Assembly: GCA_016209385.1 (NCBI GenBank)
Contig: JACQWB010000188.1
Coordinates: forward strand, 1 to 38,475
Source of the DNA: Candidatus Rokuibacteriota bacterium
GTDB lineage: Bacteria; Methylomirabilota; Methylomirabilia; Rokubacteriales; CSP1-6
Length of the DNA: 38,475 bases
Direction: 5' to 3'
Positions 1 through 38,475 of this stretch are shown here, piece by piece. A program made the position numbers and the translations under genes. A model generated the notes under the pieces. That model was not told the origin of the DNA and did not search any database. It was given only the letters and a program-made list of their open reading frames with translations. The number at the start of each line of letters is the position of its first letter. The first letter of the stretch is position 1.

Positions 1-233
1 GAGCCCGATGGTCGGCTCGTCCAGGATCAGGACCTCGGGGTCGTTGACCAGCGCCTGGGCGAGCCCGACCCGCTGGCGGGCATGTAGCAGGCCAGGATCC
101 GCATCGTGGTGGTCTTGCCAGCGGCGTTGGGGCCGAGGAAGCCGACGACCTCCCCCTTTTCGCCGCTGAAGGAGACGTCCTGGATGGCGGCGACCGGACC
201 GTAGTGCTTGGTGAGGTGCTCGACCTGGATCAT
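1..233 (-). pseudogene. ABC-2 type exporter ATP-binding protein, internally deleted and frameshifted; runs off the window
   Basis: The start (ATG at 233) opens a normal ABC ATPase N-terminus: MIQVEHLTKHYG, then a Walker A with one change (GPNAAGKTTT instead of GPNGAGKTTT), then MRILACYMPA. At about position 80 the reading frame changes. The other frame immediately gives RQRVGLAQALVNDPEVLILD and EPTIGL, the signature-loop to Walker B part of the same family. In intact relatives these blocks lie roughly 80-90 residues apart, so the Q-loop region and most of the helical domain are missing. The join falls in a short sequence (about GCCAGCGGG) that could encode either PASG or RQRV, which suggests deletion at a microhomology. 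Family: GldA/NatA-like ATPases driving an ABC-2 permease; no permease is visible. The 3' end lies beyond position 1. An assembly error is the main alternative. Confidence 0.75.
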
Positions 234-309
234 CGCGTGCTGGTCTCGCCCAGCTGCAAGCCCGACTCGCTACGGACCACATAGTATATAGCAGACCCGG
301 GGGCGTTCC

Positions 310-513
310 TCAAGGGGGGCCTCCGCCCACGAAGCGCTTCAGGTTCTTGAGGTAGTAGGCCAGGCCGAGCGTGATGAGGGCGGTGAGGCCGGCGATGACG
401 AGCTGGCCTCCCTCCCCCGTGCGCGCGTAGCGGACGACCGCCCAGGCGGTGAAGAAGATGCCGAAGACGATGGCCGTCCCGATGAGGATCCGATGCGCGA
501 CAATGAGGCGCAC
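310..513 (-). CDS. Small two-helix membrane protein, unknown function
   Basis: A 67-residue protein with two hydrophobic segments, roughly residues 8-27 (IGTAIVFGIFFTAWAVV) and 38-53 (LVIAGLTALITLGLAYYL), separated by a short charged loop (RYARTGEGG). It ends in a basic, glycine/proline-rich tail. This predicts an inner-membrane hairpin. The start is GTG at 513; a stop codon lies two codons upstream and no ATG is available near the N-terminus. I do not recognise the family. It sits between a palindromic repeat and the broken ABC ATPase on the same strand. Hydrophobic patterning and a clean ORF support it as real, but no function can be given. Confidence 0.6.
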   Translation of the reverse strand: MRLIVAHRILIGTAIVFGIFFTAWAVVRYARTGEGGQLVIAGLTALITLGLAYYLKNLKRFVGGGPP

Positions 514-525
514 GGGCTAGGTCAG

Positions 526-624
526 TCGGAGGGGGCCTCGACGGCCCCCTCCGAAACCTCCCCCAGGATTCGCTTGCGCGGGCCAAGCCCGCGCTCGAAG
601 GGCGTTATTCCGACACACTCCTAG
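526..624 (+). repeat. Palindromic intergenic repeat, family A, copy 1
   Basis: A GC-rich element with two hairpins: CGGAGGGGGCC...GGCCCCCTCCG, then GCGCGGGC...GCCCGCGC. It ends in CTCCGACA-like and CTCCTAG motifs. It matches the copy at 31403-31503 (opposite orientation) over nearly its full length with only scattered mismatches. Shorter relatives lie at 20828-20890, 22361-22429 and 27761-27852. Its CTAG end supplies the TAG stop of the thioesterase gene (621-623). Confidence 0.8.
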
Positions 625-1028
625 CCGGCTCCCGTTTCCGCCTTCATCACAGTGCCCAGCCAGTCGGGAATCGCGATCAGCCTTCCGGTGGCAGGTTCGG
701 CGCAGGCGTGGCGCGTGTAGCCCGTGGTGACCAGCTCGCGCGCCTCGTCCCGGATCTCGTAGCTGAAGGTGAAGCTCGCCCGTCGCTTCTCGCTGATCCA
801 GCACCGCACCTCCAGCAGGTCGTCGAGCCGCGCGGGCTTCACGTACTTCACGAAGGCCTCCACCACGGGCATGTGGAGCTTCGCGTCCACCTCGGACATG
901 GGATGGCCGCTCTGCCTGAGGAACTCCACGCGTCCGACCTCGAAGTAGGTGAGGTAGTTCCCGTAGTAGACGATCTTCATGCAGTCCGTGTCCTTGTAGC
1001 GGACGCGAACGTGAGTGACGGAGACCAT
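621..1028 (-). CDS. ybgC: YbgC/FadM-family acyl-CoA thioesterase
   Basis: A 135-residue single hot-dog-fold protein, the usual size for YbgC/4-hydroxybenzoyl-CoA thioesterase-like enzymes, which hydrolyse acyl-CoA or acyl-ACP thioesters in the cytoplasm. The N-terminal signature is clear: VRYKDTDCMKIVYYGNYL at about 9-26 with the conserved acidic DTD at 13-15, followed by YFEVGRVEFLR. The KPARLDDLLEVRCWI and RASFTFSYEIRDE strands fit the fold. Start ATG at 1028. It lies 36 bases downstream of the AAA ATPase gene on the same strand and its stop codon is inside a palindromic repeat. YbgC in Proteobacteria often accompanies tol-pal genes; none are here, so the substrate is open. Confidence 0.85.
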   Translation of the reverse strand: MVSVTHVRVRYKDTDCMKIVYYGNYLTYFEVGRVEFLRQSGHPMSEVDAKLHMPVVEAFVKYVKPARLDDLLEVRCWISEKRRASFTFSYEIRDEARELVTTGYTRHACAEPATGRLIAIPDWLGTVMKAETGAG

Positions 1029-1064
1029 GGTGTCGGGAGACCCGGGGGGCGGCGCGGGGGACCG

Positions 1065-2012
1065 TCAGAGGTACTGGCCGTAGCGGATCTTCTCGACGAC
1101 CTCGCGGATCCGCTTGTAGCCGTCGATCTCCTGGAGCAGGTCCTGGGTGGTGACGAGCCCGGCCTCCTTGCCAGTGCCGGCCAGGTGGACTTTGGTCTCC
1201 AGCGCCCGGCGGATGATCTCGGCGATCTCGGCACCGCTCATCCCGCCCATGGGCGGGAGGACTGAGCGGTAGTCCAGCGCCGCGAACAGCGGCCGCCCCG
1301 CGTTCCGCTCCGTCTGCGCTTTCCTCAGCTCCAGGATCTCTTGCTGGGCCTGGCCCTCGGGCAGCGGGACCTCGATCAGCCGGTCCAGGCGGCCGGGCGC
1401 CACGAGCGAGGGATCGACGGCGTCGGTCCGGTTCGTGGCGGCCACCACCATGACGCCCGAGAACTCAGGAAGCGCGTCGAGCTTCTCGGCCAGGGCTGCC
1501 ACGAGCCGCGCGCTGGCCTCGCGGGCCTGCGGCGGCGGGAGCAGGTGCTCGAGCGAGAGGGCGTCGGCCTCGTCGAGGAAGACCACTGCCCGCCCCTCCT
1601 TGAAGCCGATGGCCAGGATCTCCTGGAGCAGCTCGCCCGTGTTGGGCCCGAACTTGGAGGTGAGGTTCATGAGCTTCAGGTGGTAGAAGATCGCCTCCGA
1701 GGCCGTCGCGAGCGCCTTGGCGAGCAGGGACTTCCCCGTCCCCGGCGGCCCATACAGGAGCACGCCCTTGGGCGGCGTGATTCCCCACTGGCGGTAGAGG
1801 TCCGGGTTGATCAGCGCAGTGGCGAAGCCGCGGAGCGTCGCCTTCGCAGCCCGGAGCCCGCCGATCTCGTCGAACGGCACCCCGGGCCGGGCGTCGACCT
1901 CGGCGCGGCCGGTGAGGTCCCCGAACTTCTCCCCGAGCTTGGTGAAGACATCCTCGAGCCGCCGCTGGATGGCCCACTGCTGCTCGGTGAGCTTGGGCTC
2001 GGGGCTGGCCAT
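1065..2012 (-). CDS. Single-domain AAA ATPase (Cdc48/FtsH-like module)
   Basis: A 315-residue protein with one complete AAA module: Walker A GPPGTGKS at 88-95, Walker B VVFLDEAD at 143-150, sensor-1 ATNR at about 192-195, and the GRLDR arginine-finger region at about 207-211. A C-terminal helical lid (SGAEIAEIIRRALE) follows. The N-terminal ~45 residues are short and partly helical, with no recognisable substrate-binding domain, protease or membrane segment. It probably works as a hexameric unfoldase or remodelling ATPase with an unknown partner. I chose ATG at 2012, two bases past the stop of the upstream BFN gene; a TTG at 2018 overlapping that stop is the alternative. Translational coupling to the BFN protein suggests a shared task, but this is inference. 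Confidence 0.85.
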   Translation of the reverse strand: MASPEPKLTEQQWAIQRRLEDVFTKLGEKFGDLTGRAEVDARPGVPFDEIGGLRAAKATLRGFATALINPDLYRQWGITPPKGVLLYGPPGTGKSLLAKALATASEAIFYHLKLMNLTSKFGPNTGELLQEILAIGFKEGRAVVFLDEADALSLEHLLPPPQAREASARLVAALAEKLDALPEFSGVMVVAATNRTDAVDPSLVAPGRLDRLIEVPLPEGQAQQEILELRKAQTERNAGRPLFAALDYRSVLPPMGGMSGAEIAEIIRRALETKVHLAGTGKEAGLVTTQDLLQEIDGYKRIREVVEKIRYGQYL

Positions 2013-2014
2013 GC

Positions 2015-2548
2015 TCAAAAGTGCGGGGTCGCGCCGGGACGCTGGGGCGTGGTTCCAGCCTTGTCGAAGACCCGGTCCTCGACCAGCACGGGCACCTTGG
2101 CCCGGATCGCGAGCGCGATCGCGTCCGAGGGACGGGAATCGAGGGTCAGCTCGGTCCCGCCCGTGTTGAGGTGGAGCGTGGCGTAATAGATGTCATCGCG
2201 GAGGTCGGTGATGATCACGCGCGCCAGGGTGACCTTGAGGCGGCCGAACAGCGTCAGGAAGAGGTCGTGGGTGAGCGGCCGGGGCGGGGTGATGCCGTGG
2301 AGCGGCAGCGCGATGCCGTTGGCCTCGGCGTGCCCGATCGCCATGGTCAGGTTCCGCTTGTCGCGCTTGCCCTGGAGAACCACGAGGGGCTGGGAGCTGC
2401 GCTGGTCGATGACGACTCCGACCACCTCCGCCTCCTGCGGCCCGGTGGCCTTAGGCGGTGCAACCTCCCCCTTGTCCCGCGCGCCGACTCCCCCGAGAAG
2501 CACCAGCGCGAGGAGCACGTAGAACCCGAGCCGCCGTGCCGTACCCAT
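2015..2548 (-). CDS. Exported BFN-domain (bifunctional nuclease, DUF151) protein
   Basis: A 177-residue protein with a hydrophobic N-terminus (FYVLLALVLLGGVGA, about 9-23) that looks like a signal peptide or membrane anchor, followed by a BFN/DUF151 domain. Family landmarks are VVLQGKRDKRNLTMAIGHAE, PLTHDLF and the C-terminal LDSRPSDAIALAIRAKVPVL block. BFN proteins are known or proposed nucleases acting on DNA and RNA, usually cytoplasmic, so a secretory leader is unusual. The start is ATG at 2548, preceded by a strong GGAGGCGGAGG ribosome-binding site; an in-frame upstream start at 2617 would overlap the promoter. It is the first gene of the AAA-ATPase operon. Confidence 0.8.
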   Translation of the reverse strand: MGTARRLGFYVLLALVLLGGVGARDKGEVAPPKATGPQEAEVVGVVIDQRSSQPLVVLQGKRDKRNLTMAIGHAEANGIALPLHGITPPRPLTHDLFLTLFGRLKVTLARVIITDLRDDIYYATLHLNTGGTELTLDSRPSDAIALAIRAKVPVLVEDRVFDKAGTTPQRPGATPHF

Positions 2549-2593
2549 CCTCCGCCTCCTTGGTGTCCACACCTCGCTCGACGTGTAAGCAAA

Positions 2594-2622
2594 AGTATCG
2601 GCCTGAGGTCGGAGCAAGTCAA
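2594..2622 (-). promoter_or_regulatory. Sigma70-like promoter of the BFN-AAA-thioesterase operon
   Basis: On the minus strand, TTGACT (2617-2622) and GATACT (2594-2599) are separated by exactly 17 bases. The predicted start of transcription is about 40 bases before the BFN ATG at 2548. Confidence 0.6.
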
Positions 2623-2750
2623 GGCGAAGCCGGGAGACGAAGGCTCGCAGCGAAGCCGAGCGCGAGGAGCAGGGTCAACAATAGGCCGCCCCTGCCTTCG
2701 CCGCCACGAACAGGTTGACTTCGGCGGCCCGGCGGTGCGAGGCTGGGAGC

Positions 2751-2903
2751 GTGGAGCACGCGGCACTTCCTCCCCCAGTTCGAGGGACCCCGGCCGACGA
2801 GCGGGTCTACATCTGCGACCGCTGCGGTGCCCGGATGGAGGAGCGCAAGTGCAAGATCGTTTGCGGCGTCTGTGGTTTCTATCGAGACTGTAGCGATCCG
2901 TGA
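2751..2903 (+). CDS. Small zinc-ribbon protein
   Basis: A 50-residue protein with two CxxC knuckles, CDRCG at about 23-27 and CGVCG at about 39-43, plus flanking cysteines in ERKCKIVC and the end motif YRDCSDP. It is a small treble-clef/zinc-ribbon type that likely binds one zinc. I prefer GTG at 2751 because the upstream TTG (2715) lies inside a TTGACT box that may be a -35 element. The stop TGA overlaps the GTG that opens the LAGLIDADG remnant. Function unknown; similar tiny zinc ribbons with a C-terminal CSD motif occur as stand-alone proteins. Confidence 0.6.
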   Translation: MEHAALPPPVRGTPADERVYICDRCGARMEERKCKIVCGVCGFYRDCSDP

Positions 2904-3016
2904 TCACCTCCCCCCAGATCGCCTGGCTTACCGGCCTCCTGGAAGGTGAAGGCAGCTTCCTCATGTCCGAGCGTGCAATTACAATCGCACTCAACATGAC
3001 GCGCACGAACTCCTGA
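2900..3016 (+). pseudogene. LAGLIDADG homing endonuclease, N-terminal remnant
   Basis: A 38-codon ORF starting at GTG 2900, overlapping the upstream stop, and ending at TGA 3014-3016. It encodes PQIAWLTGLLEGEGSF followed by AITIALNMT, the first LAGLIDADG helix (LTGLLEGEG) and the following strand of a homing endonuclease. Intact enzymes continue with a polar segment (typically DxDV) and need at least about 100 more residues. Here the match stops at LNMT, and the DNA passes straight into a response-regulator fragment in another frame. It cannot be active and is best read as debris of a mobile endonuclease gene. Confidence 0.6.
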
Positions 3017-3255
3017 TCGCCGACCGTCGCATCAGGCTCACGCCGCCGGAGTTTGCGGTACTGAGGTGCCTCTGGCAGCACGAGGGGAAGGTCGTCCCGC
3101 GCGCCTCGATGCTCGAGAACGTGTGGGAGTCCGACTACGAGGGCGGCAGCAACGTCGTCGACCTGGTGGTGCGGTCATTGCGGCGAAAACTCGGCGAGCG
3201 GGCCTGGACGGTCGAAACCGTGCGCGGCGCGGGTTACCGGCTGCGCCGGGACTGA
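3001..3255 (+). pseudogene. OmpR/PhoB-type response regulator, C-terminal winged-helix remnant
   Basis: An uninterrupted frame with no credible start codon, ending at TGA 3253-3255. It encodes a nearly complete OmpR-family DNA-binding domain: LLIADRRIRLTPPEFAVLRC, then KVVPRASMLENVWE, the recognition-helix part NVVDLVVRSLRRKLG, and the closing wing WTVETVRGAGYRL. The receiver domain that should precede it is absent. Its place is taken by the LAGLIDADG remnant in a different frame, with the junction close to 2999-3003. The only in-frame ATG (about 3109) lies in the middle of the domain, so no functional product is expected. No histidine kinase partner is nearby. Confidence 0.7.
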
Positions 3256-3279
3256 GCCGTCGGGGCCCACCCCCCGGCC

Positions 3280-3308
3280 TTGAACCGCCGCGGGCTGTCA
3301 CGTAGATT
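3280..3308 (+). promoter_or_regulatory. Promoter for a leaderless transcript of the double hot-dog gene
   Basis: TTGAAC (3280-3285) and TAGATT (3303-3308) are spaced 17 bases apart. Only six bases separate the -10 box from the GTG start at 3315, so transcription should begin at or next to the start codon. There is no room for a ribosome-binding site. Confidence 0.6.
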
Positions 3309-3314
3309 ATCCGC

Positions 3315-4154
3315 GTGACCTCGATCGAGGATCTCCTCGCTCAGGGCCTCAACGGGGACACGCTCATGCTCCACGCGAGCTTTCAGGGCCTCCCCGGGAT
3401 GGCCCATGGCGGCAGCGTCCTGGCCGCCTTCGACTCTGTCGCGAGCCGCCACGGAGCCGCGACGCCCCGGGAGATCTTCGGCGCGTACCGGCGAAAGGTG
3501 CCGCTCAGCACGCCCCTCCGCCTCGACGCCCGGCAGTCGAGCGCCGGTGCCGGATTCAGCCTCTCGGACGGGAACCAGCTCCTCGTTGACGGATGGGTGC
3601 GGGCGGCCCATCTCCTTCCAGAGCGACCTTCCGTCCCGGGACGCCTGGGCGGCGGGTCTCCGCTGCCGATCTCGAACTCTTGCTTCGCGTGCGGCATCAA
3701 GAACCCGCTCGGGCTCCAGGTGGCGCTCAGGTTCGACGCTGAAGCGGTTTGGGCGGAGTACGTCCCTCGACAGCCGTTCAGCACGGCCGAGAGCCACCTC
3801 GCGACGGCAGCGCTCACGACGCTCCTGGACGAGACCGCCTTCTGGCTCGGCGCCCTCGTCTCGGGCGAGTCGGGCATGACCAGCGAGATCCGCGTGACCC
3901 TCCACCGAACCCCTGTCAAGTTCGGGGAACGGCTGATCGTGATCGGCCGGCGGGAGCGAGTGATCCGGCGACCCGACGATAGCCGCTACTGGGAGACCGA
4001 GGCCGCCGTGCTCGCCGAGGACGGGTCGCTCCTCGCGACGAGCCGGATCACCTTCGTCGCGGTCAGAGGCGCGGCCAAGCGGCTCGTCACCGGCATGCTC
4101 AGCATGAACCCGCCGGAGGTCGTCCGCCGGGTCTTCCCCGCCCACCTGCGCTGA
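3315..4154 (+). CDS. Tandem hot-dog-fold thioesterase-like protein
   Basis: A 279-residue cytoplasmic protein that looks like two hot-dog domains in one chain. The N-terminal half carries QGLPGMAHGGSVLAAFDSVA, typical of the PaaI-like helix region. The second half begins with SNSCFACGIKNPLGLQVALRF (about 121-141), a cysteine-containing opening seen in thioesterase-superfamily proteins, followed by a LLDETAFWLGAL helix and the VTLHRTPVKFGERLIVIG strands. A role in acyl-CoA hydrolysis or acyl-CoA binding is likely, but no substrate is indicated. GTG at 3315 is placed by the start-proximal promoter and lack of a leader. The gene converges on the PHP gene, 12 bases from its end. Confidence 0.7.
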   Translation: MTSIEDLLAQGLNGDTLMLHASFQGLPGMAHGGSVLAAFDSVASRHGAATPREIFGAYRRKVPLSTPLRLDARQSSAGAGFSLSDGNQLLVDGWVRAAHLLPERPSVPGRLGGGSPLPISNSCFACGIKNPLGLQVALRFDAEAVWAEYVPRQPFSTAESHLATAALTTLLDETAFWLGALVSGESGMTSEIRVTLHRTPVKFGERLIVIGRRERVIRRPDDSRYWETEAAVLAEDGSLLATSRITFVAVRGAAKRLVTGMLSMNPPEVVRRVFPAHLR

Positions 4155-4166
4155 CGCGCCGGAGGG

Positions 4167-5000
4167 TCAGGCACCGCCCCTGGCTTCGCGCGCTTTGGCC
4201 AGGAGGGCGTCGTAGACAGCCAGCGGAACGTGCGGGGTCCCCATCGCGTTGGTCCGCCCGATGTGGGGCCCGTGGAAGTCCGAGCCGCCCGTCGCCACCA
4301 GCGCGAGATCCTTGCACATCTGGAGGTACGCCGCGGTCTGACCTGCCGAGTGCTCCTGATAGTAGCACTCGATCCCCATGAGGCCGGCCTGGACCAGCCC
4401 CGGAATCAGCTCGTCCTTGCGGGCGAGACCCGGATGGGCCAGCACGGGGACGCCCTGGGCCTTCCGCACGACGGCCACCGCGTCCGCGGGGACGAGCTTC
4501 TTCCGCGGGACGTGGGCGGGCCCGCCCGCGTGGAGGTACCTGTCGAAGGCCTCCCGCACCGACTTCACATAGCCCCGGCTCACCATCACCTGCGCGATGT
4601 GAGGCCGGCCGGCAGAGCCCTCCTTCACCAGGTCGAAGACCTCTTTGGCATCGATGGGCATGCCGAGCTCGGCGAGGCGGGCCGCGATCCGGTGGACGCG
4701 CACCGCCCGCTCCGCCCGCTGGGCGCGGCAGAACTCCTGGAACCACTGGATCTCGTAGTCGAGCAGGTACCCCAGGATGTGGATCTCCCCGCCCTCGACG
4801 TCGCAGTTGATCTCGATGCCGGGGACCAGCCTCATGGGGGGATGCCGGGCCGCTTCGTCCAGGGCCTCGGTCAGGCCGTCGGTGGAGTCATGGTCGGTGA
4901 TCGCGAGCACGCGCACACCGCGCCGCGCCGCTTCCCGGATCAGCTCGCGGGGAGCGAGCGAGCCGTCCGACGCCGTGGTGTGCGTGTGGAGGTCGACCAT
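4167..5000 (-). CDS. PHP-domain phosphoesterase (TrpH/YciV-like)
   Basis: A 277-residue metal-dependent phosphoesterase of the PHP superfamily. The metal-binding motifs are all present: DLHTHTTASDG at the N-terminus, ITDHDSTDG at about 39-47, EINCD, GRPHIAQVM, VLAHPG, and the C-terminal GGSDFHGPHIG. Enzymes of this type (YciV/RnaseAM, 5'-3' exonuclease on short RNA or nucleoside 3',5'-bisphosphate hydrolase) use a trinuclear metal centre in the cytoplasm. The ATG at 5000 overlaps the TGA of pepA by one base, so it is the third, translationally coupled gene of the NUDIX-pepA-PHP operon. Confidence 0.88.
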   Translation of the reverse strand: MVDLHTHTTASDGSLAPRELIREAARRGVRVLAITDHDSTDGLTEALDEAARHPPMRLVPGIEINCDVEGGEIHILGYLLDYEIQWFQEFCRAQRAERAVRVHRIAARLAELGMPIDAKEVFDLVKEGSAGRPHIAQVMVSRGYVKSVREAFDRYLHAGGPAHVPRKKLVPADAVAVVRKAQGVPVLAHPGLARKDELIPGLVQAGLMGIECYYQEHSAGQTAAYLQMCKDLALVATGGSDFHGPHIGRTNAMGTPHVPLAVYDALLAKAREARGGA

Positions 5001-6496
5001 CAGCGCCGGGCCGCCTCCTGCATCAGGTAGGTCAGGAGGGTCCTGACGCCGACTCCGGTACCTCCTTTGGGCCCGAGCGGCAGGTCCTTTTCGGTGAAGG
5101 CGGGCCCCGCGATGTCGATGTGGACCCAGGGGACCTCGCCCGCGAACTCCCTCAGGAAGAGCCCGGCCGTCAGCGCGCCGCCGCCCCGCGGCCCCACGTT
5201 GTTCAGGTCGGCGACGTCGCTCTTGAGCCCCTCCTTGTACTCCTCGATGAGCGGCAGCGGCCACATCCTCTCACCGGCGCCCTCGGCAGCCGCGAGGATC
5301 CGGTCGGCCAGGGGCTTGTTGTTCCACATGACGCCCGAGCAGAGGGGGCCGAGCGCGATCACGCACGCGCCGGTGAGGGTCGCGAGGTCCACGATTTCGC
5401 GTGGCTCGATCTCCTTGACCGCGTAGGCGAGCGCGTCGGCGAGGGTGAGCCGCCCCTCGGCGTCGGTGTTGCCGATCTCGATCGTCGTGCCGTTCATGCA
5501 GCGGACGATGTCGCCGGGGCGCTGGGCCGTGCCCGACGGCATGTTCTCGGTCGCCGCGATGACCCCGTGCACCTCGACCGGCAGGTCCAGCTTGGGGAGG
5601 GCGCGCATGAGCCCCAGGACCGCGGCGGCGCCCGCCATGTCGTCCTTCATCGTGCGCATCCCGTCGGCCGTCTTCAGATCGAGCCCGCCCGAGTCGAAGG
5701 TGATCCCCTTGCCGATGATCGCGATCTTCTTCCGCGCGCGCCGCCGCGGCGTGTACGTGAGGTGGATGAACTTGGGCGGCTCCGCGCTCCCCTGGGCCAC
5801 CCCCAGGTAGGCGCCCATCCCGAGCTTCCGGCACTCCTCGCGGTCGTACACGCGGAGCTTCAGCTTCCCCTCCTTCGCGATCTCGGTGGCCATCTTCGCC
5901 AGGTAGGTCGGGGTGACGCGGTTGGCGGGCTCGTTGACCAGATCGCGCGCGTAGCAGGCGGACTCGGCGAAGATCTCCGCCACCCTGAGCCCGTCGCGCA
6001 CCGCGGCCTGGTTGCGCCGATCGGGTTCGACCACGCGCAGCTCTTCAACGGCCTTATTGCTCCGCTCCTTCTTGTAGCGGTCGAACGCGTAGGTGCCGAG
6101 GAGGGCGGCCTCGGCGATGGCCTGGGCCCGCACTTTCACCGGGAGCCCCTCACCCAGGAGGGCCGTCGAGACGATCTTGGCCCCGAGGTCGCGCGCGCGA
6201 CGGAGCGCAACGGCGCTCACCCGGCGCAGCCGCTCGGCGTCCAGCTCGCGGCGCTTGCCGAACCCCACGACCAGCACCGCCTTGGCCGGAATCCGGCCCG
6301 CCGTGTAGAAGTGCGACATCTGCTCGGGCTTGCCCTCGAACTTCTCCGATTTGAGCACGTCCGAAAGCATCCGGCCGAGCTTCCGATCCAGGCCCGCCAG
6401 CGTGGGCGTCAGGCGCTTCTCCTCGGCATAGTGCCCCACCACCAGCACGTCCCCCTCGGCGTCGGTCAGCGGCTGGGCGACAAGCGAGAGTTTCAT
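5000..6496 (-). CDS. pepA: Leucyl aminopeptidase (M17)
   Basis: A 498-residue M17 cytosolic aminopeptidase that removes N-terminal amino acids from peptides using two metal ions. The catalytic C-terminal half is intact: IGKGITFDSGGLDLK (metal and catalytic lysine), MKDDMAGAAAVLG, the family signature NTDAEGRLTLADAL with the catalytic Arg, and the tail GPAFTEKDLPLGPKGGTGVG. The N-terminal domain (about 1-170) is the usual variable macro-like domain. Length is normal. ATG at 6496 overlaps the upstream NUDIX gene by four bases (ATGA). The E. coli homologue is also a DNA-binding factor in Xer recombination; nothing here indicates that role. Confidence 0.95.
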   Translation of the reverse strand: MKLSLVAQPLTDAEGDVLVVGHYAEEKRLTPTLAGLDRKLGRMLSDVLKSEKFEGKPEQMSHFYTAGRIPAKAVLVVGFGKRRELDAERLRRVSAVALRRARDLGAKIVSTALLGEGLPVKVRAQAIAEAALLGTYAFDRYKKERSNKAVEELRVVEPDRRNQAAVRDGLRVAEIFAESACYARDLVNEPANRVTPTYLAKMATEIAKEGKLKLRVYDREECRKLGMGAYLGVAQGSAEPPKFIHLTYTPRRRARKKIAIIGKGITFDSGGLDLKTADGMRTMKDDMAGAAAVLGLMRALPKLDLPVEVHGVIAATENMPSGTAQRPGDIVRCMNGTTIEIGNTDAEGRLTLADALAYAVKEIEPREIVDLATLTGACVIALGPLCSGVMWNNKPLADRILAAAEGAGERMWPLPLIEEYKEGLKSDVADLNNVGPRGGGALTAGLFLREFAGEVPWVHIDIAGPAFTEKDLPLGPKGGTGVGVRTLLTYLMQEAARR

Positions 6497-6942
6497 CGAA
6501 CGCTCCCTCCTTCGCTCAGGCTGACGGCCCGCTCGATCATGGCCGCCAGCCCGTCTGTCGTTTCGTATCGGTCCAGCTCACCAACGGGAACCCAGCGCAC
6601 TTCCGCGGCGTCGCTCCCTGCCCGAGTGATCCCGCTCTCGGGGACCGCCGCGTAGTCCACGAGCACGTAATGGTACCGGACCCGGCCCTCGGCGTCACGC
6701 GTGATCCGGTCTATCACGCCCGCGAGGCCGAGGAGGCGGACCTTGAGGCCGCACTCCTCCTCCACTTCGCGGATCGCGGCCGCCTCCGTCGTCTCGCCAA
6801 GCTCGACGAGCCCGCCGGGAATGCTCCACTTCCCTTCGGCAGGGGCGGCGCCCCGTCTGACGAGCAGGACATGGCCGTCCCGGAGAACGACCGTGCCGAC
6901 GCCGACCCGTGGAGCCTCAGGATACTCGCGCTGAGCGGACAT
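6493..6942 (-). CDS. NUDIX hydrolase
   Basis: A 149-residue single-domain NUDIX pyrophosphohydrolase. The NUDIX box is perfect, GX5EX7REUXEEXGU, running from Gly44 through Glu50, Arg58-Glu59 and Glu62-Glu63 to Gly65-Leu66. The N-terminal VGVGTVVLRDGHVLLVRRG and WSIPGGLVELGE resemble ADP-ribose pyrophosphatase/NudC-like housecleaning enzymes, but the nucleotide substrate cannot be deduced. ATG at 6942 follows a strong promoter by 24 bases. First gene of the operon with pepA and the PHP phosphoesterase, overlapping pepA by four bases. Confidence 0.9.
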   Translation of the reverse strand: MSAQREYPEAPRVGVGTVVLRDGHVLLVRRGAAPAEGKWSIPGGLVELGETTEAAAIREVEEECGLKVRLLGLAGVIDRITRDAEGRVRYHYVLVDYAAVPESGITRAGSDAAEVRWVPVGELDRYETTDGLAAMIERAVSLSEGGSVR

Positions 6943-6966
6943 GAATCGCCAGAAGCGAAGAAAATC

Positions 6967-6994
6967 AGTATAGACGAGCGAGGGGAAATGTCAA
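6967..6994 (-). promoter_or_regulatory. Sigma70-like promoter of the NUDIX-pepA-PHP operon
   Basis: On the minus strand, TTGACA (6989-6994, perfect consensus) and TATACT (6967-6972) are spaced 16 bases apart. Transcription would begin about 17 bases before the NUDIX ATG. This is the best-matching promoter in the window. Confidence 0.75.
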
Positions 6995-7002
6995 CGCGCC
7001 GC

Positions 7003-7086
7003 TCACTGAATCACATGGTCGGCGCGAATGAGGATGGACTGGGGGATGGTGAGGCCCAAAGCCCTCGCAGTTTTCATGTTAACAAC
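7003..7086 (-). pseudogene. C-terminal remnant of a DUF534/TrpX-type ABC substrate-binding protein
   Basis: The frame reads VVNMKTARALGLTIPQSILI then RADHVIQ and TGA (7003-7005). This matches the invariant C-terminus of ABC substrate-binding proteins of the COG2984 type (the usual form is N-x-KTAKALGLTIPxSLLLRAD-x-VI). Only about 27 codons remain; the rest of the protein and its permease and ATPase are absent. The fragment is more AT-rich than its surroundings. It ends just before the -35 box of the NUDIX promoter. Confidence 0.65.
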
Positions 7087-7139
7087 CACAGAATGCCGAG
7101 AATGAGGATGACGATGAGAGTGACTAAACTGCGCCCCAC
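7074..7139 (-). CDS. Possible 21-residue hydrophobic peptide
   Basis: GTG at 7139 opens MGRSLVTLIVILILGILWLL plus Thr, then TGA at 7074-7076. A good ribosome-binding site (AAGGAG) lies about eight bases upstream. The chain is one transmembrane helix, similar in flavour to the start of short LIVxxVLLWL-type membrane proteins. Its stop overlaps the ATG inside the substrate-binding-protein remnant. It is either a real micropeptide or a small membrane protein truncated by the same rearrangement. Confidence 0.3.
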   Translation of the reverse strand: MGRSLVTLIVILILGILWLLT

Positions 7140-7160
7140 GTCCGTCGCTCCTTCCGATCC

Positions 7161-8003
7161 TCAGCGAGCGAGGGAGACGGAACCCAGGTCCGTGAGAGTT
7201 TTGCCGCTCTGAGTCCAGCCCTCGGTTCCGTACTTCTCCCGGGTGAGCCGCTCCATGAGCGCCTCCTCGTCCCCGGTGAGGCCGCCCGGGATGAGGTCGA
7301 GGCCGTGCGTCTCACGGAACCCTGCGGCCAGCGCCTGGACGACCTCGTCGAGGGCGGGGCGGCGGCCCAGCGCCGCCTCCAGCGTGGTCATCCCTGCGAG
7401 AGGATCACCCTCTCCGGAGAAGACCAGGCGCAGGCGCGCTACATCGGCTCCTAGAAGGATGGAGCCGTGCTGGAGGAAGGCGCCGGCCTGGCGGCGCTGG
7501 GCGCTTCCCACTAGCTTCTTTCCCCCGACCTCGATCTCGTAGGAGCCCGTGCGGGCGAAGCAGAACGCCGGCGTTGCCGCGGGGTCTGAGGGCTGTACCG
7601 GGACCATCTCCGCCTCGACTCCCAGACGCCGGAGGCCCGCTGTCAGCCCCGCGCCGATCCACCGGTAGCTCTCGAGCAGGTCCCCGCTCCCTTCGAAGTC
7701 TCCGGCGCGGGCCACCACGCTGTAGGTGACCTCGCGCTCGAGCGTGTCGTGGTAGATCGCGCTTCCGCCTGTGGGGCGCCGCACCACCCCCGCGCCGAGC
7801 CGACGGCAGGCCTCCACGTTAATCCGCGCGTCCAGGCGCTGACCGTAGCCCAGGGAGACCGTCGGAGGATTCCAGGAGAAGAACCGGAGCGTCGGCGGCG
7901 CCAAGCCCTGGATCCGCGCCAGGAGCATCGCCTCGTCCAGGGCCATGTTGCTGGCTCCATCCAAGGGCTCGGTAACCAAAAGCCGCCACGCCTCGCGCGT
8001 CAT
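7161..8003 (-). CDS. Lipoate-protein ligase / octanoyltransferase family (LplA/LipM-like)
   Basis: A 280-residue BPL/LplA-fold protein that attaches lipoate, or transfers octanoate, to lipoyl-domain proteins. Seen motifs: LDGASNMALDEAML near the N-terminus, RRPTGGSAIYH (the lipoyl-AMP or acyl-binding loop), TYSVVARAG, FCFARTGSYEIEVGGKKLVG with the conserved lysine, and QRRQAGAFLQHGSILL. The cysteine in FCF could correspond to the catalytic cysteine of LipM-type octanoyltransferases, so ligase versus transferase is not settled. I chose ATG at 8003, preceded by GGTGAGGAC; a longer frame reaches 8186 but overlaps the toxin gene. It lies downstream of the glycine cleavage genes, whose H protein needs lipoylation. 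Confidence 0.85.
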   Translation of the reverse strand: MTREAWRLLVTEPLDGASNMALDEAMLLARIQGLAPPTLRFFSWNPPTVSLGYGQRLDARINVEACRRLGAGVVRRPTGGSAIYHDTLEREVTYSVVARAGDFEGSGDLLESYRWIGAGLTAGLRRLGVEAEMVPVQPSDPAATPAFCFARTGSYEIEVGGKKLVGSAQRRQAGAFLQHGSILLGADVARLRLVFSGEGDPLAGMTTLEAALGRRPALDEVVQALAAGFRETHGLDLIPGGLTGDEEALMERLTREKYGTEGWTQSGKTLTDLGSVSLAR

Positions 8004-8056
8004 GTCCTCACCAGGAAGGAGAGTTGTGTCCCACTCTCGAACCGTTACACGTAGTC

Positions 8057-8377
8057 TTACTCCAGGGCAAGGGCGAACCGGATCGCGGTGTTGATCGCCT
8101 GCACCTTCTCGCGAGGAAGAAGCGCGATCCGCTCCCGGAGCGCAACCTTCGGGATGGTCCCCATGGTATCCAGGTTTGCCACGCATCGCTTGGGGAGTCC
8201 CTGTTCGGGACCGAGCGGGACTTCGCTACGGATCCCGCGGATCCGGGTTGTGACCGGCGCCACGGTGAGCTGATTCCGGATCGCATAGGCCTCGTCTCTA
8301 GAAAGAAGCACGACGGGACGACGACCGAACGGTGGAGGCAGTTCAGCCCACCACACCTCTCCCCGCCTCACGGCCAC
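8057..8377 (-). CDS. MazF/PemK-family endoribonuclease toxin
   Basis: A 106-residue protein with the MazF/PemK layout: RRGEVWWAELPP, the FGRRPVVLLSRDEA strand carrying the conserved Arg, LTVAPVTTRIRG with the Thr-containing active-site segment, the GLPKRCVANLDTMGTIPK loop, and a C-terminal helix (REKVQAINTAIRFALAL). Family members cut mRNA at short sequence motifs and are neutralised by a co-encoded antitoxin. The start is GTG at 8377, inside the last codons of the antitoxin gene (10-base overlap). The loop between the first two strands is shorter than in E. coli MazF. Cut specificity is unknown. Confidence 0.85.
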   Translation of the reverse strand: MAVRRGEVWWAELPPPFGRRPVVLLSRDEAYAIRNQLTVAPVTTRIRGIRSEVPLGPEQGLPKRCVANLDTMGTIPKVALRERIALLPREKVQAINTAIRFALALE

Positions 8378-8628
8378 TCCTCATTGCCAGCGGCAATTTC
8401 CCAGAGTTGGCGCGAGAGCGCCACTTCTTCGGGCGTCTCGGGCATCCGGGTGTACGCCTCAATGTAGCGCTGGACGTCTTCTTCCCGCTCAAGCGCTGAG
8501 AGCCACTGCTCGATGGCCTCGGCCACCAACGCGCTCCGAGTGGTCTTGCGACGCCGCCGGACACCCTCCATCGCCCGGTACGCCTCGCGGGGAAGGCTGA
8601 TCGCGATCTTTACGCTCTTGCCCGGCAT
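8368..8628 (-). CDS. Ribbon-helix-helix antitoxin (CopG/MazE-like)
   Basis: An 86-residue protein with an N-terminal ribbon-helix-helix DNA-binding domain: VKIAISLPREAYRAMEGV (strand and helix 1) and TTRSALVAEAIEQWLSALE (helix 2). An acidic C-terminal tail (MPETPEEVALSRQLWEIAAG) likely wraps the toxin. This is the standard layout of RHH antitoxins paired with MazF-type toxins. ATG at 8628 follows GGGAGGAG by a few bases. A perfect 18-bp palindrome between the -10 box and the start is the probable autoregulatory site. Confidence 0.85.
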   Translation of the reverse strand: MPGKSVKIAISLPREAYRAMEGVRRRRKTTRSALVAEAIEQWLSALEREEDVQRYIEAYTRMPETPEEVALSRQLWEIAAGNEEWP

Positions 8629-8643
8629 TCGACTCCTCCCTGA

Positions 8644-8670
8644 GTATGAATAAATTCATACCATAGTATA
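8644..8670 (-). promoter_or_regulatory. Toxin-antitoxin promoter with autoregulatory operator
   Basis: A perfect inverted repeat GTATGAAT-AA-ATTCATAC (8644-8661) sits directly downstream of a TATACT -10 box (8665-8670, minus strand), where a bound RHH antitoxin would block transcription start. The -35 region, inside the end of gcvPB, is weak. The AT-rich patch stands out from its GC-rich surroundings. Confidence 0.65.
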
Positions 8671-8699
8671 ACAGACGTGCCGGCGACAATCCTGGCGGA

Positions 8700-10184
8700 T
8701 CAACCGGATCGCCGGGGAGGTGTCCACCGGAGGTTGGGCTGGCGGGCGGCGCGAGTCTGGTCGAGGCGGCGGACCGGCGTGGTGAGGGGCGCGTCGTGGA
8801 CGCCCTGGGGGTTGGACTCGGCCTCGCGCGCGATCTGGATCATCGCCTCGGAGAACGCGTCCAGCGTCTCCTTCGACTCGGTCTCGGTCGGCTCGATCAT
8901 GAGCGCCTCCTCGACGATCAGCGGAAAATAGGTGGACGGCGCATAGAAGCCGAGGTCCAGGAGGCGCTTGGCGATGTCCATGGCGCTCACGCCGAGCTTC
9001 TTCTGCCGGCGGGCCGAGAAGACGCACTCGTGCATGCAGGGCCCGGGGTACGGGAGGTCGTAGTAGGGCTCCAGGCGCTTCATCAGGTAGTTGGCGTTGA
9101 GGACGGCGTTGTCGGCCACCGCGCGGAGGCCGTCCGGCCCCATGGTGCGGAGGTACGTGTAGGCGCGCACCAGCATGCCGAAGTTCCCCCAGAAGGCCTG
9201 GAGCTTGCCGACGGACTGGGGGCGACCCCAGTCCAGGTCGTACTCGTCCGCGTTTGAGCCGGGCTTCGGCCGGCGGGTCACGACGGGCTTCGGGAGGAAC
9301 GGCGTCAGGTGCGCCTTCACTCCCACCGGGCCGGCGCCGGGGCCGCCCCCGCCGTGCGGCGTCGTGAAGGTCTTGTGCAGGTTGATGTGGAAGACGTCGA
9401 ATCCCAGGTCGCCCGGCCGCGTGATGCCCAGGATCGCGTTCAGGTTCGCGCCGTCCATGTATACCTGGACACCCTTCGCGTGGCACATCTCGGTGATCTC
9501 GAGGATCCGCGACTCGAAGAGGCCGAGGGTATTGGGGACCGTGATCATGAAGGCGGCCACGTCCTCGTCCAGGTTCCGCTCGAGGTCCAGCAGGTCGACC
9601 TCGCCGTTGGCGTCGGACTTGAGCTGGACGACCTGGTAGCCGGAGAGCGTGGTGGACGCGGGGTTCGTGCCATGGGCCGAGTCCGGGACCAGCACCTTGG
9701 TCCGCTTCTCACCCCGGGCGAAGTGGTAGGCCCGGATCATGAGGACCCCTGCCAGCTCCCCCTGGGCGCCCGCGGCAGGCTGGAGGGAGACGGCGTCCAT
9801 GCCGACAATCTCGGCCAGGTCGCGCGCGAGCTCCCACATGAGCCGAAGCGCGCCCTGGGCTGCGGCCGGCGGGGCCAGCGGGTGCAAGCGTGCAAAGCCC
9901 GGAAGCCGCGCCATCTCCTCGTTGAGCCTCGGGTTGTACTTCATTGTGCAGGAGCCGAGCGGGTAGAAGTGGGTGTCCACATAAAAGTTGAGCTGCGAGA
10001 GCCGGGTGTAATGGCGGATCACATCGAACTCGGAGACCTCGGGGAGCTCGGGTGGGCTGGGCCGGAGATACGTGGCCGGCAGGAGGTTGGCTGGGTCTGC
10101 CGTCGGGACGTCGGCGTCCGGCAGCGAGTAGCCCACGCGCCCCGGTGAAGAGAGCTCGAAGATCAGCTTGTCGTACGCGCGCAT
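8700..10184 (-). CDS. gcvPB: Glycine dehydrogenase (decarboxylating) subunit 2
   Basis: A 494-residue PLP-binding half of the split (two-subunit) P protein, which decarboxylates glycine and passes the aminomethyl group to lipoyl-GcvH. Landmarks: [54 protein letters not shown], and the PLP-lysine motif [19 protein letters not shown]. Length matches the family. ATG at 10184 begins [16 protein letters not shown] as in homologues; a longer frame to 10253 overlaps gcvPA. It starts 31 bases after gcvPA. The last ~15 residues ([14 protein letters not shown]) look non-homologous and lie next to the inserted toxin-antitoxin pair. Confidence 0.95.
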
Positions 10185-10215
10185 TGATCGCCCTCGTGAT
10201 CCTGTCGAGTCGGTC

Positions 10216-11559
10216 CTAGCCGACGGCCCGCTGAAGGGCGTCGGCGTAGGCATCGATTTCGGCGCGCGTCCGCTTTTCGGTCACCGCGACCAGCAGGCAG
10301 TCCTTCAGCGACCGATCGAACGGCTTCAGCGGAACGCCGGCGAGGATCCGGTCCTTCAGGAGCCGCCGCGCGACGCGATCCGGCGAGGTCGGGAGCTGGA
10401 GTACGAACTCTTTGAAGAACGGCGCTGAGAACCTCAGCCGCACGCCGGGCACCCCAGCCAGCGCCGCCGCAGCATAGTGGGCCTTGGCCAGCGAAAGCTC
10501 TCCAGCCTTGCGGAGCCCCTGCTTGCCCATCAGGGCCAGGTAGACGGTCGCCATCAGGGCGCAGAGGGCCACGTTCGTGCAGATGTTGGAGGTGGCCTTG
10601 TCCCGGCGGATGTGCTGCTCGCGGGTCTGGAGCGTCAGGACGAAGCCGCGCCGACCGTCCAGGTCCACGGTGGCGCCGACCAGGCGCCCGGGGACCCGGC
10701 GGATCAGCTCCTGCTTGGTCGCAAACACGCCGAGGTACGGGCCGCCGTAGGAGAGGGGCACGCCGAGCCCCTGGCCTTCGGCCACGACGATGTCCGCACC
10801 GAGTCCACCGGGAGCCGCCAGGAGACCCAGGCTCGTCGGGTCGACGGAGACGACGAGCAGCGCGCCGACCGCGTGAGCGATCTCGGCCACGCGCGTCACG
10901 TCCTCGAGGGAGCCGAAGAAGTTGGGAGACTGGATCAGGACCCCCGCCGTCTTCGACGTGACGACCTTTCTCAGAGCTTCGAGGTCGGTCGAGCCGTCCC
11001 CGAAAGGAACCTCCCGGAGCCTGAGCCGCGACCCCTCGCAGTAGGTCTCGACGACCTGACGTGAGAGCGGATTCGCCCCCCGGGAGACCACGAGCTCGTT
11101 CCGCTCGGTCACCGCATGGGCCATCAGCGCCGCCTCCGCCAGGGCCGAGGCGCCGTCGTAGATCGACGCGTTGGCCACGTCCATTCCGGTCAGCTCGGCG
11201 ATCATGCTCAGGTACTCGTAGATCGTGGCGAGCGTCCCCTGGCTGGCCTCGGGCTGATACGGGGTGTACGCGGTGAAGAACTCACCCCGCGAGATGAGCG
11301 AGTTGATGGGGCTCGGCACGTAGTGATCGTAGGCGCCGCCGCCGAGGAAGCAGACGTAGTCGTCGGCGCCGGCGTTCAGGGCCGCGAGCCCGCGCATGTG
11401 GCAAACCAGATCCATCTCCGCCATCGCGGGCGGGAGGTTCAGGGGCCGGGCCAGGCGGGCCTTCGGCGGGATGCGGGTCAGCAGGTCCTCGACGGTCCCG
11501 ACGCCGATGGCGTGGAGCATCTCCTTCTGCTGCGCTGGCGTGTTCCCGATATAGCGCAT
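10216..11559 (-). CDS. gcvPA: Glycine dehydrogenase (decarboxylating) subunit 1
   Basis: A 447-residue N-terminal half of the split P protein. It pairs with GcvPB to form the active decarboxylase. Typical segments: [19 protein letters not shown] at the N-terminus, [55 protein letters not shown], and [15 protein letters not shown] with [11 protein letters not shown]. All are standard for gcvPA, and the length is typical. ATG at 11559 overlaps the gcvH stop by one base (TGATG), which fixes the start; a longer frame reaching 11910 is out-of-family sequence over gcvH. Confidence 0.95.
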
Positions 11560-11954
11560 CAGGTGTGGCCGCCTTTCTGGAGGAACTCCTCGTACTGGGC
11601 CGCCGTCATCAGCGCGTCCAGTTCCTTGGGGTTGCTCAGCGCGATCGTGATCATCCACCCCTTGCCGTAGGGGTCCTGGTTCACGCGCTCGGGTTTCTGG
11701 GTCAGCTCTCCGTTCACCTCCACCACCTCGCCCGACAGCGGCGCGAAGAGGTCGGAGACCGCCTTCACCGACTCCACGACACCGAAGGGCTGCATCTGGG
11801 TGACCTTCGTCCCTGCCTTCGGTAGCTCGACGAAGACCACATCGCCGAGCTCCGACTGGGCGTAGTGGGTGATCCCCACGCGGGCCCGGTTCTCTTCGAC
11901 CCTGGCCCACTCGTGCTCGCGCGTGTACCTGAGGTCCGCCGGGTACTTTTCCAT
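11559..11954 (-). CDS. gcvH: Glycine cleavage system H protein
   Basis: A 131-residue lipoyl-carrier protein that shuttles the aminomethyl group between P, T and L proteins. The lipoylation site is in FGVVESVKAVSDLFAPLSGE, with the modified lysine at 64. The hammerhead fold is supported by YTREHEWARVE, GITHYAQSELGDVVFVELP and KGWMITIALSNPKELD. ATG at 11954. It lies between gcvT (71-base gap containing a palindromic repeat) and gcvPA (1-base overlap). The lipoate ligase/transferase further down the operon is a natural partner for its modification. Confidence 0.96.
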   Translation of the reverse strand: MEKYPADLRYTREHEWARVEENRARVGITHYAQSELGDVVFVELPKAGTKVTQMQPFGVVESVKAVSDLFAPLSGEVVEVNGELTQKPERVNQDPYGKGWMITIALSNPKELDALMTAAQYEEFLQKGGHT

Positions 11955-11978
11955 GCCCTCACCTTTCTTGTCCTTCCC

Positions 11979-12022
11979 ACCTTCATCCTCTCCCCTGAGG
12001 GGGAGAGGGTCGGGTGAGGGGG
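11979..12022 (+). repeat. Palindromic repeat, family B, copy 1
   Basis: CTTCATCC, then the near-perfect palindrome CTCTCCCCTGAGGGGGAGAG (11988-12007), then GGTCGGGTGAGGGG. The same block recurs at 37262-37305. Both copies end a few bases from the stop codon of a minus-strand gene (here gcvT), suggesting a 3'-end hairpin that shapes mRNA termini. Confidence 0.75.
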
Positions 12023-12025
12023 TGA

Positions 12026-13138
12026 CTAGCCCTTCTTGACCTTGGAGGGATAGAAGGGCGTCGGCACGATGCGCGCCCGCCGCATGGTCCCCCGCACCTC
12101 CACGTCGATCTCGGTTCCGACCTGCGCGAGCCCGGTCGGGACGTAGCCCACGCCGATGTACCTGTCCACCGCCGGCCCGTAGGAACCCGACGTCACGACC
12201 CCCGCCTCGCGCCCATCCTTCAGGATCCTGTAACCGTGGCGCGCCACCGCGCGATCCACCATCTCGAAGCCGACGAGCTTCCGCCTCGGCCCCTCGGCCT
12301 TGACCCGCTCGATCGCGCTCCTGCCGATGAAGTCGCCCTTCGCGAGCTTCACGACCCAGCCGAGGCCGGCCTCGAGCGGGTTGGTGGTCGCGTCGATGTC
12401 GTTGCCGTAGAGCGCGTAACGCATCTCGAGGCGGAGCGTATCCCGGGCGCCGAGCCCCACCGGCGTGATCCCCTCGGGCGCGCCAGCCTCCAGCAGCGCG
12501 AACCAGAGGCGCTCGGCGTCGCCCGCAACCACATACAGTTCGAAGCCGTCCTCACCCGTATAGCCTGTGCGCGAGATCAGCGCCCGCACGCCGGCCACGC
12601 GCCCTTCGACGAAGCGGTAGTAGAGGATCCCCGTGACGTCCCGGTCGGCGAGCCCCTGGACGCACTTCTCGGCCTTCGGCCCCTGGACGGCGAGGAGCGC
12701 GGTCTCGCTCGAGATGTTCCGCCAGCGCGCTTCAGCGCCGTGCTCGGTGACCCAGGCCCAGTCCTTGTCGATGTTGGCGGCGTTCACGGTGAGCATGAAG
12801 CGGTCCGCGCCGAGACGGTAGAGCGTCAGGTCGTCCACGATGCCGGCGTCGGGATAGCAGAGGAGCGAGTACTGGACCTGGCCGACCTCGAGGCCCGCCA
12901 CGTCGTTCGTCGTGAGTCGCTGGAGCGCGGCGAGCGCCGCCGGCCCGACCACCTCGAACTCGCCCATGTGGCTGATGTCGAAGAGCCCGAGGGCGCGCCG
13001 GACCGTGCGGTGCTCCTCGACGATCCCGGTGTACTGGACCGGCATCTCCCAGCCCCCGAACGGGACCATCTTGGCGCCGGCCTTCACGTGGACCGAGAAG
13101 AGCGGCGTGCGCTTCAGCGGAGCTTCGGACACGCTCAT
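12026..13138 (-). CDS. gcvT: Glycine cleavage system T protein (aminomethyltransferase)
   Basis: A 370-residue tetrahydrofolate-dependent aminomethyltransferase releasing ammonia and 5,10-methylene-THF from the aminomethylated H protein. Characteristic segments: VPFGGWEMPVQYTGIVEEH, ALGLFDISHMGEFEVVGP, LQRLTTNDVAGLEVGQVQYS, ISRTGYTGEDGFELYV, GLGARDTLRLEMRYALYGND, PLEAGLGWVVKL, and the C-terminal GYVPTGLAQVGTEIDVEVRG. Length is typical. ATG at 13138 has a good ribosome-binding site (AAAGGAG). It is the first gene of the gcvTHPAPB operon. Confidence 0.96.
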   Translation of the reverse strand: MSVSEAPLKRTPLFSVHVKAGAKMVPFGGWEMPVQYTGIVEEHRTVRRALGLFDISHMGEFEVVGPAALAALQRLTTNDVAGLEVGQVQYSLLCYPDAGIVDDLTLYRLGADRFMLTVNAANIDKDWAWVTEHGAEARWRNISSETALLAVQGPKAEKCVQGLADRDVTGILYYRFVEGRVAGVRALISRTGYTGEDGFELYVVAGDAERLWFALLEAGAPEGITPVGLGARDTLRLEMRYALYGNDIDATTNPLEAGLGWVVKLAKGDFIGRSAIERVKAEGPRRKLVGFEMVDRAVARHGYRILKDGREAGVVTSGSYGPAVDRYIGVGYVPTGLAQVGTEIDVEVRGTMRRARIVPTPFYPSKVKKG

Positions 13139-13177
13139 CGCGCGCTCCTTTCGCGAGCGGCAGGCAAGTCGCAGTCC

Positions 13178-13207
13178 ATCTTAGCCAAACCCGCGACCCA
13201 GCCGCAA
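13178..13207 (-). promoter_or_regulatory. Candidate promoter of the gcv operon
   Basis: On the minus strand, TTGCGG (13202-13207) and TAAGAT (13178-13183) are spaced 18 bases apart. This gives a short leader before the gcvT ATG at 13138. If correct, the leader is too short for a glycine riboswitch, and none of the conserved riboswitch core is seen. Confidence 0.4.
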
Positions 13208-13276
13208 GGCGCAGCCTGCGCAGACGCTGCCGTCCGACTCTCCGCCCGGCGGAACCTCGGATCGCGCGGTGGCGTC

Positions 13277-14221
13277 CTACGCCGTCAGACGCGGAATCAC
13301 CTCGCCAGCGATCAGCTCGACCTGCTCGGGCTGATAGCGGTACGGGATGAAGATGATCCGATGGACCCCGGCCTCGACGTGGGACCGGAGCTGGGCGACG
13401 CACTCCTCCACCGTTCCGCGGATCGCGTGCTCGATGGTGGACTCGCTCCACGCGGCCGTGTCCCACTCGGTGGTGAGCCACCGGCGCATGGGCGCCTCGA
13501 CCTCCGCCTTCGAGTGGCCGACGTAGATCGCGAGCTGGTTCGTCGCCGTGAGGCTCCTGGGATCGCGCCCGTACTCCCGGGCGAAGGCCTGGATCTCGGT
13601 CCACGACCGCGTGAACCCCTCGGGGGTGTAGAAGTAGGTGAGCCAGCCGTCCCCCATCCGCGCGACGCGCCGGAGCACCGCCTCCACGTAGCCGCCGATC
13701 AGGACGGGCGGGCGCGGCTTCTGGTAGGGCTTCGGGAGCAGCACGGCCTCCCTGAGGTTCAGGCCCTCGACCTGGGCCGTCACGGCCTCGTCGGTCCAGA
13801 GGCGCAGCAGGAGGTCCAGGTTCTGCTCGAAGATCTGGCCGCGCCGCTTGAACGGGACGCCGACCGCGTCGAACTCGCGCGCGTACCAGCCCGCCGCAAC
13901 TCCCAGGATCAGCCGGCCCTTCGAGATCTGGTCCAGGCTCGCCAGGACCTTCGCCGCCAGCACCGGGTTCCTGAGCGGGAGGACGAGGACTCCGGTTCCG
14001 AGCTTGATGCGGCTCGTCCGTGCCGCGATCGCGGTCAGGGTCGAGATGGCATCCAGGATCGGGAACGCCGGCTTGACCCCGAGGAGGACATGATCCCAGG
14101 CCCACAGCGACTCGAACCCGAGAGCCTCGGCGCGCTCGGCGTAGCGGAGGATCGCGTCAACGTCCGGCGTCTCCCCCGGGCCGACGAAGTTCCTGATGGC
14201 AAGGCCGAAGTGTACCGGCAT
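13277..14221 (-). CDS. LLM-class (luciferase-like) flavin-dependent oxidoreductase
   Basis: A 314-residue TIM-barrel protein of the luciferase-like monooxygenase/F420-dependent oxidoreductase superfamily. Seen: HFGLAIRNF at the first strand, YAERAEALGFESLWAWDHVL, SRIKLGTGVLVLPLRNPVLAAKVLASLDQISKGR and LGVAAGWYAREF, the standard cofactor-barrel block. PPVLIGGYVEAVLRRVARMGDGWL follows. Such enzymes use FMNH2 or F420 to oxygenate or reduce small substrates; cofactor and substrate cannot be told from sequence. Start ATG at 14221, 15 bases after the CoA-transferase beta gene. It is the last gene of the catabolic cluster. Confidence 0.9.
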   Translation of the reverse strand: MPVHFGLAIRNFVGPGETPDVDAILRYAERAEALGFESLWAWDHVLLGVKPAFPILDAISTLTAIAARTSRIKLGTGVLVLPLRNPVLAAKVLASLDQISKGRLILGVAAGWYAREFDAVGVPFKRRGQIFEQNLDLLLRLWTDEAVTAQVEGLNLREAVLLPKPYQKPRPPVLIGGYVEAVLRRVARMGDGWLTYFYTPEGFTRSWTEIQAFAREYGRDPRSLTATNQLAIYVGHSKAEVEAPMRRWLTTEWDTAAWSESTIEHAIRGTVEECVAQLRSHVEAGVHRIIFIPYRYQPEQVELIAGEVIPRLTA

Positions 14222-14236
14222 CCGCTGGCCCTCAGC

Positions 14237-14995
14237 TCAGAGGAACCTCCGATCCGGATCGAGGCTCCGGAGCAGCGCCAGCTCGCCCTCGCTCGGCGGC
14301 TCGGTGGTCGCCACGCGCTCGGGGATCAGAAGCTCGAAGCCGGTGTTCGCGGTCACGTCCCCCACCGAGACGCCGGGGTGAAGCGCCTCGAGCCTCATGG
14401 CCTTGCTCTCCGCGTCGAACCCGAAGATTCCCAGGTTGGTCACCACGCGGCTGACGCTCCCGAAGAGGAGGCCGGCCTTCCGCCGTGAGTCCCCCCCGCC
14501 GAGGAAGCCGGGGCTGGTTACGAAGTCCACCTGGGGGACGAAGCGCCGCCGCTCGTGCAGGGTCACCACGATCACCTGTCGGCAGAGGGAGATGATGTCG
14601 TTGGCGCCGCCGCTCCCTGGCAGCCGCACCTTCGGATGCTCGCGAGGGCCCACGATGCTCGAGTTCAGGTTGCCGTAGCGGTCGATCTGGGCGCCGCCGA
14701 CGAAGCCGACGTCCAGGGACCCGCGCTGCGCGAAGAGGAAGGTATCGGTGATGCTCGGGAGCATCTGGGCGCGGTGAGCCACGCGCATCTCGTTCGTCGA
14801 GATCGGCAGCCGGCCCGGAATGACCTCAGGACCGATGGAGCCTCCCTCGACCACGATGATCAGGTGGGGGGCACACGTCTTCTGGGCCAGCGCCGCCGAC
14901 AGGAGCGGGATGCCGACGCCGGCGAACACCGAGCCGACCCCGGCGAGCTGGCGCGCCGCCATCACGGCGAGGAGCTCCGAGGCTGAATAGCTCAT
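14237..14995 (-). CDS. CoA-transferase family protein, beta subunit (GctB/IpdB-like)
   Basis: A 252-residue small subunit of a family I CoA-transferase. The N-terminal SELLAVMAARQLAGVGSVFAG and the motif IIVVEGGSIG are family features. Glu50 in that motif lies where glutaconate CoA-transferase has its catalytic glutamate, so genuine CoA transfer is plausible. The related IpdAB ring hydrolases of steroid catabolism lack it. LPGSGGANDIISLCRQVIVV and FVTSPGFLGG are further landmarks. ATG at 14995 is 12 bases after the alpha-subunit stop. The two subunits should form an alpha2beta2 enzyme; acyl donor and acceptor are unknown. The Glu50 alignment is by eye. Confidence 0.85.
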   Translation of the reverse strand: MSYSASELLAVMAARQLAGVGSVFAGVGIPLLSAALAQKTCAPHLIIVVEGGSIGPEVIPGRLPISTNEMRVAHRAQMLPSITDTFLFAQRGSLDVGFVGGAQIDRYGNLNSSIVGPREHPKVRLPGSGGANDIISLCRQVIVVTLHERRRFVPQVDFVTSPGFLGGGDSRRKAGLLFGSVSRVVTNLGIFGFDAESKAMRLEALHPGVSVGDVTANTGFELLIPERVATTEPPSEGELALLRSLDPDRRFL

Positions 14996-15007
14996 CGGCC
15001 CACCTGC

Positions 15008-15955
15008 CTACACCAGCTCCCTGGCCGCGCGGCACTGGCGGGCGAGGGCTTCGTCGCCGAAGAGCGCGAGGTACTCCCGATGGCTCCGCGCCCCGTAGAC
15101 ATAGCGGTCCAGGTACTCCCGGATCGCCTGCGACCCCTTTTCGGTGATCGCGGCCACGTAGGCGTCGAAGTGCGAGACGTCGGCCTCGTACAGCCCGTAG
15201 CACTCGTGGGGGAAGGCACCGTAGGGGACCTCCACGACGGCATCCACCACGAGGCCCGGGATCACCGTTCGGTCGGGGTGGCGCCGGATCTCGTCCTCGG
15301 GGATGATCTCCTCCGCCGTGACGAGCACGGTCGTCGCCGCGCGCGCGATGTCGGGGTCCATGTGGGGGTAGCCGTCGATCTGGCAATTGCCGAACCGGTC
15401 GGCGCGATGGACGTGAAGCACCGCCACGTCGGGGAAGAGCGCGGGGACGAGGCAGAGGGTCTCGCCGGTGAACGGGCACGCCATGGTCCGCGCGTCGGCG
15501 ATCCCCATGAGATCCGAGCCGAGCATCGTGAGCGTCGGCAGGAAGGGGACGCCCATGGCGGCGGCGCGATAGCGCAGCCCGAGCGCCAGGTGGCTCCACT
15601 CCTCGTAACGGATCCGGCCGCTCTCGACCTCCTCGCGCATGATCCGCGAGAGTCCCCACGGCAGCCCGATGCCGAACCAGCTCGTCACGACTGCTTCCAC
15701 CGCCCCGGCCGCCATGAACCACTCGCCCTCGTAGCACATCAGGTTCCGCGAGAGCGTGAGGCCCCTTCGACCCTGGCGGAGCACTTCACTCAGGAGCGCC
15801 AGCGGAGTCCGGGAGAAGAGGCAGCCGCCGATCGCGATGTGATCGCCGTCCTTGACGCGCCTCACGGCCTCGGCGAGCGTCGTGAGCTTCTCCGCCCCGA
15901 TCCGCGGCTTCGCCTCGAGCCGCCGACGCGCCTCGACAAAGTCGCCGGACCTCAA
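15008..15955 (-). CDS. CoA-transferase family protein, alpha subunit (GctA/IpdA-like)
   Basis: A 315-residue partner of the beta subunit. Typical features: KLTTLAEAVRRVKDGDHIAIGGCLFSRTPLALLSEVLRQG at the N-terminus, LTLSRNLMCYEGEWFMAAGAVEAVVTSWFGIGLPWGLSRIMREE, VPFLPTLTMLGSDL, and FPDVAVLHVHRADRFGNCQIDGYPHMDPDIARAA, the CoA-transferase alpha block. The apparent start is TTG at 15955, overlapping the TGA of the upstream PLP-enzyme gene (TTGA); no in-frame ATG lies near the N-terminus. It resembles GctA/IpdA and CaiB-unrelated family I enzymes rather than acetate CoA-transferases. Function in the pathway is inferred from neighbours only. Confidence 0.85.
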   Translation of the reverse strand: MRSGDFVEARRRLEAKPRIGAEKLTTLAEAVRRVKDGDHIAIGGCLFSRTPLALLSEVLRQGRRGLTLSRNLMCYEGEWFMAAGAVEAVVTSWFGIGLPWGLSRIMREEVESGRIRYEEWSHLALGLRYRAAAMGVPFLPTLTMLGSDLMGIADARTMACPFTGETLCLVPALFPDVAVLHVHRADRFGNCQIDGYPHMDPDIARAATTVLVTAEEIIPEDEIRRHPDRTVIPGLVVDAVVEVPYGAFPHECYGLYEADVSHFDAYVAAITEKGSQAIREYLDRYVYGARSHREYLALFGDEALARQCRAARELV

Positions 15956-17001
15956 TCGATGACCTCCCAGCGCGGCTGGAAGCGATCCAGGAGCGCCCGG
16001 CTCCGCTGATCGAGCGGGTGCTCGCGCTCCGGCACTTCCACGTGCTTGGCCTCTCCGCAGAGCGCCGTGGAGAAGTAGCGCTGGCCGGTATCGCAGGCCA
16101 GGACCACGATCGGCAGAAGTTCCGGGTGCTTGAGGGCGAGCTTCACGCCGGCTGCGACGTTACACCCCGAGGAGATCCCGCAGAAGATCCCTTCCTCGCG
16201 CGCGAGGCGCCGCGCCATCGCGACGCTCGCCTCGGTGCTCACGGTGATCACGCCCGTGAGGAGCGCAACGTCCAGGTTCTCGGGGACGAAGCCGTCGCCG
16301 ATCCCCTCGATCCCGTGAGAACCCCACCGTCGGTGCGCGAGAATCGGGCACTCGGCAGGCTCGACGGCATACAGGGCGACGCGGGGCTGGCGCTCCCGAA
16401 GATAGCGCCCGACACCGGTGAGAGTCCCGCCCGAGCCCTGGGCCGCGACGAAGGCCCCGATCCGGCCCTCGCACTGCTCCCAGATCTCGGGCCCGGTGGT
16501 CAGATAGTGCGCCTCGACGTTGTCAGCATTCGTGAACTGGCCCGGCACCCAGTAGCGGCCCGGATCGCGCGCGCGGATCTCCTCGAGCTTCTTGAGCGAG
16601 AGGTCCACGTCACTCTCGCCGCCCGGCGTGAAGATCAGTTCGGCGCCATAGGCCCGCATGAGCTTCTTCCGCTCCTCGCTCATCCCCTCGGGCATGACGA
16701 TCGTGCAGGCGTAGCCCTTCACCGCCGCCACGAAGGCGCACGCGGCCCCTGCGTTCCCCGTCGAGCACTCGAGAACCGCCATCCCCGGCTCCAGCTCACC
16801 TCGGCGCTCGGCCCGTTCGAACATGTGGAGATAGATCCGGTCCTTGAGGCTTCCCGTCGGCCCGTACCACTCGAGCTTCACGAGGATCGCAGGCGCGACA
16901 TCACCGGGCACGCGCCGGAGCCTGACGAGCGGGGTCCGCCCGACGGCCTCGGTCAGGCGTCCGAGGGCGCGGGCGTATGCGCTCCATTGGATGGTGCTCA
17001 T
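15952..17001 (-). CDS. Cysteine-synthase-family PLP-dependent enzyme (CysK/CysM/CBS-like)
   Basis: A 349-residue fold-type II PLP enzyme that performs beta-replacement or beta-elimination. The PLP lysine is Lys53 in GPTGSLKDR, which differs from the NPxxSVKDR of classical CysK. The phosphate-binding loop is GSGGTLTGVG, and VLECSTGNAGAACAFVAAV and ISSGCNVAAGVKLAL are also typical. The C-terminal ~40 residues add a short tail (VPEREHPLDQRSRALLDRF) without a CBS domain. Cysteine synthesis is the default annotation. However, its place between UbiD and CoA-transferase genes, with a 4-base overlap to the latter, suggests another beta-substitution or lyase reaction in the pathway. ATG at 17001 is 16 bases past the ubiD stop. 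Confidence 0.85.
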   Translation of the reverse strand: MSTIQWSAYARALGRLTEAVGRTPLVRLRRVPGDVAPAILVKLEWYGPTGSLKDRIYLHMFERAERRGELEPGMAVLECSTGNAGAACAFVAAVKGYACTIVMPEGMSEERKKLMRAYGAELIFTPGGESDVDLSLKKLEEIRARDPGRYWVPGQFTNADNVEAHYLTTGPEIWEQCEGRIGAFVAAQGSGGTLTGVGRYLRERQPRVALYAVEPAECPILAHRRWGSHGIEGIGDGFVPENLDVALLTGVITVSTEASVAMARRLAREEGIFCGISSGCNVAAGVKLALKHPELLPIVVLACDTGQRYFSTALCGEAKHVEVPEREHPLDQRSRALLDRFQPRWEVID

Positions 17002-17017
17002 AACGGGGCGAATTCTA

Positions 17018-18400
17018 TCACTGCCCGCGTGATCCGCCCAGCCGGTCCACCAGCTCCCGAGCCCACGCCCTCTTCTCCGGGCTCATGAGGAGCTTCTCCG
17101 CGAAGGGCTGGCCGAACGGCCGGGTGGCGTCGATGCCGATCTTCGCCGTCACCCCTTGCTCGCTGGCCGAGGGGTCGAGGATGGCGCCCAGGCTGCCCGA
17201 GATGACGACGAGATCGCGGTCGGCCTGGACACGGGTGGCCAGGGCCCAGAGGACATCCGACTCGTCGAAGACATCGATGTCATCGTCCACGATCACGACG
17301 AACTTCAGGTAGTGGTCCACCCCGAAGACGACGGGAATGGCGTGTTTGCCCTCGCCCGGCCGGGTCTGCTTGATCGAGACGAAGGCCGTGAAGGCGGCAC
17401 AGCCCGAGGTCGGGACGTGGACGGCCTTGACGTTCGGGACGACCCGGCTCAGGGCGTTTCTGATCTCCACCTCCCGGAGGACGCCCAGCGGCAGGATGTG
17501 GTCGGGCGCGCGCCCCGAGCTGATGGACTGGAACCAGGGGCGCTCCCGCATACAGATCGCTTTCGCGATGAAGACGTGCTCGGTGCTCCGGCGGGCGAAA
17601 TAACCGGTGAACTCCCCGAAGGGGCCCTCTTTCTCCCGCACCCCCGCCAGGATCTCGCCCTCGATGACGATCTCGCCCCACGCCGGGACCATCAGGTCGA
17701 TGGTCTTGCAGGGTGCGATCTGCATCGGCGCCTGAAAGAGCCCGCCGACCACCTCGAACTTGGAGACCTCGGGCGGAGGATAGGCGAGCGACCCGAGGCT
17801 GACGCAGGGGTGGAGCCCGATGACGACAGCGCACTCGAGGTTCTTCCCCGCGGCCTCGGCCCGCCGCTGGTACTCGAACATCCGCCGCCGCGAGTGGAGG
17901 CTCACCCCCATCTTGTTCCGCCCCTTGACCTGGTAGCGGTGGTAGCCCTCGGTCTCCACCCCCGTGCCGGGGTCCTTGGCCACGGTCATCGCCGCGGTGA
18001 TGTAGGGCCCGCCGTCCCCGGGGAAATACGTGGGGATAGGGAGCTTCGAGAGGTCCACCTGCTCGCCGGTCAGGACCGTGTGGTGGAAGGGCGGATCGGG
18101 GACCACCACCGGCTTGACGTATTCCTTGAGGCGCCGCGCGTACTCGAAGGGCATGCCGGCCGCGTCGACCCCGAGGGCACAGGCGAAGACGCGCCGGCTG
18201 GCCATGACGTTGGAGATCACGGGGATCCGGTGCCCGACGACGTTCTCGAACAGGAGGATCGGGAACCGACGACGTCGCTCCAGCTCCAGGGCGACGGCCT
18301 GGAGGTCGAATTCCAGGCTCACCGGCTCGGTGACGCGGACGAACTCGCCGGCATGCCTCGTCGCGTACTCCTCGACGAACGACCGGAGATCCTGCTTCAT
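17018..18400 (-). CDS. UbiD-family (de)carboxylase
   Basis: A 460-residue prenylated-FMN-dependent decarboxylase acting on alpha,beta-unsaturated or aromatic carboxylates. Recognisable parts: LRSFVEEYATRHAGEFVRV, ILFENVVGHRIPVISNVMAS, ITAAMTVAKDPGTGV, YHRYQVKGRNKMGVSLHSRR, and EIVIEGEILAGVREKEGPFGEFTGYF with the acidic catalytic residues. The C-terminal HVPTSGCAAFTAFVSIKQTRPGEG and VVIVDDDIDVFDESDVLWA follow. No UbiX prenyltransferase lies in the window, so the cofactor must be supplied elsewhere. The start is ATG at 18400, overlapping the molybdenum-hydroxylase stop by four bases (ATGA); the long upstream frame is a shadow. Confidence 0.92.
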   Translation of the reverse strand: MKQDLRSFVEEYATRHAGEFVRVTEPVSLEFDLQAVALELERRRRFPILLFENVVGHRIPVISNVMASRRVFACALGVDAAGMPFEYARRLKEYVKPVVVPDPPFHHTVLTGEQVDLSKLPIPTYFPGDGGPYITAAMTVAKDPGTGVETEGYHRYQVKGRNKMGVSLHSRRRMFEYQRRAEAAGKNLECAVVIGLHPCVSLGSLAYPPPEVSKFEVVGGLFQAPMQIAPCKTIDLMVPAWGEIVIEGEILAGVREKEGPFGEFTGYFARRSTEHVFIAKAICMRERPWFQSISSGRAPDHILPLGVLREVEIRNALSRVVPNVKAVHVPTSGCAAFTAFVSIKQTRPGEGKHAIPVVFGVDHYLKFVVIVDDDIDVFDESDVLWALATRVQADRDLVVISGSLGAILDPSASEQGVTAKIGIDATRPFGQPFAEKLLMSPEKRAWARELVDRLGGSRGQ

Positions 18401-20817
18401 GCCGCTGATCCCTCCCCGCCGGAATCCTGACCAAGGGGTCGTGGCCCCGAGCCCACTGCTCCCGGGGAGCCCGGCGCAGCCCGATTTCCTCGGAGGAGCG
18501 CCGCCAGGCGGGCCGGGGTGACGGGAGTCCGGGTGATCCGCACGCCGAAGGGCGCCAGCGCGTCCTCGACGGCGCCGGCGATGGCCGTGGGAGGTGAGAT
18601 GGCCCCACCTTCTCCGAGGCCCTTCATCCCCAGCGGGTTGAGCGGCGAGGGAAAATCGAGGTGGACGGTCTCGATGAACGGAAGCTCGTCGGCCACGGGA
18701 ATGTGGTAGTCCATGAAGCCGCTCGAGAGGAGCTGGCCCGCCTCGTCGTACACGATCTCCTCGAACATCCCGCCGCCGATGCCCTGGGCGACGCCGCCGT
18801 GGATCTGGCCGTCCACGATCATCGGGTTGATGACGTGCCCGCAGTCGTGAGCGACGACGTAGCGGAGGAGCCTGACCCAGCCGGTCTCGGGGTCCACCTG
18901 GACCTGGGCGATGTGGACCGCGCTCGCGAAGGTCACCGTGGGGACGTGGTGGTAGGCGGTAGCCTCGAAGGTCGGCTCGATCACGCCGGGCTTCTCGAAC
19001 GTGGGGAAGCTCGCCTGGATGACGCGGGCCAGGGGGATCGCCGACGACGGGACGCCGCGCACGAACACCTGGCCGTCCTCGATCTCCAGGTCGTCGGCGC
19101 GCGCCTCCAGGAGCTTGGCCGCTGCCGCTACTACCTTCTCCCTCACCTGGCGTGACGCCGTCGTAACGGCGCTGCCTGCCACCACGGCGCTCCGGCTCGC
19201 GAATGTGCCGATCCCGAAAGGAATCCGGTCGGTGTCGCCGCCGTGGACCGTGACCCATTCGATGGGGACGCCGAGGACGTCGGCGGCGAGCTGGGCGAAG
19301 GAGGTCTCGTGCCCCTGGCCCTGGCAGCAGGCGCCGGTGGCGACGACGACGCGCCCCGTCGCGTCCAGCTTGACCGAGGCGCCCTCGTAGGGGCCGATGC
19401 CGGTTCCCTCGACGTAGGCCGAGATCCCGATCCCGCGGAAGATGCCGTTCGCTCTGAGCGCGGCCTGCTCCTTCCGGAAATCGTCGTAGCCCGACGCCCG
19501 GAGCGCGTCGTCCAGCATCGCGCGGAAGTCGCCGCTGTCGTAGACGAGGGGGTTCCCGTCGCGGTAGGGCATTCCGGTGTCATAGGGCATCTCGTCCCCG
19601 CGGATGAAGTTCCGGCGACGGAGCTCTGCGGGATCCATCCGAAGCTCCCGCGCGAGGCAATCCACGATCCGGTCCATGGCGAAGACCGTCTCCGGACGGC
19701 CCGCGCCGCGGTACGGCGCGTTCGGCGTCTTGTTCGTGACGACGGCCTTGAACTCCACCCAGAGGTTCCGGATGCGGTACGGGCCGAGGAGGTGGGCCAC
19801 CGTGTTGTAGGGGAGGACGATCCCCCAGGAGTTGTAGGCGCCGAGGTCGAGCCAGATCCTGTCGCGGACGCCGAGGATCGTACCGTCCCGCGTCGCCGCG
19901 ATCTCGACGTCGTGGAGCTGGTCCCGGGCGTGGGCGGCGCTCATCATGTGCTCGCGGCGGGTCTCCGTCCACTTGACCGGCCGACCCAGCTCGCGCGCCA
20001 TGAGCGGGATCAGGATCTCCTCGGCGTAGCCGCAGGCCTTCGTCCCGAAGCCCCCGCCGACGTCAGGAGCCACGACGCGGACTTTGTGAATGGGCACCTC
20101 GAGCGCCGCCGCGACGCCCTGCTGGCAGAAGTGCACCACCTGTGTCGAGCTCCACACGGTGAGCGTGGCATCGCGACGGTCAAAGCTCGCGACCACGCCG
20201 CGGGGCTCGATGGGCATCCCGACGTAGCGCTGGATCTTGAAGCGCTCCCTCGCCACGACCGCCGCGGCGCTGAAGGCCGCCTCGGCGTCTCCAACCGCAT
20301 GCGTGAATGCCACCGCCACATTGTCGCCCCACTGGGGATGCACCAGGGCAGCGCCCGGTTCCCCGCCAGCGACGGGATCCGTGACAGCCGGGAGCGGCTC
20401 GTACTCCACCTCGATCAGGCCCAGCGCGTCCTCGGCCAGATACGGGGAGTCGGCGACAACCAGCGCGACCGTCTCCCCCACATAGCGGACGACATCGCGA
20501 GCGAGGGGAAACTGGGGAGCGTCCTTGAGCCTGAACTCGACGCGCGCGGCGAGGCCGGGCGGCGGGCTCCCGAACGTGGGAAGCGGCTTCAGCCAGCGCG
20601 CCAGGTCGTCGAAGGTGTACACGGCGCGGACTCCGGGGTGCCGCCGCGCCGCATCGGTGTGGATCGCCCGGATCCTGGCATGAGCGTGAGGGCTCCGCAG
20701 GAAGGCGGCGTAGAGGAGCCCCGGCAGCGTGAGGTCGTCAACGAAGCGCCCCTGCCCCGTGAGGTACCGGGGATCTTCCCGCCGCTTCACCGACGCCCCG
20801 AAGTACTTCGCGCCCAT
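18397..20817 (-). CDS. Molybdenum hydroxylase large (molybdopterin-binding) subunit, xanthine dehydrogenase/CoxL family
   Basis: An 806-residue Mo-cofactor subunit. N-terminal: GASVKRREDPRYLTGQGRFVDD, LYAAFLRSPHAHARIRAI and DVVRYVGETVALVVADS. The molybdopterin region has VRVVAPDVGGGFGTKACGYAEEI, then PNAPYRGAGRPETVFAMDRI. That PYRGAGR motif marks the aldehyde-oxidase/CoxL form II-like group, not the AYxCSFR of true CO dehydrogenase. ATGACCQGQGHETSFAQLAAD and the catalytic-glutamate segment KGLGEGGAI close the domain. No FAD (medium) or 2Fe-2S (small) subunit gene is adjacent, which is unusual. ATG at 20817 has a GGAAGGAG ribosome-binding site. Likely hydroxylates a heteroaromatic, aldehyde or related substrate. 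Confidence 0.92.
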   Translation of the reverse strand: MGAKYFGASVKRREDPRYLTGQGRFVDDLTLPGLLYAAFLRSPHAHARIRAIHTDAARRHPGVRAVYTFDDLARWLKPLPTFGSPPPGLAARVEFRLKDAPQFPLARDVVRYVGETVALVVADSPYLAEDALGLIEVEYEPLPAVTDPVAGGEPGAALVHPQWGDNVAVAFTHAVGDAEAAFSAAAVVARERFKIQRYVGMPIEPRGVVASFDRRDATLTVWSSTQVVHFCQQGVAAALEVPIHKVRVVAPDVGGGFGTKACGYAEEILIPLMARELGRPVKWTETRREHMMSAAHARDQLHDVEIAATRDGTILGVRDRIWLDLGAYNSWGIVLPYNTVAHLLGPYRIRNLWVEFKAVVTNKTPNAPYRGAGRPETVFAMDRIVDCLARELRMDPAELRRRNFIRGDEMPYDTGMPYRDGNPLVYDSGDFRAMLDDALRASGYDDFRKEQAALRANGIFRGIGISAYVEGTGIGPYEGASVKLDATGRVVVATGACCQGQGHETSFAQLAADVLGVPIEWVTVHGGDTDRIPFGIGTFASRSAVVAGSAVTTASRQVREKVVAAAAKLLEARADDLEIEDGQVFVRGVPSSAIPLARVIQASFPTFEKPGVIEPTFEATAYHHVPTVTFASAVHIAQVQVDPETGWVRLLRYVVAHDCGHVINPMIVDGQIHGGVAQGIGGGMFEEIVYDEAGQLLSSGFMDYHIPVADELPFIETVHLDFPSPLNPLGMKGLGEGGAISPPTAIAGAVEDALAPFGVRITRTPVTPARLAALLRGNRAAPGSPGAVGSGPRPLGQDSGGEGSAA

Positions 20818-20827
20818 CGGTTCTCCT

Positions 20828-20890
20828 TCCGAGCGCGCAACCCTCCTGGCGAGAGGTTTCGGAAGGGGGGCAACGCCCCCCTCCGAGGGT
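20828..20890 (-). repeat. Palindromic intergenic repeat, family A, copy 3 (partial)
   Basis: Read on the minus strand: CGGAGGGGGGCGTTGCCCCC hairpin, then CCGAAACCTC, GCCAGGAGG and TTGCGCGCTCGGA. It is a shortened family A copy lying between the livF stop (20891) and the molybdenum-hydroxylase ribosome-binding site. It begins immediately after the TAA of livF. Confidence 0.7.
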
Positions 20891-21595
<705 letters not shown>

Positions 21596-21598
21596 CTC

Positions 21599-23437
21599 TC
21601 ACAGGCCCCCGAGGTAGGCTCTGATCACTTCGGGGTGGCCCTGGATCTCGCCCGGCGGCCCCTTCGCGATCACCTGGCCGTGGTGCAGCGCGATCACCCG
21701 GTCCGAGATCCCCATGACCAGCCGCATGTCGTGCTCGACGAGGAGGACCGTCACGCCTTCCTCCCGGATCCGCTGAATGAGCCGCATGACCGCCGTCTTC
21801 TCCGCCGGGTTCATCCCCGAAGCCGGCTCGTCCAGGAGGAGGAGGCGCGGGCGCGCGGCTAGGCCGATGGCCAGCTCCAGGCGGCGCTGCTCGCCGTACG
21901 GCAGGGCGCTCGCCACCTCGTCACGCCGGTGGGCGAGGCCGACGAAGGCGAGGATCTCCTCGACCTGGGCCGCCAGACGTGCCTCTTCCTCCCTCACGCG
22001 CCGAACGCCGATCAGGATCGAGAGGACACCGGCCCGCCCCCTCAGGTGGAGGCCGATCAGGACGTTCTCGAAGACCGAGATCTGGGGGAAGACGTTCGTT
22101 TTCTGAAACGTCCTCACGATGCCCCGCTCGGCGACCTGGTACGGCCTCAATCCTGTCAGAGGCTCACCCTCGTAGAGGACTCGCCCCCGGACAGGCCTGA
22201 GGAAGCCGGTGATGACGTTGAACGCGGTCGTCTTGCCGGCGCCGTTGGGGCCGATGAGGCTCGTGATCCTGCCCGGCTCGACCTCGAAGCTGACGCCGGC
22301 CAGCGCAGTGACGCCGCCGAACCTCACCGCGAGATCTTCGACAGCCAGGCTCATACATCCTCGGAGGGGGGCTCCGCCCCCCTTCCGATGCCTCCCCCCA
22401 TGGGTTGCGCCGGCGAAGCCGGCGCTCGGAACGCTCGGGGCCAACTCGGTAAAGACGCGGCGAGCCTTAAAACAGGGTAGCTCATCCCGCAGCTCGCCGC
22501 TCCCTGAGCCAGGCTTCAGCGTCGGCACCATGCCCTTGGGCAGGAAGAAGACGGTGAGGACCAGCAGCACACCGTAGAGGAGCATCTGCCACTGCCACGA
22601 GGTCACCGCGCGGAGCGCCTCAGGGAGCGCCGTGAAGATGAGGGCGCCGAGCACCGGGCCGGCCAGCGTCCCCTTCCCGCCGGCGACGACCATGATCACC
22701 ATGGTGACCGTGTAGGTGAAGAGGAAGACCTCGGGGCTCACGAAGCGCGTGTAGTGGGCGTAGAGGCTTCCCGCAGCTCCGGCCATCGCCGCGCTGACGA
22801 CCGCAGCCAGGACCAGGTAGCGGGTCCCGTTGATGCCGACCGATTCGGCGAGCGCCTCGTTCTCTCTGAGCGCGACGAAGGCGCGACCGATCCGCGAGTT
22901 CACCAGCCGGTGGCAGATGAAGAAGGCCACCGCCGCCACGGCCAGGACCAGGTAGTAGTAGGCTGGTTTGCTCCTGAACGAGAGCTCGCCGAGCCCGCCG
23001 ATGCTGAGCTCTGCGGGCGGCACATCAGGCAGCCCGAGAGGCCCGTTGGTCAGCTCCATCCAGTTCACGCTCACCAGGTAGATTACGCCGGCGAAGCTGA
23101 TCGTCACCAGGACGAAGTACGCGCCCCTGAGCTTCAGCGACACCTTTCCCAGCCCGTAGCCGGCGATCCCGGCGAGGAGTACCGCCGCCAGAAAGCCGCT
23201 CCAGACCGGCCACTCCAGCTTCAGCGTGAGGAGCGCCGAGGCGTAGGCGCCGATGCCGAAGAAAGCCGCGTGGCCGAGGGAGAGCTGGCCGGTGTAGCCC
23301 AGGAGGAGGTTCAGGGAGAGCGCGAGGATCGCGAAGATCCCGGCCATGATCAGGATGTGGATGTAGTACGGGTTCCAGATCCAGAGCGGGACCGTCACGA
23401 GGCTCAACGCCAGGAGGGCGCGCACGGCGCGCTTCAT
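21599..23437 (-). CDS. livM-livG: LivM permease-LivG ATPase in-frame fusion
   Basis: A single uninterrupted 612-codon frame. Residues 1 to about 308 are a LivM-type permease with about nine hydrophobic segments and the NLLLGYTGQLSLGHAAFFGIGAY and LRENEALAESVGIN signatures. Residues 362-612 are LivG: Walker A GPNGAGKTT, variant signature LPYGEQRRLEL, Walker B LLLLDEPASGMNP. The roughly 53-residue linker is partly translated from a family A repeat (RKGGGAPLRG). Normally livM and livG are separate genes, so the stop appears to have been lost when the repeat arose at the junction. An internal ATG at 22354 (MSLAVEDLAV) with a nearby GAGG could still make free LivG. ATG 23437 overlaps livH by four bases. 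Confidence 0.85.
   Translation of the reverse strand: MKRAVRALLALSLVTVPLWIWNPYYIHILIMAGIFAILALSLNLLLGYTGQLSLGHAAFFGIGAYASALLTLKLEWPVWSGFLAAVLLAGIAGYGLGKVSLKLRGAYFVLVTISFAGVIYLVSVNWMELTNGPLGLPDVPPAELSIGGLGELSFRSKPAYYYLVLAVAAVAFFICHRLVNSRIGRAFVALRENEALAESVGINGTRYLVLAAVVSAAMAGAAGSLYAHYTRFVSPEVFLFTYTVTMVIMVVAGGKGTLAGPVLGALIFTALPEALRAVTSWQWQMLLYGVLLVLTVFFLPKGMVPTLKPGSGSGELRDELPCFKARRVFTELAPSVPSAGFAGATHGGRHRKGGGAPLRGCMSLAVEDLAVRFGGVTALAGVSFEVEPGRITSLIGPNGAGKTTAFNVITGFLRPVRGRVLYEGEPLTGLRPYQVAERGIVRTFQKTNVFPQISVFENVLIGLHLRGRAGVLSILIGVRRVREEEARLAAQVEEILAFVGLAHRRDEVASALPYGEQRRLELAIGLAARPRLLLLDEPASGMNPAEKTAVMRLIQRIREEGVTVLLVEHDMRLVMGISDRVIALHHGQVIAKGPPGEIQGHPEVIRAYLGGL
22361..22429 (+). repeat. Palindromic intergenic repeat, family A, copy 4, inside the livM-livG frame
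   Basis: TCGGAGGGGGGCTCCGCCCC hairpin, then CTTCCGATGCCTCCCCCCAT, GGGTTGCGC and the second hairpin GCCGGCGAAGCCGGC. It is closest to the copy at 27761. It lies just upstream of the internal livG ATG and is translated in the fused frame. Confidence 0.75.
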
Positions 23438-24306
23438 CCCACGCGCTCGGCCCGGGCGAAGAGGCCCGACGGTCTCAGGAGGAGGACGAGGATGATGATG
23501 GCGAAGCCGACGGCGTCGCGGTACCCGGAGGAGATGTACCCCGCGCCGAGCTCCTCGGCGACGCCGAGGAGCAGGCCACCCAGCGTCGCGCCGGCGAAGT
23601 TGCCGAGGCCGCCGAGGATGACGACGGAGAACGCCTTGAGCGCGGCGAGGTCGCCCATGGACGGGTAGACGACGAAGATCGGGCCCAGGAGCGCCCCCGC
23701 CGCGGCGGCCAGGCCCGACCCGAAGGCGAAGGTGACCGTGTGGATCCGATGGATGTCCACCCCCATGAGCGCCGCCGTCTCGCGGTCCTGAAAGGTCGCG
23801 CGCATGGCCCGGCCCAGCTTCGTCCGGTGGATCAGGAGATGCGAGGCCACGATGAGGGCGAGGGCCGTCCCGAACACGAAGAGCCGCAAAGGTGCCACGG
23901 AGACCGGCCCCAGGACGAGCGGCGCCTGGGGGAAGGGATGGTCGAGACTCTTGGCCACGCCTCCCCACACGACGAGCTCGGCGTTCTGCATCGCGATCCA
24001 GACCCCGATCATGACCAGCATGGTGGTCTCGATGGACTCGCCGAGGAGCGGGCGGAGCAGCACGCGCTCACACAACGCGCCGAGGAGGACGCCGAGGGCG
24101 ACGGCGCAGACAAGCCCGGCGAAGAAGTTGGCCTGGAGGAGGCTCAGGAAGAGGAAGGCGCCGTACGCGCCGAGGGTGTAGAACTCGCCGTGGGCAAAGT
24201 TCACCACGCTCATGATCCCGAAGATGAGCGTGAGGCCGATTCCCAGGAGCGCGTACGTCCCGCCCAGGATCAGGCCGTTCAGGATGTGCTGGAGAAACGC
24301 CTCCAC
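23434..24306 (-). CDS. livH: Branched-chain-type ABC transporter permease LivH
   Basis: A 290-residue inner-membrane permease with about eight hydrophobic helices. The opening LQHILNGLILGGTYALLGIGLTLIFGIMSVVNFAHGEFYTLGAY is the LivH hallmark. MRATFQDRETAALMGVDIHRIHTVTFAFGSGLAAAAG and GLGNFAGATLGGLLLGVAEELGAGY follow as expected. The start appears to be GTG at 24306 (no ATG in range). It overlaps LivM by four bases. A large hairpin separates it from the substrate-binding-protein gene, which would let the binding protein be made in excess. Confidence 0.92.
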   Translation of the reverse strand: MEAFLQHILNGLILGGTYALLGIGLTLIFGIMSVVNFAHGEFYTLGAYGAFLFLSLLQANFFAGLVCAVALGVLLGALCERVLLRPLLGESIETTMLVMIGVWIAMQNAELVVWGGVAKSLDHPFPQAPLVLGPVSVAPLRLFVFGTALALIVASHLLIHRTKLGRAMRATFQDRETAALMGVDIHRIHTVTFAFGSGLAAAAGALLGPIFVVYPSMGDLAALKAFSVVILGGLGNFAGATLGGLLLGVAEELGAGYISSGYRDAVGFAIIILVLLLRPSGLFARAERVG

Positions 24307-24319
24307 GCGAGGGGAAACA

Positions 24320-24382
24320 GAGCGCCCCCGGCCCCCTCACCTTGAATAGGCGACAGGGCGAGGGGGCCAGCCGGGGGCGCTC
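24320..24382 (-). terminator. Strong intergenic hairpin between the binding-protein gene and livH
   Basis: GAGCGCCCCCGGCCCCCTC (24320-24338) pairs with GAGGGGGCCAGCCGGGGGCG plus CTC (24360-24382), with a CA bulge and a loop of about 20 bases. There is no U-run. It likely acts as an mRNA stabiliser or partial terminator, a common device for keeping binding protein above permease levels. Confidence 0.6.
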
Positions 24383-24395
24383 GGGCGCGTTGGGA

Positions 24396-25580
24396 CTAGC
24401 GCCTGGCCATGAACGTCGGCAGGCTCACCTTCCCGCCTTTGATCTCGACGACGAAGATGCTCGGCTGGCTCTGGGCGCTCTCCTTGCCGGGCGGGCCGTC
24501 CTTCTCGAACTTGACCGGGCCGTTCACGCCCATGATCTTGACATTCCAGAGGGCGTCGCGGACCGCCTTGGGCTCGGCCTTCCCCGCCAGCCGGACCGCC
24601 TCAACGATCGTCAGGATTCCGTCGTGGCCGCGGAACCCCTCGGTCAGCCCGGCGAAGGGGTGACCGCGCTTGTTCCACTCGTCCACAAACGCCTTCGCAA
24701 GCTTGCCGTCGGGCATGGCCTCGGGGAACCAGGGGAGGAAGAAGAGGATGTGGTAGGTCCCCTCGGCTGCCGCCCCGGCCTGCTTCACGAGCTGATCGGG
24801 CGAGGAGCTCCCGCCGGTGGTGATGAACTTCCGGACCAGCCGCTGCTCCTGCGCCTGCTTGAGGACGAGGGTGATCTGTTCGACGCTCGTGGTCAGGAAG
24901 AGCGTGTCCGCTCCGGTCCCGCGGATCTTGGTGAGCTGGGCACTCATGTCCGTCGCCGCCTGGTCCATGAACTCCACGGCGCCCACGCTGGCGCCCCGCT
25001 TCTTGAGGATGTCGCCGAAGGCCGAGACGGCGCCGCGCCCCCAGTCGGTGTTGACCGCGAGGAAGTCGGCCTTCTTCACCCCGAGGTCGCCCAGGTACTT
25101 CTGGAGCCCCAGGGCCTCCATCTCGCTGGGCGGGCTGATCCTGAACACCCACGGGTTCCCTTTCTTGGTGATCGAGGCCGCGCTCGATGTCTCGACGACC
25201 ATCGGCACCCCGTACTCCTCGAGCTTGGGCATCACGGCAAGCGTCATCGAGCTCCCCCAGGCCCCCATGATCGCCGGAACCTTGTCCCGGACAATCAGCT
25301 TTTCCGCCGCGCTGGCGGCCTCCTTCGGGTCCGACTTGTTGTCCTCGATCACAAGCTGGATCGGCCGGCCCCGGACCCCGCCCCGAGCGTTGATCCAGTC
25401 ACGGGCGATCTCTGTCCCCATGCGCACATAGTTCCCCGAAGCCGCCACCGGACCCGACAGGGGCTGGATCACCCCGATCTTGATCGGCTCCGCCTGCTGA
25501 GCGAGCACGGAGGCGACCGCCAGTGCTCCCAGGGCGGCGACCCCCACGAGGACGCTGAGAATACGGCGTCTCTGCCCCAT
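24396..25580 (-). CDS. Periplasmic substrate-binding protein of a LIV/HAAT-type ABC importer
   Basis: A 394-residue Peripla_BP_6 (LivK-like) protein. The Sec signal peptide is about residues 1-27 (RRRILSVLVGVAALGALAVASVLA, cleaved near AQQA). The mature domain opens IKIGVIQPLSGPVAASGNYVRMG and continues LVIEDNKSDPKEAASAAEKLI, VPAIMGAWGSSMTLAV and VPMVVETSSAASITKKGNPWVFR, all standard. It captures the solute for LivH/LivMG/LivF. The ligand cannot be read from sequence. ATG at 25580 with a GGGAGGAAGAG ribosome-binding site. First gene of the import/catabolic unit. Confidence 0.93.
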   Translation of the reverse strand: MGQRRRILSVLVGVAALGALAVASVLAQQAEPIKIGVIQPLSGPVAASGNYVRMGTEIARDWINARGGVRGRPIQLVIEDNKSDPKEAASAAEKLIVRDKVPAIMGAWGSSMTLAVMPKLEEYGVPMVVETSSAASITKKGNPWVFRISPPSEMEALGLQKYLGDLGVKKADFLAVNTDWGRGAVSAFGDILKKRGASVGAVEFMDQAATDMSAQLTKIRGTGADTLFLTTSVEQITLVLKQAQEQRLVRKFITTGGSSSPDQLVKQAGAAAEGTYHILFFLPWFPEAMPDGKLAKAFVDEWNKRGHPFAGLTEGFRGHDGILTIVEAVRLAGKAEPKAVRDALWNVKIMGVNGPVKFEKDGPPGKESAQSQPSIFVVEIKGGKVSLPTFMARR

Positions 25581-25635
25581 CGCTCTTCCTCCCCTACGCT
25601 GTGTGGTGGTGGGTCTCCTGACGGAAGACTATCCG

Positions 25636-25664
25636 GTTATTGCAGCAATCGCCGCTGAAGTCAA
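25636..25664 (-). promoter_or_regulatory. Candidate promoter of the importer/catabolic cluster
   Basis: On the minus strand, TTGACT (25659-25664) and AATAAC (25636-25641) are separated by 17 bases. The -35 is good and the -10 weak, which would suit a regulated promoter. The leader to the ATG at 25580 is about 50 bases. Confidence 0.4.
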
Positions 25665-25678
25665 GCGCGGTGCATGCC

Positions 25679-26398
25679 CTATCCGCATTGGGGAAGAAGA
25701 AGCGCGAACTCGGCGCGCTGGCGCCCGGCGTCAGGCTCGCCGGCGAGCCACCGGCAGAAGTCCGCGGGGTCCTCGTGAGCCCACTCGGACACGCGCGCCG
25801 TGACGTTGAAGGTCTCGACGACTTTTCGATCCGCGTAGCCGGAGAAGAGCGGGAGGAGGAGCCGGGCGAGGAAGGCGGCGACCTGGTTGTCGATCCTGAC
25901 GAAGGTCTCCACGCGCTGGGCGATGCTGGGTGTTCCGTCGGCGTCGGTCTCGGGCTCGAACGCGAGGAGCGTGAGCGAGGCTCCCGAGATCCGCCCGAGG
26001 AGGAAGCTCGAGTGGCTCCCCGACGTGAGCATGATCCTCCGACGGGGCTCCTGCACCAGAACCCTATAGGTGCCCGTCGCCCCCTCGCCGTCGTCGGCCT
26101 CGTAGAGGTGAGGACCGAGCTGGCGCACCCGGTACTTGGCGAGGCCGAGGTGGCGGGCCGCCGCCGCGGTCACCTCGGGAAGGTCCACGAAGAGCCGGAA
26201 GAGATCGAGCCGAACGCGCGCCGGCTGGCCGCTCACCGCGCGCGTGAGCGTGTGGCGGGTCCAGACCGAGACGATCTCGCTCCTGACCTCCGGCGGGAAG
26301 CGCTCGGGCTCGGGCAGGAAGGGCGGGAAGTCGGCGGCGAGGGCGCGCCCGGCGGCGAGGACCAGCAGGGACGCAGCAGCCAGGAGCCGGGCAAGCAT
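25679..26398 (-). CDS. Exported protein of unknown function
   Basis: A 239-residue protein with a clear Sec signal peptide (LARLLAAASLLVLAAGRALA, about residues 2-21, cleavage near ALA-A). The mature part begins DFPPFLPEPERFPPEVRSEIVSVW. It contains YRVRQLGPHLYEADDGEGATGTYRV and RIMLTSGSHSSFLLGRISGASLTLL, suggesting a beta-rich fold, then an amphipathic helical part (IDNQVAAFLARLLLPLFSGYADRKVVETF). No catalytic motif, lipobox or repeat is seen and I do not recognise the family. ATG at 26398 is 27 bases downstream of the DUF6282 gene, so the two are probably co-transcribed. Confidence 0.75.
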   Translation of the reverse strand: MLARLLAAASLLVLAAGRALAADFPPFLPEPERFPPEVRSEIVSVWTRHTLTRAVSGQPARVRLDLFRLFVDLPEVTAAAARHLGLAKYRVRQLGPHLYEADDGEGATGTYRVLVQEPRRRIMLTSGSHSSFLLGRISGASLTLLAFEPETDADGTPSIAQRVETFVRIDNQVAAFLARLLLPLFSGYADRKVVETFNVTARVSEWAHEDPADFCRWLAGEPDAGRQRAEFALLLPQCG

Positions 26399-26425
26399 GA
26401 ACCCCGGCGCGGGGAGCGACCCGGC

Positions 26426-27310
26426 TTACTCCAGCCCCAGGAGGCGGGCGGGGTTCTCGGCCGCCATCGTGCGGATCTCCTCGGCGGTGATCCCCCGCTC
26501 CAGCAGCATCTGGATGAACGTTCGGAGGCCTTCGGCGGGCGTGGGATGGTGGAGCTGGCCGAAGTCGGTGCCGAGGACACAGTGCCGGGGCCCCACCTCG
26601 CGGATGGACTTGGCCATCTCCTCGAGCGAGATGCTCTGCCAGGCCGGCATCATCGTGATCAGGTCTTTCTCCAAAAGCGCCCCCTCGGCAGCCAGGGCTT
26701 TCTGGTCGTTCAGGGAAATGCCGGACAGCCCGAGATCGGGGTGCGTGACCAGGATCTTCTTCACGCCGGCCTTCCGGGCCTCGCTGACCAGGACTTTAAT
26801 CTCGGGCAAGGAAAGGTGACCGGTCGAGAGGCAGACATCCGCCTCAGCGATCAGCCCGAGGATCTCACGCGTCTCGGCGGTCAGCTCCCCGTGCTCGGTC
26901 AGGACGCGGACGCCCTGGCGCGCCGCGCGGAGCCCGGCCCGCGGCACCATGCTCCGGCCGAAGTGGCTCCCCCCGAAGAAGTCGATGTGGTGCTGGGCCG
27001 AGAGAGTCGGCATCCAGACCATCCTGCCGCCGAGCTTGATCGAGGCGTCCACCGCGTGCGGGTTGAGACCACCCACGACCCAGTTCAGCACGATCCCGCC
27101 GAAGACCTCCACGCCGGGGACCTGCTTCCGCACGAGGAACGCCCGCCCCGTAGTGTCCTGCTCGTGCGCCTTGATGAGCACCCCGCGCATGGCGCGGCGC
27201 CGGGCCTCCGAGGCCAGGCCGAGGTCGTCGGTGACCCGCTCGAAGAGGCTCGGCGCCGCGTGCTGGTGGAGGTCGATAGCGCCGCGGAGCAGCTCGTCGC
27301 AGAGATCCAT
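26426..27310 (-). CDS. DUF6282-type amidohydrolase-like protein
   Basis: A 294-residue metal-dependent hydrolase-fold protein. The N-terminal metal motif is DLHQHAAPSLFER (His15 and His17). Further candidate ligands are in STGHLSLPEI, VTHPDLGLSG and the C-terminal GTDFGQLHHPTP, an amidohydrolase-type barrel pattern. The C-terminal EEIRTMAAENPARLLGLE helix is the classic ending of amidohydrolases (NPARLLGL). This matches the DUF6282 group, for which I know no assigned reaction. Start ATG at 27310, just after the lipoprotein gene. Confidence 0.8.
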   Translation of the reverse strand: MDLCDELLRGAIDLHQHAAPSLFERVTDDLGLASEARRRAMRGVLIKAHEQDTTGRAFLVRKQVPGVEVFGGIVLNWVVGGLNPHAVDASIKLGGRMVWMPTLSAQHHIDFFGGSHFGRSMVPRAGLRAARQGVRVLTEHGELTAETREILGLIAEADVCLSTGHLSLPEIKVLVSEARKAGVKKILVTHPDLGLSGISLNDQKALAAEGALLEKDLITMMPAWQSISLEEMAKSIREVGPRHCVLGTDFGQLHHPTPAEGLRTFIQMLLERGITAEEIRTMAAENPARLLGLE

Positions 27311-27320
27311 GCGGCGCGCG

Positions 27321-27740
27321 CTACCTGACCTCGTAGCCGCGCGCGGTCATGCACGCGGCGTACGCCCTGTCGTACCCCTCCTTGCTCTTCGTGTAGCCGA
27401 CGCCGCCGCCCACGGCTGCGCCGCCGATCCCGCCGGCGGCCGCGCCGATCGCCGCGCCCTTGCCGGGGCTTCCCGTCGCCGCGCCGATGGCCGCCCCGGT
27501 CGCCGCGCCGCCCAGGGCGCCCAGCACCGCGCCGAGCCCGGCGCCCTTGGCCGTGTCCGAGGCGGGGTCGAAGCCGGTCTGCTGCTTCGCCCAGCCCTGG
27601 CACTCGGTCTGGTCGCGCGACACCTGCTCGGCGGTCTGTCCTTTCTTTGGATAGGCGTAGACACTGGGCTGAACGGTCGCGCAGCCCGTCACCGCCATCC
27701 CGAATCCGATCACCACCATCCAGACAACAACTCGTCTCAT
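27321..27740 (-). CDS. Glycine-zipper lipoprotein
   Basis: A 139-residue predicted lipoprotein. The hydrophobic N-terminus VVVWMVVIGFGMAVTGC ends in a lipobox with the acylated cysteine at 20. A QTECQGWAKQQTGFDP segment precedes a strong glycine zipper at about 65-113 (GAGLGAVLGALGGAATGAAI and GAAIGAAAGGIGGAAVGG), which probably inserts into or packs against a membrane. The C-terminal YDRAYAACMTARGYEVR with two cysteines (C24-type and C131-type positions) is common in this family. Role unknown, often annotated as YMGG-like or glycine zipper family protein. ATG at 27740; the 5' side is a palindromic repeat. Confidence 0.85.
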   Translation of the reverse strand: MRRVVVWMVVIGFGMAVTGCATVQPSVYAYPKKGQTAEQVSRDQTECQGWAKQQTGFDPASDTAKGAGLGAVLGALGGAATGAAIGAATGSPGKGAAIGAAAGGIGGAAVGGGVGYTKSKEGYDRAYAACMTARGYEVR

Positions 27741-27760
27741 CCTCGTGTCCTCCTGTTTTT

Positions 27761-27852
27761 CTCGGAGGGGGGCTTCGCCCCCCTTCCGATGCCTCCCCCC
27801 TCGGGTTGCGCGGGCCGGGTACCCACGGCGGAGCCGTGGGTGCGCGCTCGAA
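27761..27852 (+). repeat. Palindromic intergenic repeat, family A, copy 5
   Basis: CTCGGAGGGGGGCTTCGCCC and CCCTTCCGATGCCTCCCCCC are followed by GGGTTGCGCGGG. An extra hairpin, GGGTACCCACGGC..GCCGTGGGTGC, replaces the second stem of the other copies. It ends GCGCTCGAA. It lies between the pxpA stop (27873) and the lipoprotein gene. Confidence 0.75.
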
Positions 27853-27872
27853 CCAGGTTCCTCAGCATCCTG

Positions 27873-28655
27873 CTACGCCGCTGGCAGCCACTCCCTGAGC
27901 GGCCTCACCTGGGCGCCCGCCTTCTCCAGAGCATCCCGCACGGCCCGAACGATCTTCTCGGCCCCCGGCGTGTCGCCGTGGCAGCAGATCGTCTGGACCG
28001 AGATGTCGATGTCCACCCCGTCGATCGTGTGCACCTTCCCCTGCAGCGCCATCTTCACGGCCTGGGCCGCGGCCTGCTGGGGATCGGTGATGAGCGAGCC
28101 CGGAAGCTTGCGGGAGACGAGGGTACCGTCCACGTTGTAGGCGCGGTCCGCGAACCCTTCCGACGCGACCCGGCAGCCCATCTTCCTGCACGTGGCGTCG
28201 TAGCGGCCCGAGGCGAGCGTCATGAGGATCAGCCCCTTCCCCGACTCCATGGCCGCCTCGCCCACCGCCTGCGCGAGCGCCTCGTCCTTCTCGCACATGT
28301 TGTAGAGGATGCCGTGAGGCTTCACGTGCTGGAGGTCGCTCCCCGCGACCCGGACGAACTCGCGCAGGGCGCCGGTCTGGTAGCACATGTAGTCCTTCAC
28401 CTCCTGGGGGCTCACATCCATGACCCGCCGGCCAAACCCCATCAGGTCCGGCAATCCCGGATGGGACCCGATGGCAACTTTGTGCTGGAGGGCCAGCGCG
28501 ACGGTCTTCCTCATGACGTGAGGATCTCCTCCGTGGTAACCGCAGGCGATATTTGCCGAGGTGATGAACGGCATGATGGCCTCATCGGCTCCGAGGGTCC
28601 ACCTCCCATAACTCTCCCCCATGTCGCAGTTGAGATCAATCACCTTGCTCGCCAT
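27873..28655 (-). CDS. pxpA: 5-oxoprolinase subunit A (LamB/YcsF)
   Basis: A 260-residue protein that, with PxpB and PxpC, opens 5-oxoproline to glutamate using ATP. Typical PxpA segments: IDLNCDMGESYGRW at the N-terminus, ITSANIACGYHGGDPHVMRKTVALA, IGSHPGLPDLMGFGRR, VKPHGILYNM, GFADRAYNVDGTLVSRKLPG and the late ISVQTICCHGDTPGA. The start is ATG at 28655 with a GGAGTGAGG ribosome-binding site; an alternative ATG at 28670 overlaps the pxpC stop (ATGA). Last gene of the DUF1445-pxpB-pxpC-pxpA series. Confidence 0.93.
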   Translation of the reverse strand: MASKVIDLNCDMGESYGRWTLGADEAIMPFITSANIACGYHGGDPHVMRKTVALALQHKVAIGSHPGLPDLMGFGRRVMDVSPQEVKDYMCYQTGALREFVRVAGSDLQHVKPHGILYNMCEKDEALAQAVGEAAMESGKGLILMTLASGRYDATCRKMGCRVASEGFADRAYNVDGTLVSRKLPGSLITDPQQAAAQAVKMALQGKVHTIDGVDIDISVQTICCHGDTPGAEKIVRAVRDALEKAGAQVRPLREWLPAA

Positions 28656-28666
28656 GGCCTCACTCC

Positions 28667-29611
28667 TCATTCGAGCCCCACGGCGTCCAGGCGGGCGCGC
28701 TCGGCCCGGTGGACGGCGTGAGCCTCATCCAGCGAGAGCTTCCGGAACCAGAGCTTCTGCCCCGGCCTCACCTGCCCGACCCGGCCGATGTCGACGGAGC
28801 AGACGGTCGCGATCTTCGTGTAGCCTCCCGTGGACTGCCGGTCCACGAGGAGGACGATCGGCTGCCCGTCGCCCACGACCTGAATCCCGCCGAGCGGGAT
28901 GCCGTCAGAGACGATATCGTGACCCCGCGTGTGGGTGATGTGCGGGCCGCGGAGCCGCGCCCCCATCCGATCCGACTGGGGCAGCATCTCGTACGGCCTC
29001 TCGAGGAACGCCGCGATCCCCGCCGGCGTGAAGCGATCGGCCTGCAGGCCGAGCACGACCCGGACCTCAGGCTCCTCGGAATAGGACGGGATGTGCTCAG
29101 CCCTCACGCGGCGCCCCTCGTAGCGCTCGAGCGGAGCCGTCGGGCGGCCGATCGGAAGGCGATCGCCCTTCTTGAGCTGCCGCCCTTCGAGCCCGCCCAG
29201 GCGACCGCGGAGGTACGTTGACCGCGACCCCAGGGCCGGTGCCACGTCGATCCCTCCCGCGATGGCCAGGTAGGTGCGCACCCCGCGCTGGGCAGTACCG
29301 AGCCTCAGCGCGTCGCCAGCCTTGAGACGCACCGCGGTCCAGGGCGGGATCGCTCGGTCGTTCACCGTCATCGGCATCTCGGCACCGGTGACCGCAACCA
29401 GACAGTCCGCGTCCACGTCGAGCCGCGGCCCCATCAGCGTGCACTCGAGGGCGGCGGCCGTCTCGGGGTTCCCGACCAACCGGTTGGCCAAGATGAACGC
29501 CTCCCGGTCTACGGGTCCAGAGGGCGGGATGCCGTAGCGGAGGTAGCCGGGCCGGCCCAGATCCTGGATCGTCGTGAGGAGGCCGGGCTCGAGGACCGTG
29601 AACGCGGTCAC
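28667..29611 (-). CDS. pxpC: 5-oxoprolinase subunit C (KipA/AHS2, biotin-dependent-carboxylase-like fold)
   Basis: A 314-residue AHS2-domain protein. Landmarks: VLEPGLLTTIQDLGRPGYLRYGIPPSGPVDREAFILANRLVGN, TAAALECTLMGPRLDVDADCLVAVTGAEM, YLAIAGGIDVAPALGSRSTYLRGRLGGLEGR, and IPLGGIQVVGDGQPIVLLVDRQSTGGY. It forms the catalytic pair with PxpB. GTG at 29611 overlaps the pxpB stop by four bases (GTGA), giving the usual VTAFTVLEPG beginning; the longer frame to 29635 adds unrelated residues. Overlaps pxpA on the other side. Confidence 0.93.
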   Translation of the reverse strand: MTAFTVLEPGLLTTIQDLGRPGYLRYGIPPSGPVDREAFILANRLVGNPETAAALECTLMGPRLDVDADCLVAVTGAEMPMTVNDRAIPPWTAVRLKAGDALRLGTAQRGVRTYLAIAGGIDVAPALGSRSTYLRGRLGGLEGRQLKKGDRLPIGRPTAPLERYEGRRVRAEHIPSYSEEPEVRVVLGLQADRFTPAGIAAFLERPYEMLPQSDRMGARLRGPHITHTRGHDIVSDGIPLGGIQVVGDGQPIVLLVDRQSTGGYTKIATVCSVDIGRVGQVRPGQKLWFRKLSLDEAHAVHRAERARLDAVGLE

Positions 29612-30330
29612 GTCTCCACCCTGGCGACGAAGCACCCTGCCGCCACCTCGGCCGAGATGCGCTCGAACTCGCCCGGGTCGATCGGGCGAAAGCGCACGCG
29701 GTCGCCCGGACGGAGGAGGATCGGATCCGAGCGCGAGGGGTCATAGAGGGCGAGCGGCGTCCGGCCGAGAATCCAGAAGCCACCGGGGCTCTCGACCGGG
29801 TAGATGCAGCACTGGGTCCCGCCGATCCCGACGCTGCCCGCCGGGGTCTTCGTGCGCGGCTTGTCGAGGCGCGGGATCGTCAGCGGATCGGACATCCCCA
29901 CCATGTAGGGGAGCCCCGGCGTGAAGCCGATGAAGTACACCAGATACTCCTCCGCCGAGTGGCGGCTCACGACCTGCTCCGGGGAGAGCCCGAGCTTCTC
30001 ACCGACTGCCTGGAGGTCGAAGCCCAGCTCGCCGCCGTAGCAGCACGGGATCTCGACCAGCCGGCTCGGCGGGAGCGCCTCGGCCTGGGCCTGAGGGATG
30101 AGCGCGGTGAGGATCGCGAGCAGCTCATTCCAGCCGATGACGATCGGGTCGTAGTAGACCAGGAGCGCGCGGAACGTCGGAACGGTCTCGACGATGCCCG
30201 GGATCGCCTTCTGCTGGATCAGGTACTCGAGGGCCCGAACGCGCGTGTTGACCTCGGGGCCGATCGCGTCACCGAACTCCACCGAAACGGCCTGGTCGCC
30301 CGCAGGGAGGAACTTCGGCTCCGAATACAT
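29608..30330 (-). CDS. pxpB: 5-oxoprolinase subunit B (KipI/AHS1)
   Basis: A 240-residue AHS1-domain protein. Seen: FLPAGDQAVSVEFGDAIGPEVNTRVRALE, FRALLVYYDP, VEIPCCYGGELGFDLQAVGEKLGLSPEQVVSRHSAEEYLVYFIGFTPGLPYMVGM, KTPAGSVGIGGTQCCIYPVESPGGFWILGRTPL, all diagnostic. In Bacillus the homologue KipI also inhibits the kinase KinA; nothing suggests that here. ATG at 30330. A foldback element directly precedes the gene, so its promoter may be inside or upstream of that element. Confidence 0.93.
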   Translation of the reverse strand: MYSEPKFLPAGDQAVSVEFGDAIGPEVNTRVRALEYLIQQKAIPGIVETVPTFRALLVYYDPIVIGWNELLAILTALIPQAQAEALPPSRLVEIPCCYGGELGFDLQAVGEKLGLSPEQVVSRHSAEEYLVYFIGFTPGLPYMVGMSDPLTIPRLDKPRTKTPAGSVGIGGTQCCIYPVESPGGFWILGRTPLALYDPSRSDPILLRPGDRVRFRPIDPGEFERISAEVAAGCFVARVET

Positions 30331-30338
30331 CAGCGTAG

Positions 30339-30555
30339 CGACATGCGGCGGGGATGCCCTGCGTAGCGAATTCGACGAGCCATAGCGGGCGGCGAAGCGC
30401 AGGACGCCGCAGCGCTCCGAGCGGCCCAACAGCGTTGGGCTGCGAGGACTACCCCCCGCCTCGGGGGGATGGGGGGGCCAGCGGAGGCGTCCGAGCGAGC
30501 CAAGCCCGTCGAGGCGAGGAGACTTGAGCGACGCGGGGTGCCCCGCCGCATGTCG
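30339..30555. mobile_element. MITE-like foldback element with 15-bp terminal inverted repeats
   Basis: Perfect inverted ends CGACATGCGGCGGGG (30339-30353) and CCCCGCCGCATGTCG (30541-30555) bracket 217 bp without a convincing ORF. Similarity of the two ends continues imperfectly inward (ATGCCCTGCGT versus CACCCCGCGT). Inside are two further hairpins: GCCCAACAGCGTTGGGC (30424-30440) and CCCCCCGCCTCGGGGGG (30452-30468). No transposase and no clear target duplication are visible. It separates the DUF1445 gene from pxpB. Confidence 0.6.
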
Positions 30556-30559
30556 AATT

Positions 30560-31348
30560 CTAAATGACGGAGAGGGCGTGGTTCGGCAAGTCGGTGATGA
30601 ACATGTGACCGGGGCTGTGGGTGATGACGAAGGGGGGCTTGCTCGCGAGGGCCACGGCCTGGGGCGTCACGCCGCAGGCCCAGAATACGGGCACGTCTCC
30701 GGACTGGAAAATTCCGGGGTCGCCCCACTCGGGGCGGTCCACGTCCTTGATCCCGATGGTCGCAGGGTCGCCGATGTGGACCGGGGCGCCGTGAGCCATG
30801 GGGAACCGCGCGGTCACCGTCACCGCCTTCGGCACCAGCTCGGCGGGAATCGGACGCATCGAGACCACCATCGGGCCCTGGAAGCGCCCGGCGGGCCGGC
30901 ACGCGATGGAGGTGCGCCACATCGCCACGTTCCGCCCGGCCTCGATGTGGCGCATCGGCACGCCCGCGTCCATCAGCGCCCATTCGAAGGTGAAGGAGCA
31001 GCCCAGGAGGAAGGCGACCAGGTCCTCCCGCCAGTAGGGCGTGATGTCGGTCACCTCCTCGGCCAGCTTCCCGTCGCGGTAGATCCGGTACTTGGGGATG
31101 TCGGTTCGGAGATCGGCCCCGGGGGCCACGCCCGCTGGCTCGGGCGAGCCGGGATCCGTCACCTCGATCAGCGGGCAGGGCCGGGGGTTTCGCTGGCAGA
31201 AGACGAGGAAGTCGTAGGCGTACTCCTTGGGAAGGACGGCGAGGTTCCCCTGGACGTAGCCGGGCGCCAGGCCGGCCGTCACGCCGGTGTACTTGCCCCG
31301 GCGGATCTCCTCGCGAATCTCCTTGGGAGGGCGCGCGTCGATCGGCAT
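30560..31348 (-). CDS. DUF1445 / D-glutamate cyclase-like hydro-lyase (YcsI-like)
   Basis: A 262-residue protein of the DUF1445 family, annotated as putative hydro-lyase and containing the mitochondrial D-glutamate cyclase relative. Seen: REEIRRGKYTGVTAGLAPGYVQGNLAVLPKEYAYDFLVFCQRNP, the cyclase-type block, then PKYRIYRDGKL, FLLGCSFTFEWALMDAGVP, and GDVPVFWACGVTPQAVAL with THSPGHMFITDL. D-glutamate cyclases convert D-glutamate to D-5-oxoproline, which fits the neighbouring 5-oxoprolinase subunits. The same gene company (ycsI with kipI, kipA and ycsF) is known in Bacillus. ATG at 31348; stop TAG abuts the foldback element. Confidence 0.88.
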   Translation of the reverse strand: MPIDARPPKEIREEIRRGKYTGVTAGLAPGYVQGNLAVLPKEYAYDFLVFCQRNPRPCPLIEVTDPGSPEPAGVAPGADLRTDIPKYRIYRDGKLAEEVTDITPYWREDLVAFLLGCSFTFEWALMDAGVPMRHIEAGRNVAMWRTSIACRPAGRFQGPMVVSMRPIPAELVPKAVTVTARFPMAHGAPVHIGDPATIGIKDVDRPEWGDPGIFQSGDVPVFWACGVTPQAVALASKPPFVITHSPGHMFITDLPNHALSVI

Positions 31349-31402
31349 GCGTGTACGCCAGTATAGACGCGCCCCGCGCGCCCGGTCAATCGAGTCGCAC
31401 AG

Positions 31403-31503
31403 CTAGGAGCCTGTCGGAGTAATGGCCTTCGAGCGCGGGCTTCGCCCGCGCAACCGATTCCTGGGGGAGGCGTCGGAGGGGGCCGTCAAGGCCCCCACCG
31501 ATT
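31403..31503 (-). repeat. Palindromic intergenic repeat, family A, copy 2
   Basis: A full-length copy in reverse orientation to the one at 526-624, including CTAGGAG, TGTCGGAGTAAT, the GAGCGCGGGCTTCGCCCGCG stem, CTGGGGGAGG and the CGGAGGGGGCC stem. The last codons and TGA stop (31486-31488) of the downstream-ending dehydrogenase gene lie inside the repeat. Confidence 0.8.
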
Positions 31504-32499
31504 GTCCAGCCGCAGGTGGGTGAGGCGGGGCCAGAGGTCGGGGTTGCCGAGGGCTTTGGGCTTCTCGCCGCGCAGGACTCTCAGGATTTCCGATGCCACG
31601 CCGACCGCGATGTTGCGGTTGGCCGTCTCGCTCACGCCTGCCACGTGCGGGGTGCAGACCACGTTGTCCAGGTTCAGGAGCGGATTGTCCAGGGACGTGG
31701 GCTCCTCCTCCCACACATCCAGGCCGGCCGCGCGGAGCTTCCCCCGGGTCAGCGCCTCGAACACCGCGCGCTCGTCCTGCACCTTGCCGCGCGAGGTGTT
31801 GATGAAGATCGCCCCGTCCTTCATCCGCGCGATCGTCTTCTCGCTGATCAGGTGATGGGTCTCGGGCGTGTGCGGCGTGTGACACGTCACGATATCGGCG
31901 CGGGCCAGGAGGTCGGCGAGGTCGGAGACCGGCTGCACCTCGCGCCGCTCCAGCTCGTCGCGCGGGACGTAGGGGTCGTACCCGAGGACGTTCATCCCGA
32001 AGCCGCGGGCGATGTGGGCCACGCGCCGGCCGATGTTGCCGACCCCGATGATCCCGAGCGTGGCCCCCTTCAGCTCGGTGATCCCCCGGTAGTCCGATCC
32101 CCGCCACTCACCCCGCCGCGCGGACCGGTCCATGCGGATGGTCTTCTTCACGCAGCAGAGCATCAGCATGAGCGCGTGCTCCGCCACCGAGTCCGAGTTG
32201 GAGCCCGGGGCGTGGACCACGGCAATCCCCAGTCGCGTCGCGGCCGCGAGGTCCACGGTATCGAGGCCGACCCCGTAGCGCCCCACCACCTTGAGCTTGG
32301 GGCAGGAGGCCATGAGGCGCTCGGTGCACGGGGGCTTGATCCTGAACAGGATGGCCTCGGCGTCCTGGGCCGCGCGGACGACCCCCTCCTCGGTCAGATC
32401 CTCCGCGATCACGACGCGGGCCTCGCTCTGGAGCAGTTCGATTCCGGCGGTATGGATCGGTCCACCGACGATGACGAGGGGCTTAATGTCGTGGGCCAT
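31486..32499 (-). CDS. D-2-hydroxyacid dehydrogenase (SerA-like), NAD-dependent
   Basis: A 337-residue D-isomer-specific 2-hydroxyacid dehydrogenase. The Rossmann fingerprint is LGIIGVGNIGRRVAHIARGFG. The catalytic triad appears in INTSRGKVQDERAVFEAL (Arg), AGLDVWEEEP (Glu) and VVCTPHVAGVS (His). VVGRYGVGLDTVDL and VVHAPGSNSDSVAEHALMLML are typical of phosphoglycerate-dehydrogenase-type members without ACT domains, so the substrate may be another 2-hydroxy acid. Its C-terminus (DNRWGP) is encoded by the repeat. ATG at 32499 follows an AAAGGAG site, 20 bases after the LarA-like gene, whose product could supply or use D-lactate-like acids. Confidence 0.9.
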   Translation of the reverse strand: MAHDIKPLVIVGGPIHTAGIELLQSEARVVIAEDLTEEGVVRAAQDAEAILFRIKPPCTERLMASCPKLKVVGRYGVGLDTVDLAAATRLGIAVVHAPGSNSDSVAEHALMLMLCCVKKTIRMDRSARRGEWRGSDYRGITELKGATLGIIGVGNIGRRVAHIARGFGMNVLGYDPYVPRDELERREVQPVSDLADLLARADIVTCHTPHTPETHHLISEKTIARMKDGAIFINTSRGKVQDERAVFEALTRGKLRAAGLDVWEEEPTSLDNPLLNLDNVVCTPHVAGVSETANRNIAVGVASEILRVLRGEKPKALGNPDLWPRLTHLRLDNRWGP

Positions 32500-32519
32500 G
32501 GAAACGGGGCTCCTTTGCG

Positions 32520-33803
32520 TTAAGAAGAGAGAACGGGAATGGTGGCCACGCCGTGGGGGATCACGAGGACCCGGGCGTCAGCCCCGAGGGTGGCGAGGGC
32601 GTGGTCGAGCGCCGCCTGGGCCGTCGCCATCGGGGTGAGCCGCACCTCGTGGATCGTCGCCTCCGGGATCAGGCAGTCGGTCACGATCACTTGGGAGACA
32701 TGGGTCAGGAAGCGGCCGAAGCGGTACCCCATGTGGGCGCCCTCCGGGATCCCCCGGGTGCGCGCTTTTTCGACGATACTCGGGCCATCGGGCGTGTCGC
32801 GGAGCCAGAGCCGTGCTGACTCCTCGCCCACGCCGTCCGAGCACGGGGTGGGGACGATGACGATCCCGCCTTCCCTCACGACCGGTTTCGGCCCGAGGAT
32901 CGCCGGGTAGCAGGCGCGCGTGGCCTGGTAGAGGTTGAGGTTCTTCGGGGGGCCGGGGACCGACACCACGATGTCCGCGACACTGGCGACGGGCACCTCG
33001 AACACGCTCCGGGCGAACGCCACCCCCGCGCGAAAGACCGCGACCGGGGCGCCCGCGAAGGCGCGGATCAGTCGTTTGTCGGGGTCGATCACCAGGTTGA
33101 CGACGAACTCGACGCCCAGGCGCTCGCCGGCAGTGTTGATGAAGCGGCGAAAGACCGAGTCCGCCTGGCCGAGGCGCGAGGAGGGATGGGAGAGGACCTG
33201 ATAGCCGTGGGTCGCACCGATCGTCGCGTGGCCGCCGGCCCCGATCACCATCGTCTTGGCACCGCCCGAGTAGCCGGCGAAGAGGTGGGGCTCGACGACG
33301 CCGGTGGTGATCCGGAGGTCTGTGTCCACGACCTCACGGCTCACCTGGATCGGGAAGCCCTGCTCCGTTCCCAGGTCCACCAGGGCGCGGTCGTCCTTCC
33401 AGTCGTGGTTCGAAACCCGGAAGCCGTCAGCGATGCTCGCACCCAGCTTGGCAGCGATCTCCGCGCGCGACATCGCCCGGTGGCTCCCGAGACCCATGAC
33501 GAAGGCAACCGCCGAGTCCGGCACGCCGGCCCGGCCCAGCTCGGCGAGGACCGCCTCAGCGACCATCGCGTCGGGGCAGTAGCGCGTGAGATCGGTGACC
33601 GCGATCACGACCCGCCGCTTGCCCCGCGCCAGCTCCGCCAGCGGCCGCGTCCCGACGGGCTCGGCGAGCGCCCGCCGCACCTCGGCGGCAGGGTCTCCGA
33701 CGGCGGGGAGCCGCGGCTGCTCGACGCTGCCCAGGTAGTTGCTGTCGGGGATGGCCAGCTCGATCGTCCGCCCGGTGTCGTACGGAAGCCTCACGACCGG
33801 CAT
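32520..33803 (-). CDS. larA: LarA-like nickel-pincer racemase (DUF2088)
   Basis: A 427-residue member of the lactate racemase family. Motifs: VVIAVTDLTRYCPDAM, GLGSHRAMSRAE, VSNHDW, and the cofactor-lysine region TTGVVEPHLFAGYSGGAKTMVIGAGG. Its lysine corresponds to that which anchors the nickel-pincer nucleotide in Lactobacillus LarA. The C-terminal domain includes VVSVPGPPKNLNLYQATRAC. LarA homologues racemise or epimerise a variety of 2-hydroxy acids. LarB/LarC/LarE, needed to make the cofactor, are not in the window. ATG at 33803 is seven bases from the methyltransferase stop. The dehydrogenase next door fits a 2-hydroxy-acid substrate. Confidence 0.85.
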   Translation of the reverse strand: MPVVRLPYDTGRTIELAIPDSNYLGSVEQPRLPAVGDPAAEVRRALAEPVGTRPLAELARGKRRVVIAVTDLTRYCPDAMVAEAVLAELGRAGVPDSAVAFVMGLGSHRAMSRAEIAAKLGASIADGFRVSNHDWKDDRALVDLGTEQGFPIQVSREVVDTDLRITTGVVEPHLFAGYSGGAKTMVIGAGGHATIGATHGYQVLSHPSSRLGQADSVFRRFINTAGERLGVEFVVNLVIDPDKRLIRAFAGAPVAVFRAGVAFARSVFEVPVASVADIVVSVPGPPKNLNLYQATRACYPAILGPKPVVREGGIVIVPTPCSDGVGEESARLWLRDTPDGPSIVEKARTRGIPEGAHMGYRFGRFLTHVSQVIVTDCLIPEATIHEVRLTPMATAQAALDHALATLGADARVLVIPHGVATIPVLSS

Positions 33804-33810
33804 GGCGCCG

Positions 33811-34539
33811 TCACTTCCAGGCGACGAGGACGATTCGCGGCGAGTCGAAGCTGATGGGGCGGCCGTCGAGGCCGCCGAAGATCTCCACGTTCGACCATCG
33901 CTCCGGCCTGAGCATCCGGTAGAGCTCATGCGGCGAATAGATCCTGAGCCCTGTCTCCCCCAGAAAGCGGTTCTCCTCCTGGAGCCGCCACTCGCTCCTG
34001 ATCCGGCTCGTCGCGAGGTCCAGGCGATGCGTGATCCTCACCGTGCCGCCAGGGACCAGCTGGGTCTCCTCCTCCGCGTAGTTGCGAATGTAGTGGTCGC
34101 GGTTCCGGGTGTCGAGGACGAAGGCTCCGCCGGGCCTGAGGGCCCGGCAGAAGCGGTCCAGGAGCTGGCGATCCTCCTCGTCGGAGAAGTAGCCGATGCT
34201 CGAGAAGAGGTTCAGCGCGAGATCGAACTCCTCGGAGAAGTCCATCGCGCGCATGTCCTGGCAGACGAGGTCGAGGTGGAGCCCGGCAGCCGCCGCCCGG
34301 TCGTGGGCGCGGCGCAGCTCGACCTCGCTCAGGTCCACGCCCGTCACCTTGTAGCCGCGCCGCGCGAGCGCCAGGGCGTGACGGCCGAACCCGCACGGCG
34401 CGTCGAGCACACGCGCCCCGGCGGCGAGCTGGACGTGGCCGAGGATCCACTGGATCTCTGACTCGGCGTCGGCCTCCGACTCGAAGCCCTGCGAGATCTT
34501 GGGCCACGCCTCCTCGAAGAAGCGCTGGCTGTCAAACAT
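33811..34539 (-). CDS. Class I SAM-dependent methyltransferase
   Basis: A 242-residue methyltransferase. SAM-binding motif I is ARVLDAPCGFGRHALALARRG (about 43-63), motif II YKVTGVDLSEVELRRA, then VCQDMRAMDF and FDLALNLFSSIGYFSDEED (motif IV/post II). LRPGGAFVLDTRNRDHYIRN is motif VI. The C-terminal half is a beta-rich region similar to small-molecule or N-methyltransferases of the UbiE/COQ5-like type. Substrate unknown. ATG at 34539 lies six bases after a perfect TATAAT, suggesting a leaderless mRNA. First gene of a methyltransferase-LarA-dehydrogenase group. Confidence 0.85.
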   Translation of the reverse strand: MFDSQRFFEEAWPKISQGFESEADAESEIQWILGHVQLAAGARVLDAPCGFGRHALALARRGYKVTGVDLSEVELRRAHDRAAAAGLHLDLVCQDMRAMDFSEEFDLALNLFSSIGYFSDEEDRQLLDRFCRALRPGGAFVLDTRNRDHYIRNYAEEETQLVPGGTVRITHRLDLATSRIRSEWRLQEENRFLGETGLRIYSPHELYRMLRPERWSNVEIFGGLDGRPISFDSPRIVLVAWK

Positions 34540-34545
34540 GGGGCG

Positions 34546-34551
34546 ATTATA
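34546..34551 (-). promoter_or_regulatory. -10 box of a leaderless transcript for the methyltransferase gene
   Basis: A perfect TATAAT on the minus strand, six bases (CGCCCC) from the ATG at 34539, leaves no room for a ribosome-binding site. The -35 region is poor. The spacing is identical to that of the promoter at 3280-3308. Confidence 0.55.
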
Positions 34552-34602
34552 CACGTTTCCTCTCACCCCGTGGTAGCATGGTCGGCCGAAAGGGAGGCGC
34601 GC

Positions 34603-34632
34603 GTGGCGACCTTGGTGACCTGTGATGAGTGA
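34603..34632 (+). CDS. Possible nine-codon leader peptide of the acetyltransferase gene
   Basis: GTG at 34603 follows a strong GGGAGG site by five bases and encodes MATLVTCDE, then TGA (34630-34632). That stop overlaps the first codons of the acetyltransferase (ATG 34625), which has no good ribosome-binding site of its own. Translation may be coupled through this minicistron. Confidence 0.3.
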   Translation: MATLVTCDE

Positions 34633-35122
34633 GATAACGATCCGGCCCGCGACGCTCGACGACGCCCCGGCAATCTGCACGATCTACAACCAGGGGATCG
34701 AGGACCGGATCGCAACCCTGGAGACCGATCTCAGGACGCCGGAGGAGCGCCGGCAGTGGCTGACGGCGCGCGGCCCGCAGCACCCCGTCATCGTCGCCGA
34801 GGCCGGCGGAACCGTCGTCGGCTGGGGGAGCCTCAACGCGTTCAACCCCCGGCGCGCCTATGACTTCGTCGCCGACTTCTCCGTGTACGTCGAGCGCCGG
34901 TGGCGAGGGGAGCGCGTCGGCAGTCGCCTTCTCGCCGGGCTCGTGGAGCTGGCGCGGGAGCTCGGCTATCACAAGCTGGTCCTCTCGGCCTTCCCCTGGA
35001 ACGAGGGCGGCATGGCGCTCTACCGGAAGTTCGGCTTCCGCACCGTGGGGGTCTACAAGGAGCAGGGCAAGCTGGACGGTCAGTGGGTGGACACGATCAT
35101 CATGGAGAAGATTCTCGAGTGA
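34625..35122 (+). CDS. GNAT acetyltransferase, ArsN1/phosphinothricin acetyltransferase-like
   Basis: A 165-residue GNAT enzyme that transfers acetyl from acetyl-CoA to an amine. The ITIRPATLDDAPAICTIYNQGIEDRIATLET opening and HPVIVAEAGGTVVGWGSLNAF are typical of the PAT/ArsN1 group, which detoxifies phosphinothricin, arsinothricin or methionine sulfoximine-like amino acids. The acetyl-CoA loop is RRWRGERVGSRLLAGLV. YHKLVLSAFPWNEGGMALYRKFGFRTVGVYKEQGKLDGQWVDTIIME closes the fold. I use ATG at 34625; a GTG one codon earlier is equivalent. No arsenic genes are nearby, so the natural substrate is open. Confidence 0.85.
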   Translation: MSEITIRPATLDDAPAICTIYNQGIEDRIATLETDLRTPEERRQWLTARGPQHPVIVAEAGGTVVGWGSLNAFNPRRAYDFVADFSVYVERRWRGERVGSRLLAGLVELARELGYHKLVLSAFPWNEGGMALYRKFGFRTVGVYKEQGKLDGQWVDTIIMEKILE

Positions 35123-35162
35123 GCGCGCCCCTGGCCGCTGGGCTCAGGGGAGGATTAAGGGG

Positions 35163-35191
35163 TTGACACCCGGCTCGGAACGGTGCTAAAC
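35163..35191 (+). promoter_or_regulatory. Sigma70-like promoter of the bactofilin module
   Basis: TTGACA (35163-35168, perfect) and CTAAAC (35186-35191), with an extended TG before it, are spaced 17 bases apart. This leaves a leader of about 120 bases before the bactofilin ATG at 35320. The rest of the leader shows no recognised motif. Confidence 0.6.
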
Positions 35192-35319
35192 GTGGGGGAC
35201 ACGTCCGGCCGGCTCAGGGGTGAGGGTTCTCTGCGACCGAGCACGCGAGGGGCGCCGGTGCTCCTGCTGGTCGGGTCGCCTGAGCAGTCATGCTGATCGA
35301 ATCCCAAAAGGAGGGTCCG

Positions 35320-35778
35320 ATGTTCAGCCGCAGCCAGTCCCAGAAGCAAAGCAACCCGCAAGGTCAGGACAACGGCAGCCCGCCCCGTCCCGCCACCCTC
35401 CTCACCATCGTCGGAAACGACGCCAAACTCCACGGGAAGTTCGAAATCACCGACTCGATCCAGATCGAGTGCGAGGTCGGTGGGGAGTTGGACGTGGGTG
35501 GCAAGCTCGTGATCGGCGAGAAAGGCGTGGTTCGCGCCAACGTGCAGACCGTGGACGCGATCGTCCAGGGCCAGTACGAGGGGAACATGGTGGCCACCGG
35601 GAACGTGGAGATCACCGCCACCGGTCGCGTGTCCGGCAACATCGAGACCGATTCGCTCGTGATCTCCAAGGGCGGGTTCTTCAACGGCAACGTGGTCAAG
35701 ATCAAGGATCAGGAGCCGCAGAAAGGCCAGCGTCCGGTCTACCTGGTGGACGAGAAGCGGGTCGGCCAGCAAAAGTAA
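35320..35778 (+). CDS. Bactofilin (first of a tandem pair)
   Basis: A 152-residue bactofilin. A disordered polar N-terminus (SRSQSQKQSNPQGQDNGSPP) precedes a right-handed beta-helix with repeating strands: TIVGNDAKLHGKFEITDSIQIECEVGGEL, KLVIGEKGVVRANVQTVDAIVQGQYEGNMVATGNVEITATGRVSGNIETDSLVISKGGFFNGNV. Bactofilins polymerise without nucleotides into membrane-associated filaments that localise cell-wall enzymes. ATG at 35320 has a strong AAAGGAGGG site; an upstream ATG at 35290 lacks one. A second bactofilin and an M23 peptidase follow. Confidence 0.9.
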   Translation: MFSRSQSQKQSNPQGQDNGSPPRPATLLTIVGNDAKLHGKFEITDSIQIECEVGGELDVGGKLVIGEKGVVRANVQTVDAIVQGQYEGNMVATGNVEITATGRVSGNIETDSLVISKGGFFNGNVVKIKDQEPQKGQRPVYLVDEKRVGQQK

Positions 35779-35813
35779 CGGCACCGAGTGCCTGATCCAG
35801 CGGGGACTTCGTC

Positions 35814-36221
35814 ATGCTGTGGAAGTCCAAGCGCACGCTCGGCTCCAAACGCGGCGACCTTACGGCCTTCATCGGCGAAGGCTCGGAGATCGAAGGCAAG
35901 TACACGTTCAGCGGGACCGTCGTGCTGAACGCGAAGTTCGACGGCGAGATCATGTCCACGGGGACCCTGATCGTCGGCGAGAAGGGCGTGGTCAACGCCA
36001 ACATCCGGACCGGGTCGGTCATGGTCAGCGGCCAGGTGGTCGGCAACATCGTGGCGACCGAGCGGGTCGAGCTCAAGCAAACGGCCCGGATGTTCGGCGA
36101 CCTGGAGAGCCCCGTGGTGGTGATCGAGGAAGGGGTGCTCTTCGAGGGGCACTGCCGGATGACCCAGGCCAAGCCCGCTGAGACGACCCGGGATCTCTCG
36201 GTGGTCCCGTTCAAGCGCTGA
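35814..36221 (+). CDS. Bactofilin (second of the pair)
   Basis: A 135-residue bactofilin with almost no N-terminal extension. FIGEGSEIEGKYTFSGTVVLNAKFDGEIMSTGTLIVGEKGVVNANIRTGSVMVSGQVVGNIVATERVELKQTARMFGDLESPVVVIEEGVLFEGHC is the beta-helix. It lacks the disordered tail of its neighbour, so the two probably form mixed or distinct filaments. ATG at 35814, 35 bases after the first bactofilin. The M23 gene follows after 104 bases. Confidence 0.9.
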   Translation: MLWKSKRTLGSKRGDLTAFIGEGSEIEGKYTFSGTVVLNAKFDGEIMSTGTLIVGEKGVVNANIRTGSVMVSGQVVGNIVATERVELKQTARMFGDLESPVVVIEEGVLFEGHCRMTQAKPAETTRDLSVVPFKR

Positions 36222-36325
36222 GGTAAGAGCTTCGACGGTGGCGGATCGGATGTCGCGCAGTTCACCCGGGATGCCACTCCCCGGCAGGGTGGGGGGAGGC
36301 GTGCCCTCACACGCGAGTCACGACC

Positions 36326-37213
36326 ATGAGGAAGCCCAAACGGTTCCACCTCCTGATCGTCGCGGGGGACAGCACGCGAATTCTTCGGTTGAACTTTCCT
36401 CGTTGGATCGTCTCTGGAGGGTTGATGGTTCTTGCCCTCGGGGTCGCTGTCCTCGGAGCGATTGCGGCTGACTACGTTTTCCTGAAGCGCCACTGGGCGC
36501 AGACGGCGTGGCTCCGGACGCAGGTGGCGGAGCAGCAGTCCCTCATCGACAGGTTCCAGAGGCGGCTCGCCGACATCCGGACAGAGGTGGCGAGCTGGCG
36601 CGAGCTGCACGCGAAGATCTGGGAGCCGTTCGGGCCTGACGAAGGCGGCGCGCGTAAGAGCGTGGGGATCGGCGGCCGAACCGAGCTCGGCGGGGCTTCA
36701 GCGCCCGGGGATCGCGTGGACCTCTCCCGGGAGCTCGAGCTGCTCGCCGCCAATGTCTATGATGAGGGCCAGAGTCTCCGAACGCTCGAGCGCTTCATCT
36801 CCAAGGCCGGTAAGGTGCTCGCTGCGTTTCCGTCGCGCTGGCCCGTGCGCGGACCGGTCAACTCCGAGTTCGGCACCCGGGTGTCCCCCTGGTCGGGGGC
36901 GAAGGAGTTCCACGGCGGGATCGACATCGCCGCCGAGCGGGGGACGCTGGTGAAGGCTCCCTCGCCGGGCGAGGTGGCCTTTGCGGGTAGCCAGTCCGAA
37001 TACGGGCTCGCCGTGGTCCTCGACCACGGCCACGACATCCGGACGCTCTACGGCCACCTCCAGAAGATCCTCGTCACTCCGGGGCAGAAGGTCGAGCGGG
37101 GTCAGGTGATCGGGCTCACGGGGAACACCGGCAAGAGCTCGGGCCCCCACCTCCACTACGAGATCGCCGTCAGAGGTCAGTCGATCAACCCCCGCCGCTA
37201 CCTCTGGGACTGA
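36326..37213 (+). CDS. Membrane-anchored M23 (LytM-type) peptidoglycan endopeptidase
   Basis: A 295-residue protein: a short cytoplasmic basic part, one transmembrane helix at about 28-50, a coiled-coil stalk (about 55-100, QVAEQQSLIDRFQRRLADIR), a linker, and an M23 domain at about 180-290. The zinc ligands are present: His196 and Asp200 in FHGGIDIA, His277 in GPHLHYE with His275 as catalytic base. YGHLQKI and GLTGNTGKSSGPH are typical. It should cut peptide cross-links in the periplasm. Bactofilin-M23 pairs (CcmA-Csd1, BacA-LmdC) set cell curvature or stalk shape, a likely role here. ATG at 36326. Confidence 0.92.
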   Translation: MRKPKRFHLLIVAGDSTRILRLNFPRWIVSGGLMVLALGVAVLGAIAADYVFLKRHWAQTAWLRTQVAEQQSLIDRFQRRLADIRTEVASWRELHAKIWEPFGPDEGGARKSVGIGGRTELGGASAPGDRVDLSRELELLAANVYDEGQSLRTLERFISKAGKVLAAFPSRWPVRGPVNSEFGTRVSPWSGAKEFHGGIDIAAERGTLVKAPSPGEVAFAGSQSEYGLAVVLDHGHDIRTLYGHLQKILVTPGQKVERGQVIGLTGNTGKSSGPHLHYEIAVRGQSINPRRYLWD

Positions 37214-37261
37214 TCCCCGGCGGCTTCGCCCCGGCGCCGCGCTTCGGCCCCTGCCGCTCCC

Positions 37262-37305
37262 TCCTTCATCCGCTCCCCCTGAGGGGGAGAGGGCAGAGTG
37301 AGGGG
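37262..37305 (+). repeat. Palindromic repeat, family B, copy 2
   Basis: CTTCATCC, then the palindrome CTCCCCCTGAGGGGGAG (37273-37289), then AGGGCAGAGTGAGGGG. It matches the copy at 11979-12022. It ends within two bases of the TAG stop of the minus-strand Memo-like gene, between two convergent genes, and may act as a two-way transcript end. Confidence 0.7.
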
Positions 37306-37306
37306 C

Positions 37307-38119
37307 CTACGTGATGATGACCCCGCAGTAGCCGACGACCTTGTCGTAATCGCCCGACACGTCCCCCGAGGTCTGGTAGCTGACGAGCGCGGCGCTTCCC
37401 CCGCCCAGCTCGCGGAGCGCCGCCAGGAGCGCCGTCGTGGGCGCGATGCCGCACATGGAGATCGCGTGCTCCCTCACGGTGCGCTGGAGCCGCTCCGGGT
37501 CCAGGCCCAGGATCGCGTCGATGGCCAGGCGGTCCTTGCGGTTCGAGACGGCCTGCGACTCGTAGTGGTTCAGGTCGGTGGACGAGAGAAGGATGACCGG
37601 CTCCGGCCACGTTTTGACCACCGCGGCCACAGCGCGCCCGACCTCCGCGCAGAAGGCCAGCTCGGTCCGCATGAGCGTGAGGGGGACGAAGGCGATGTCG
37701 GACCGGGCGCGCCGCAGGAACGGGAGCTGGACCTCGAGGGCGTGCTCCCGGCTGTGGGCCAGCTCGTCCTCCTCCAGGAGCCGCGAGGCGGCGAGGATCG
37801 CCTGCCCCAGCTCCCGGGCGACCGGCACCTCGCTCCCCGGAAGCGCCCACCGGCCCTGCGTCATGACGGATCCCCACGGCCCGAGCCCGGTGTGGTTGGG
37901 ACCGAGGAGCACGGCCAGCCGTGGCAGCTTCACGCGGCCGTATACCTGTCCCGCGACGCGTCCCGAGTACATCCAGCCCGCGTGCGGGACGACGATCGCC
38001 TTGGCGTCGACCTTGGGCTCGACGTCCTCGACGAGCCGGTTCAGGTCCGCTTCGATGCGGTCGGCGCGGTCCGGGTAGAAGAGCCCGGCGACTGCGGGTC
38101 TTCGAAGGTGAGTGGTCAC
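37307..38119 (-). CDS. amrB: Memo-like protein (AmmeMemoRadiSam system protein B)
   Basis: A 270-residue Memo-family protein related to class III extradiol dioxygenases. Motifs: RRPAVAGLFYP at the N-terminus, IVVPHAGWMYSGRVAGQVYG with His46, AVLLGPNHTG, SREHALEVQLPFLRR, and LLSSTDLNHYES and SMCGIAPTTALLAALREL, all diagnostic. These proteins form the AmmeMemoRadiSam system with an AMMECR1 and a radical SAM protein; neither is in the window (one could lie beyond it). Function in bacteria is not established. The start is GTG at 38119; the frame stays open to 38251 but that overlaps the neighbouring ABC gene. Confidence 0.88.
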   Translation of the reverse strand: MTTHLRRPAVAGLFYPDRADRIEADLNRLVEDVEPKVDAKAIVVPHAGWMYSGRVAGQVYGRVKLPRLAVLLGPNHTGLGPWGSVMTQGRWALPGSEVPVARELGQAILAASRLLEEDELAHSREHALEVQLPFLRRARSDIAFVPLTLMRTELAFCAEVGRAVAAVVKTWPEPVILLSSTDLNHYESQAVSNRKDRLAIDAILGLDPERLQRTVREHAISMCGIAPTTALLAALRELGGGSAALVSYQTSGDVSGDYDKVVGYCGVIIT

Positions 38120-38157
38120 GGTCTCGCCCGGTGTTGCGGGGGCGAGGGCCCTCGGAG

Positions 38158-38475
38158 TTAGGCGCGGACCTGGCAGGCGACCCAGTGCCCGGGCGCGATC
38201 TCCTTGAGCACCTGGTCGTTCACCGAGCAGGAGGGGATCCGGATCGGGCAACGGGTGTGGAATCGGCAGCCAGACGGCGGTTTGATGGGGCTGGGGACGT
38301 CGCCTTCCAGGATGATGCGCTTGCGCTTCACGGTGGGATCGGGGATCGGCACGGCGGAGAGCAGGGCTTCCGTGTACGGGTGCTTGGGGTTGGTGTAGAG
38401 CTCCTTGGCCGGAGCGATCTCCACGATCTTGCCCAGGTACATGACCGCCACGTCATCGCTGATGTGCTCGACCAC
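38158..38475 (-). CDS. Oligopeptide/dipeptide ABC importer ATP-binding protein, C-terminal part
   Basis: A partial gene, open at the right edge. The visible 105 residues are the end of an OppD/OppF/DppF-type ATPase: [20 protein letters not shown] (H-loop and D-loop after strand), [21 protein letters not shown], and the oligo-HPY C-terminal domain with [14 protein letters not shown], whose cysteines may bind a metal cluster. The N-terminal Walker motifs are outside the window. It powers uptake of peptides, nickel or related solutes with a binding protein and two permeases, none of which is visible. The GTG at 38475 is internal, not a start. Confidence 0.92.

Follow-up and report, generated by a model that had tools for sequence, protein, structure and literature searches.

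Out-of-frame remnants of a LAGLIDADG gene and a winged-helix gene behind a small zinc-ribbon gene in Rokubacteria

Free-standing homing endonuclease genes (HEGs) are chiefly known as phage genes. Goddard and Burt's homing cycle, a succession of invasion, decay and loss, was described for introns and inteins and has been reviewed (PMC1654191), and free-standing HEGs that lie beside conserved genes have been reported in phages (PMC10448857). The LAGLIDADG gene described here resembles these systems in its patchy occurrence, a single position being occupied by an intact copy, by a decayed one or by none (PMC1654191, PMC10448857), and it resembles the phage HEGs in adjoining a small conserved gene, no intron having been found (PMC10448857). 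Unlike the known HEGs, it resides on bacterial chromosomes, encodes a double LAGLIDADG-HTH protein and has as its host gene one for a 35-residue zinc-ribbon protein (ZNR); its copy in the DNA that we analysed is a relic, and homing of the gene is putative. No relevant report of homing endonucleases in Rokubacteria was found in the literature searched. The stages of decay of free-standing HEGs on bacterial chromosomes have seldom been set side by side, and here one family at one site, in little-studied soil bacteria, presents intact, internally deleted, point-mutated, fused and empty states; because this range occurs at one site beside a single-copy gene, target specificity becomes directly testable.

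The window, i.e. the whole stretch of 38,475 bp that was analysed, is contig C188 of a draft genome (G000; 4.57 Mb in 310 contigs, with an estimated contamination of 3%), and it was compared with relatives from 95 genomes of the candidate phylum Rokubacteria, including the genus-mate G001. The features of the locus are collected in Table 1. The gene order in relatives is BFN (minus strand), MFS transporter (minus strand), ZNR where present, and thioesterase (plus strand), and in the synteny comparison the BFN gene is a neighbour of the thioesterase gene throughout the family. In G001, whose thioesterase ortholog is 69% identical, the spacer between the ZNR stop and the thioesterase start is empty and measures 33 bp, while that in the window measures 411 bp and contains both gene fragments discussed below. 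The MFS gene, which in relatives is full (about 400 aa) and lies between BFN and ZNR or thioesterase, has been deleted from the window save for about 30 C-terminal codons, recognized by tblastn at 2634-2711 as a match to residues 397-424 of the G001 protein (61% identity, E 6e-4). Relocation of this gene within the genome was ruled out, as only distant paralogs were detected (best 31%). Loss of the MFS gene, together with the two fragments in the spacer, indicates that the region underwent at least two deletions.

Table 1. Annotated features around the junction of the two gene fragments
Feature	Position in window	Strand	Evidence
BFN (bifunctional-nuclease-domain) gene, left syntenic anchor	2015..2617	-	Pfam BFN_dom, E 1.1e-34
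MFS transporter, C-terminal relic	2619..2711	-	tblastn with the G001 MFS protein
ZNR, intact, stop codon TGA at 2901-2903	2796..2903	+	two CxxC knuckles DERVYICDRCGARMEERKCKIVCGVCGFYRDCSDP
LAGLIDADG fragment, N-terminal 34 residues of a LAGLIDADG protein with two units	2900..3001	+	homology to relatives
Junction, from the final LAGLIDADG-homologous base to the initial winged-helix-homologous base	3001..3008		DNA alignments to G014/G018 and G010
Winged-helix fragment, last 83 codons of a STAND-ATPase/winged-helix gene together with its stop	3004..3255	+	Pfam Trans_reg_C
Thioesterase-like (4HBT) gene, right syntenic anchor	3315..4154	+	Pfam 4HBT, weak, E 0.003

The left-hand fragment was noticed in the first-pass annotation as a 38-codon ORF encoding the first LAGLIDADG helix, and it is found at the place indicated there. 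The ORF (VITSPQIAWLTGLLEGEGSFLMSERAITIALNMTRTNS) starts with a GTG that overlaps the ZNR stop codon, includes the motif helix with its acidic residue (LTGLLEGEG), and runs past its 34 residues of homology to a stop at 3014-3016. Taken alone, this LAGLIDADG piece (39 residues) gave no Pfam match. It does, however, align over 35 residues with the start of ORFs of about 330 codons in G014 and G018, at 60% and 57% identity (E 9e-8 and 5e-7, respectively), and it matches the phage profile phrog_5046 at E 0.0025. With only 34 residues left, the complete alpha-beta-beta-alpha-beta-beta-alpha core is absent from the window. The GC content of the fragment is 55%, against about 70% in its surroundings.

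The intact copies in G014 and G018, which belong to two genera other than that of the window, begin at the ZNR stop and end ahead of the next gene. Their products match Pfam LAGLIDADG_3 above the cut-off and additionally contain HTH domains, the architecture being a tandem of two LAGLIDADG units with an HTH after each, and the acidic residue of the motif (EGEG) is retained in both units. The best phage profile for the full proteins is phrog_5046 (E 5e-34 and 1e-37), which is labelled as an HNH endonuclease and covers a single unit of 161 positions, in contrast to the two-unit tandem of Rokubacteria; relatives were found in 138 phage records, with a best identity of about 35%. In the predicted structure the first unit displays the full alpha-beta-beta-alpha-beta-beta-alpha topology, with pLDDT of about 83-90 over most of its length, and the model as a whole is of modest confidence (mean 67.7). 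Its best matches in the PDB are LAGLIDADG nucleases derived from I-CreI, I-MsoI and I-OnuI (best E 3e-7), with TM-scores that are low because the model leaves it uncertain how the two units are placed relative to each other. Rfam gave no match, and thus no known intron RNA, near either intact or broken copies, and an intron-encoded endonuclease was rejected on this ground. We regard the intact protein as a putative active homing endonuclease.

The adjoining ZNR gene is present in a single copy in 54 of the 95 genomes, and its products are 52-85% identical and share two CxxC knuckles. No Pfam or NCBIfam family matches ZNR above the cut-off, HVO_2523 being the best NCBIfam entry below it. The gene occurs in two genomic settings, either in the slot between MFS and thioesterase, as in the window, or beside the gene UP, and the nuclease gene was found with it in both. 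The orientation of ZNR relative to the thioesterase gene may be either. Directly behind ZNR, the LAGLIDADG gene was found in five of the 54 genomes (two copies intact and three decayed), with one more case doubtful: a sixth occupied site in G074 was set aside, as its profile match (E 0.08) is too weak. Among the decayed copies, that of G006 consists of about 66 bp of the N-terminus, whose DNA stands at z of about 10 versus base-shuffled sequence, joined to residues 252-318 (E 7e-20), while that of G082 is a point-mutated N-terminus in which EGEG has become ESEA (z about 7-8 by the same comparison). A profile scan of the remaining ZNR downstream spacers, a few of them shortened by contig ends and that of G032 entirely, revealed no LAGLIDADG gene, and a search with the full-length profile through the 95 genomes yielded no convincing copy away from ZNR. 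Sites that are empty in congeners are known for three occupied genomes (G035 and G076 for G018, G027 for G006, G001 for G000), and G013 and G027 provide empty sites for the G014-type neighbourhood. Across the family the LAGLIDADG gene goes with the 3' end of a single tiny gene. This association, which the first-pass annotation had no means of seeing, is of more interest than the scar in the window itself.

The right-hand fragment had been described as a near-complete DNA-binding domain of a response regulator lacking a start codon. The domain and the lack of a start stand: the frame 2950-3255 covers positions 2-77 of the 77-position Pfam profile Trans_reg_C (E 1.2e-22, 80.2 bits, cut-off 26.2), and its earliest ATG, GTG or TTG, at 3109, lies within the domain and is of no use as a start codon, so that gene calling based on start codons indeed misses it. 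Its origin, on the other hand, has to be revised. The nearest intact relative, and the only one in the phylum, is found at the C-terminal end of a STAND-ATPase protein of 654 aa encoded on contig C216 of G010, the final 83 residues of which align with the fragment through the stop codon in the DNA alignment, with 69% identity over the domain, whereas other winged-helix proteins of the relatives reach at most about 49%. The G010 protein has an AAA/STAND ATPase region and a middle region, both missing from the window, and is devoid of a receiver domain, none of which was found upstream of the winged helix in the window either. With a STAND-ATPase protein as the best relative, derivation from a response regulator was rejected: the domain family is shared with OmpR/PhoB response regulators and is thus OmpR-type, but the fragment, with no receiver domain and a nearest relative that is no response regulator, does not look like a remnant of one. 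An OmpR-type domain that misses its front half is therefore not necessarily a broken response regulator, and an easy misreading is corrected here. Neither a second copy of the winged helix nor the remainder of the STAND gene was found elsewhere in the window genome; the part that precedes the winged helix in the G010 protein is absent from the other genomes of the set, that of the window included, and the protein was not found in viral contigs. By eye, the middle region of the G010 protein (L077, 3178-5139) appears acetyltransferase-like.

DNA alignments place the end of LAGLIDADG homology at about 3001 and the beginning of winged-helix homology at about 3004-3008. Hence both partners are incomplete at the junction, as had been proposed for 2999-3003, to within a few bases, and homologies that meet within about 8 bp suit a simple end-to-end join. 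Contrary to the claim that the ORF stops exactly where the other frame begins, the two overlap by about a dozen bases. In the relatives the two parts are separate genes, in agreement with the view that unrelated fragments have been joined. A single conserved gene covering the whole stretch was sought in relatives and rejected, since the two parts are read in different frames and occur as a pair in no relative, the G001 spacer containing neither part.

We consider it likely that the locus is dead and consists of two gene remnants, joined out of frame by a deletion between a HEG-type gene and a STAND/winged-helix gene downstream of it. The identity and order of both parts are directly observed. 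Equally observed are the vacancy of the slot in the genus-mate and the gene behind ZNR, intact in two other genera and decayed in two more. According to the proposed history, a free-standing homing-endonuclease-type gene would first have occupied the spacer behind ZNR, its start codon overlapping the ZNR stop, with the STAND-ATPase/winged-helix gene lying just downstream in the same orientation. A single deletion, extending from about codon 35 of the former to a point about 83 codons short of the latter's end, would then have removed the intervening DNA and left the two remnants fused out of frame, probably in the decay phase of the homing cycle, in which an endonuclease gene that has ceased to spread may erode freely. 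In no genome does an intact LAGLIDADG gene stand next to an intact STAND-winged-helix gene, and the arrangement before the deletion is thus one that we infer. Deletions are seen elsewhere too, namely in the upstream MFS gene of the window and, independently, inside the LAGLIDADG gene of G006.

The first-pass annotation took the junction for a clear scar of illegitimate recombination, probably caused by a mobile homing endonuclease. The scar is a true but ordinary one; the endonuclease is a possible cause of the join, which a plain deletion accounts for equally well. A bolder version of the endonuclease explanation, which we find rather doubtful, holds that Rokubacteria possess a family of chromosomal double-LAGLIDADG-HTH homing endonucleases specific for the 3' end of ZNR, spread over at least five genera and two genomic settings, whose cuts drive nearby deletions and rearrangements, including the join in the window and possibly the loss of the MFS gene.

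The mobility of the gene may itself be questioned. It could be an old, non-mobile host gene co-transcribed with ZNR, comparable to the domesticated WhiA regulators, that has been lost many times, the window recording one such loss by deletion. The GTGA overlap between LAGLIDADG start and ZNR stop, which the window shares with G014 and G018, would suit such a gene pair, as would the HTH domains and the appearance of WhiA among the weaker fold matches of the model. So would the divergence of the protein, which between genera is 54-62% identical versus 70-73% for the host ZNR and 66% for UP (three N-termini could be compared); with values this near to those of host genes, recent horizontal homing is not evident, and old vertical presence with repeated loss would fit as well. 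However, genomes of one genus differ in whether they have the gene, clean empty sites lying beside occupied ones, both units keep the acidic residue of EGEG, and many of the relatives are phage proteins; we consider a non-mobile host gene unlikely.

The main mechanistic rival to simple deletion is capture during break repair, in which an endonuclease, resident or incoming, would have cut the DNA at the 3' end of ZNR, the break then being sealed through end joining, rather than homologous repair, with a STAND-winged-helix piece from elsewhere. The join is indeed no more than about 110 bp away from the ZNR 3' end, the site of the gene family, the winged helix has no second copy in the genome, and a Ku gene is present there as two pieces at contig ends. 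A target site is expected in uninterrupted ZNR-spacer DNA, however, and the break point falls within the endonuclease gene; the winged-helix piece ends at a natural stop codon, and G006 has its decay deletions at other points of the LAGLIDADG gene. Capture is accordingly an improbable alternative to the deletion favoured above. A chimeric assembly might be suspected from the nature of the genome, a metagenome-assembled draft of 310 contigs with its 3% of estimated contamination, but is highly improbable, as it would require two false joins around a 250-bp piece at a locus where both flanks (BFN on the left, thioesterase on the right) are syntenic with many relatives and the LAGLIDADG fragment has precisely the attachment to ZNR seen in G014 and G018.

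Two minor observations were made in the course of these comparisons. In each of the two species of the genus, Ku is found as two pieces at the ends of different contigs (C176 and C183 in G000, C292 and C273 in G001; L145-L148). Given this position, an assembly break is indicated and truly split genes were rejected; the G000 pieces share an 85-bp overlap of 89% identity, which possibly reflects the presence of two Ku genes, or else mixed strains at the assembly break. In a different genus, G007 has an ORF resembling a formylglycine-generating enzyme between ZNR and thioesterase (L060, about 1630-2526, minus strand), a second insertion in the spacer between these genes.

What the first reader, a model, noticed from the sequence alone, without database searches (positions are those of the whole stretch)
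13277..25580. Putative single transcription unit linking a LIV-type importer to a molybdenum hydroxylase, UbiD (de)carboxylase, PLP lyase, CoA-transferase and LLM oxidoreductase
The genes run binding protein, livH, livMG, livF, Mo-hydroxylase L, ubiD, CysK-like, GctA-like, GctB-like, LLM, all on one strand. Most junctions overlap or are under 20 bases apart, and the only sizeable gaps are short hairpin or repeat spacers. I know no characterised pathway with this exact set. UbiD needs a carboxylated unsaturated or aromatic substrate, the Mo hydroxylase inserts oxygen from water, and LLM uses flavin or F420. Together they suggest import and breakdown of an aromatic or heteroaromatic acid by a route not yet described. 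The CysK-like protein inside it hints at sulfur or amino-group chemistry. The lone L subunit without FAD and 2Fe-2S partners is a further oddity.
Basis: partly seen in the sequence, partly recalled or inferred. Interest (0 to 1): 0.8.

Follow-up and report, generated by a model that had tools for sequence, protein, structure and literature searches.

The report
F420-linked import and degradation gene cluster
This stretch is a real, widely conserved gene cluster that imports and breaks down a still unknown, probably nitrogen-containing ring acid using the rare cofactor F420, and relatives of it occur in soil and root-nodule bacteria, where the reason for making F420 is an open question.

Summary
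Gaps run from -4 to 16 bases, except 73 and 89 bases; the 89-base gap holds a strong hairpin. In a Chloroflexota genome the same order recurs at 64-76% identity, except that the Mo-hydroxylase M and S subunits sit where the window has ubiD. So the lone L subunit is derived (M/S lost repeatedly in relatives), and ubiD is a lineage-specific insert: its orthologs lie elsewhere in relatives. gctA-gctB-LLM stays contiguous in 62 of 67 testable loci from several phyla, with a cysteine-synthase-fold enzyme directly upstream in 54 of 74. The LLM protein is very probably F420-dependent. F420 biosynthesis genes sit inside the cluster in 16 of 28 proteobacterial loci, and CofD was found in all 17 checked genomes. 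Proteobacterial versions add PntAB, an M20 deacylase, diaminopropionate ammonia-lyase and 5-oxoprolinase. Best reading: import, Mo-hydroxylation, F420H2-dependent reduction and hydrolysis of an N-heteroaromatic acid, with CoA transfer and PLP elimination of nitrogen. The substrate is unknown. The Sinorhizobium meliloti version matches the accessory genes tagged in a published nodule-competitiveness association study.

The parts
24396..25580 (-). Periplasmic substrate-binding protein of the LIV/HAAT type
   Evidence: Pfam Peripla_BP_6 1.6e-67; orthologs 74-90% next to livH in relatives
24307..24395 (-). Spacer with strong hairpin between SBP and livH
   Evidence: -59.3 kcal/mol, z -3.56
23434..24306 (-). 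livH permease
   Evidence: BPD_transp_2 4e-47
21599..23437 (-). livM permease and livG ATPase in one 612-aa ORF (separate genes in relatives)
   Evidence: BPD_transp_2 and ABC_tran in one frame without a stop
20891..21595 (-). livF ATPase
   Evidence: ABC_tran 1.5e-32; best NCBIfam LivF
18397..20817 (-). Molybdenum hydroxylase large subunit (form II CoxL-like, YRGAGR motif), without adjacent M and S subunits
   Evidence: MoCoBD_1/2; nearest solved structures CoxL 8uem and quinoline 2-oxidoreductase 1t3q; motifs kept 24/24
17018..18400 (-). UbiD-family (de)carboxylase; occupies the slot of MoM-MoS in the Chloroflexota version
   Evidence: TIGR00148 332 bits over cut-off; nearest PDB 6h6v; orthologs elsewhere in relatives
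15952..17001 (-). CysK-like PLP enzyme, conserved upstream neighbour of gctA
   Evidence: PALP 3.7e-76; directly upstream of gctA in relatives; Schiff-base Lys motif GS[LV]KDR 31/31
15008..15955 (-). Class I CoA-transferase subunit A (GctA-like)
   Evidence: CoA_trans 7.2e-30; 1poi_A 3.3e-43
14237..14995 (-). Class I CoA-transferase subunit B (GctB-like) with catalytic Glu in VVEGG
   Evidence: 1poi_B 1.3e-43; Glu kept in 75/76 homologs, the other truncated there
13277..14221 (-). F420-dependent LLM oxidoreductase (TIGR03619)
   Evidence: 210.4 bits over cut-off 166.9; linkage and co-occurrence with F420 biosynthesis
26426..27310 (-). DUF6282 amidohydrolase-like protein, candidate ring-opening enzyme (possible further member)
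   Evidence: DUF6282 3.2e-71; homologs at 41-42% sit inside or beside the cluster in Chloroflexi L118 and L109
27873..30429 (-). pxpA, pxpC, pxpB (5-oxoprolinase-type lactam hydrolase), possible further members
   Evidence: LamB_YcsF, CT_A_B, CT_C_D; pxpA follows LLM in five same-family genomes, and pxpA or pxpABC occurs in eight fully flanked proteobacterial loci

Best explanation
The locus is a catabolic island for an imported carboxylated N-heteroaromatic compound. The LIV-type transporter imports it. The Mo-hydroxylase adds an oxygen from water next to a ring nitrogen. The LLM enzyme transfers hydride from F420H2 to the oxidised ring. Hydrolases (in the window, candidates DUF6282 and PxpABC; elsewhere M20 deacylase or dihydroorotase) open the ring. 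The GctAB-like CoA-transferase activates an acid intermediate or product, and the CysK-like PLP enzyme eliminates nitrogen from a beta-substituted alanine-type intermediate. In this lineage ubiD was added, probably for a carboxylated or decarboxylated variant of the substrate. Shown here: gene identities, conservation of the unit, linkage to F420 synthesis, intact catalytic motifs. Inferred: the order of steps, the direction of the F420 reaction, the substrate class and the role of CysK.
For: The whole order recurs in Chloroflexota L109 as SBP-livHMGF-MoL-MoM-MoS-cysK-gctA-gctB-LLM at 64-76% identity, and partly in Rokubacteria. gctA-gctB-LLM is contiguous in 62/67 testable loci, and a PALP enzyme lies directly upstream in 54/74. 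cofE/D/C/GH and npdG sit in the cluster in 16/28 fully flanked proteobacterial loci, with PntAB (an NADPH supplier) in 11/28. CofD was found in 17/17 genomes checked, 16 over the cut-off and one partial. In Bradyrhizobium gctA occurs in 5/120 genomes and CofD in 25/120; 4 of the 5 gctA genomes have CofD, about 13 kb away. The own genome has CofD and NpdG on one contig, C31. The GctB catalytic Glu is kept. MoL resembles N-heterocycle hydroxylases such as quinoline 2-oxidoreductase. An M20 deacylase (17/28) and diaminopropionate ammonia-lyase (10/28) also occur in the reductive uric acid pathway, where the authors propose an F420 LLM reductase for Chloroflexota (PMC12507026).
Against: No substrate, transcript or enzyme activity is known. 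The predicted LLM fold does not separate F420 from FMN enzymes. The ring-opening enzymes differ between lineages, and in the window their membership rests on proximity. The need for a CoA-transferase is not explained by a purine-like route. Lone MoL lacks cluster-encoded electron-transfer subunits; partners would have to be 47-49% paralogs from other loci.
Confidence: 0.5

Rival explanations
1. The LLM enzyme is an FMN-dependent monooxygenase and the cluster is an oxygen-dependent aromatic acid pathway; the nearby F420 genes serve other enzymes.
For: The nearest structures by fold are FMN monooxygenases such as 3rao and SfnG 8t0u; LLM enzymes are often FMN monooxygenases.
Against: Score over the curated cut-off of an F420 subfamily; F420 synthesis genes directly beside gctA-gctB-LLM in many loci and CofD in every genome checked; no flavin reductase was recognised in the cluster.
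Confidence: 0.12
2. The pathway is a purine or ureide degradation route like the reductive uric acid pathway, ending in 2,3-diaminopropionate.
For: Mo-hydroxylase, reductase, M20 peptidase and diaminopropionate ammonia-lyase parallel XdhD, YgfK, YgeY and YgeX; a PucR-type regulator stands beside the Streptosporangiales cluster and DUF1989 beside the ANGP1 cluster.
Against: No SsnA, HyuA or YgeW homolog was recognised in the clusters examined; GctAB and LIV import have no role in that pathway; several versions, the window's included, lack the M20 and diaminopropionate steps.
Confidence: 0.2
3. The pathway converts pyrrole-2-carboxylate-like acids through 5-oxoproline to glutamate: Mo-hydroxylase at C5, F420H2 reduction, then PxpABC.
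For: pxpA or pxpABC beside the cluster in several lineages and in the window; UbiD closest to the furandicarboxylate decarboxylase HmfF 6h6v; GctAB-type enzymes favour C5 dicarboxylates (general knowledge).
Against: Does not need CysK, M20 deacylase or diaminopropionate ammonia-lyase; pxpABC with D-glutamate cyclase is a common independent set.
Confidence: 0.13
4. Unrelated neighbours: a general amino-acid importer and several independent enzymes that happen to lie together.
For: In most Rokubacteria the importer and MoL are not fused with cysK-gctAB-LLM.
Against: The complete order recurs in Chloroflexota, and parts of it recur in several phyla.
Confidence: 0.05

Closest known systems
Reductive uric acid degradation pathway (E. 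coli XdhD-YgfK-SsnA-HyuA-YgeW-YgeY-YgeX; PMC12507026)
   Same: Mo-hydroxylase family enzyme plus a reductase; proteobacterial versions share the M20 deacylase and diaminopropionate ammonia-lyase families; an F420 LLM reductase is proposed there for Chloroflexota
   Different: No SsnA, HyuA or YgeW recognised; has a LIV importer, GctAB-type CoA-transferase and CysK-like enzyme
Accessory F420 / GctAB / Pnt / Liv gene set tagged in S. meliloti nodule competitiveness (PMC8407117)
   Same: Homologous cluster: livHMGF, npdG-cof genes, gctA-gctB-LLM, M20, pntAB, XdhLMS (L036), with diaminopropionate ammonia-lyase; strain GR4 carries the gctA homolog
   Different: Reported there as separate COG hits without a pathway; the R28 locus has no CysK-like gene and no ubiD
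Glutaconate CoA-transferase GctAB (1poi)
   Same: Both subunits align over most of their length and the catalytic Glu of the B subunit is kept
   Different: No curated equivalog cut-off is reached; different gene company
Cysteine synthase CysK
   Same: Fold, Schiff-base lysine and PLP phosphate loop
   Different: Just below the CysK/CysM cut-off (341.9 vs 344.15); substrate loop STGNAG in place of TSGNTG
HmfF furan-2,5-dicarboxylate decarboxylase (UbiD family, 6h6v)
   Same: Best solved relative of the window UbiD (286 bits)
   Different: No UbiX over cut-off found in the genome; different gene context

Membership tests
F420-dependent LLM class (TIGR03619) | Score over the curated model cut-off | tested here: met
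   210.4 vs 166.9 bits
F420-dependent LLM class (TIGR03619) | Host makes F420 | tested here: met
   CofD over cut-off on G000 C31, NpdG over cut-off on the same contig; gene presence only
F420-dependent LLM class (TIGR03619) | F420 rather than FMN bound | tested here: inconclusive
   Fold search returns both FMN and F420 enzymes
Class I CoA-transferase (GctAB type) | Catalytic Glu in the B subunit | tested here: met
   VxEGG in 75/76 homologs, the other row truncated; absent in the AibB decarboxylase alignment
Class I CoA-transferase (GctAB type) | Glutaconate or glutarate as substrate | not testable with these tools
   Needs an assay
Aerobic CO dehydrogenase (form I CoxL) | AYXCSFR copper-binding motif | tested here: not met
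   YRGAGR (form II type) in 24/24 orthologs; below the CODH cut-offs
Molybdenum hydroxylase LMS enzyme | Adjacent FAD (M) and 2Fe-2S (S) subunits | tested here: not met
   Absent in the window; present next to orthologous MoL in several relatives
Reductive uric acid pathway | SsnA, HyuA and YgeW/UacY | tested here: not met
   None recognised by Pfam among the cluster genes examined
Reductive uric acid pathway | Diaminopropionate ammonia-lyase (YgeX type) | tested here: not met
   Not in the window; present in 10/28 fully flanked proteobacterial loci
Cysteine synthase CysK/CysM | Score over the curated cut-off | tested here: not met
   341.9 vs 344.15 and 334.4 vs 350.95 bits
UbiD-family decarboxylase | Score over TIGR00148 cut-off | tested here: met
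   332 vs 244.85 bits
UbiD-family decarboxylase | prFMN supply by UbiX in the host | tested here: inconclusive
   Only a weak match, 23.6 vs 108.9 bits, in a 95% complete assembly
LIV branched-chain amino acid transporter of E. coli | Equivalog cut-offs of LivH, LivG, LivF | tested here: not met
   165/379, 261/362, 271/441 bits: LIV-type, ligand open

The most novel reading that the evidence does not exclude
Soil and symbiotic bacteria hold a cross-phylum pathway in which F420H2 drives reductive dearomatisation of a hydroxylated N-heteroaromatic acid under aerobic conditions. That pathway would be a main reason why these Proteobacteria and Rokubacteria make F420, and in S. meliloti it would help strains compete for nodules.
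Probability: 0.35. Interest if true: 0.85.

Novelty: new variant of a known kind. Interest (0 to 1): 0.62.

Why it matters
A 2021 review (PMC8498797) lists why Proteobacteria and Chloroflexi make F420 as unanswered. This module puts F420 synthesis, its NADPH supply, one F420 enzyme, an importer and a Mo-hydroxylase in one heritable unit found in culturable bacteria (Sinorhizobium, Bradyrhizobium, Labrys, Nitratireductor, Aminobacter, Cupriavidus). The question becomes directly testable by knock-out and growth assays. It also gives a common frame for the separate gene hits of a nodule-competitiveness study and corrects the reading of ubiD and the lone L subunit.

Tried and rejected
IpdAB/AibAB-type hydrolase or decarboxylase for GctAB: rejected as first choice because the CoA-transferase Glu is kept. 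CO dehydrogenase for MoL: rejected on motif. Fold search to tell F420 from FMN in LLM: not decisive. Fold search for the 500-aa proteobacterial PLP enzyme: returns the cysteine synthase fold only, no substrate. Rfam search of the window: nothing. Sigma-70 promoter and terminator scans: at chance level. A first MoL tree used wrong-strand translations for four rows and was discarded. Row 11 of alignment A4 was a wrongly placed stretch and A4 was not used. Literature searches for a described pathway with this gene set gave only the uric acid and S. meliloti papers as relevant.
Full report
Observation. The window is a complete contig (C188) of a 4.57-Mb draft genome, 95% complete. By kinship it belongs to the Rokubacteria: the closest named homologs of its gctA include Candidatus Rokuibacteriota genomes. 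The gene run is as described: SBP, livH, livMG, livF, MoL, ubiD, cysK, gctA, gctB, LLM on the minus strand. Gaps are -4, 3, -4, 16, -4, 12 and 15 bases, with 89 bases (a hairpin of -59 kcal/mol, z -3.6) behind SBP and 73 bases before MoL. livM and livG form one open frame here but are separate in relatives.

Conservation inside the family. In 20 regions fetched around gctA orthologs of the same family, gctA-gctB-LLM was present in all and cysK preceded gctA in 19, at 63-82% identity. The orthologous LIV operon (65-90%) and MoL (68-81%) occur in the same genomes, sometimes beside the module, sometimes divergent, sometimes elsewhere. ubiD has true orthologs (69-88%) in many of these genomes but at other loci. 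One genome, G007, keeps ubiD next to cysK (L083) and, on another contig, livHMGF next to MoL (L218).

Decisive comparison. In a Chloroflexota MAG (L109) the order is SBP-livH-livM-livG-livF-MoL-MoM-MoS-cysK-gctA-gctB-LLM, with 64-76% identity to the window proteins over nearly all of their length. The window differs by having ubiD in place of MoM-MoS. This shows the unit is old or transferred as a whole, and that ubiD is the odd member.

The lone L subunit. MoL orthologs have M and S beside them in several Rokubacteria (L101, L201, L205, L210, L213, L214, L217; an M subunit also beside MoL in L040) and stand alone in 14 of the 24 sequences put in the tree, the window's included. Alone and paired forms are mixed in the tree, with at least three forced changes. 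Genomes with lone MoL have no M ortholog above 53% identity, against 56-67% for adjacent M genes compared with the L213 query. The cofactor and active-site motifs GGGFG, YRGAGR, GQGHE and GEGG are intact in 24/24. The likely state is an active L subunit that borrows M and S from a paralogous set; this is inferred.

Spread beyond the family. A scan of GTDB species genomes with a gctA profile returned 80 loci from Rokubacteria, Chloroflexota, ANGP1, Streptosporangiales, Vicinamibacteria and alpha-, beta-, gamma- and deltaproteobacteria. gctA-gctB-LLM is contiguous in 62 of 67 testable loci, and a cysteine-synthase-fold enzyme lies directly upstream in 54 of 74. In Proteobacteria that enzyme is a divergent 500-aa family; its predicted structure (pLDDT 85) matches cysteine synthases. 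Loci without it more often carry diaminopropionate ammonia-lyase (8 of 10, counting the S. meliloti one found, against 3 of 18; Fisher p = 0.003, phylogeny not corrected). This suggests, but does not show, that the two can stand in for each other.

F420. The LLM protein scores over the TIGR03619 cut-off. In 16 of 28 proteobacterial loci with full flanks, F420 synthesis genes (cofE/D/C/GH) and npdG lie beside it, and PntAB in 11. CofD was found in 17 of 17 genomes checked, 16 over cut-off and one a partial gene. In Bradyrhizobium 25 of 120 genomes have CofD and 5 have gctA; 4 of those 5 have CofD about 13 kb from gctA, and the fifth is a small fragmentary assembly. The four are close relatives, so this is one lineage. 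The own genome has CofD and NpdG together on contig C31. NpdG with PntAB points to NADPH-driven formation of F420H2, so reduction is the likely direction (inferred). The predicted LLM structure (pLDDT 90) does not separate F420 from FMN enzymes.

Chemistry. MoL is of the N-heterocycle hydroxylase type (nearest structures include quinoline 2-oxidoreductase). GctB keeps the catalytic Glu of class I CoA-transferases in 75 of 76 sequences, the last being truncated, so CoA transfer is more likely than the hydrolase chemistry of degenerate relatives. Companion genes in other lineages are an M20 deacylase (17/28), diaminopropionate ammonia-lyase (10/28), 5-oxoprolinase subunits (pxpA 8/28), L-serine dehydratase (6/28) and a dihydroorotase in S. 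meliloti. All fit opening of a lactam or ureide ring and elimination of nitrogen. The parallel with the reductive uric acid pathway (PMC12507026) is one of logic, not membership: SsnA, HyuA and YgeW were not recognised.

Link to a known phenotype. The S. meliloti pSymA locus (L036) contains livHMGF, npdG-cof genes, gctA-gctB-LLM, M20, pntAB, XdhLMS, SBP and a diaminopropionate ammonia-lyase region 63% identical to the Bradyrhizobium enzyme. A published association study lists these functions (F420 synthesis, Liv, GctA/GctB, Mo-hydroxylase, PntAB, PyrC, diaminopropionate ammonia-lyase) among genes of the most competitive nodule colonisers GR4, KH35c and KH46, without joining them into a pathway (PMC8407117). 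GR4 carries the gctA homolog. That the study's hits are this one cluster is my inference from the matching list.

Verdict. It is best described as an F420-linked catabolic module of unknown substrate. I put 0.5 on the reductive N-heteroaromatic acid model as a whole, and would put about 0.85 on the narrower claim that this is a conserved catabolic unit with an F420-dependent enzyme.

Noticed in passing
window 27873-31348: pxpA, pxpC, pxpB and a D-glutamate cyclase homolog, same strand, a 5-oxoproline-type set upstream of the cluster.
   Followed up: partly
window 31486-33929: 2-hydroxyacid dehydrogenase next to a lactate racemase (LarA) family protein.
   Followed up: no
window 7161-13138: Glycine cleavage genes (gcvT, gcvP1, gcvP2, a probable gcvH frame 11559-11954) with a lipoate-protein ligase family gene directly downstream of LLM; not seen beside the module in relatives.
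   Followed up: partly
L143-L180, e.g. L144:8441-9940: A 500-aa PALP family with a GAHKV lysine motif, directly upstream of gctA where present in Proteobacteria; only 47 Pfam bits, seemingly undescribed.
   Followed up: partly
L036:28315-29499: Diaminopropionate ammonia-lyase homolog in S. meliloti R28 pSymA, not listed in the plasmid gene table; my gene caller splits it into two frames, so it may be interrupted.
   Followed up: partly
G000 whole genome: No UbiX (prFMN synthase) over the model cut-off although a UbiD gene and four more UbiD-family hits are present.
   Followed up: partly
L107-L133: Many Rokubacteria carry isochorismatase, a DHDPS-family protein, an SDR and a second LIV operon directly after LLM; in some the isochorismatase and DHDPS domains are one protein.
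   Followed up: partly
L136, L137, L174: Other gctAB clusters in Delta- and Betaproteobacteria with ubiD genes in place of LLM nearby, two of them with a PaaK-like CoA ligase.
   Followed up: no
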